Source: a virus. Taken from it: DNA of 35,588 bases. The position numbers were made by a program, and so were the translations under genes. The stretch is from the IMG/VR virus record IMGVR_UViG_3300032132_000023, positions 1 to 35,588 of that record; one strand, given 5' to 3'. Shown in pieces: positions 1 to 35,588 of this stretch (the stretch's first letter is position 1; each line of letters begins with the position of its first letter). A model generated the notes under the pieces. It saw only the letters and a list, made by a program, of their open reading frames with translations. It had not been told where the DNA came from and did no database searches.

Positions 1-1
1 A

Positions 2-139
2 GATGCGCTTGGCTGGAAATGGGAAAGCTATGCAACAATAGAAGGTAACAAAGTAATACATTCGGAAAGTAAAGACGTTTGGTCGGCGTATGAAATAGTT
101 AAAATTAAATTACCAAAAATGGAGACTAGGGATGTTTAA
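2..139 (+). CDS. C-terminal fragment of an unidentified protein (5' end outside window)
   Basis: An open frame enters from the left edge and ends at a TAA at 137-139, giving the last 45 residues of a protein whose start lies outside the window. The visible part is charged and Trp/Lys-rich, with no motif I recognise. Its stop overlaps the start of the next gene by 8 bases (ATGTTTAA), the tight coupling seen across this arm, which supports it being a real gene tail. No function can be assigned. Confidence 0.6.
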   Translation, partial: DALGWKWESYATIEGNKVIHSESKDVWSAYEIVKIKLPKMETRDV

Positions 140-974
140 TATAACTGCTCAAGAACTATTGTCGAGTGCCGAGATTACGGTACAAGGTAAACAATGGGCT
201 GTAGATAACCTCGACTATCTCAACAAGCCAATGGTGCTGCTGGGTACAAGCACCAAGGCCAGGAAGGATAGTCATATAGTTAGTATATCTCCGCTGCATT
301 TACGACCGGCGGATGAAGTCTCTACCGTAACACTCTGTCACGCTGCGAACAGTGCAGGATGTAAGCTAGATTGTTTAGCTAATTCGGGGCGATTAGGGAT
401 GGACTTAGGCACTGACGCGCAATATAAAAGAACAATATTATTTCTGTTGCGCCGAGAATGGTTTGAAAAACAATTGCTTAGCGAAATAGACAAGGCCGAA
501 CGTAAGTCTAAGCGCACTGGTATTAAGAAAATGTTTAGGTTGAACGCAACGAGTGACAACGATTGGACATTTATAATAGAGCAGCGACCGGACTCTAAAT
601 TCTACGATTACACCAAAGAGATTGCGAGAATACGCAGGAACAAATTACCCAACTATGACTTAACGTACAGTGCGTCAATGTTTAGCAAACAATCGCGCAA
701 CGGTTTCGAGAAGGCAGTAAAGCGCGGACATAGAATTGCAATTGCAGTTAATACTAAAGACACTAAGGATGATGAGCTACAAACTGCCGTACACTTTAAA
801 GGTATAATGTCCTTTGATAAGAATGATATACGGCCATACGATCCAGAAGTTAATGGTATACTAATACGCAAGGGTAGTAACAAGGCAGAACGTGAACGAG
901 AGAATATGAAGTCTGATTCATTCTTTGTGACATTAGCTAACTTGGTAGAGTTTAATAGGATAATAGGAGTTTAA
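132..974 (+). CDS. GP88/DUF7227-like phage protein
   Basis: A 280-residue protein that resembles the phage 'gene product 88' (GP88/DUF7227-like) family by pattern. Family-like marks are a GTSTKAR segment near residue 38, a cysteine cluster C69-x7-C77-x3-C81 followed by SGRLG, a RLNATSDNDW segment near 137-146, and a FYDYTK motif near 157. The biochemical role of this family is not established. The closely spaced cysteines could bind a metal or Fe-S cluster, which is inference. The ATG at 132 follows a GGAG/AGGG-type ribosome site and overlaps the preceding stop. The next gene begins one base after this stop. Family recall is from memory and was not searched. Confidence 0.65.
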   Translation: MFNITAQELLSSAEITVQGKQWAVDNLDYLNKPMVLLGTSTKARKDSHIVSISPLHLRPADEVSTVTLCHAANSAGCKLDCLANSGRLGMDLGTDAQYKRTILFLLRREWFEKQLLSEIDKAERKSKRTGIKKMFRLNATSDNDWTFIIEQRPDSKFYDYTKEIARIRRNKLPNYDLTYSASMFSKQSRNGFEKAVKRGHRIAIAVNTKDTKDDELQTAVHFKGIMSFDKNDIRPYDPEVNGILIRKGSNKAERERENMKSDSFFVTLANLVEFNRIIGV

Positions 975-975
975 C

Positions 976-1167
976 ATGAAAGTTTATACATCAACAGAGT
1001 ATTTCGGTGAGGGTTCAGGTATTGTGATCAAGGCTGGAAGTGTCGTGATTGATCTCTACAAGACGGAACGTGCCAGGTTTTCATATAGGCGAGAGGGGCT
1101 GGACACCTTAGTACGGTTTGGTATGCTTGCAATCGAAGTAACTAGACAGTCATTGATAGAAGCATAA
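976..1167 (+). CDS. small hypothetical protein
   Basis: A 63-residue ORF that starts right after the GP88-like gene and is preceded by an AGGAG ribosome site at spacing suited to the ATG at 976. No domain is recognised. The N-terminal half is rich in beta-type residues and the C-terminal half is basic, with several Arg. It is the last gene before the divergent promoter region, so it probably ends a transcription unit that started outside the window. Confidence 0.55.
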   Translation: MKVYTSTEYFGEGSGIVIKAGSVVIDLYKTERARFSYRREGLDTLVRFGMLAIEVTRQSLIEA

Positions 1168-1213
1168 TGAAATATAAACATGATGTTTCTCTCGTTTCTA
1201 AAAACTAGAAAGG

Positions 1214-1242
1214 ATCTTAGCATAAATTTAAAGGTTTGTCAA
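1214..1242 (-). promoter_or_regulatory. putative leftward sigma70 promoter
   Basis: Read on the - strand, TTGACA (plus 1237-1242) is followed by a 17-bp spacer and TAAGAT (plus 1214-1219), with a TGC extended -10 just before it. It would start a transcript near 1207 running left, antisense to the 63-residue ORF and the GP88-like gene. No convincing protein gene lies on the - strand there. A 41-codon - strand frame starting near 1174 has only a weak ribosome site. An AT-rich 6-bp hairpin (1195-1211) sits at the expected start. Confidence 0.5.
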
Positions 1243-1262
1243 GGGCTGTGTTGACTTGACAA
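1236..1262. promoter_or_regulatory. inverted repeat spanning both -35 boxes (candidate operator)
   Basis: TTGTCAAG (1236-1243) and CTTGACAA (1255-1262) form a perfect 8-bp inverted repeat separated by 11 bp. Each arm contains the TTGACA -35 box of one of two divergent promoters. A dimeric regulator bound here would touch both promoters at once. The symmetry may also arise simply from two consensus -35 boxes placed back to back. The regulator is not known. Confidence 0.5.
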
Positions 1263-1284
1263 TTAGGTGAGGATGTTGTATGAT
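1256..1284 (+). promoter_or_regulatory. strong sigma70-type promoter for the small-gene operon
   Basis: TTGACA (1256-1261), a 17-bp spacer and TATGAT (1279-1284) match the bacterial housekeeping promoter at 11 of 12 key positions. The expected start near 1291 gives a leader of about 45 bases before the DUF932-like gene. An overlapping TTGACT lies at 1251-1256. Host-type promoters fit the absence of a phage RNA polymerase gene in the window. Confidence 0.75.
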
Positions 1285-1335
1285 TATCCTCGTTGGTTAA
1301 AATGTAAATGACAACAGCACTATGGAGAAACGCAG

Positions 1336-2292
1336 ATGCGTACTAATGAAATTGTAGAATCTTATAATCATCCTGAAGTACAGCGGTTAGCAGCCGCTGG
1401 GTTTGGGGCGGCTGATTTCGATGTGGCGCAAGCTATGGTCGAGTATTCAGTACCTAATCCACTCTCATACGAGGGGTATAAAACCTCAAAATCTTTCCCA
1501 ACTAAGGCGGTGCATTACCGCACAGATACTGGGGAGCCAGTTGCAATCCATGGTACTCGGTACAACCCACTGTCATTCAAGGATATGATCCGGGCTGCTC
1601 GTGTAATCATAAGTAACTTATCGGAGCATATAGATATCTCTGGTGTCACCGAAACCATATCGGTGTCTCCCAACTCCGGTATGTGTGCGGTTAAGTACCG
1701 ACTCCCAGCGTGTCGCTATATCACACCAGACGGCGACACGATGGTCCTGGAACTATTGGCACTGTCGAGCCACAATGGCGTGTGGAGTGCTATCTTTAGT
1801 GTGGGTGGGCACCAATTCCACTGCCTAAATGGTCAATTCACTGTGCGAAATCCTGCCGCACTATACAAGGCCAAGCACACAGCCGCCCTGGATATCAACC
1901 ACGCTATCCGGTTAATCAGTAAGGCAACTGGTGTCATGGAGGAGGAAGTTGATTTGTGGCATGAGTGGTACAAGGCCCCGATGGATCGGATGGATCGCAT
2001 CGATGCGTTCGCGTCATGTGCAAACTTCAAAGGGGATTGGACCCAGCTGTATACGGATATGCGGGACTACAACAGGCTGGAACATGTCAATAATCGGACG
2101 TTCAACTACCTGAATGAGGTATACAACAAGACGTACTCACCACGGATGGGTGACAATAAGTGGGCAGTCTACAATGCACTCACTGATTGGAGTACTCACG
2201 CGCCGTCTAGCAGTAAGAATATCATTGCACTATCCCAACGCCGAGTTGAAAAGGCTAGGGAAGTTGTTGACAACTACCTACTAGCAGCATAA
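1336..2292 (+). CDS. DUF932-like phage protein
   Basis: A 318-residue soluble protein that most resembles DUF932 (phage/plasmid-like) proteins. The order of features fits that family: an early HYRTDTGEPVAIHGTRYNPLSF segment (residues about 60-80), a central beta-rich region, and a GGHQFHCLNGQF stretch near 157-168 where the family usually has a conserved Cys-Asn region. The function of DUF932 is not firmly known, although members are common in phages and plasmids. The ATG at 1336 follows GGAGAAA. It is the first gene after the strong promoter at 1256-1284, so it is likely expressed early. Base composition is a little more GC-rich than its small neighbours. The family call is tentative. Confidence 0.55.
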   Translation: MRTNEIVESYNHPEVQRLAAAGFGAADFDVAQAMVEYSVPNPLSYEGYKTSKSFPTKAVHYRTDTGEPVAIHGTRYNPLSFKDMIRAARVIISNLSEHIDISGVTETISVSPNSGMCAVKYRLPACRYITPDGDTMVLELLALSSHNGVWSAIFSVGGHQFHCLNGQFTVRNPAALYKAKHTAALDINHAIRLISKATGVMEEEVDLWHEWYKAPMDRMDRIDAFASCANFKGDWTQLYTDMRDYNRLEHVNNRTFNYLNEVYNKTYSPRMGDNKWAVYNALTDWSTHAPSSSKNIIALSQRRVEKAREVVDNYLLAA

Positions 2293-2309
2293 ACTAAACC
2301 TAAAGGAAA

Positions 2310-2564
2310 ATGAAAATGGAAAATGTACTTGCACATAAATCTAAAGTAACTTACTTATCTATTCAAGATTCCCAAGCACCATTACGTAAGACTCAACCAC
2401 ATTCTGTTTGGCGCGACCTATTTGTTCCAATGAAAGTAGGTCAGTGGATGTTTATTCGTAAGTCAGACTACGGTAGGGTATGTGCTGCCGCTAACAGTTA
2501 TGTCAAGGGATGTTATACAATGTATCAAGTACCTGAAGGGTATTGTTTTCTAAAAACTAAGTAA
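2310..2564 (+). CDS. small phage protein, possible DUF7303-like
   Basis: An 84-residue ORF. Residues about 38-70 carry a 'W..LFVPMKVGQWMFI' segment followed by a short Arg/Ala helix and a YCFLKT ending. This pattern is seen in small phage proteins of unknown role (I recall DUF7303). An AAAGGA ribosome site precedes two possible ATG starts, at 2310 and 2316. It lies 17 bases after the DUF932-like gene and is probably in the same transcript. No catalytic motif is visible. Confidence 0.5.
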   Translation: MKMENVLAHKSKVTYLSIQDSQAPLRKTQPHSVWRDLFVPMKVGQWMFIRKSDYGRVCAAANSYVKGCYTMYQVPEGYCFLKTK

Positions 2565-2591
2565 ATAGATTTGTTTCGTGGAGCTTAATTG

Positions 2592-2660
2592 ATGTTAAAA
2601 GGGAGGTGCTTGTCCCCAACCAAAGACCTGGGCATGTCAGAAAACTGCTCCTACTTTTAA
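2592..2660 (+). CDS. possible 22-residue peptide
   Basis: A 22-codon frame starts with ATG at 2592, 8 bases after GTGGAG (2578-2583), and ends at TAA 2658-2660. The peptide has two cysteines. The same stretch can fold as RNA: GGGAG (2601-2605) can pair with CUCCU (2648-2652), and AAAA before it with UUUU (2655-2658) after a 2-base bulge. It may therefore be a structured leader rather than, or as well as, a peptide gene. Too short for a confident call. Confidence 0.25.
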   Translation: MLKGRCLSPTKDLGMSENCSYF

Positions 2661-2680
2661 TCAAAAATGGGATAAAGAAA

Positions 2681-2893
2681 ATGAAACAAAACTTTGTAGT
2701 AATCTACAGAATGTTAGATGGAAAGGGGCTGCTGGCTGATTATTTCTACTCCGAAGAGGAGGCTAAGGCCGTCATGGTAAATCTAGATGATGACGAGCGA
2801 GACACTATACTACTGGTAGACGTTGACACAGCGGGGATAAGTAATTTTTGGGGAGAAGTGGTGCAGGCCACCAAGCAAGAGGCTGATACATAA
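2681..2893 (+). CDS. small acidic hypothetical protein
   Basis: A 70-residue protein starting at the ATG at 2681. A GTG 75 bases upstream (2606) is in frame but has no suitable ribosome site, while AAAGAAA stands just before the ATG. The sequence begins with a beta strand (NFVVIYRM) and continues with an acidic middle (NLDDDERD). No family is recognised. The stop TAA overlaps the next ATG by one base (TAATG), indicating translational coupling with the zinc-ribbon peptide. Confidence 0.5.
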   Translation: MKQNFVVIYRMLDGKGLLADYFYSEEEAKAVMVNLDDDERDTILLVDVDTAGISNFWGEVVQATKQEADT

Positions 2894-3045
2894 TGCTAAA
2901 ATGTGCTAGCGATAAATGTAAAACCTTTGCTTCAGTAACACATAATAAAAGTCATTACTGTTCAATGTGTTACATTAAATCTATGGGTCTTATTAACAAG
3001 TACTTAGCGGCTAGAGCAAATGCTGAAACTAAAAGTAAAGCTTAA
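2893..3045 (+). CDS. 50-residue putative zinc-ribbon protein
   Basis: This small ORF encodes C4-x4-C9, then histidines near 17 and 21, and C23-x2-C26, followed by a basic Ala-rich tail. Two cysteine pairs in 50 residues suggest a treble-clef or zinc-ribbon metal site. Its ATG overlaps the previous stop (TAATG), which favours real translation. Such mini-proteins in phages may bind DNA, RNA or host proteins, but nothing here says which. No family is recognised. Confidence 0.55.
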   Translation: MLKCASDKCKTFASVTHNKSHYCSMCYIKSMGLINKYLAARANAETKSKA

Positions 3046-3078
3046 AGTTTTTTGTGATCAGATTAATGAGGATTAGAA

Positions 3079-3318
3079 ATGACTGACAAAGAATTTCGTA
3101 AACAAATATATGACGTTATGTGGGGCGTCGGCAGCAACCACGGTAACTTCAACGACGATGATACTTTAAAAAGAATACAGGAGTTCTCTGATTTTAGACA
3201 AAATATTTTTGAGATAGTCTTCAAGGTAGGTTCACTTGATGAGGACAAGGATAATGATAGCAAGGAGGAAGTTAGGAAAGATAGATTACATCGATGGGTG
3301 CTAGATAATATTTCTTAA
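3079..3318 (+). CDS. small acidic hypothetical protein
   Basis: A 79-residue ORF preceded by a GAGG ribosome site. It is rich in Asp, Glu and Lys, largely helical in appearance, with a stretch of alternating Asp/Lys near residues 54-65. No membrane segment, cysteine motif or known family is seen. It sits in the run of small early genes between the two promoters. Confidence 0.5.
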   Translation: MTDKEFRKQIYDVMWGVGSNHGNFNDDDTLKRIQEFSDFRQNIFEIVFKVGSLDEDKDNDSKEEVRKDRLHRWVLDNIS

Positions 3319-3331
3319 ATAGGAGTGTGTT

Positions 3332-3628
3332 ATGTACTACAATACAACTAAATCGACAAGCGAGCAATTAAACATGTTTGAAGTATCAGCATCTTCACAA
3401 GATCATCAGATACTACAATTCTTTAAGGCCAACCCGCGTCAGCTAGCAAGTCCGAGCCAACTACTTGGTCTTGTATTTTCTAATACTGTGCCGGTGACAA
3501 GCGTTCGACGATCCTTTACTGACCTTACAGCGGCAGCTAAACTAGTAAAGACAGATCAACAAATGGTTGGACCATACCGCCGACCAGAGTATTTGTGGCG
3601 TCTTGCTTTGGAGGAAAACAATGAGTAG
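3332..3628 (+). CDS. small protein, possible winged-helix DNA-binding fold
   Basis: A 98-residue ORF with AGGAG before its ATG. Residues about 22-92 read as helix (QDHQILQFFKAN), helix (SPSQLLGLVF), helix (TSVRRSFTDLTAAAKL) and a strand/wing ending in EYLWRL. This is the usual layout of small phage winged-helix proteins in which the third helix reads DNA. The fold is inferred from pattern only. The gene overlaps the next by 8 bases (ATGAGTAG). It could be a transcription regulator of the promoters nearby, but the sequence does not show this directly. Confidence 0.5.
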   Translation: MYYNTTKSTSEQLNMFEVSASSQDHQILQFFKANPRQLASPSQLLGLVFSNTVPVTSVRRSFTDLTAAAKLVKTDQQMVGPYRRPEYLWRLALEENNE

Positions 3629-3782
3629 CTTATTTAGAGATTGGGCCGTAGACCAAGCTATCGATATTGCTGTCGAGAAAGCAGAAGAGATGGGCATCTA
3701 CAACGACCACTTCGTAGATTGGCTGGCCGACAAAGAGTTTGAAAATTTGTTGAACAGTAAGGTGTGCGACGATGACGAGTAA
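3621..3782 (+). CDS. 53-residue acidic hypothetical protein
   Basis: The ATG at 3621 is chosen over upstream in-frame codons because GAGG lies just before it and it makes the typical short overlap with the preceding gene. The protein is acidic, amphipathic and probably all-helical (DQAIDIAVEKAEEMG), ending in CDDDE. No family is recognised. Confidence 0.5.
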   Translation: MSSLFRDWAVDQAIDIAVEKAEEMGIYNDHFVDWLADKEFENLLNSKVCDDDE

Positions 3783-3978
3783 AAAAGATGAGATACTCAT
3801 AGAAGATCTTTGGGCAAAAATATTTGCGCTGCACATTGGGTGTTCCTGCCCAAGCGACAGGGTTAAGCAAAAATTTATTCATTACGTTTTAGCTAACCGA
3901 GTTGATGACACACGTTTAACCGAGGACTTCGTGTTCTCTCAATTCCCTACGTTTATTAGTTATCTTGCCGAGTATTGA
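3772..3978 (+). CDS. 68-residue hypothetical protein
   Basis: This ORF overlaps the end of the previous gene by 11 bases and ends just before the second promoter region. It is helical, with two close cysteines (CSC near residue 25). No known family is seen. As the last gene of the first small-gene block it may mark the end of that transcript, although no hairpin with a U-run follows. Confidence 0.5.
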   Translation: MTSKKDEILIEDLWAKIFALHIGCSCPSDRVKQKFIHYVLANRVDDTRLTEDFVFSQFPTFISYLAEY

Positions 3979-4004
3979 TCGGAAGAAAGCTTGACTTATA
4001 GGGC

Positions 4005-4033
4005 TTGACATTTAATTTTAATTATGTTATTAT
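4005..4033 (+). promoter_or_regulatory. strong extended -10 promoter for the replication operon
   Basis: TTGACA (4005-4010), a 17-bp spacer and TATTAT (4028-4033), with TGT immediately upstream of the -10 (extended -10). A second TTGACT lies at 3991-3996, giving a direct CTTGAC repeat 14 bp apart. A tandem TTGACT/TTGACA pair is also seen in the promoter at 1256. The expected leader is about 20-25 bases and contains AAAGGAGAG before the SSB start. Confidence 0.75.
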
Positions 4034-4062
4034 GTGGGAGTTAAACAAAAGGAGAGATATCA

Positions 4063-4494
4063 ATGAGTGTATATGAAGGCATGGCTATGTGGGCCTCAAT
4101 AACCACACCTAACACCAGATTTGAACCAAAGTATACTATTGATTTGGTGGTAGATGATGAAACTGCAAGTCAGTTAAAGTCAGATGGCTTCAACATTAAA
4201 GATAGGGAGGAGGGGCCAACAATAACTATCAAACGTAACGTTAGTGGACCGAACGAAATGATCCGTAAGGCCCCAGCGTTGATGGATAAAAACAAAAATG
4301 ACTTAGACTGTCTAGTTGGTAACGGCTCGAAAGTTAGGGTCCAGGCTAAGCCTTGGAAGATGAACAAGAACGGACAAGCTTTCCAAGGTCTTGAACTACA
4401 AGCGGTGCAGGTTATTGACCTCGTACAATATAGTGGTGGAGATGGGGACGAGTTTGAGGTGCTTGGCGATGAGTCGGAGGTCGATGAATTATGA
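4063..4494 (+). CDS. single-stranded DNA-binding protein (Enc34/DUF2815-like)
   Basis: A 143-residue protein, first in the replication operon. The N-terminal half has the beta-rich pattern and FEPKYTIDLVV segment of Enc34-type phage ssDNA-binding proteins. A central KVRVQAKPW strand follows, and the C-terminus is strongly acidic (from about residue 124, many Asp/Glu). An acidic tail is the hallmark of phage SSBs such as T7 gp2.5, where it contacts polymerase and helicase. The protein would coat single-stranded template during replication and recombination. The ATG is preceded by AAAGGAGAG. Its stop overlaps the next start (ATGA). Position directly upstream of helicase and polymerase fits the role. 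Confidence 0.75.
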   Translation: MSVYEGMAMWASITTPNTRFEPKYTIDLVVDDETASQLKSDGFNIKDREEGPTITIKRNVSGPNEMIRKAPALMDKNKNDLDCLVGNGSKVRVQAKPWKMNKNGQAFQGLELQAVQVIDLVQYSGGDGDEFEVLGDESEVDEL

Positions 4495-4751
4495 GCGATA
4501 ACAAAGTAATATACACACTCGACGGAGATCAGTACTCGGTCAATTCATTTTCCGATGAGGCTAAGATGGCCTTCGCTTGTTTGGTAGACGCTAATCAAGA
4601 AGTACAATCTTTGCTGAAAAAGCAGACTATTCTTCAGGCCGCGTCTATTTCTTTGAGCCAGAAAATTAATGGTCAGCTAACAGATAACATGCTAGTTAAC
4701 GTAGGAGATTCTAATACGATAGAGGAACTAGACACATTAACTGATCCTTGA
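4491..4751 (+). CDS. DUF6447-like small protein
   Basis: An 86-residue protein with a short beta N-terminus (VIYTLDGDQYSV), then 'FSDEAKMAFACLVDANQEVQSLLKKQTILQAA' pattern elements split over two helices. This resembles the DUF6447 phage family (LSDEAK followed by a coiled-coil hairpin). Function is unknown. It overlaps the SSB gene by 4 bases and lies just before the primase-helicase gene, so it may be a small replication accessory protein, which is inference. Confidence 0.55.
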   Translation: MSDNKVIYTLDGDQYSVNSFSDEAKMAFACLVDANQEVQSLLKKQTILQAASISLSQKINGQLTDNMLVNVGDSNTIEELDTLTDP

Positions 4752-4764
4752 GGGAGATACACAT

Positions 4765-6438
4765 ATGGCTTTTGTTAAGTACCATCAGCCTTGTCCCTTG
4801 TGTGATTCGAGCGATGCCGTATCAATTAATGATGACGATTCGGCGTATTGCTTTAGTTGCGACAAGCGAATTATTAACTATTCAAAACTCATGGGAGGGC
4901 AAAAAGAAAACGCATATCAAAAACAGTTCTTGAACGTCAAGGAATTTAAAGTGTACAAGAGTAATACAACCAACGATGTTGAGGGCGACTTTCACCTGCT
5001 TGCCGAAAGGGGTATATCTCTAGACACCGCAAAAAAATATAACGTAAAATCTGTTTACGATAAGGGCGGGAAATTTATAAAACATTTTTACCCGTACTAC
5101 ATCGCTTCGGAAATTACATGCTATAAAATTAGAGAACCAGACAAGCATTTTACGTGGCGTGGAAATTCCACAGGCACGGGGTTGTTTGGTGAATCTACAT
5201 TCAAACACTCGGGAAAATTTGTAACACTTGTTGAGGGCGAGTGCGATGCAATGGCGGCTTACGAGTTACTAGGATCTAAGTGGCCTGTAGTTAGTTTAAA
5301 AAGCGGTGCCGCAGGTGCAGCAAGAGATGTGAAAAACTCGCTTGAGTTCTTAGAAAAGTTTGATAACATAGTTATAAACTTTGACAACGATAAGCCTGGT
5401 CGAGACGCGGCTAAGAAAGTTGCAAGGCTGCTAACTCCCGGCAAAGCAAAGATCTTAACGTTACCAGACGATTTCAAAGATGCAAATGAGATGCTCAAAG
5501 CTGGGCGGATGCAGTCCTATGTAGATTCGTGGTGGAATGCGAAACTGTACACACCTTCAGGCGTCTTGAATATCTCAGAGCAAAAAGAAAATTTCAACAA
5601 GCGTGAGAACAGGGAGAGCGTACCGTATCCGTGGGAGGGACTAAACGATAAGCTGTACGGCTTACGTGGCGGGGAGTTAGTAACCCTCACGGGCGGTACA
5701 GGTCTCGGGAAGTCAAGCATTACTCGTGAGTTAGAGCATTGGATTATCACGCAGACAAAGGATAACGTGGGTGTCATTGCTCTTGAAGAAGATTGGCGGC
5801 GCACGGTAGACGGTATACTTTCAATCGAGGCTAACGCTAGGTTATACATTGATCAGGTCCGAGAAAGTTATTCTCAAGAAGAATTAGATAAACATTTTGA
5901 TGCCGTGTATAGTGGTAAGAACAAAGACCGTGTTTGGATACACAGTCATTTTGGGATAACAGATCTCGATGAGATTTTTAGTAAGCTTCGATTCCTTATA
6001 ATAGGATGCTCATGTAAGTGGGTAATAATAGACCATCTTCATATGCTGGTAAGTGCGATGGTCGAGGGCGATGAACGTCGAGCAATAGATAACATTATGA
6101 CTAGGCTCAGAAGTATTGTCGAAGAGACAGGTGTGGGTCTTGTACTGGTAAGTCATTTGCGGCGCGTTGATAGCAACAGGGGGCATGAGAATGGGATAGC
6201 AGTAAGCCTATCACACCTTAGAGGCTCTCAAAGTATTGCACAACTGTCTGACTGTGTGATAGCGTTGGAGCGAGACCAACAGGCGGAAGATCCAGAAGAG
6301 GCTAACACAACACACATGCGAGTACTAAAATCTAGATACACGGGAGATGTAGGTATGGCAACGCATTTGGTGTATAACAAGGATACTGGTAGACTAAGTG
6401 AAACTTCTTTTGATGAAGGGGACGGTCTTGAACTATGA
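4765..6438 (+). CDS. replicative primase-helicase (T7 gp4-like)
   Basis: A 557-residue bifunctional protein that primes lagging-strand synthesis and unwinds duplex DNA as a ring. The N-terminal zinc ribbon has C10-x2-C13 and C29-x2-C32. The TOPRIM primase core carries E157 and the D207-x-D209 pair (INFDNDKPG). The RecA/DnaB-like helicase has a Walker A box GGTGLGKS (310-317, K316), a Walker B segment ending in D423 (WVIIDH), a LVSHLRR motif and an arginine-finger-like SRYTGD near the end. Length matches T7 gp4 (566). All key residues are present, so it looks fully active. A GAGGGAG ribosome site precedes the ATG. The gene overlaps the polymerase gene by 4 bases, indicating coupled synthesis of the replisome. 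Confidence 0.95.
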   Translation: MAFVKYHQPCPLCDSSDAVSINDDDSAYCFSCDKRIINYSKLMGGQKENAYQKQFLNVKEFKVYKSNTTNDVEGDFHLLAERGISLDTAKKYNVKSVYDKGGKFIKHFYPYYIASEITCYKIREPDKHFTWRGNSTGTGLFGESTFKHSGKFVTLVEGECDAMAAYELLGSKWPVVSLKSGAAGAARDVKNSLEFLEKFDNIVINFDNDKPGRDAAKKVARLLTPGKAKILTLPDDFKDANEMLKAGRMQSYVDSWWNAKLYTPSGVLNISEQKENFNKRENRESVPYPWEGLNDKLYGLRGGELVTLTGGTGLGKSSITRELEHWIITQTKDNVGVIALEEDWRRTVDGILSIEANARLYIDQVRESYSQEELDKHFDAVYSGKNKDRVWIHSHFGITDLDEIFSKLRFLIIGCSCKWVIIDHLHMLVSAMVEGDERRAIDNIMTRLRSIVEETGVGLVLVSHLRRVDSNRGHENGIAVSLSHLRGSQSIAQLSDCVIALERDQQAEDPEEANTTHMRVLKSRYTGDVGMATHLVYNKDTGRLSETSFDEGDGLEL

Positions 6439-8186
6439 AATCTTTAGTATTTGATATTGAAACAGACGGCCTACAGCCAACTAAAATATATTGCATATCA
6501 GCATTAGATGTAGACACACAAGAGCAATTCAATTTCAAACCAAGTAACATAACAGAGGGTCTTGCTTTACTTGAAAGCGCCGACAAATTAATAGGACATA
6601 ATATTATAGGCTTCGATATTCCAGTAATACGGAAGCTCCATAATATAAATTTACTCGACAAAAAACTTGTTGATACGCTTGTCCTTTCCAGGTTGTTTAA
6701 TCCGATAAGGGCCTCGCATAGTTTAGAAGCTTGGGGCTACAAGCTTGAGTTCCATAAGATTGAATTTGATGATTACAGTAAATTTACTGAGGACATGCTC
6801 AAATACTGCGCTCACGATGTAATTTTAAATTATAAAGTGTACGAGGCACTGAAGCATGAGAGTCGCGGCTTCACTTCTGAAAGTGTTAATCTTGAGACAG
6901 AAACATATAAGATTGTAACTGACCAGCGGGAATATGGATTTGTGTTGGATGAAGATCTCACACGTTCGCTACTAGAAAATTGTACAAACGAGCTTATCGC
7001 AACCGAACTTCAAGTACATAAAACCTTTAAACCGAAAGTGACTGAACGGAGTATATATCCGCAGCACACTAAGGCTGGAGTATTGAAGAAGCTTGGAGTA
7101 GATTGCGATGGAAAACAAACTAGGTTAACGGGAGATGAGTACGCCGACCTACAGAAGTGTAGTACAGAAAAAGTTGTGCGAACTTCCGAGGAAGAATTTA
7201 ATCTTGGGTCAAGGCAGCAAATAGGCGAGTACCTTCAAGATTTTGGTTGGACACCAAAACATTTTACTCCCACAGGACAACCGAAAGTTGATGAAAAAGT
7301 ACTAGGAACTGTGCGAGATATTCCAGAAGCTTCTCTTATAGCTAGATACTTGATGCTACAAAAACGAATAGCGCAAGTACAATCCTGGCTTACGTTTCTG
7401 GATGGGCAACGAGTACATGGGTCCGTAATAAGCAACGGTACAATTACAGGTAGGATGAGTCACAGAGATCCCAACATGGCCCAGATACCCAGCTTAGCCT
7501 CTCCCTACGGTAAGGAATGTAGGGCCTGTTGGACAGTTCCACGAGGCTACAAGCTGGTAGGGGTAGATGCCAGCGGGTTAGAATTAAGAATGTTAGCACA
7601 CTATCTTGATGATAAGGAGTTTATAGATGACATACTCACTGGAGACATACACACAGCTAACCAAGCTAGGGCGGGACTTAAATCAAGATCTCAGGCAAAA
7701 ACTTTCATCTATGCCTTTCTTTACGGAGCGGGAGATGCTAAAATTGGAAGTGTGGTTGGTGGAAGTAAAGCAGAAGGTAAACGAATTAAGCAATCTTTTC
7801 TTAGTAATTTCCCAACACTTAAGTCTCTTAGAAATAGAATTACAAGAACGGCTGAACAAAAAGGATTCATAACAGGATTGGATGGCCGCAAGATATTCAT
7901 ACGAAGCCCCCATGCTGCACTCAACTCGCTGCTCCAAGGGGCCGGGGCGGTCGTTATGAAACGCGCTTTAATTATTCTTAACGAAGCTATGGAGGTCGCT
8001 GGCTTAGATGCCCATTGCGTAGCAAATGTACACGATGAGTGGCAGATCGAAACCTGGGGCGAGGACGTTGATAGGCTTGGAAATTTAGCAGTTAGTGCTA
8101 TTAGATCGGCAGGCGATTACTACAATCTTAATTGTCCATTAGATGCTCAATACAAAGTAGGAGAGAACTGGAGTGAAACCCACTAA
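6435..8186 (+). CDS. family A DNA polymerase with 3'-5' exonuclease (T7 gp5-like)
   Basis: A 583-residue replicative polymerase. The proofreading domain shows D7-x-E9 (Exo I), a GHNIIGFD segment (Exo II) and D128 (Exo III). The polymerase domain has motif A at D378 (DASGLELR), motif B R418-x3-K422-x3-Y426 and motif C H533-D534-E535. Motif B has the same spacing as T7 R518/K522/Y526. The Tyr at 426 is the T7-type residue, where E. coli Pol I has Phe. It is about 120 residues shorter than T7 gp5, and part of the shortening lies between Exo III and motif A, where T7 holds its thioredoxin-binding loop. That loop is therefore probably absent or reduced (inference). It overlaps the helicase and the following nuclease gene. 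Confidence 0.95.
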   Translation: MKSLVFDIETDGLQPTKIYCISALDVDTQEQFNFKPSNITEGLALLESADKLIGHNIIGFDIPVIRKLHNINLLDKKLVDTLVLSRLFNPIRASHSLEAWGYKLEFHKIEFDDYSKFTEDMLKYCAHDVILNYKVYEALKHESRGFTSESVNLETETYKIVTDQREYGFVLDEDLTRSLLENCTNELIATELQVHKTFKPKVTERSIYPQHTKAGVLKKLGVDCDGKQTRLTGDEYADLQKCSTEKVVRTSEEEFNLGSRQQIGEYLQDFGWTPKHFTPTGQPKVDEKVLGTVRDIPEASLIARYLMLQKRIAQVQSWLTFLDGQRVHGSVISNGTITGRMSHRDPNMAQIPSLASPYGKECRACWTVPRGYKLVGVDASGLELRMLAHYLDDKEFIDDILTGDIHTANQARAGLKSRSQAKTFIYAFLYGAGDAKIGSVVGGSKAEGKRIKQSFLSNFPTLKSLRNRITRTAEQKGFITGLDGRKIFIRSPHAALNSLLQGAGAVVMKRALIILNEAMEVAGLDAHCVANVHDEWQIETWGEDVDRLGNLAVSAIRSAGDYYNLNCPLDAQYKVGENWSETH

Positions 8187-8553
8187 CAACTTTAAAGAAG
8201 CACTTTCGTCATCCTCTAAAGGTAGAAAAGGAGACCTAGCTGAATACTACGCTGTAACATGGCTATGGGATAACGGTTATGAAGTGTTTATTAACTCAGG
8301 TTGTACTGGTCCTGTTGATATGGTAGCTATGGATAGTGAAGGGGAGATCGTTTTAATAGATGTAAAAACGGCGGGGTTGAAACCTAACTTGAGTAACCCG
8401 GACGCAATTAACAGTAGGTCGGTAAGAACAAAACTTCAAAAAAAATTAGGGGTTAGAATTTTATTATTTAATCCCATTAACAGAAAGCTTAGATTTGTTA
8501 ACCATGAAATGTTTATAAACAATAAGGAAGGAGAGCAGCTTGAAATCTTCTAA
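8173..8553 (+). CDS. PD-(D/E)XK nuclease, Holliday-junction-resolvase-like
   Basis: A 126-residue protein with GRKGDLAEYYA (E24), PVDMVAMD (D49) and LIDVKT (D63-x-K65). These are the metal-binding residues of the PD-(D/E)XK fold in the order seen in small archaeal-type (Hjc-like) resolvases and related phage nucleases. It may cut branched DNA, but substrate cannot be read from sequence. It starts at GTG 8173 after GGAG and overlaps the end of the polymerase gene by 14 bases. It overlaps the next gene as well. A second, different junction enzyme (endonuclease I) is encoded 1.3 kb downstream, so the two may have distinct tasks. Confidence 0.7.
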   Translation: MKPTNNFKEALSSSSKGRKGDLAEYYAVTWLWDNGYEVFINSGCTGPVDMVAMDSEGEIVLIDVKTAGLKPNLSNPDAINSRSVRTKLQKKLGVRILLFNPINRKLRFVNHEMFINNKEGEQLEIF

Positions 8554-9400
8554 AAAACTAGATGAATTAGTAGAGGACATTTATAAATCGGTAGCTGATT
8601 TAAATGTGGGTGATTTAGAAATTCCAGAAGCTTGTTTGGAATCTTTATCTGTAGGCATTTCCAACGCAGTGAAGGGCTGGGCTACCCCAAAAGAAAATAA
8701 ACAGTTTACGCTGCGTATGTCTAACGTGGGGAAACCAGCAAGGCAGCTATATTATAATAATAAGTATAATAATTCTGGTGACCTTGATTCTCCTACACTA
8801 ATTAAATTTTTATATGGACATATCTTGGAAGAGGTCTTAATATTCTTAGTAAAATTAGCGGGGCACACCGTAACCGACGAGCAAAAGGAAGTTGTTGTGA
8901 ATAATGTGAAGGGCCATATTGATTGTAAAATTGATGGGGAAGTTGTTGATATCAAGACTGCTTCAGGCTTTGCATTTAAGAAATTTAAAAATGGTACACT
9001 GAGAGAAGACGATCCCTTTGGTTACCTAAGCCAACTTGCTGGCTATGAAACTGCGGAGGGCACGAGTAACGGGGGGTTCCTGGTAATCAATAAAGAATCG
9101 GGAGAGCTTACTCTGTATCGTCCCGAGGACTTGGACAAACCAAACGTTAAAGTATTAATAAATAAAATAAAAGATATATTTAAATTTGATGAGCTTCCTG
9201 AAAGATGTTACAACCAGATTCCATCTGGAACTAAAGGTAATATGAAATTACCTAGAGGATGTGTTTACTGCCACTTCAAAACCGAATGCCATAGTGATGC
9301 TAATGGCGGAAAGGGGCTGCGGATATTCAAATACGCAAAGGGAGTAGAGTACTTAACGCGAGTTAACTACCTACCTAAAGTAGAAGAAATAACAGCGTGA
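8540..9400 (+). CDS. RecB/Cas4-like PD-(D/E)XK exonuclease with Fe-S cysteine cluster
   Basis: A 286-residue nuclease of the RecB/Cas4 type. Visible motifs in order: GHILEE (H94, E97), D128 (GHIDCKIDG), D137-x-K139 (VDIKT) and Q165-x3-Y169 (QLAGY). Four cysteines follow, C223, C241-x2-C244 and C250. The C...C-x2-C-x5-C spacing is that of Cas4 and AddB proteins, in which it holds a [4Fe-4S] cluster. It probably does the job of T7 gp6 exonuclease (host DNA breakdown, primer removal or recombination), which is inference. The start is TTG 8540, supported by AGGAGAG just upstream. It overlaps both neighbours, within the replication operon. Confidence 0.85.
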   Translation: MKSSKKLDELVEDIYKSVADLNVGDLEIPEACLESLSVGISNAVKGWATPKENKQFTLRMSNVGKPARQLYYNNKYNNSGDLDSPTLIKFLYGHILEEVLIFLVKLAGHTVTDEQKEVVVNNVKGHIDCKIDGEVVDIKTASGFAFKKFKNGTLREDDPFGYLSQLAGYETAEGTSNGGFLVINKESGELTLYRPEDLDKPNVKVLINKIKDIFKFDELPERCYNQIPSGTKGNMKLPRGCVYCHFKTECHSDANGGKGLRIFKYAKGVEYLTRVNYLPKVEEITA

Positions 9401-9705
9401 AGAAGAAGGTTCTAAAAAAGATAAATGAAAAAGCTGATGACCTATTGATAGAATGGTTGAAGAGTATCCTTGATGAAGATGATAGAGATCAAATTACAAA
9501 AGAAAATTACAAACAATTTTTACCGACGACAAAATATATTCTATCTAAACGGACGCACTATCTATCATTCTACACTTATCGGTGGGCTAGGCAAAGCATT
9601 AAAAAATTATTAAAGAAGGGTTTTAAATTAAAAGATATAACGCTTGGAGATTTAATATGGCTTTTGAAGAAACAGAATCGAAGCACCCAATCGAGCATAT
9701 TATAA
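9397..9705 (+). CDS. conserved-looking basic hypothetical protein
   Basis: A 102-residue, Lys-rich, mostly helical protein that starts at GTG 9397 with a 4-base overlap (GTGA) with the nuclease gene. A WLKSIL segment followed by TKYILSKRTHYLSFYTYRWA looks like a conserved core I have seen in marine phage proteins of unknown role. High positive charge would suit nucleic acid binding. No catalytic motif is visible. Confidence 0.6.
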   Translation: MKKKVLKKINEKADDLLIEWLKSILDEDDRDQITKENYKQFLPTTKYILSKRTHYLSFYTYRWARQSIKKLLKKGFKLKDITLGDLIWLLKKQNRSTQSSIL

Positions 9706-9821
9706 TGTCCTTTGCTTTTGCTATACAAGAGCGTGAACATAAATTAGAGTATGATGAATTACTTTTTCTAAGAGATTCAGTACTGGAGGAGATAGAGAAC
9801 CGTGACCGAGAACTACATTGA
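9657..9821 (+). CDS. 54-residue acidic hypothetical protein
   Basis: A short ORF overlapping the end of the previous gene by 49 bases and the start of the endonuclease I gene by 4. It is acidic and helical (many Glu), with no cysteines or membrane segment. It fills the 112-base gap that would otherwise interrupt the operon. A GGAG lies shortly upstream of its ATG. No family is recognised. Confidence 0.5.
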   Translation: MAFEETESKHPIEHIIMSFAFAIQEREHKLEYDELLFLRDSVLEEIENRDRELH

Positions 9822-10315
9822 AAAGAAAACCAAGAGTTAAGCGGCCACGGCCAGAGAAGGTGCAGGGTTACGATAGTATGTGGGAATATCTCCTACATGA
9901 TACACTACTTAAGGATTGGGAACACCACACAGAGAAAGTAGCATATACGGTGAAGCATTTTTATGAGCCAGATTTCACAAGGACTTTACAAGGCAAACAA
10001 ATTCTGTTAGAATCTAAAGGTCGCTTTTGGGATTACTTAGAATACTCCAAGTACAAGTGGGTTCGCGATAACCTACCTGAAGATGTAGAGTTGGTTTTCC
10101 TGTTTGCTAATCCCGCCGCGCCGATGCCTGGTGCTAAGGTAAGAAAGGACGGAACTAAACGAACGCATGGTGAATGGGCCACCGCAAATAAATTCAGATG
10201 GTTTGCTGAAAATACACTGCCAGATTCTTGGATAGATATAAACGCTAAAACAGCGGAAGAATTTTTAGACAGACAGCAAGCCGCAGACAACGAGGAGTCG
10301 GATTATGGGTACTAA
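9818..10315 (+). CDS. endonuclease I, Holliday junction resolvase (T7 gp3-like)
   Basis: A 165-residue protein matching T7 endonuclease I. The catalytic set is E23, D52 (YEPDF), E65 and K67 (LLESKGRF). T7 has E20, D55, E65 and K67. The C-terminal half keeps the ELVFLF strand, the T-HGEWA segment and the final DSWI motif of the family. The enzyme resolves four-way junctions and branched DNA, needed for host DNA breakdown and packaging. The start is read as TTG 9818, overlapping the previous stop. The ribosome site is weak, so synthesis may depend on coupling. The N-terminus is strongly basic. Confidence 0.9.
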   Translation: MKRKPRVKRPRPEKVQGYDSMWEYLLHDTLLKDWEHHTEKVAYTVKHFYEPDFTRTLQGKQILLESKGRFWDYLEYSKYKWVRDNLPEDVELVFLFANPAAPMPGAKVRKDGTKRTHGEWATANKFRWFAENTLPDSWIDINAKTAEEFLDRQQAADNEESDYGY

Positions 10316-10664
10316 AAATAAATGGGATGAGAATAAAACTGGCTGGCAAAGGCGCATGGCTTTGGAGGGTAGCACCTCTCATTTTGATAAAAAAAACACT
10401 GTTGATCATCCACCGCATTATAATAACGGTGAGATAGAATGTATAGATGCTATAGAAGCGATGCTGACACCGGAAGAATTTATAGGTTACTTACGTGGTA
10501 ACTCTCTAAAATATAGGTGGCGGTTTAGGTATAAAAAACAACCAGTTGAAGACATGATGAAGGCTAAGTGGTACGAAGAAAAGCTACTATCTTTCTTCAA
10601 AAAAACTAATCTTTCGGTGGAGAAACGTGATGAGCATGGACAGAAAAGCGGAGCGAACTGCTAG
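10305..10664 (+). CDS. DUF3310 protein (T7 gp1.7-like, possible nucleotide kinase)
   Basis: A 119-residue protein whose middle matches DUF3310: HPPHYNNGEIECIDAIEAM, then LRGNSLKYRWR and 'DMMKAKWYEEKL' (about residues 35-94). T7 gp1.7 belongs to this family and has been described as a nucleotide kinase, so a role in dNTP supply is plausible. Its place directly before ribonucleotide reductase supports that. The exact reaction here is inferred, not shown. It overlaps endonuclease I by 11 bases. Confidence 0.75.
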   Translation: MGTKNKWDENKTGWQRRMALEGSTSHFDKKNTVDHPPHYNNGEIECIDAIEAMLTPEEFIGYLRGNSLKYRWRFRYKKQPVEDMMKAKWYEEKLLSFFKKTNLSVEKRDEHGQKSGANC

Positions 10665-10791
10665 GTTTCATAAGAATCGAAACGCTAAAAATAAACAGAA
10701 GACTAAAAAATACACAAAAGAAAAAAAGGAACACGAACATGACTTTAAAGACACAGGAGTATCTCGGAATACAGATCGATCTGACCAATGA
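10630..10791 (+). CDS. possible 53-residue very basic protein
   Basis: A frame starting at ATG 10630, after GGTGGAGAA, and ending at 10791. It overlaps the end of the DUF3310 gene and 53 bases of the nrdA start. The first 35 residues are dominated by Lys, Arg and Asn, and the tail is polar. Without it there would be a 74-base gap in an otherwise gapless operon. The low-complexity Lys-rich composition could also be chance in an A-rich leader. Confidence 0.4.
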   Translation: MSMDRKAERTARFHKNRNAKNKQKTKKYTKEKKEHEHDFKDTGVSRNTDRSDQ

Positions 10792-12616
10792 AACTAAGCT
10801 AGATCAATTCTCAATTAACACATTGAAGGATAGATATTTTTGGGAGAACGAAACCCACGCTCAGCAAGCTTTCGCTAGAGCCTCAGTATTTGGTGCGACA
10901 TTTAAAAACAGCACAGACTTTGATCTCGCGCAAAGACTATACAATTACGCAAGCTCCTGCTGGTTCATGTTTAGCACCCCTATTCTTAGTAATGGCGGCA
11001 CTCGCCGTGGGCTACCCATAAGCTGTTTTCTAAATTATGTACCTGACTCAAGGTTCGGGTTGTCCGATCATTACGATGAAAACATATGGCTAGCAAGTGC
11101 CGGTGGTGGTGTCGGTGGATACTGGGGAGATGTTCGCAGCAACGGAACAAGCACCTCCAACGGTAGTAAATCTACCGGCTCGATCCCCTTTATGCACGTT
11201 GTCGATAGCCAGATGCTAGCCTTCAATCAAGGCGTAACACGGCGAGGAAGCTATGCGGCTTACACGAACATCGACCACCCCGAGGTTGAAGAGTTTATTG
11301 CTATGCGGAAAACAACCGGAGGCGATTTAAATAGAAAGTGCCTTAACATTCATAACGCTGTTAATATCACAAATGAATTTTTAGATGCCGTCCAGGCTGA
11401 TAAGGATTGGAGACTTATAGATCCTAAATCAAAAGAAGCGGTTAAAAGTGTGAGTGCCCGTGATTTGTGGTGGCAGATTATACATACACGTGCTGAGACA
11501 GGCGAACCCTATATTATTAATATAGACAACTGTAACGAACATCTTCCAAAGGAACAAAAAGAATTAGGACTTGAAATAAAACAAAGTAATCTCTGTTCAG
11601 AAATAACACTGCCTACTAATGAAGAACGCACAGCCGTTTGCTGCTTGTCAAGTGTTAACTTAGAAACTTTTGATGAGTGGGCAGATAACGATTTATTTAT
11701 AAAAGATTTAGTTACAATGCTAGACAATGTTTTGGAACATTTCATCGAAAGTGCGGTCGATGTTGGTGACTTAGGAACATACAGAGCAGGGGCAGATAGA
11801 TTTAAAAACTATATAAAGGAGGGAAAAAATGCGTATAAGAAAGCAGCTTACTCAGCTTATAGAGAACGCAGTATTGGTCTTGGAGCGATGGGGTTCCACA
11901 GCTATCTCCAAAGTAAAGACATACCCTTCGAGGGTTTGTACGCTAGCTCGTTCAATCACCGGGCATTTAATCATATTAAATCAAAAGCGGTTGAGGCTAG
12001 CAAGACTCTTGGTGGAGAACGTGGGGAAGCACCAGACATGGCGGGGAGCGGACTTCGTAATGCTCATCTTATGGCCGTTGCTCCTAATGCTTCTAGTAGT
12101 ATCATTTGTAATGGTACAAGCCCTAGTATTGAGCCTTCGAGGGCTAACGTATATACTCACAAAACGTTAACAGGATCTTATAAGGTTCAAAATAAATATT
12201 TGGAAAAACTTTTAAAGTCTAAAAATAAAAACACTTTGGAAGTATGGAAAGATATCTCAGCTTACGACGGGTCTGTTCAGCACCTAGATTTTTTAACGGA
12301 CAAGGAAAAAGAAGTATTCAAAACAGCCCCCGAAATAAATCAGGTGTGGGTAATTGAACACGCGCACCAACGGCAGCAGTATATTTGCCAAAGTCAAAGC
12401 GTGAATCTATTCTTCGCTCCCCCAAAGGCTACTGAACCGCAAGAAATCCATGACGAATTTTTACAATATGTTAATGATGTTCATTGGTACGGAGCTAAAA
12501 ATTTAAAATCACTTTATTATTTACGCTCTGATGCGGCGCGGAACGCAGAGAATGTTAATATAAAAATCCCAAGAATTAATCTTGAAGATGTAGAATGTTT
12601 GGCTTGCGAAGGATAA
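10739..12616 (+). CDS. nrdA: class I ribonucleotide reductase, large (alpha) subunit
   Basis: A 625-residue enzyme that reduces ribonucleotides to deoxyribonucleotides with the NrdB radical subunit. Catalytic features are visible: C96 (ISCFLNY), the finger-loop N284-L-C286-S-E288 with the radical cysteine, C301 as the redox partner (VCCLSS), the tandem Tyr of SLYYLRS near residue 596, and a C-terminal C-x2-C (ECLACEG) for re-reduction by thioredoxin or glutaredoxin. It is about 135 residues shorter than E. coli NrdA. The N-terminus lacks a recognisable ATP-cone, so activity-site inhibition by dATP is probably lost (inference). The ATG follows a run of A-rich leader with AAAGGA. nrdB starts 6 bases after the stop. 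Confidence 0.93.
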   Translation: MTLKTQEYLGIQIDLTNETKLDQFSINTLKDRYFWENETHAQQAFARASVFGATFKNSTDFDLAQRLYNYASSCWFMFSTPILSNGGTRRGLPISCFLNYVPDSRFGLSDHYDENIWLASAGGGVGGYWGDVRSNGTSTSNGSKSTGSIPFMHVVDSQMLAFNQGVTRRGSYAAYTNIDHPEVEEFIAMRKTTGGDLNRKCLNIHNAVNITNEFLDAVQADKDWRLIDPKSKEAVKSVSARDLWWQIIHTRAETGEPYIINIDNCNEHLPKEQKELGLEIKQSNLCSEITLPTNEERTAVCCLSSVNLETFDEWADNDLFIKDLVTMLDNVLEHFIESAVDVGDLGTYRAGADRFKNYIKEGKNAYKKAAYSAYRERSIGLGAMGFHSYLQSKDIPFEGLYASSFNHRAFNHIKSKAVEASKTLGGERGEAPDMAGSGLRNAHLMAVAPNASSSIICNGTSPSIEPSRANVYTHKTLTGSYKVQNKYLEKLLKSKNKNTLEVWKDISAYDGSVQHLDFLTDKEKEVFKTAPEINQVWVIEHAHQRQQYICQSQSVNLFFAPPKATEPQEIHDEFLQYVNDVHWYGAKNLKSLYYLRSDAARNAENVNIKIPRINLEDVECLACEG

Positions 12617-12622
12617 ATAAAA

Positions 12623-13585
12623 ATGAGCTTACTAAGTAGCAGAGATTATTACAAACCATTCGATGACCCTTGGATGTTTGATTACTACGTTCAGCAAAAC
12701 CAAATGCACTGGTTTCCAGAAGACGTACCATTGCACAACGATGTAAAAGATTGGCAGGATTTAGACGTACCAGAAAAGAATTTGTTGACACACATATTTA
12801 GACTGTTCACGCAGTCAGACGTAGATGTAGGTTCGGGCTATATAGATAGATACATGAGGATCTTTAAGAAGCCTGAAGCCCGTATGATGATGAGCAGCTT
12901 TGCTAACATGGAGTCTATTCATCAACACGCATACAGCTTACTTTTAGATACGGTAGGAATGCCCGAAACAGAATATAAAGCTTTCTCTGAATATGAAGCG
13001 ATGGCTGACAAGCACAAATATATTAATAATATAAAGGTAACCGTTAGAGATAAGGAAAGTATTGCGAAAGCTCTTGCTGTTTACAGCGGATTTACCGAGG
13101 GGCTACAGCTATTTAGTAGCTTTATCATACTACTGAACTTTCCTCGCTTTGGAAAGATGAAGGGTATGGGACAGATAATAACTTATAGTATTCGAGATGA
13201 GTCCTTACATGTTGAAGCAATGACAAAACTCTTTAGAGAATTTGTACAAGAAAATATAGAGGTATGGACAGATGACTTTAAAAAGGAAATTTACCAGGCT
13301 TGTCGAGATATGGTAGACCTAGAAGATAGATTCTTAGACTTGGTATTCGAGATGGGTAATATCGAGGGGCTAACTAAGAAAGAAATGCGACAGTACATTC
13401 GCTACATAGCTGACCGTAGACTACTACAGTTAGGGTTGAAACCTAATTATAATGTAAAGAATAACCCACTAACGTGGCTTGATGCTGTACTTGGTGTAGA
13501 ACATCAGAATTTTTTCGAGGGTCGATCTACTTCATACATGAAGGCTGGATTACGCGGGGATTTGGAAAAGGTGAATTTCCCGTGA
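12623..13585 (+). CDS. nrdB: class I ribonucleotide reductase, small (beta) subunit
   Basis: A 320-residue diiron protein that generates the radical for NrdA. The metal ligands are D66, E97, H100, E159, E193 and H196. Their spacing equals that of E. coli R2 (D84, E115, H118, E204, E238, H241). The radical tyrosine is present as Y104 (ESIHQHAYS), so this is a Tyr-radical enzyme and not a Tyr-less variant. The C-terminus would dock to NrdA. It shares a transcript with nrdA and overlaps the next small ORF by 4 bases. No phage thioredoxin or glutaredoxin gene is in the window, so a host reductant is probably used. Confidence 0.93.
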   Translation: MSLLSSRDYYKPFDDPWMFDYYVQQNQMHWFPEDVPLHNDVKDWQDLDVPEKNLLTHIFRLFTQSDVDVGSGYIDRYMRIFKKPEARMMMSSFANMESIHQHAYSLLLDTVGMPETEYKAFSEYEAMADKHKYINNIKVTVRDKESIAKALAVYSGFTEGLQLFSSFIILLNFPRFGKMKGMGQIITYSIRDESLHVEAMTKLFREFVQENIEVWTDDFKKEIYQACRDMVDLEDRFLDLVFEMGNIEGLTKKEMRQYIRYIADRRLLQLGLKPNYNVKNNPLTWLDAVLGVEHQNFFEGRSTSYMKAGLRGDLEKVNFP

Positions 13586-13797
13586 CAACTAAAGAAGGAA
13601 ATATAATTTCATTCAAAGTATTCATAGATAGGAAGGGGAATTTAATGACAGAATATAGACATGTTCCTATTTCAGAAGTGTCTAAAGTTTTTGATAAACA
13701 CGACACACCTGTAGTACAGAAAATAATTCGAGAAATTTCTCCCAAATTAGAAATTCTACACGAACATTTGGAAGATGAATTAAATGCCCTTACTTAA
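13582..13797 (+). CDS. small hypothetical protein after nrdB
   Basis: A 71-residue ORF beginning at GTG 13582 with a 4-base overlap (GTGA) with nrdB. A start at a later ATG (13645) with GGAAGGGG upstream would give a shorter 50-residue form. No family is recognised. It is the last gene of the + arm and its end overlaps the last - strand gene tail to tail by 18 bases. Confidence 0.5.
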   Translation: MTTKEGNIISFKVFIDRKGNLMTEYRHVPISEVSKVFDKHDTPVVQKIIREISPKLEILHEHLEDELNALT

Positions 13798-13917
13798 CCG
13801 AGAGGTCTCTTCCTTTAGTCTCTTACGATCATAGTCCTTTTTAGATTTATGAGCATGGCTCTTCTTCAGTATAGTCGGAGAGCCTACCCGCCGCTTCACA
13901 GTTCTTTTACTAGACAT
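13780..13917 (-). CDS. 45-residue very basic protein, last gene of the late arm
   Basis: The ATG (complement of 13915-13917) directly follows the stop of the upstream gene (TAAATG), so it is likely translationally coupled. The peptide is Lys/Arg-rich, with a RRVGSPTILKKSHAHKSKKDYDRKR-type pattern that suggests nucleic acid binding. No family name is known to me. Its 3' end overlaps the + strand ORF that ends at 13797, making the two arms converge without a gap. Confidence 0.55.
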   Translation of the reverse strand: MSSKRTVKRRVGSPTILKKSHAHKSKKDYDRKRLKEETSRLSKGI

Positions 13918-14136
13918 TTATTTAACTACCTTTATTCCTAGTCTTCTATTCTGTATCATTTTTTCAGATGTGTCAAGTACAAATTTAGAATGCTTGCACA
14001 ACATTTCAAATAATATCTGTTTCATAATCTTATCATCTACATGTGAAAACACTGTGCCTAAGTGGCTTATAGCGTCGGCGTTGATACGAAGTGTGGCAGT
14101 TTCTGGAGGCTCTACAAAATTAAAAAAATCATCCAT
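13918..14136 (-). CDS. 72-residue hypothetical protein
   Basis: A small helical protein starting with ATG after GGAGGATT on the - strand. It begins MDDFFNFVEPPETATLRI and has one Cys-containing helix (ILFEMLCKHSKF). No family is recognised. Located in the lysis-proximal end of the late operon. Confidence 0.55.
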   Translation of the reverse strand: MDDFFNFVEPPETATLRINADAISHLGTVFSHVDDKIMKQILFEMLCKHSKFVLDTSEKMIQNRRLGIKVVK

Positions 14137-14162
14137 ACTTTAATCCTCCATTAGTTCCTTCT

Positions 14163-14408
14163 CTAAAATTCAAGTTCATACCATTCACTAACCGTACCCC
14201 AAGGTATTATCATGGGGGTATTGATCGTATCCTTTTCCTTATTGTATAGATCTGTAGCTAAAATAATACATTCGTTAGTCGTACCTATAAGGTAACCTAT
14301 GGTTTTCCTAAGAACCGGAGAAAGTTTTTTGGCGTCCTTTAAAGAATAATCTGCTGTTTCAATCCAGGCATCTCCCCAATGCACTTCAACAATTGAGAAA
14401 TCATCCAT
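14163..14408 (-). CDS. small phage protein, beta-rich, unknown function
   Basis: An 81-residue protein whose start overlaps the stop of the holin-like gene by one base (TAATG). The pattern 'VEVHWGDAWIE' then 'VGYLIG-like' strand, 'CIILATDLY' and a final 'MIIPWGTVSEWYEL' is common among small phage proteins of unknown role. Their aromatic VxWxD start and PxGxIxxxxxL ending are typical. No enzymatic motif is seen. Confidence 0.6.
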   Translation of the reverse strand: MDDFSIVEVHWGDAWIETADYSLKDAKKLSPVLRKTIGYLIGTTNECIILATDLYNKEKDTINTPMIIPWGTVSEWYELEF

Positions 14409-14791
14409 TATTTTTTACCTATAAATTTTGCTGCACCTCTAAACCCAAAACTTGCCGCTACAATAGTGCCTAGCAAATACTGATACCATTCAGGACAGTT
14501 ACTGAGAGCTACAAAGAAATTATTAACCCTTTCTTCTTCTCCAAATAACAATAAAATTAAGGGTAACGTAAAGACCACAGTAAGCCATTCGTCTTTCCAT
14601 GAAGTCTCGCTAGCTTTTGCTTGGGCAACGTCCCAATCGATTTCGCCAGCAGCTTTCTTTTGCATAACAGTGGCTTCTGCCTCTGCCTGAGCAACTTTAA
14701 CTTTAGTGTTGGCCCTTATCTTTTCGTTGCGGCCCTCAAGCCAACTCGAAGCTATCGCACCTAGCGGATTTAATATTGCACTAAGAAGCAT
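14408..14791 (-). CDS. holin of the 3TM type (gene-transfer-release family)
   Basis: A 127-residue membrane protein with three hydrophobic segments: residues 1-17, about 69-84 (EWLTVVFTLPLILLLF) and 103-124 (WYQYLLGTIVAASFGF). A charged coiled region lies between the first two. GEIDWD...SWKDEW and CPEWYQYLLG match the pattern of the 3TM holin family (PF11351-like). It would form membrane lesions that let the endolysin reach the wall at the end of infection. A strong GGAGGTGA ribosome site precedes the ATG. The endolysin gene is nearby, upstream in the same operon, forming a lysis cassette. Confidence 0.75.
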   Translation of the reverse strand: MLLSAILNPLGAIASSWLEGRNEKIRANTKVKVAQAEAEATVMQKKAAGEIDWDVAQAKASETSWKDEWLTVVFTLPLILLLFGEEERVNNFFVALSNCPEWYQYLLGTIVAASFGFRGAAKFIGKK

Positions 14792-14957
14792 CTTCTGTCA
14801 CCTCCTGCATTTCAATAGTACCTAATATAAAAGATTGCTGCTCTTCAAAAAGTTCTCTGAAATCCTCTAACCTCATAAAACCTACCCCAGCCCTACTCTG
14901 GTGCTTAGCATAAATTCCATACAGAACCTGTAGTTGTTCTTCAGTATAAAGAAGCAT
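14781..14957 (-). CDS. small hypothetical protein between endolysin and holin
   Basis: A 58-residue protein. The start at the complement of 14955-14957 is preferred because its ATG overlaps the endolysin stop (TAATG) and GGAG lies just upstream. A longer form beginning at 14975 is possible but less likely. It is acidic, with LYTEEQLQVLYGIYAKH at the start, and has no membrane segment. It overlaps the holin gene by 11 bases. Confidence 0.55.
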   Translation of the reverse strand: MLLYTEEQLQVLYGIYAKHQSRAGVGFMRLEDFRELFEEQQSFILGTIEMQEVTEDAS

Positions 14958-15325
14958 TAGTAACTCCACACCCAAGGTCTAGGACGTTCTGGAGATTCTT
15001 CAATGTCATCTATATGTATGAACCTAGAATCCCCCTTTTGGTTAACTCCAATGCCTGTGAAACCTGCCTTCAGAGCGCCCCTAAGGAGCTTGTAGGCGTT
15101 TTCTCCGTACACTGATACATCGATAGCCCTTCCTGTCGTATGAGCGCCTACAGTGTATTTTTCAATTTCTATAGGGTGCTTCGTACACCTGTATCCAGAG
15201 GTCACAATAAACGGAAACCCCAGTTCTTCTCGTAAGGCTTCTATTTTTTTCATGAAGTTTATATTCATACCTTCTTTATTGCAGTGACTGCATTTTAATT
15301 CAGCCGCTGTGAAATATTTAAACAT
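14957..15325 (-). CDS. M15-family peptidase endolysin (D-Ala-D-Ala/L-Ala-D-Glu-type carboxypeptidase)
   Basis: A 122-residue zinc peptidase that should cleave peptide bonds in peptidoglycan. The M15 motifs are TSGYRC (residues 42-47), GAHTTGRAIDV with H62 and D69, and FIHID with H104. Together H62, D69 and H104 make the Zn site. The N-terminal 'F-x-AAELKCSHC' segment is the usual start of the M15A endolysin-like subfamily. There is no signal peptide, so it needs the holin gene 166 bases further downstream to reach the wall. Length fits the compact phage form. Exact bond specificity cannot be read from the sequence. Confidence 0.88.
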   Translation of the reverse strand: MFKYFTAAELKCSHCNKEGMNINFMKKIEALREELGFPFIVTSGYRCTKHPIEIEKYTVGAHTTGRAIDVSVYGENAYKLLRGALKAGFTGIGVNQKGDSRFIHIDDIEESPERPRPWVWSY

Positions 15326-15340
15326 TAGTTATCACCCATG

Positions 15341-15670
15341 TTAAACCGCAAAAGAACTTCCGCATCCACAGGTTGTTTGTACATTTGGATTGCGAATTAT
15401 AAATTGAGATGAAAAATGGTCGGAAGAATAATCAATCTCAGCACCATTTAAATACTGTAGACTCAATGGGTCTACTACTAATGTAATACCATCCGTTGTG
15501 ACAGCTTCATCATCTTCCTTTTTATCATCAAAGGTAAAGCCATACTGGAATCCTGAACATCCTCCACCCTGTATAAACACACGCAAAGTTATATCTTCCG
15601 AAATATCGGGGTCTTCGTGCATAATTTCTTTTACTTTCTTAGCAGCAGCGCTGTGGAATGTTACGCTCAT
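15341..15670 (-). CDS. A-type Fe-S cluster carrier (ErpA/IscA/HesB family)
   Basis: A 109-residue protein strongly resembling bacterial ErpA. The three cluster-binding cysteines are C38 (GGGCSGFQYGF), C101 and C103 (TCGCGSSF), and the VVDPLSLQYL core is also present. Such proteins carry Fe-S clusters from the assembly scaffold to client proteins. As a phage gene it is an auxiliary metabolic gene. It lies in the late operon between a secreted protein and the endolysin, with AAGGAG before its ATG. Likely clients include host Fe-S enzymes or the phage's own Cas4-like nuclease (8540-9400), which is inference. All key residues are intact. Confidence 0.93.
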   Translation of the reverse strand: MSVTFHSAAAKKVKEIMHEDPDISEDITLRVFIQGGGCSGFQYGFTFDDKKEDDEAVTTDGITLVVDPLSLQYLNGAEIDYSSDHFSSQFIIRNPNVQTTCGCGSSFAV

Positions 15671-15686
15671 TATTTAAACTCCTTAA

Positions 15687-16001
15687 TTAAACAGCACACT
15701 GCAAAGCTATCAAATTTATTACCATAATACCTTTGTAGCCTTTAGCTTCTAACTGAGCTATAAGTTTACTAGCTTCTAAAATTTCTGCCTTTCGTGCATT
15801 GTATTGTGCCGTCGTGATTTTATTTTTTCTAAGCCTATCATTTAAGAATACTCTCCATTTACCAATTAAAACATCTCTGTTTTCAGTAGAAACTAAAACC
15901 TCTGCAAACTTAATAATATTAGTACATTTAGATGGGGGCAGAGATGGGGCCGCAACCGCCCTCTGTATAAATAAAAGAAGTATTAATAGAAGTATTTTCA
16001 T
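15687..16001 (-). CDS. small secreted/periplasmic protein, unknown
   Basis: A 104-residue protein with a clear N-terminal signal: a Lys, a run of Leu/Ile (residues 3-11) and a likely cleavage after AVAA near residue 18. The mature part has two cysteines (about 26 and 102) that may form a disulphide in the periplasm. It also has a helical charged middle (WRVFLNDRLRKNK). Its start overlaps the end of the giant virion protein gene by 4 bases (ATGA). Near the endolysin and holin it could be a lysis accessory protein, but no lipobox or spanin pattern is evident. Function unknown. Confidence 0.6.
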   Translation of the reverse strand: MKILLLILLLFIQRAVAAPSLPPSKCTNIIKFAEVLVSTENRDVLIGKWRVFLNDRLRKNKITTAQYNARKAEILEASKLIAQLEAKGYKGIMVINLIALQCAV

Positions 16002-19000
16002 CTGCCAATATGAAGACCTGTAGTTCTAATATCAGTTGCAGGAGAACCACGATTAGGATTAAAGGCGTGTGCCGCCGATGCGATTGTCGAGCGATTCATA
16101 CCTTGAGGGCTGTTAAATACATATTGCTCACCCAAGCCGTAGCCATACAGACCGCCCCCAATGGCTCCACCTACCGCTCCTGCCCCCGCTATCGACTTAT
16201 TAAGAGCGCCTAATAGCTTACCACCAAACGCACTACCGAAAGCACCTAATGCTATATCGAAAGTATCACCCCCTCTCAACGCAGCCCCAGTAGCGCCCAT
16301 AGCGCCTTTCACTAGTGGCCCTCCCGGTACAAAAAAAGATCCTATTTGCAACGCTATACCTAATGCATCCTTAATGCCAAATTTACGTTTCGGTCGTTGA
16401 TTTTTCCATTGCGCTCCCCGCATCGCGGCATCCATTGCTTCAAATTTGTCCCAATCACTAGCGGTTTCCGGCGTTACACCAAGCCGAGTAAAAACATCTA
16501 ATGCTGTTTGGCCTTGATAATGGGATCTCCACTCCGGGCGCGACCAATAAGCATCAAAAATAGCGGCACCAGCCTTTTCGTCAATTGCTCGCTCAAGCCC
16601 AGATCCAAATTGATTAACATTATAGCGCCGGTATCCTTGATCGTTACGGGTCGGAAAATAGCCGGGGTTGATCCACCCTTCTTCACCGAAAGCCACATTA
16701 CTCGTCCTTAATCCTATAGCTCCCGGCGCTACCCTGTAGGCACCGAAATACCGTCTATCGTTACCCGTAAGGTGAGCGTGACGTCCCACATTCGCAGCGG
16801 CCTGCATCTCGTTTTGCCACTGTGGATTTGCAAGTGTTTCCCCATATTGAGCTTGCACCCACTGCGGACTACCAATAGGAGCCTCTGAAGTCGCTGTAGC
16901 CTGGACTTCGGCAGGAGTTCTATTCAATCCTTCCGTCAATCTGGCATGATCATCCGAAGCAGTACTAACCAGTTCATTCCATACGGAGTCATCAGCATAG
17001 TTAACAGAGGTAGTAGTGGGGACGTCAGTAACGGTAGTAGTAGTGGGGACGTCAGTAACGGTAGTAGTAGTCGGGACGTCAGTAACGGTAGTAGTAGTGG
17101 GGGTAGTAGCAACAGGAGTAGTACCTTCCAATCCTCCCATCATTTCTGCATAGTGGGCGCGTAGAGCGGGGTCACTTATCGTATCTAAAAGTGTATTACC
17201 TAAAGCTTCGCCACCTTCATTAAATTGTACTCTTCCACCTTTCCCATGTAGATACCGTACACTACTTTCTAGCTTATCTCCTGCTGAAGTCTTTAAAGGA
17301 TAAGGAGCTTCTGCTTTCTTCCAATATTTAACACCTTTAGCATAGACCCTATCTCCAAAAACAGTAGCGATGTCTGCGCTTTGTACGGCCTGACCAGTTT
17401 TTTTATCAATAAAAAGATGTTGGTCGGCTGGATTCACGCCTATTTCAACAACATCATCGTCCATTTCTTTTAGTACATTTCTCATTGTCGTGTAGTTACC
17501 ATCTACAGACATAGCAGGATTTTTAGTTTGAGCTTCAGGTACTTCGAATTTTTTTATCTTAGCAGCGATGTTTACCCTTCTTTGTTGACTAACGGAAAAC
17601 ATAGCATCCGTTAAAGTTACATGTGGAGCATAAGACAAAACTTGTCCATCATAATTTTTTTCGTGTATTGTTTGAAGTTTAAAAGCGCGGTCCCCCATTT
17701 TCTCAGCTAATTCAGGATATAGGGTTTTGTCAAATGAAGAGTTTAGATTTAATCTAGCTGCAATAAAAGTACCCTCTTCTACAGGAGCCATAATAAGTTT
17801 ATTAGCTTTTTTAGTTCCTGCTTTTGCTGTGCCTACTAAAGACTCTAACTCTTCTATGTCTTTAACAGAATAATTTTTTAATTTAGAACCATCAGTTAAA
17901 GACGCATCAGCACCTATGTCTAAGGGTGGCGTTATTGTCTCCTCATTGCGTTTCAGGACTCTGGCGCGTTTGGCTAAGTCATCGAATAGCACCATGTTAC
18001 GGGTGTCTTTTTTCCGCAGCGTTTTAGCAATTTTACCCCATTGATGTTTCTTAATTCCGCCTCGACTTCCTTGATCGTAGTATTTGATGCCGGGGATGCC
18101 AGCCTTTTCTAAAATGGAAGACGCTTCTTTGTCACTAAAGAACCCACTTAATTCGTCGTAAATTTCTCGACCCGTCTTGTTTTCTAGCGGGTATAGGTGC
18201 TTCGTATCTCTTTCCAGTTTCGCTTGTAGCGCCCCCATATTTTCCCGCACACTCTGCGGTTGCTCACTAAACGGCGCATCCCAATCCAGCATCTTGGCCA
18301 CATCTTCATCGGGGATATCTATTTCGTAGAGGAAGCTGCCCGGTTGAGTAGACAATCGTTCGAAATCAAATTGTTCAACAATTTCACGATCTTGTTTACT
18401 ACCTTTAATAAACTCATCAAAAAAATCAAGAGCGGCATTTCTGACATCACTATCGGGTAATCCCTGCCTTTTACGCAACCGGCCAATATCCAAAGACAAC
18501 CCTGCTGGGCCAAATTCATCAACAAAAGAAGTAATTTTTCGCCCATCCAAAAATACAGTCGCGTCGGTTTGTAACGCTTGCTCGTAGAAACCCGCCACTT
18601 TAGGGTCCTGCGCCACATACATTCCATGTCCGAATTTTTTTTCGCCCTCGCCTGTCCCTATCTTGGAGGGATCTAGGGCTTCAAATTTATGCGGTGAACC
18701 GTGATAGGTAACCTGAGTACGTGCAGCAGTGCTATACGGATTTAGATCTGATGTCTCACGCCCCACACCTCTAGTCTCACGCCCCACACCTCTAGTCACA
18801 AGCCTTGAAATAAGAGATCCTGCACCTAAGCTTTGACGCTGCCCACCTCCCGAAAACCCAAGCCTTACTAGTGGGTCTACCGAACCACCACCTACAAAAC
18901 CAAGGCGTCTTAGTGGGTCATCATCAGCACGAAACGCTCCACCGGCTTCGTCAACAAAACGCTCACCCGTATATGGGTTTCTGCGGTCCTCTGGTCTCTC

Positions 19001-22000
19001 TACCGCATTACGCACATCCACCTCTCCACCAGTAGCAAAAGTACGGAATCTATATATACTAGGATCTGCCTTTCCTTCTGACCCACTTGAGCCTCCCCCA
19101 TTTGGCTTGTCTTCTAAATAAGGCATCCCCCACTCTCTAGAATAGCGGTTAAGCTCGTGAGCAATCGGTATAACATTAACAATGTCTTGTCCAAAACCTT
19201 CGATATCCCCGCCAGCAAGATTTTCTATAGCATCTCCAAAACCTTTAAGAACATCGTTAGCATAACTTAACGCAGGACTTGCGGCTTCCGTTATACCCTC
19301 ACCCCTTTTGAAATTATATTTCCAAGCGGACCCCGCCTTAACAGCCCACCAAGGTAAGAGTTCTCCGCTAAGTTCAAAAGTTTTCTTTAAAGAAGTTGGT
19401 AAATCCTTATCAGGGTCATATGACGGCTTAGTAACATCGCGTAAGAACTGAACGGAGCCAGTACCAATAACAGTTGCTCCTAACATTCTAACTGCTAACT
19501 TAGCATCGCCATCTTCAATGCGCTTAATAAGTGCGTTTGTTTGAGCCGTTTTAGCCTGTGTCCAAGACATGAATTGACCAAACGATCTGATAAAAGGATC
19601 TCTATGTTGTGTAAAAAGAAGCCTGTTACCAACTTTAGGAACAAGACGGTCTCTATCCATAGCCTTTTGACCTGCTCTAGTAAGGATCTCTCTTCCTGTA
19701 TCATCACCAAAAGCCTCTTCTGCGCTTTTAAACCTAGCTAAGTTTGACAAATCATCCTCTTGTAGTCCTAATTCTCTTAGCTCTCTTCCTAAAGCTTTAG
19801 ATATTTTAGGATTTTTTATGAGTTGTTCTGAAATCTCAAAAGCTCTGTAAGCTCCTACGTCAAAAGCATATTTACCAGCAGCCTCCGTTACCATCTTTAA
19901 TCCAGTAAGCCTAAAGAAGCCCCTCTGCATATTGTTTAATTTTTGAGTGGTTGATTGCAGCGGGTCCACTGAATGCACCATTAAAGCACTTAATTCTAAC
20001 TCAAAAGAATTGTCGTATTGAAGACCAGCCCTTTTGTGCAACGCACCACCTGGCTGGAATCTCCCTGTAATTCCTTTAGTTGCTGCTGCAAACGTAGATG
20101 TTTTCCACGGAGAAATAAAATCTGCTAGTGATGTTATACCTACTCTGGTTAAATACATCATATTTGCAAGACCAACTAAACTCTTAGTTGCCATAGAAGC
20201 TAGAGGTTGCGTCCCATGCCAAGCATCTCCGTACTTACCAAAAAAAGCATTAACAGTATCTTTCATAGCATTTTTATATGCTAAATGAGAGTCACTGTTG
20301 CGTACACCCTTAAAAGCTTGGTTGACATCAGCAAAGGCTTGGTCTAAAAGTTCTCCGTTAGGACCAAACGTACTTGCAAATTCTCGTATTTTTATAGTCT
20401 TATCTGCGTAAGTATAAAAAACATCTAAAGTATCTAATTCTAGAAAACCCGCTTCAGCTAATGCTTTCCGCACATCATCATCTTTTATAAATCTTGTCTT
20501 TTCAAAATGATCTAAAAGTGGGCGAATTTTAAAATTATCGCCAACAATTTTTTCCTCGTTAAAACGTGTTTTAATTCTGTCTTGGCTAAGACCCTTCATA
20601 AACATTTTTTCGTACAATTTTTCAACTTCACTATCTATCTTTTTTTCAGATAGTTTTGAGTCTTTAAATTCTCCCTTTTTAAATTGTTCTCGTATAATGT
20701 CTTTAAACTTTTGTGGGTCTCTTGTAATTGCCTCATAGTTATAAAGCTGTGGCATTCCGTAGTTTTCTATTTCATCAAAGTCAATCTTAACGGCTTTAAC
20801 ACTTTTTGCTAACGCATCTCTTTGTTGTTTAAGTAATGGAACAATACGCATAACCTCATCTAATTGTGCTTGAGATAAACCAGTTTCTAAATCACCCGCT
20901 AGTCCTTTGTAACCCACAGTCGGCCTTACATAACCTACCATATGTTCAAAATTTATCATTTCACCAGCAACTTTTCGTACAGCTTTATCGCCAAACGAGT
21001 CACCTAGCGAAGCTCCTAGTTCTCGCAAATACTCAGTTATGGCTACATAAGACCTATGCTCAACAGATTTAGTACCGCCCCCAGGTCGATCTAATAATAG
21101 ATTTGCTACTATCTTACCGGCACCCCCCAATGAATCTAGCTTAGTACTTGCCGTAGCAGATGTCAGAAATTTTAGATAAGTAGAGGACAGCCCTTTCTTC
21201 CATTCCTTATTAACAATTAACATTCCAGTTTTTTTATCGTAGTGAGAAATATCTGCCTTTTGAATCATTCTTTGCCATCTCATTAGACCAGCGCCGGTCA
21301 CCATAAAACCAACGGTAGCTCCCCACTCATCATCGTCGTCTAAGAAAAAATGGCTGGCAGTATACCCACCAAGCGCACCAAAAGCAGGTCGTGTTCCTTC
21401 TCGTATTAAATATTCTAAAGTACCTGCTGTAATTTTATCGTCTTTTATAGCCCTGTCGAATATAGATTCAGTTAAATCGTGACCATCCATACCTCGATTA
21501 ATTACATGTTGTTTATTTTGTAATCTTAAGTTGTTATAATCACGAGTTAGGCCACTTAATTCTTGTCGCGCTGTCTTTAGTTCGCCTTCTATTATTTTTT
21601 GTTCTGCTTTTTCAGCTTCAGTTAAAGCATTCACATTTTTTATTTTAGGAATTTTTGCTGTTAACTCAGCTATCTCATCAATTTTTTCTGTTCTTAACTT
21701 TCCTATCTTTGCCATATCGTCTATTATTTCTGCATCAAATAAAGGATCAACATCAAATTTAGAACCTGCCCTAGCCACTTCTTCCGCAGCAACAGTATCT
21801 ACATAGTCAATGGTCTCACGGCTTACCTGATAGGGTTTCCCGACTGAATTAGTTCTTAAATCCTCAAGTTCTAAACTAGCTTTTTTGGGGTCGGTTTTTT
21901 GGGGCGGGAACGTTGTCTTTTTTGGTACAATTTCAGGACCATCAAGAACTACATCTCCACTTTTAGAAGCATAATCTATTGCGTCTATAGCAGATTTACC

Positions 22001-23137
22001 TTCAGCTATACTTTCTCTTACAGTCGCAGAAGTATCATCGGCTACCTGCTGGTCTCGACCGCCTCTTGACTTAATAAATTTAGTACCAATCCAATCCGAT
22101 AAAGCTGAACTGGAGCCGCCAAGAGCTGCCGCAACACCAATCATAGTGGGGTCAACCTCTTGTTGATGAACATGTCCCCAAAGAGCGGCGTCTGCTGCAC
22201 CAAAACCACCGCCAACGCCAATACTTACAACCTTTCCAGCCTTAGCAATTTTTGTCCAAGGCACCAATAGTGTAATAGGGTCTAAAAGAGCAACGCCCAT
22301 ACGCCCAGCAAGCATTCCTAAATCTTCGTCGTACAAACTAACGCCACGAAACTCTGGATACTCTTCAAGAAATTCTCTTAGTTCTTGCTCATTAATATCA
22401 GCTAGTTTTTGTTTGTATGTTTTATTTGTACTGATAGCAGATAGACCTGCCGCTTTTGTTACAGTCCAGATGTTACCGAAAATTGTTTTTTCTTTTGCCC
22501 ACCCAGCACTCATTCTTCTTGCGAGAGGGATATCTTCTAAAGCCGGTGCAGAAAGAGGAGTAGAGTACAAAGAATAATCTATATTAGAATGTTCGATTTC
22601 AAAGTGTCCTAGAGGAGTAACAGGTTTATGTTCGGGAACAACTAGAGCTGGCCTTTCTTTAACTGAATCCAACGCCGCCAATACTTTAGGAATATAAGCG
22701 CGTGTTTCTGCGTTTAAGTCGTTGAGGTCAGCGCCAGCATCGATCCACTTATCTGTCTTTCCCGGCCCCTGATTATAAGCAGCAATAGCATATATAATAT
22801 TGCCATCGTACTTTTCAACCATAGCATTAAGATAGTCTTTACCAACGCGGTCTACTTCTTCAATACTATCATCTTTTGCAGGAAGTACACCATAGCCCGG
22901 ATCACCAGCAGTAGCTAACATTACTTGTCGCCTACCCCTAGCCCCAGATTTAGGATTAATTGCAAAAGGATCTCCACCGCTTTCTACTTGTATAACTGCT
23001 CGGTGTAGTGGGTCTGTTTCTATAGGAAGACCCGTTGAATCTGGTGTAGAGCTTTTAGAATCACGATAGACAATTGGCAAAAAAGGTTCTTCATCTCTAT
23101 CTGAATCAAAAGGTGTGTTGTAGTTTAAATCCCGCAC
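15998..23137 (-). CDS. giant virion protein: lytic transglycosylase, membrane-active body, ADP-ribosyltransferase-like and polyvalent-type domains
   Basis: A 2379-residue protein, probably the internal/ejection protein equivalent to T7 gp16. Residues about 41-160 are a lytic transglycosylase domain (E52 in QVESGGDPFA, GARGRRQVM near 65-73, AYNQGPG at 120-126, YIPKVLAAL near 148). Gly/Ala-rich hydrophobic stretches near 272-350, 585-615 and 980-1025 could insert into membranes. Residues about 1475-1725 match an ADP-ribosyltransferase-like domain of polyvalent proteins: TYHGSPHKF with H1479, FGHGMYVAQ with Y1507 and a closing GIKYYDQGSRG...NMVLFDD. Residues about 1780-1930 resemble a second polyvalent-associated domain (VEEGTFIAARLNL...VVEIGVNPADQHLF...TGQAV). 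A Thr-rich linker (about 2012-2043) and a Gly/Ala-rich end follow. The start is GTG 23137 after GAGGAAA. Confidence 0.85.
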   Translation of the reverse strand: MRDLNYNTPFDSDRDEEPFLPIVYRDSKSSTPDSTGLPIETDPLHRAVIQVESGGDPFAINPKSGARGRRQVMLATAGDPGYGVLPAKDDSIEEVDRVGKDYLNAMVEKYDGNIIYAIAAYNQGPGKTDKWIDAGADLNDLNAETRAYIPKVLAALDSVKERPALVVPEHKPVTPLGHFEIEHSNIDYSLYSTPLSAPALEDIPLARRMSAGWAKEKTIFGNIWTVTKAAGLSAISTNKTYKQKLADINEQELREFLEEYPEFRGVSLYDEDLGMLAGRMGVALLDPITLLVPWTKIAKAGKVVSIGVGGGFGAADAALWGHVHQQEVDPTMIGVAAALGGSSSALSDWIGTKFIKSRGGRDQQVADDTSATVRESIAEGKSAIDAIDYASKSGDVVLDGPEIVPKKTTFPPQKTDPKKASLELEDLRTNSVGKPYQVSRETIDYVDTVAAEEVARAGSKFDVDPLFDAEIIDDMAKIGKLRTEKIDEIAELTAKIPKIKNVNALTEAEKAEQKIIEGELKTARQELSGLTRDYNNLRLQNKQHVINRGMDGHDLTESIFDRAIKDDKITAGTLEYLIREGTRPAFGALGGYTASHFFLDDDDEWGATVGFMVTGAGLMRWQRMIQKADISHYDKKTGMLIVNKEWKKGLSSTYLKFLTSATASTKLDSLGGAGKIVANLLLDRPGGGTKSVEHRSYVAITEYLRELGASLGDSFGDKAVRKVAGEMINFEHMVGYVRPTVGYKGLAGDLETGLSQAQLDEVMRIVPLLKQQRDALAKSVKAVKIDFDEIENYGMPQLYNYEAITRDPQKFKDIIREQFKKGEFKDSKLSEKKIDSEVEKLYEKMFMKGLSQDRIKTRFNEEKIVGDNFKIRPLLDHFEKTRFIKDDDVRKALAEAGFLELDTLDVFYTYADKTIKIREFASTFGPNGELLDQAFADVNQAFKGVRNSDSHLAYKNAMKDTVNAFFGKYGDAWHGTQPLASMATKSLVGLANMMYLTRVGITSLADFISPWKTSTFAAATKGITGRFQPGGALHKRAGLQYDNSFELELSALMVHSVDPLQSTTQKLNNMQRGFFRLTGLKMVTEAAGKYAFDVGAYRAFEISEQLIKNPKISKALGRELRELGLQEDDLSNLARFKSAEEAFGDDTGREILTRAGQKAMDRDRLVPKVGNRLLFTQHRDPFIRSFGQFMSWTQAKTAQTNALIKRIEDGDAKLAVRMLGATVIGTGSVQFLRDVTKPSYDPDKDLPTSLKKTFELSGELLPWWAVKAGSAWKYNFKRGEGITEAASPALSYANDVLKGFGDAIENLAGGDIEGFGQDIVNVIPIAHELNRYSREWGMPYLEDKPNGGGSSGSEGKADPSIYRFRTFATGGEVDVRNAVERPEDRRNPYTGERFVDEAGGAFRADDDPLRRLGFVGGGSVDPLVRLGFSGGGQRQSLGAGSLISRLVTRGVGRETRGVGRETSDLNPYSTAARTQVTYHGSPHKFEALDPSKIGTGEGEKKFGHGMYVAQDPKVAGFYEQALQTDATVFLDGRKITSFVDEFGPAGLSLDIGRLRKRQGLPDSDVRNAALDFFDEFIKGSKQDREIVEQFDFERLSTQPGSFLYEIDIPDEDVAKMLDWDAPFSEQPQSVRENMGALQAKLERDTKHLYPLENKTGREIYDELSGFFSDKEASSILEKAGIPGIKYYDQGSRGGIKKHQWGKIAKTLRKKDTRNMVLFDDLAKRARVLKRNEETITPPLDIGADASLTDGSKLKNYSVKDIEELESLVGTAKAGTKKANKLIMAPVEEGTFIAARLNLNSSFDKTLYPELAEKMGDRAFKLQTIHEKNYDGQVLSYAPHVTLTDAMFSVSQQRRVNIAAKIKKFEVPEAQTKNPAMSVDGNYTTMRNVLKEMDDDVVEIGVNPADQHLFIDKKTGQAVQSADIATVFGDRVYAKGVKYWKKAEAPYPLKTSAGDKLESSVRYLHGKGGRVQFNEGGEALGNTLLDTISDPALRAHYAEMMGGLEGTTPVATTPTTTTVTDVPTTTTVTDVPTTTTVTDVPTTTSVNYADDSVWNELVSTASDDHARLTEGLNRTPAEVQATATSEAPIGSPQWVQAQYGETLANPQWQNEMQAAANVGRHAHLTGNDRRYFGAYRVAPGAIGLRTSNVAFGEEGWINPGYFPTRNDQGYRRYNVNQFGSGLERAIDEKAGAAIFDAYWSRPEWRSHYQGQTALDVFTRLGVTPETASDWDKFEAMDAAMRGAQWKNQRPKRKFGIKDALGIALQIGSFFVPGGPLVKGAMGATGAALRGGDTFDIALGAFGSAFGGKLLGALNKSIAGAGAVGGAIGGGLYGYGLGEQYVFNSPQGMNRSTIASAAHAFNPNRGSPATDIRTTGLHIGR
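17009..17101 (-). repeat. 27-bp tandem repeat encoding a TTTTVTDVP linker
   Basis: Three near-identical copies of a 27-bp unit encode TTTTVTDVP in a row inside the giant virion protein (about residues 2012-2043), with partial Thr-rich units on each side. It separates the polyvalent-type domains from the Gly/Ala-rich C-terminus and reads as a flexible, possibly length-variable linker. Confidence 0.85.
18754..18795 (-). repeat. perfect 21-bp tandem duplication
   Basis: Two identical 21-bp copies stand side by side (18754-18774 and 18775-18795), encoding RGVGRET twice. They lie just before the ADP-ribosyltransferase-like domain of the giant virion protein. A perfect match suggests a recent slippage event in an inter-domain linker. 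Confidence 0.9.
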
Positions 23138-23149
23138 AGATAATTTCCT

Positions 23150-26125
23150 CTATGGGGCTGGCCTAGAAAGTAAGGAATTTTTTTCAATTCCAGCAGCCTT
23201 GTATAGCCAACCAAGATCGATGTTTTCTAATTTCGCATCAATAAATTTAAGTGCATTTATTAGCTTAATATTATTAGCCTTAGTCCAACTATTTAGTGTC
23301 TTAATAAAATCCTGAGTAAGCAAGCCTCTATTTTCTCCCGGTTTTTGAGTTTGAACTCCGTAAAGATTAGATAATTCCTTAGCAACTATTGTTGCTTCCG
23401 CTAAAACATTACCTACATCCGCAGCAACCAGTTTTCCCTCCTCATAAAGATCGCCAGTGTGTCTGGCTACATCCTTAGCAACCAGTTTTCCCTCCTCTAG
23501 AAGACTACCGCCGTGTCTGGCTACATCCGCAGCAACCAGTTTTCCCTCCTCTAGAAGACTACCGCCGTGTCTGGCTACATCCGCAGCAACCAGTTTTCCC
23601 TCCTCTAGAAGCTGGTCAGTGTGGAAGGATACATCCTCAGCAACCAGTTTTCCCTCCTCTATAAGCTGGTCAGTGTGGAAGGATACATCCTCAGAAATGT
23701 TTCTTAGTTCATCAACAACTTCTTCTGTAGAATCCGGGGCAGCGGTTGTCGTTTGAGGCCACTCTACTGTCGACACGACTCCACTCTCTAGATAGTCGCT
23801 TATAAGTTTTGGCGCAACGATTTGAAGAGACTCTTGCCTTGTCATTCCCTGCTCTCTAAATTTCGACACCTTAGCCTGATCATCTTCGGACAGACTGTCT
23901 ATTATCGTTCTTAGGTCACGATCCCTCAGAAAAACCGACCGCGCTCTTTTTATAACGGAGCCTATCGGATTTAACTCTGTAGGCAGAGTATCGCGTAGTC
24001 TGTCTAAGATCCGAGGTGGTAGCTCTTCTACCTGACTCCTAGTTAAGTTTGCAAAATCCCCATCCTTTTGAAACTCTGGATGGCTTTTCATAAGTATGTC
24101 TATCGCACTTACAGATGTGACTTCTTCAGCGGGTTTCCCTACTTCATCGGGTTTCTCTACTTCATCGGGTTTCTCTGTAGCCTCAGTGGTCCATATTTCG
24201 GGACTAACTGGGATGTTCATATTAGGATCTTCTTGTCGTGCACCGTATATTCGATCTGTATTTGTCACTATATCTGGACCCGTAGGTAAACCCAAGGCAC
24301 GGGCTGTACGAATCTCTAATTCTTTTATATCCGTTAATTGATTTATATGGAGCCGCCCACCGTTAGCTTGTATATCTACTTGATCAAGTAGACCAGGATT
24401 ATTTTTGTCGCCTGAAGATATACTCTGGCTCAGTGCGAAATTTTTAGCTTGTAACTCCTTTCCAGGAGGTATCTTTCCAGCACTAATTTGAGCATTAATA
24501 TTATTTTCAATTGTCGCTAAAAAGTTTTCTTCGCCTTTAATATTAATGAATCTTGGATTATAGAAACCTCCAGGATGAACCGCGTCTCTGTTGTAAAAAG
24601 CATGTGTGGTGGCGCTAAGAGTTGATTTATCTGGGTCAACATTCCAGACACCTATAGTAGAGTCTTCTACCCCCTTCCCAAATTCTCCTATCAAGAAATT
24701 TACTCCAGCTTTTCGGTCAGCAATGCCCACACCACCGCCAATTAGTGGAGAGGGAGATCCAATCATAGTAAAAAGCCAATCCGGCCCCATACGATCTTTA
24801 GCTACTCCATCTATCTGCGTTATATTTTTGCGTAAGTTAAAGTCTACATATTTTTCATACATATCGGCTACTTGGGGTTTAGTTAACCGTATATTTAGTT
24901 TTGATTCGCCTAAAGCTTGGAGTGTGTCTGCTTTAAAGTTCGCCCCTAAATGCTTTATCATTTTTGCTTCTTCGGCCATAACTGTTTCTAGTTGTTTAGT
25001 CGTTAAGTCTTTATGGTCCTCCTGATCAAATAGTTGTGCTGAAAATAAATCACGAAATGTTTTCATCGTATCCGAGTTATTAGGACCATAATTTATATTT
25101 ATAAATCTTAATGCGTCTTCATCAGTAGGCAACATAGTAGTATGGTAAGCCAGATAAAACTCTTGTGGATTTTTTGCTTTTTGTCCATCAGTAGAATTTA
25201 CAAAGCTTACAAGAGCAGGGTTATAATCTTTTGGATTTTCTATAATCTTGGCTCGATGAGTCGTTATTGCCACTTCTTGCGCCCTCCTCTTCGCCCCGCC
25301 CCCATACGCCTGCGCCCAGTTCGGGTTTGTAACAGCATAAGCATCAAAAGCTTTTTCCATCGCAGATGAGTTAGGACGAACACCAACTTCTCGAAGCCAA
25401 GTAGCAGTGTCTCCTGCATGGTCACCACCTAAAAAAGCCTCAACATCAGCATTTGAATATTTATGTGCGTCTTCTCCAAAAAGAATATATTTTAAACCGT
25501 CTGCTTTATAATCATCTACTGTTTTATCTGGGTCCACAGAAGCTTTTATTCGTGTCCAAAATTTTTGCACACCTGTATCACCGTACCAACCCGCTTTTTC
25601 TGCTCTTTTTTCTAATTCCTCATATGTAGGCGCATCAGTTACCATCTTTCGATACTTATAAAATTTCTTTAAATAAGCATCTCCCTCAGCTTTAAACGCC
25701 CCCTTATTTTTTTGATCTCCTAAAAACATCGCTACTAAAGAATCTTTATCTTCACGACCTTGAAACTCTGCTTCAAGCTGAGTTTTATAAGTCTCCTCCA
25801 TTATTGATTGAGCATTTTGAGAAGGAGTTTTATTATTTTTAAAAAGGTTGGTTTCTACCGCCGCTACTTGCTTTCGTATTGCTTTGAGTCCACGAGTTCC
25901 TCGCACAGCTTGTCTACCTTGTGCAGTTTCAAAAAAATCTTTGTCGTTACCTAGAAAAATACCTTTTCCTAATTCTGTAACTCCTTCTGAAATAGCACCA
26001 ACAACCGGCTGCGCCGCTGCAACCAGCAAAGTCTGCTGCCACCAAGGCATACTTTGCCGCCGCCTGTACTGCGACTCCGCTCCACTAGCGAAAAGACCCC
26101 CTATTCGTCCAGTTCCAAATGGCAT
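23150..26125 (-). CDS. large virion protein with 18-residue repeats
   Basis: A 991-residue protein encoded directly upstream of the giant transglycosylase protein, in the place of T7 gp15-type internal virion proteins. The N-terminus has a short hydrophobic stretch (WWQQTLLVAAAQPVVGAI, residues about 28-45). The body is long, charged and mostly helical, with no enzymatic motif I recognise. Near residues 810-900 five copies of an 18-residue repeat (for example EDVSFHTDQLLEEGKLVA) and a sixth degenerate one occur. A role in the ejection channel or tail is likely from context only. Just before the repeats a 'TEKPDEVEKPDEVGKPAEE' linker is seen. The gene starts within the stop of its upstream neighbour. 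Confidence 0.75.
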   Translation of the reverse strand: MPFGTGRIGGLFASGAESQYRRRQSMPWWQQTLLVAAAQPVVGAISEGVTELGKGIFLGNDKDFFETAQGRQAVRGTRGLKAIRKQVAAVETNLFKNNKTPSQNAQSIMEETYKTQLEAEFQGREDKDSLVAMFLGDQKNKGAFKAEGDAYLKKFYKYRKMVTDAPTYEELEKRAEKAGWYGDTGVQKFWTRIKASVDPDKTVDDYKADGLKYILFGEDAHKYSNADVEAFLGGDHAGDTATWLREVGVRPNSSAMEKAFDAYAVTNPNWAQAYGGGAKRRAQEVAITTHRAKIIENPKDYNPALVSFVNSTDGQKAKNPQEFYLAYHTTMLPTDEDALRFININYGPNNSDTMKTFRDLFSAQLFDQEDHKDLTTKQLETVMAEEAKMIKHLGANFKADTLQALGESKLNIRLTKPQVADMYEKYVDFNLRKNITQIDGVAKDRMGPDWLFTMIGSPSPLIGGGVGIADRKAGVNFLIGEFGKGVEDSTIGVWNVDPDKSTLSATTHAFYNRDAVHPGGFYNPRFINIKGEENFLATIENNINAQISAGKIPPGKELQAKNFALSQSISSGDKNNPGLLDQVDIQANGGRLHINQLTDIKELEIRTARALGLPTGPDIVTNTDRIYGARQEDPNMNIPVSPEIWTTEATEKPDEVEKPDEVGKPAEEVTSVSAIDILMKSHPEFQKDGDFANLTRSQVEELPPRILDRLRDTLPTELNPIGSVIKRARSVFLRDRDLRTIIDSLSEDDQAKVSKFREQGMTRQESLQIVAPKLISDYLESGVVSTVEWPQTTTAAPDSTEEVVDELRNISEDVSFHTDQLIEEGKLVAEDVSFHTDQLLEEGKLVAADVARHGGSLLEEGKLVAADVARHGGSLLEEGKLVAKDVARHTGDLYEEGKLVAADVGNVLAEATIVAKELSNLYGVQTQKPGENRGLLTQDFIKTLNSWTKANNIKLINALKFIDAKLENIDLGWLYKAAGIEKNSLLSRPAP
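23425..23694 (-). repeat. five tandem 54-bp repeats (18 residues each)
   Basis: The same 19-base block recurs at 23425, 23479, 23533, 23587 and 23641, exactly 54 bases apart. Units starting at 23479 and 23533 are almost identical over their whole length. The repeat encodes a heavily charged amphipathic unit ending in EEGKLVA. Exact spacing and local identity point to recent expansion by slippage or recombination. Confidence 0.95.
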
Positions 26126-26634
26126 TATTGTTCTCCTTTTTGTGATCTACTCATAAGTGAAGGCGCTGCTTTAATTTTTTCAGCCATAGGAGATTCCTCA
26201 TCATCCTCTGGATTTTCTATAGTTTGTAATTTAGCTCTAAAAGTATTATTTTCTTGTTCTTCTTCATCATTGATAATAACAGCTTTAATTCCTTCTTTCT
26301 CAGATAAACCAAGTAATATATATGCTAAAGGCTCAGCTAATAGTAACATCATGTCTGGATTTATTTCTCCGTCTTCAAAGCTTTTTGTTAGAATAACTTG
26401 AACAATATTCATAACAGGAACCCCGTCAGCTAAAAGACCCATGAAGGCATCAAAATTTTCTTCAGCAGTAATTAGCTTAAAATAATAATCAAGGGCTTCG
26501 TTCCTTGATGTAAATTCTGGAGGCCCTTCATAAGACGCAGGAGCTTCTGGATTATTTGTTAATGATTGCCCAGGAATCGGTCTATTAGTCCGAGTTGAAA
26601 ACTCTCTTGTATTTTCACTATCTAAAAATGCCAT
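26125..26634 (-). CDS. 169-residue virion-region protein, unknown
   Basis: A 169-residue acidic protein. It starts with a polar arm containing IPGQSLTNNPEAPASYEGPPEF. A helical core then covers about residues 42-105 (EALDYYFKLI, FDAFMGLLADGVPVMNIVQVIL, PDMMLLLAEPLAYILLGL). The acidic tail runs through ENPEDDEESP. The PxGxSLT...P..yE.PP...eA pattern is known to me from marine phage structural regions, but no function is attached to it. AAAGGA precedes the ATG. It overlaps the start of the 991-residue gene by one base, so the two are probably made together. Confidence 0.65.
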   Translation of the reverse strand: MAFLDSENTREFSTRTNRPIPGQSLTNNPEAPASYEGPPEFTSRNEALDYYFKLITAEENFDAFMGLLADGVPVMNIVQVILTKSFEDGEINPDMMLLLAEPLAYILLGLSEKEGIKAVIINDEEEQENNTFRAKLQTIENPEDDEESPMAEKIKAAPSLMSRSQKGEQ

Positions 26635-26657
26635 TTTTATTTATCCTTTTTTTACTA

Positions 26658-28136
26658 TCATGCTCTGGGATACATCGAAACTTGTGGTGCCCACGTATTA
26701 TATGTACTCGTCCCGTCTTCCGCCTGCATTCCATACGAACTAAAAACTGCATTTGTGTTATCAGAAAGATACGTTGACGCATCTATTTCCTGCCCAGCAA
26801 TAGGACCGTGAGTAAGCGGCTGAATATGCTCTCTTGTATCAGCCAGTGCTTGATAGCTTGCGTAAGGTACTTCTGGTTCCGGCGAACCATATAACAGTTC
26901 ATTAATCCCCGCAGTAGCAAAAGTTTGGGTTGTGGTATCAACAATGTTAGAGCCTTTAGATGCAACTTTACTAGCCGCCTCATAAATCTTCGTCCCCACC
27001 TCGTCTGCACTCACCTTATCGCTAATTGCTTCTGGAGCGTCAGGACCCTTTCTCAGCAAAGACACGGCTTCCGACTTCTTTCGCATATCGTCAACATAAG
27101 CAGTAATATCTCTTCCGCCCCAACCACCAATAATTCCCTTTTCTCTTTCCGCAGAGGGAGCGGCTAAAGTTTCTTTGTACTGAAGATCTCGTTGTTCCGT
27201 AAGTGAAGACGGCCCCGGCGGTGCTTCACTCTGTATCCGTGCATAGTCCTCAAAATCTTGTCTTCCCCCATAATTACTTGTTTGACTATTATAATTTTTT
27301 ACGGATATTTCATATTCAGCCGCATTTACAGGGTCTAAAACATTTCTTGTGACTTCTTTAGGGTTACCTTTAGGGTTAAACAGAGAAGGCTTTCTATCTA
27401 CCATATAAGTTTCATACCTATAGTCAGGGACGTATTGTCCTGTTACAACTTTCCCGAAATCTGTAACCCCTTCTGAAATTCCTTTTACTAGATCTACACC
27501 GCTATCCGCCGCAGTTGGAAGTACATTACTCAGTCTGTTTTTAAAATTTAAAAATATTGTATCGTACCCTTCAGGAGTTAAACCCGAAGGAGCAACCGAA
27601 GTACCAGTTTTAACTAGCTTACCCGCTTCGTCTCGTATTAAATCACCGCTCGCATTTTTGGCATATCCCTCTAAAGCATCCGGTCTAAATCTGGAAAAGA
27701 AACCTTCGGCGGGTAGCTTATTTCTTAAAGCAGCACTTATCCCTGTTTTATCTCCAATGAATTTTAAAGTATCTCCAACAGTTCCAGTTACAACATCTGT
27801 AATAGATCCTAAAACATCACCAGCTTCTTTTAGTATGGCCCTTGGAATTTTAGCAACCGATTTAACACCATTAACTACCGTCATAGCAGCTTTTGCCCAC
27901 TTACTTCCATTATCTGCGGCTATTGCTAGTTTTCCCACTACTCCGCTACCTATTTTTCCAAGAAATTGTAAAGCATATCCACCTATATAAGATGTAAGTA
28001 CCATCATTCCTATTTGCCCTAGTATGCCAAACTTATTCATAAATTTTCCGACTTTTGCCCAGCCCTTCTTAATCCAGCCACCGACTTTCTTAAATACTTT
28101 ACCGATGCCTTTAAATATTTTTTTAAACCATCCCAT
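26658..28136 (-). CDS. virion protein with cationic amphipathic N-terminus, probably membrane-active
   Basis: A 492-residue protein. Residues 1-36 are a strongly cationic amphipathic helix series (WFKKIFKGIGKVFKKVGGWIKK), followed by a hydrophobic segment at about 38-70 (ILGQIGMMVLTSYIGGYAL). The rest is polar, with a Pro/Ser/Thr-rich second half. This layout is like phage proteins that insert into the host envelope during DNA entry, but I do not recognise the family with certainty. It follows the 969-residue coiled-coil gene in the late operon. A textbook AAGGAGATTATA ribosome site precedes its ATG, predicting high expression. Confidence 0.65.
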   Translation of the reverse strand: MGWFKKIFKGIGKVFKKVGGWIKKGWAKVGKFMNKFGILGQIGMMVLTSYIGGYALQFLGKIGSGVVGKLAIAADNGSKWAKAAMTVVNGVKSVAKIPRAILKEAGDVLGSITDVVTGTVGDTLKFIGDKTGISAALRNKLPAEGFFSRFRPDALEGYAKNASGDLIRDEAGKLVKTGTSVAPSGLTPEGYDTIFLNFKNRLSNVLPTAADSGVDLVKGISEGVTDFGKVVTGQYVPDYRYETYMVDRKPSLFNPKGNPKEVTRNVLDPVNAAEYEISVKNYNSQTSNYGGRQDFEDYARIQSEAPPGPSSLTEQRDLQYKETLAAPSAEREKGIIGGWGGRDITAYVDDMRKKSEAVSLLRKGPDAPEAISDKVSADEVGTKIYEAASKVASKGSNIVDTTTQTFATAGINELLYGSPEPEVPYASYQALADTREHIQPLTHGPIAGQEIDASTYLSDNTNAVFSSYGMQAEDGTSTYNTWAPQVSMYPRA

Positions 28137-28140
28137 TATA

Positions 28141-28200
28141 ATCTCCTTCTAAACAGATCTCTGTAGTATAAACGACTTATTAATATTACTTAACCAAGAG
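28141..28200 (-). promoter_or_regulatory. intergenic leader with strong ribosome site, weak promoter-like -10
   Basis: This AT-rich gap is one of the few non-overlapping junctions in the late arm. It holds AAGGAG (complement of 28143-28148) placed for the 492-residue gene. TATACT (complement of 28165-28170) resembles a -10 box, but 17 bases upstream there is only a poor -35 (TTAAGT). No U-run hairpin terminator is visible. A minor internal promoter is possible. Confidence 0.3.
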
Positions 28201-31110
28201 CTAGGGCGCGAATATAATGTCTTCAAGTTCGTTAGTTATCGCTATCGCCTCGTCTTTGTCCTCTTTCATAAAAACTGTGTTTCCATATATGGACGACGCT
28301 ATTTGCATAGCCCTTTCTCTTGCTGACTGATTAGCTGCGTGAGAAAAGGCTGCGGTATCTCTTAAACTTTGCCATATTTGATTTTGTTCCGCACTCGACA
28401 TATTAAAAGCAAATTGAGACGCTTGTTGATTCGCAGCATTCTGAGCCGCTGTCCCTATTGTATTAGCCTGTCTCCTCCAAGCAATATTAGATTGTTCAAC
28501 GGCTTGTGCATTTTGAGCATTCCATTGGTCTGTTTTAAATTCTAAGTCTTTGTCAAACATATTTACTCTAGTAATTAAATCATTATTAAATTTTTGAGCG
28601 TCCAAATCGTTTTGATTTTCTATCGCTTCCATACGATTAGCTTCTGCCGAGTTGAACTGAACCATAGCGTTTGATTGGCTAGTATTAAACTGCTCTATCT
28701 GCTGCGCAAGATTTTGCATAAATTGATTCGTTTGATTTTCTGATGTTGCATTAAATTGTTTTGAAGCATTTGTAGCTGCTTGGTCAGAAAGCATTCTTTG
28801 TTGTTCCATTTGTTGATCAAGAACAGTACTCTGTTGCCTGTTGTTTAAATTAGCCATATCCATCTGTAAGAAGTTCTGTGCGTTGGTGATCGCTAATTTA
28901 GTTCGCTGGTCAGCCGCCGCTAAATCCATAGATGCCATAGTCGTAGCATTTTGAATTGCACTTTGTTGCCTTGCATTAAAATCTGTTACAGTCATAGACT
29001 GCATAAACTTACTATTAGCTATTTCTACTTGCTGAGCAGCATTAAATTTAGACATGTCTATATTAGCAACTGTAGCTGCATTAGTTACAGCTCTTTGCTG
29101 GTCAACATTTAATTGAGCAATGCCCATTTGCTGAGATATATTAGCCTGTAGTAGATTTGTTTGCATTCTTGAATTTAGATTTGCAAGTTCCGTTTGTTGG
29201 GAGGCTGTGAGATTTTCTGAAGATGCTTGATTTAGTGATGATAAATTAGCGAGTCTCATTTGCTGATCATTAGAAAGGTTTGCGAGACCCATCTGCTGTT
29301 TAAAACCAGCATTTTTTGATAGGAAGTCTGCGGCTATCTGCATCTCTGCAAGCTTTTCTTGATTCTCAGCGGATTGATCTGCACCTGCCCTTTCAGCCTC
29401 GACTTGCAAGTTAGCCATTGCCATCTGCTGCTCGTTGCCTAAATTTTGAACATTCATAGCTTGTTGGTTTTGTACGTTAAGTACAGCGGCCTGCTGTCGA
29501 TTCTGCAAGTTTTGTAGTGATGTCTGCTGCTGCTGCTGTGCCGTAAGCATTACACCTTCTTGTTTAAACTGACTCTGCATGACTTTCATTTGTTGTGACA
29601 TCTGCGCAGATTGTGATTCAGAAGTTTGACGATTAGCAAGATTTGCCATACGCCGCTGCATATCTTGAGTAGATTGTGCTAGATTGGCCTGCTGTTCATT
29701 AGACAGATTCTGTGCTGCACGTTGCTGTAAGGCTTGGGCATTATTCTGTGCTATTGGTAAAGCACTTTGAATAATTGCGTTAAATAAAGCATCCCTTCCT
29801 ACAGAAGAAACTGATAAGCCTCTTTCTACCATTTGCTGATTAATTGCATCTACAGCAGGCTTAGCCCACGCAGGAGTTTTGCCTTCATCCATACCCGCAA
29901 GAAGACCTTCTATTTGAGAAGATACCAAGGCTTCTGTAGGTAATGCGGCAACCGCTGCTTGAACTTCCACAGGCTGGTCATCTATTTGGGCTGTTACAGA
30001 GGCGGGATTTTCTACAATAGCTGCTGAAATATCGGGTGGTAAAGCACCAGTTTCGGCAAGCATAGACGCTGCCGCAGCAGTTGCAGCAGTTCCTGTTACA
30101 GCCCTACGCTGAGAAGCTTCGTAACCTACTGTATTTATAATTTCTGCGGCTTGTCCGGTAGTAGCAGCCGTACCTGTAAGAGCTTCACGTTGTAATTTTT
30201 CAGCTTCTGGAGTTGCAGATACCGTAACGGTTGTTCCCGTGACTTGATCTACAGCCGACTTAGTATCTACTACAAACTCTGCTGCTTGAGCTTTTGCAGC
30301 CTGTTCCTGTGCTGTATCTCTTTGTGCCGTTTGTACTTTAGAAGCGTCTGTAAATGCAGGGCCTGCTGCCGTTGCTTCCCCGCTCGTTACCGTTCCTTGT
30401 GCGGCTATTGTAGGGTCTACCCCAACTGCGGCGGCGGCGGTATATTTCTCAGCGGTCAAGGCGTCCTGTTTTTTAGCCTCACCAGCATCTCCCGCTGTTA
30501 CAGTAAGGTCTCCAGCAACAACACCAGCAGCAGGTTTATCAGTAGCCACGCGATCCTTTATTTCCTGCGTTACCGTAGACTGAATATTAGGGTCTGCCCC
30601 AGTGTACGCAACACCAGTCGATCCACTATCCGGTACAGTTGCAGTGCCTGCCACTATTACCCCTCCGTTTGCTGCACCGAGGTCTCCTCCTCCTCCTTGT
30701 CCTCCTCCCTGTCCTTGGTTTCCTTCTCCCTGTCCTTGGTTTCCTCCTCCCTGCCCTTGGTTTCCTTCTCCCTGTCCTTGGTTTCCTTCTCCCTGTCCTT
30801 GGTTTCCTCCTCCCTGTCCTTGGTTTCCTCCTCCCTGTCCTTGGTTTCCTCCTCCCTGTCCTTGGTTTCCTCCTCCCTGTCCTTGGCCTCCTCCTCCTTG
30901 ATTTCCAGTTCCAGTTGTAGCAGTGCCCCCTAGAGAGGCCAGATAGTCCATGTAGGATATAAACTCCCCTGTCGCTGTATTAGTAAAGCCACCGGGAGCT
31001 GCCGTGTGGCCCGCTGGTAAACCAAAGCCGCCACCTTGAAATTTCTTACGGTCTACATAACCGCCCTTACGAAAGTCAGCCCGATTCTTTAGCGCTCTTA
31101 TTCTAGACAT
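28201..31110 (-). CDS. Gln/Asn-rich coiled-coil virion protein with 44 eleven-residue repeats
   Basis: A 969-residue protein in three parts. Residues about 1-70 are basic then Gly-rich. At about 73-136 a low-complexity tract carries eight NQGQGGG/NQGQGEG units. A Thr/Ala/Val-rich region (about 150-450) has no recognised domain. From residue 457 to 940 the chain is an unbroken run of 44 eleven-residue repeats such as NLSNEQQANLA and NLNNRQQSTVL, often Asn first, Gln at 6-7 and Ala/Leu/Phe last. Such hendecads make right-handed coiled coils. The short charged C-terminus ends in ELEDIIFAP. Context says a structural tail or ejection component; function is not known. Its start overlaps the preceding one-TM gene by 8 bases. 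Confidence 0.75.
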   Translation of the reverse strand: MSRIRALKNRADFRKGGYVDRKKFQGGGFGLPAGHTAAPGGFTNTATGEFISYMDYLASLGGTATTGTGNQGGGGQGQGGGNQGQGGGNQGQGGGNQGQGGGNQGQGEGNQGQGEGNQGQGGGNQGQGEGNQGQGGGQGGGGDLGAANGGVIVAGTATVPDSGSTGVAYTGADPNIQSTVTQEIKDRVATDKPAAGVVAGDLTVTAGDAGEAKKQDALTAEKYTAAAAVGVDPTIAAQGTVTSGEATAAGPAFTDASKVQTAQRDTAQEQAAKAQAAEFVVDTKSAVDQVTGTTVTVSATPEAEKLQREALTGTAATTGQAAEIINTVGYEASQRRAVTGTAATAAAASMLAETGALPPDISAAIVENPASVTAQIDDQPVEVQAAVAALPTEALVSSQIEGLLAGMDEGKTPAWAKPAVDAINQQMVERGLSVSSVGRDALFNAIIQSALPIAQNNAQALQQRAAQNLSNEQQANLAQSTQDMQRRMANLANRQTSESQSAQMSQQMKVMQSQFKQEGVMLTAQQQQQTSLQNLQNRQQAAVLNVQNQQAMNVQNLGNEQQMAMANLQVEAERAGADQSAENQEKLAEMQIAADFLSKNAGFKQQMGLANLSNDQQMRLANLSSLNQASSENLTASQQTELANLNSRMQTNLLQANISQQMGIAQLNVDQQRAVTNAATVANIDMSKFNAAQQVEIANSKFMQSMTVTDFNARQQSAIQNATTMASMDLAAADQRTKLAITNAQNFLQMDMANLNNRQQSTVLDQQMEQQRMLSDQAATNASKQFNATSENQTNQFMQNLAQQIEQFNTSQSNAMVQFNSAEANRMEAIENQNDLDAQKFNNDLITRVNMFDKDLEFKTDQWNAQNAQAVEQSNIAWRRQANTIGTAAQNAANQQASQFAFNMSSAEQNQIWQSLRDTAAFSHAANQSARERAMQIASSIYGNTVFMKEDKDEAIAITNELEDIIFAP
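28291..29742 (-). repeat. hendecad array: 44 consecutive 33-bp (11-residue) units
   Basis: I laid out residues 457-940 of the 969-residue protein in rows of eleven and found no insertion or deletion in 44 rows. Examples are NLQNRQQAAVL, NLSNDQQMRLA, NLTASQQTELA, DFNARQQSAIQ and NSAEANRMEAI. The last position turns from Ala/Leu to Phe in rows 30-36. DNA copies are diverged, so the register is held at protein level. Confidence 0.9.
30703..30892 (-). repeat. 21-bp repeats encoding NQGQGGG/NQGQGEG
   Basis: Eight tandem 21-bp units encode the heptapeptide NQGQG(G/E)G, flanked by shorter Gly/Gln-rich bits. The DNA units differ by a few bases (the Gly/Glu change is a single base). This is a low-complexity, slippage-prone, Gly-rich linker near the N-terminus of the 969-residue protein. 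It also creates long Pro/Leu-rich false ORFs on the + strand. Confidence 0.95.
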
Positions 31111-31318
31111 GTGATAACCCCACTATTATTGACCCCATACAACTCACCATTGTTATAACAATAAGCCAAGCTAACTTCTCCCATCGCGCCGAATGCGCTT
31201 TGGTTGCTGTTTTTAATTCACGTAATTCCACAGCAGATTCTGCCCATCTCTCGGCACATTCTTTTTCGTGCTTTGCAATTCTTTCGAGGGCCGCTACCGC
31301 AGCATCTTCTCCATTCAT
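31103..31318 (-). CDS. one-TM protein with coiled-coil N-terminus (XhlA-like layout)
   Basis: A 71-residue protein with a charged helical N-terminal part (ALERIAKHEKECAERWAES) and one membrane segment at about 48-68 (LAWLIVITMVSCMGSIIVGL). This is the layout of small phage membrane proteins like XhlA that help holins. Here it lies among tail genes, not beside the holin, so its role is uncertain. It starts one base into the previous stop and overlaps the next gene by 8 bases. Confidence 0.55.
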   Translation of the reverse strand: MNGEDAAVAALERIAKHEKECAERWAESAVELRELKTATKAHSARWEKLAWLIVITMVSCMGSIIVGLSHV

Positions 31319-31596
31319 TAAACTGTTTCGTTATCTTTTAAATAGATATTATTAGTTCCACCAGCTACACCAGCAGGATCGGGATTAGTAACATCATTTG
31401 CTCCACCACCTAGTTGCGGGGAATCTTTAAGATAAATAGAAGTGCTTGCTACATCAGAAACTTCTGGTGAATAAATATCATTAACACCCCCTGGAATATT
31501 CGCAGGGCCTCCGTTGGGTGGATATAGCTTATCTAGCGCTGGAGGCTGCATACCGCTTTTAGGATATGGAAATTTTTCTCCGTTCATTTTAGGCAT
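31318..31596 (-). CDS. 92-residue Gly/Pro/Asn-rich protein
   Basis: A small low-complexity protein with repeated short motifs: GGVNDIYSPE, SIYLKDSP, GGGANDVTNPD and GGTNNIYLKDNE. The repeating 'IYLKD' and 'GG.ND' pieces suggest a short beta-type fibrous element or tail decoration. No family is recognised. AAGGAG precedes the ATG, and the gene lies directly after the tail fibre gene. Confidence 0.55.
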   Translation of the reverse strand: MPKMNGEKFPYPKSGMQPPALDKLYPPNGGPANIPGGVNDIYSPEVSDVASTSIYLKDSPQLGGGANDVTNPDPAGVAGGTNNIYLKDNETV

Positions 31597-31630
31597 TTTA
31601 TTTTCTCCTTTTTAATTGTAAAATTATTTA

Positions 31631-34600
31631 TTAACTGCTTTCCAAGGTGGCTATGCGATCTTCAAGAGCATCGTTTTTAGCGCTGAGTTCTTGTATCGCA
31701 GATGTTAAATAACAAACCAGTTTTTCATAAGCTACCGATTTTGTGCTTCCTAATGCTTCGTTGATAGTTTTTTCTCGCGCTGAAACTTCCATATCTTCCA
31801 CCTCTGGAAGTTCATCATGTTGTGGAACAGCGTTATTTAAAACTAAATGAGGAAATATTGTTTCAACTTCTTGAGCAATGAAGCCAATTTGTTCACCTGT
31901 AATATCCGCTTGATCAGAACCGGGCTTCCATGTGAAATAGGTTGGTTTGAGCTGGTTAATTTTTGCAAGAACACCATCCGACGTAGAAATTCTACTCTGA
32001 ATATCTTTCAGTCGTTCATCGGAAGTTGTGTGACCGCCCGATACGACACTTGTACCGTTTCCGTACAGACTATAAGTATTTTGATAACCCAAAATTCCAT
32101 AAATAGTACCATTCGAATAGCCGAGAACGCCGCCAAACGATGCGCTCGTGGTTTTACCATACGCGCCATATTGGGCTTCGCTCACTCCGTAAACCCCATA
32201 ATGAGCGCCCTGCGTGTGGCCGTAAATAGAAGCGCCCGCTCCGTCGTGGGTTACATAAATCCCAATTTGAGTACTAGTCGCATCGTCCATATGTATTCGT
32301 ACTCCTATGCGACCCGTGGAGTTGTCGTAAGTGTAGAGTTGTGCCGCTGTGTAGCCGCTAGTACCTATCCCAATCTCCCCGGTTCCGAGAATATCAATGG
32401 CAGCTGTAGCTCCTACAGTCCCAATATTGCCACCGTTAGGAATAACAATGTTGCCCCCTGTGGTCATCGTACCTCCACCAGTGTAAGTACCCGATACGTC
32501 TAGATTACCATTCACATCAATCAGTGTTGAATTTAATTCGATTTCATCATCAGCATTAATGTCTAAATCGCCATCAGCATCTGATCTGATATTAATTGCA
32601 GAATCACGAAACTGAAGTTGCATATCAGTATTGAGTAATAGACCATCATTATGAACATGCGTCAATGTAACTTCTGAATTTGCGCCAAAATTAATAACTG
32701 ATGAATCTGAGGTAAGATTTATCTCATCTCCTACAGTCAAATCTTGGGAAACAGTTACTAAACCTCCTGATGAAATTGCTATGGCATCAGTATCTGAAGC
32801 ACTTCCAATGTTGCCCCCATCAGGGATGACAATATTACCGCCCGTAGTCATCAAGCCACCGCCAGTATATGTTCCTGATACGTCTAAATTACCGTTTACA
32901 TCAATCAGAGTTGAAGTTAAGTCTATTTCATCATCAGCAGCTATATGCAAATCACCATCTGCCGGTGAACCGATATTGATTGCAGAATCACGAAATTGCA
33001 CAACCATTGCAGCGTTCAAAAGAACACCTGTATCAGCTACATGAGTTAATTTAACATCTTGATCATTACCTAAATTTATAACGGCTCCGTCTGCTAAAAA
33101 GAGATCAGACCATTCTGCTGAAGCTGTTCCTAAACTATCTCCGTCAGCAGATGCAGGATCAGCACCAGTAGAAGCAGCCCAAGAAACATCTGTACCGTCA
33201 GAGGTGAGTACATAATTTGCAGAACCTACAGCTAATGCGGCAGGATCACCGCTTGAGTCTCCGTAGATAATCTTACCTCTAGCAAGCCCTGCCATCTTCG
33301 CAAGGGTTACTTGGTTATCAGCTATATGTGCCGTGTCTATTGAACCATCTACATAATGATCCGAGTCTATTGTATTATCTGGAAGTACAGGAATTTGACT
33401 AAAAGTAACTACACCATTAGAGGCTATTGCAACTGCGTCTGTATCAGAGGCACTTCCTATAGTTCCTGCATTGGGAATTATTATAGAGCCTGACGACCCG
33501 TTTAAAGTTAAAACTCCTGTGGAACTTAATTTCATTTTTTGTGAGGCCACGCCTGAAGACGCAGTTCCGAAACTTAACGATGTTGCGTTGTTTGAAGAAG
33601 AAAAATCCCCTTCTGAAAGCGCACTAACTTCAGCCGCTACAGTGATAGCATCAGTACCAGTTGATTCATCTGGAGCTTGGAAAAATATACGACCAAGATA
33701 ATCATTAACAGCGATATCCGTTTCACCTGTTGCTAGATACAAAGTTGCAGGTTTATCGTCACCTGTGTTTGTGTTTTTAAGAGTAAGCCCTTGGTCTGCT
33801 ACATGAGTTAATGTAACATCTGAATCTGCACCAAAAGAAAGTACAGCACTATCGCTTAATAATTTTACATCATCGCCAAAAACAGCGTCTTTTACTACAG
33901 ATAATCCGCCATCAGTTTGTAACGAGCCATCAGTTGTAGAAGTTGCTTCAGTAGCGTCATCTGTTTTTAGAATACCACTAGCGGTTATTGCTGCACCAGT
34001 TATTGCACCTGCTATAACACCCGTACCTGATACATCAAGATTCGCATTAACATCAACCAATGTTGCTGTAAGTTCTATTTCGTCAGTAGCAGCAATATCT
34101 AAAATAGCATTAGACGGAGCATTGATATATTGACTCGCATCGTTAAATTGAATAGCCATTGTACTATTCAGAAGAACGCCTGTATCTGCAACATGAGTAA
34201 AAGTTACATCTGAATCTGCACCAAACGAAAGAACAGCCGCGTCTGATATAAGTCTTAGGTCATCTCCTATAGACGCATCTGCTGCTACACCTAAACCACC
34301 GGCAACTGTTAACGCACCATCCGTTGCGCTTGTATTTGCTGTAGTTGCAGTAACCGATACCACACCACCACTTGAAATACCAATTGCGTTTGTATCGCTT
34401 GCCGAACCTACATTACCAGCATCAGGAATAACAATGTTGCCACCAGTGGTCATTGTGCCACCACCAGTATATGTTCCTGCGGCAGTTACGTTTGCGCCAC
34501 TAAAAGTAAGAGCAGTCGTTGTTCCAGATTTTATAATAAGATTACCGGAAGTATTTGTTGCGCTACCAAAGGTCGTACCAGCATCTTTAAAAAATATATC

Positions 34601-35588
34601 TGCGCCATCAGCATCAAGTATAATGTCACCACTTGAATCGAGTGTAATATCTGTTCCGTCATTTGTAATAGTGTCTAATGCAATACTACCAATATTTGTA
34701 ATATTTGCATCGCTCATATCAAAGCTACCAGTAACATCTAAATCACCGCCGATTGAAGCGTTACCTGTGACTGTTAGATTGTCAGCTACGGTAGTTTCAG
34801 AAGTAGTATGCCCTATCGTAACAGCAATACCACTTGTCTCAGTAGCGACTTTTAAAGCGCCAACCGCATTAGTTAAATATGAATTAGTACCGTCGTGATA
34901 CAAAGTCATGTCTTGAGCATCACCAATCTTAACTGGTGTAGAGTCAGTAAGTAATAAGGAGTCTGCTGATTCATCCCATAGTAAGTAACTACCAGACGTT
35001 GCTCCAAAAAACTTAACGTCATGCCCAGTATCATCAACGCCTACCGTAATAGCAGCGTCAATCTGAACAGCACCGTCAATATCTACAGCATCTAAATTAG
35101 TAGTACCATCAACGTCTAAATCACCATTAAAGTCTGCATTACCTGCGAGTGTTAAAGTAGACGCCATGTCTACTGCACCATCAATATCTACAATATCTAA
35201 ATTTGCAGTTCCATCAACATCTATATCTCCTGCAAGATCAATCCCTGCTGCACCTGCTAAAACTAAATCGTCAGTGGATGTATCCCAAAGCATATACGCG
35301 CTTGCAGTGTCACCAAAGAACTTAACGTCATATCCAGTATCATCTACACCTACCGTAACTGTAGCATCAATCTGAACGGCTCCATCAATATCTACGGCAT
35401 CTAAGTTTGTAGTTCCGTCAATGTCAGCGTTTCCGCTAATGTCTAGAGTAGCTGCATCTAACTCTCCTGATATAGTAATATTAGTACCACCAGTTATTGC
35501 ACCATCCATTGCAACAGCACCATTAATATCTATTGTAGTTGCAGTTAATTCTATTTCAGTATCACTTACAAGGTCTAATACGCCGTCT
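31631..35588 (-). CDS. tail fibre/spike with C-terminal S74 intramolecular chaperone (5' end outside window)
   Basis: The frame stays open to the right edge, so at least 1318 residues are visible and the true start lies outside. The ATG at 35509 is internal to the repeat pattern. Most of the protein is Asp/Gly/Thr/Ala-rich beta repeat (NLDAVDIDGAV, NIVIPDGGNIGSASDTDAI, LTHVADTGVLLN, EIELTATLIDVNGNLDVSGT). The last ~130 residues (31631-32030) are a peptidase S74 domain: TSDERLKD with the Ser and Lys of the self-cleaving dyad, IGFIAQEVE, and a final coiled coil (LSAKNDALEDRIATLES). S74 domains help the fibre trimerise and then cut themselves off. The protein should bind the host surface. Confidence 0.9.
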   Translation of the reverse strand, partial: DGVLDLVSDTEIELTATTIDINGAVAMDGAITGGTNITISGELDAATLDISGNADIDGTTNLDAVDIDGAVQIDATVTVGVDDTGYDVKFFGDTASAYMLWDTSTDDLVLAGAAGIDLAGDIDVDGTANLDIVDIDGAVDMASTLTLAGNADFNGDLDVDGTTNLDAVDIDGAVQIDAAITVGVDDTGHDVKFFGATSGSYLLWDESADSLLLTDSTPVKIGDAQDMTLYHDGTNSYLTNAVGALKVATETSGIAVTIGHTTSETTVADNLTVTGNASIGGDLDVTGSFDMSDANITNIGSIALDTITNDGTDITLDSSGDIILDADGADIFFKDAGTTFGSATNTSGNLIIKSGTTTALTFSGANVTAAGTYTGGGTMTTGGNIVIPDAGNVGSASDTNAIGISSGGVVSVTATTANTSATDGALTVAGGLGVAADASIGDDLRLISDAAVLSFGADSDVTFTHVADTGVLLNSTMAIQFNDASQYINAPSNAILDIAATDEIELTATLVDVNANLDVSGTGVIAGAITGAAITASGILKTDDATEATSTTDGSLQTDGGLSVVKDAVFGDDVKLLSDSAVLSFGADSDVTLTHVADQGLTLKNTNTGDDKPATLYLATGETDIAVNDYLGRIFFQAPDESTGTDAITVAAEVSALSEGDFSSSNNATSLSFGTASSGVASQKMKLSSTGVLTLNGSSGSIIIPNAGTIGSASDTDAVAIASNGVVTFSQIPVLPDNTIDSDHYVDGSIDTAHIADNQVTLAKMAGLARGKIIYGDSSGDPAALAVGSANYVLTSDGTDVSWAASTGADPASADGDSLGTASAEWSDLFLADGAVINLGNDQDVKLTHVADTGVLLNAAMVVQFRDSAINIGSPADGDLHIAADDEIDLTSTLIDVNGNLDVSGTYTGGGLMTTGGNIVIPDGGNIGSASDTDAIAISSGGLVTVSQDLTVGDEINLTSDSSVINFGANSEVTLTHVHNDGLLLNTDMQLQFRDSAINIRSDADGDLDINADDEIELNSTLIDVNGNLDVSGTYTGGGTMTTGGNIVIPNGGNIGTVGATAAIDILGTGEIGIGTSGYTAAQLYTYDNSTGRIGVRIHMDDATSTQIGIYVTHDGAGASIYGHTQGAHYGVYGVSEAQYGAYGKTTSASFGGVLGYSNGTIYGILGYQNTYSLYGNGTSVVSGGHTTSDERLKDIQSRISTSDGVLAKINQLKPTYFTWKPGSDQADITGEQIGFIAQEVETIFPHLVLNNAVPQHDELPEVEDMEVSAREKTINEALGSTKSVAYEKLVCYLTSAIQELSAKNDALEDRIATLESS
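32437..34500 (-). repeat. diverged ~385-bp modules in the tail fibre
   Basis: A block encoding NIVIPDxGNIGSASDTDAI + xxFGADSDVTLTHVADxGLLLN + xxQFRDSAIN + ADDEIELxSTLIDVNGNLDVSGT recurs with changes. The LTHVA-encoding segments begin near 32646, 33031, 33789 and 34180, and the NIVIP-encoding segments near 32437, 32820, 33470 and 34422, mostly 383-391 bp apart. Some modules lack parts. Confidence 0.8.
35030..35480 (-). repeat. 309-bp direct repeat in the tail fibre
   Basis: The segment encoding VGVDDTGxDVKFFG preceded by NLDAVDIDGAVQIDA occurs near 35030-35130 and again near 35339-35440, about 309 bp apart, with high base identity. It continues the repeat architecture towards the N-terminus outside the window. 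Confidence 0.8.

What the first reader, a model, noticed from the sequence alone, without database searches (positions are those of the whole stretch)
15998..23137. Ejection-type virion protein fused to an ADP-ribosyltransferase-like domain and a second polyvalent-type domain
Seen: one 2379-residue frame has an N-terminal transglycosylase (E52), hydrophobic Gly/Ala-rich segments, then H1479 (YHGSP) and Y1507 (GMYVAQ) with a closing YYDQGSRG...VLFDD, the pattern of the ART-PolyVal family. A further region (1780-1930) reads like a domain that often accompanies it in polyvalent proteins. Known: T7 gp16-type proteins enter the cell with the DNA, T4 packages and injects the ADP-ribosyltransferase Alt, and polyvalent proteins are thought to protect invading DNA. 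Inference: this protein opens the wall, forms part of the DNA channel and delivers an effector that modifies host targets in the first minutes of infection.
Basis: partly seen in the sequence, partly recalled or inferred. Interest (0 to 1): 0.85.

Follow-up and report, generated by a model that had tools for sequence, protein, structure and literature searches.

The report
Phage injection protein carrying swappable enzyme
A marine phage has fused the large protein that opens the host wall and helps push DNA into the cell to an ADP-ribosyltransferase-like enzyme and two further modules, and in its relatives the same fusion site carries other enzymes or none, so the injection protein looks like a delivery arm with an interchangeable payload.

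Summary
One intact 2379-codon frame (minus strand, 15998-23137) holds a transglycosylase (45-135), a gp16-like body (about 200-1345), an ART-fold domain (1470-1736), a second domain of polyvalent proteins (1737-1970, Phage_L5_gp82-like) and a C-terminal module (2103-2379) that is a separate gene in other phages. The ART domain belongs to a family found in at least 590 viral contigs, usually as its own gene beside terminase/portal. AlphaFold gives an ART fold; its best solved match is the ART-like part of the cyanophage A4 pre-ejectosome protein (Z 10.6), ahead of diphtheria toxin (8.6). The His is nearly invariant, both diphtheria-type tyrosines are invariant, but the usual catalytic Glu is an invariant Asn. 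The body shares a profile-level segment with T7 gp16 and sits in a gp14-15-16-like gene order. Of 71 distinct C-termini of the body, 28 are short, most ending just after a conserved linker; 42 exceed 200 aa and carry methyltransferase-like, HNH, wall-hydrolase, other ART-like, gp82-like or unidentified parts. Best reading: an ejection protein with a polymorphic effector slot, loaded here with an ART. Packaged ARTs are known; this chassis-and-slot arrangement is a new variant. Activity, target and delivery are untested.

The parts
15998..23137 (-). 2379-aa fusion gene: SLT, gp16-like body, linker, ART, gp82-like unit, Thr linker, C-terminal virion-like module
22733..23005 (-). Transglycosylase SLT domain, residues 45-135 (E52)
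   Evidence: Pfam PF01464 E 3.1e-13
19103..22540 (-). gp16-like body ('chassis'), residues about 200-1345
   Evidence: tblastn to Pelagibacter phages HTVC103P/104P/115P, 27% identity; 179 stretches in viral contigs encode relatives; alignments A7, A9
22067..22312 (-). Segment (residues about 276-357) matching T7 gp16 about 328-417
   Evidence: hhalign score 53.8 vs at most 27.4 for 20 shuffles and 19.0 for the reversed profile
18731..19102 (-). Junction linker (residues 1346-1469) with PEDRRNPYTGERF and DDDPLRRLGFVGGG motifs; relatives without a cargo end just after it; 21-bp tandem repeat at 18753-18804
17930..18730 (-). ART-fold domain, residues 1470-1736 (H1479, Y1507, Y1518, D1620, N1714)
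17228..17929 (-). gp82-like unit, residues 1737-1970, starting PLDIGAD and ending SVRYLHGKGG
   Evidence: PF25735 E 6e-5; 84 ORFs; model pLDDT 91.3; BFVD matches
16958..17227 (-). Gly- then Thr-rich repeat linker (residues 1971-2060)
   Evidence: 27/54-bp tandem repeat at 17003-17123
16001..16831 (-). C-terminal module, residues 2103-2379; separate 366-410 aa gene in other phages
   Evidence: 37-43% identical stand-alone ORFs in L003, L009 and others
23150..26125 (-). Neighbour in gp15-like position (991 aa), no sequence match among relatives
   Evidence: position in conserved block
26125..26634 (-). Neighbour in gp14-like position (169 aa), conserved upstream of the body in relatives
   Evidence: 57 BLAST hits in chassis loci

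Best explanation
The gene encodes a T7 gp16-type ejection protein that has become a delivery vehicle. Proposed mechanism: the chain is packed in the head core. On infection it is threaded through the tail. The N-terminal transglycosylase opens the murein, and the body joins the envelope channel. The C-terminal part reaches the cytoplasm, where the ART domain modifies a host molecule at the start of infection; the target is unknown, with transcription, translation or an NAD-linked defence as candidates. The ART sits in a cargo slot after a conserved linker, followed here by a gp82-like unit. Shown here: domain make-up, ART fold, kept His and Tyr residues, gp16-like synteny and profile match, and the swapping of cargo among relatives. 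Inferred: packaging, ejection, cytoplasmic delivery, NAD chemistry and target.
For: ART family in at least 590 viral contigs, mostly 350-430 aa proteins, seen beside terminase/portal or in the head cassette. Model pLDDT 79.6, 125 residues at or above 90. VIA-align: cyanophage A4 pre-ejectosome Z 10.6, then diphtheria toxin, ParT and others. The A4 chain is identical to phage A-4L gp27. Tyr at Y1507+11 in 68/68 rows tested, the diphtheria-group spacing. Body: profile match to T7 gp16 above all decoys, conserved gene block. Slot: sister L095 has body-linker-gp82 without ART; L088 has a different ART-like sequence; L186 and L188 have none. HTVC103P carries a methyltransferase-like domain plus lysozyme there. 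HNH, glucosaminidase and lysozymes occur elsewhere. 60 of 71 tails hold the linker motif; 23 of 28 short tails have it, 20 of them ending 6-17 residues later. Review: T7 gp16 C-terminal domain is presumed to reach the cytoplasm (PMC8954989).
Against: The catalytic Glu position is Asn in 69/69, so transfer may be absent or unusual. Foldseek alone gave no PDB match below E 0.06. PF18760 and PF25735 are below cut-off for this protein. The body has no PDB sequence match, and the link to T7 gp16 is one 82-column segment plus a weak collinear second one. This ART subtype was found on this chassis only in the window. No proteomics or activity data.
Confidence: 0.66

Rival explanations
1. The ART-fold domain is catalytically dead and serves as a structural or NAD/nucleotide-binding piece of the core or channel; the fusion matters for assembly, not for attacking the host.
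For: Asn at the catalytic-Glu position in 69/69 and Gln for His in 11/73. In cyanophage A4 the ART-like part is resolved inside the packaged core. Chassis relatives without it exist, so it is not needed for ejection.
Against: NAD-pocket His and both Tyr are kept across very diverged members, as is Asp1620 (74/74), which lies after the third long strand, possibly where Arr carries its substitute Asp on the fourth strand (PMC7827354; position inferred). H-Y-phi PARPs lacking the Glu are active mono-transferases (PMC9189837). Replacement by other enzyme-like domains fits a payload better than a scaffold.
Confidence: 0.2
2. The ART acts against host defence (NAD-dependent or nucleotide-signalling immunity, or restriction) rather than on host transcription or translation.
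For: Polyvalent proteins are proposed to protect incoming DNA (PMC5512222). Cargo on this chassis also includes methyltransferase-like and HNH domains. NAD-ADPr systems of phages are linked to defence conflicts (PMC9503650).
Against: No target evidence; T4 Alt, the tested packaged ART, acts on RNA polymerase and other host proteins.
Confidence: 0.3
3. The C-terminal part is cut off at the Gly-Gly linkers during maturation, so the ART is packaged as a separate protein or not delivered by the body at all.
For: The linker motifs and GG motifs flank the modules. Close family members are separate genes. Polyvalent proteins are proposed to be processed by zincin peptidases.
Against: No peptidase was recognised in the window gene. 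GG motifs also occur at protein ends. The fusion itself would then be needless.
Confidence: 0.15
4. Chimeric assembly that joined separate genes.
For: This exact combination was seen once; repeats sit at 18753-18804 and 17003-17123, where assemblies can err.
Against: Reading frame intact through all joins. L088 and L095 from other samples share body-to-gp82 fusions with the same linker and 59-62% identity in the gp82 unit.
Confidence: 0.03

Closest known systems
T7 gp16 (internal virion protein D)
   Same: N-terminal transglycosylase, very large chain, last of a gp14-15-16-like order, profile-level match near T7 residues 328-417
   Different: T7 gp16 is 1318 aa with no ART; most of the body has no detectable similarity
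Anabaena cyanophage A4 (A-4L) gp27, pre-ejectosome, PDB 9k3a (Hou et al. 2025, doi 10.1073/pnas.2423403122; paper not held, seen only as a reference in PMC12810830)
   Same: Large ejection-core protein with an ART-like C-terminal region (1418-1604, Z 10.6 to the model)
   Different: Different ART subtype and no body similarity by sequence; Pfam found no family in it, so no gp82-like unit was seen. Whether its authors call the region an ART could not be checked
Phage T4 Alt
   Same: Head-packaged, injected ART (established; PMC5512222, PMC9503650)
   Different: Free protein, not fused to a DNA-channel protein
Polyvalent proteins and N4-like virion RNAP fusions with ART (PMC5512222)
   Same: Multi-domain late-gene proteins mixing ART, wall hydrolase and accessory domains
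   Different: Carrier here is a gp16-type body with a recurring linker and one variable slot
Stand-alone ART genes such as Sulfitobacter phage phiGT1 gp5
   Same: Same ART family, in the head gene cassette between portal and scaffold
   Different: Separate gene of about 387 aa

Membership tests
ADP-ribosyltransferase superfamily, diphtheria-toxin (H-Y-E) class | ART fold | tested here: met
   VIA-align: DT Z 8.6, ParT 8.4, cyanophage A4 10.6, many ART chains near 7-8; Foldseek top rows are ART chains but E above 0.06
ADP-ribosyltransferase superfamily, diphtheria-toxin (H-Y-E) class | His on strand 1 | tested here: met
   H1479; 62 of 73 relatives, Gln in 11
ADP-ribosyltransferase superfamily, diphtheria-toxin (H-Y-E) class | Tyr on strand 2 with second Tyr 11 residues on | tested here: met
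   Y1507 and Y1518 each 74/74; spacing 68/68 rows tested
ADP-ribosyltransferase superfamily, diphtheria-toxin (H-Y-E) class | Catalytic Glu on strand 5 | tested here: not met
   Asn1714 at the equivalent place, 69/69; equivalence inferred from the motif and the ends of the DT alignment (model 264 to DT 167)
ADP-ribosyltransferase superfamily, diphtheria-toxin (H-Y-E) class | NAD-dependent transfer | not testable with these tools
   needs an assay
Pfam ART-PolyVal PF18760 | Score above gathering cut-off | tested here: not met
   18.4 vs 31.2 bits for the window domain; 6/6 alignment members match at E up to 1, best E 3.8e-6
T7 gp16-type ejection proteins | N-terminal transglycosylase | tested here: met
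   SLT E 3.1e-13; not found at the start of the other fetched chassis proteins by sequence, so not general for this family
T7 gp16-type ejection proteins | Sequence relation of the body | tested here: inconclusive
   82 columns, hhalign probability 64%, clearly above decoys; nothing in PDB sequences
T7 gp16-type ejection proteins | Third of a gp14-15-16 gene order | tested here: met
   Conserved block of 969/492/169/large/body genes in relatives; names by position only
T7 gp16-type ejection proteins | In the virion core and ejected | not testable with these tools
   needs proteomics or cryo-EM
Polyvalent proteins | Several unlike domains in one late-gene protein | tested here: met
Phage_L5_gp82 PF25735 | Score above cut-off | tested here: not met
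   23.3 vs 27 bits for the window; homologues L089, L093, L193 and L212 pass

The most novel reading that the evidence does not exclude
A widespread marine family of gp16-type ejection proteins is a polymorphic effector system: one conserved DNA-channel chassis ending in a conserved linker, to which different phages attach interchangeable payloads (ART-like, methyltransferase-like, HNH, wall hydrolases), often followed by a gp82-like unit, and which delivers them together with the genome.
Probability: 0.5. Interest if true: 0.82.

Novelty: new variant of a known kind. Interest (0 to 1): 0.64.

Why it matters
Head-packaged ARTs are known and predicted to be commoner than T4 suggests, but one survey found ARTs in only about 3% of podoviruses (PMC9503650). 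A short-tailed phage group whose channel protein carries an exchangeable payload would show how such phages put enzymes into the cell at the very start of infection, and would give a fixed landmark (the linker) for finding new early effectors in marine phages. The family has cultured members (HTVC103P, 104P, 115P), so virion content and delivery can be tested directly. It also gives a concrete question on ART chemistry: a large family with an invariant Asn where the catalytic Glu normally lies.

Tried and rejected
Direct scan with the window's body alone found nothing; only a profile from four relatives worked. Single-sequence hhalign of the ART profile against A4 gp27 and the slot domains of L088, L192 and L193 was not significant; only L098 gave support (89%), so those other slot domains are called ART-like from motifs (L088, L191-L193) or from structure (A4) only. 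Similarity of the body to A4 gp27: none. Body profile against PDB sequences: only helical noise. gp82-like model against PDB: no match by Foldseek or VIA-align, so no function can be read from the fold; this does not show that the fold is new. gp82-like unit in bacterial genomes: none confirmed in one scan. Considered: chimeric assembly (rejected, see rivals). A first regex for the linker was too strict and was replaced. The A4 structure paper was not held.

Full report
The observation. The frame at 15998-23137 is on the minus strand, starts with GTG and runs 2379 codons without a stop. The record is a 35,588-base viral contig. A 7.1-kb frame with a Pfam SLT domain at the start (45-135, E 3e-13) is no chance feature. 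The stated residues E52, H1479 and Y1507 are correct.

What phage. The DNA polymerase is nearest to Pelagibacter phages HTVC104P, 103P and 115P (45-50%), and the body of the protein matches one gene in the same three phages at about 27%. A published analysis splits related metagenomic genomes into HTVC103P-type genomes and an uncultured group with G+C 31.9-44.4% (PMC8528129). The window (41.4%) would fit the latter; the host is unknown.

The ART domain. Isolated residues match PF18760 only weakly (E 0.0039, below cut-off), but all six sequences of a first alignment match it. A profile-guided scan found at least 590 viral-contig stretches with relatives. Most of those fetched are 350-430 aa proteins, seen between terminase and portal or portal and scaffold. 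In 74 aligned sequences Y1507 and Y1518 are invariant and H1479 is His in 62 of 73. The 11-residue spacing of the tyrosines is kept in 68 of 68 rows tested. This is the spacing of diphtheria toxin Tyr54 and Tyr65 (general knowledge). AlphaFold gave pLDDT 79.6, with a well-defined core and a poorly defined insertion. Foldseek's best matches were ART chains with poor E-values. VIA-align ranked chain B of 9k3a, the cyanophage A4 pre-ejectosome, first (Z 10.6, 153 residues, 4.5 A), then diphtheria toxin (8.6) and other ARTs. The A4 chain equals Anabaena phage A-4L gp27, 1717 aa; its matched region begins near YHGT and has GSGTYFS. Thus an ART-like fold inside an ejection-core protein has an experimental precedent.

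Catalysis. In H-Y-E ARTs the Glu on the fifth strand is thought essential for NAD cleavage, though Arr uses an Asp on the fourth strand, Tpt1 has H-H-V, and H-Y-phi PARPs are mono-transferases (PMC7827354, PMC9189837). In this family the place before the V-x-F strand is Asn in 69 of 69. An invariant Asp1620 (74/74) lies after the third long strand and could replace the Glu as in Arr. This is inference; activity is not shown.

The second domain. Residues 1818-1933 match PF25735 Phage_L5_gp82 (E 6e-5). The conserved unit is about 1737-1970, starting with an L-x-IG motif and ending VR[YF]..GG in 55 of 57 rows. It occurs in 84 ORFs of the fetched loci, several beside the portal (for example L089; CRP-9 gp54). 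Its partners include a zincin motif (L092), a ParB_N-like stretch (L093, E 0.012) and ART-like domains (L098, L102). The model is confident (pLDDT 91.3, pTM 0.88), has no PDB match, and in BFVD matches phage proteins named PcfJ-like, zeta toxin, ART-PolyVal-like, tail lysozyme and LT_GEWL. A divergent RLDIPAY...NPYRHSYFYD form is related (hhalign 95%).

The C-terminal module. Residues 2103-2379 are a separate gene of 366-410 aa in other phages. Two of these, L003 and L009, also carry the ART in a gene without this module. So the window fuses what others keep apart.

The body and its slot. Profile search gave 179 stretches with relatives, 80 loci fetched, with 71 distinct C-terminal tails. Gene order around the body is conserved. 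The body profile matches T7-type gp16 over 82 columns (score 53.8; 20 shuffled profiles at most 27.4; reversed 19.0) with a weaker collinear second hit. Sixty of 71 tails contain a linker of the type ERIDKMTGxPY; the window has a variant, PEDRRNPYTGERF. Of 28 tails of 140 residues or less, 23 have the motif and 20 of those end 6-17 residues after it; 37 longer tails continue 114-1295 residues beyond it. The added parts include methyltransferase-like domains (HTVC103P, L195; weak Pfam matches), HNH_3 (L248, L214), phage lysozyme, glucosaminidase, phage tail lysozyme, sequences with ART-like motifs (L088, L191-L193) and the gp82-like unit (15 tails). Among the nearest relatives, L095 has linker and gp82 unit with no ART, L088 has a different ART-like domain in the same place, and L186 and L188 have a gp82-like unit but no ART. 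A tandem repeat lies in the window at the body-ART junction and another after the gp82 unit. The same swapping appears in portal-adjacent proteins: L102 and L101 are 86% identical over the rear 567 residues but 34% in front.

Mechanism. T7 gp16 has an N-terminal transglycosylase, and its C-terminal domain is presumed to reach the cytoplasm, where it binds DNA (PMC8954989). By analogy the window protein would carry its rear half, with the ART, into the cell. The polyvalent-protein literature predicts such injected enzymes and reports N4-type virion RNA polymerases joined to ART (PMC5512222). One survey finds ARTs in about 3% of podoviruses (PMC9503650). Packaging, delivery, chemistry and target remain inferred.

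Judgement. Packaged ARTs, polyvalent proteins and domain swapping among ejection proteins are each known. What I did not find described, in a limited library, is a gp16-type family with a fixed linker and one variable cargo site. I rate it a new variant of a known kind.

Noticed in passing
15341-15670 (-): A-type iron-sulphur carrier gene (Fe-S_biosyn, E 2e-20) between the fusion gene and the endolysin; kept in the nearest relatives L186 (86%) and L188 (64%).
   Followed up: partly
14408-15325 (-): Likely lysis pair: M15 peptidase (E 1e-16) and a small membrane protein without Pfam match, conserved after the body gene in many relatives.
   Followed up: partly
23413-23694: 54-bp tandem repeats (about 5 copies) coding LLEEGKLVAADVARHGGS-like units in the gp15-position protein, which otherwise has no sequence match in relatives.
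   Followed up: no
30700-30897: 21-bp repeat, 9.4 copies, coding GGGNQGQ units in the 969-aa neighbour, whose rear part is about 60-65% identical in relatives.
   Followed up: no
31631-35587 (-): Fibre-like protein cut by the window end, with a C-terminal Peptidase_S74 chaperone domain (E 9e-14).
   Followed up: no
L005 (Tunturiibacter phage Tunturi_5), L006 (vir555, Methanomicrobiales virus): The same ART family is inside very large proteins (about 1490 and 1975 aa) next to head or internal virion genes, including in an archaeal virus.
   Followed up: partly
residues 1346-1469 and 1967-1976 of the protein (18731-19102, 17210-17239); ends of gp82 units: Recurrent K/F..GG.[VIL] motifs at module ends in this and many related phage proteins; possible processing or docking site.
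   Followed up: partly
132-974 (+): Gene product 88 family protein (PF17338, E 2e-27).
   Followed up: no
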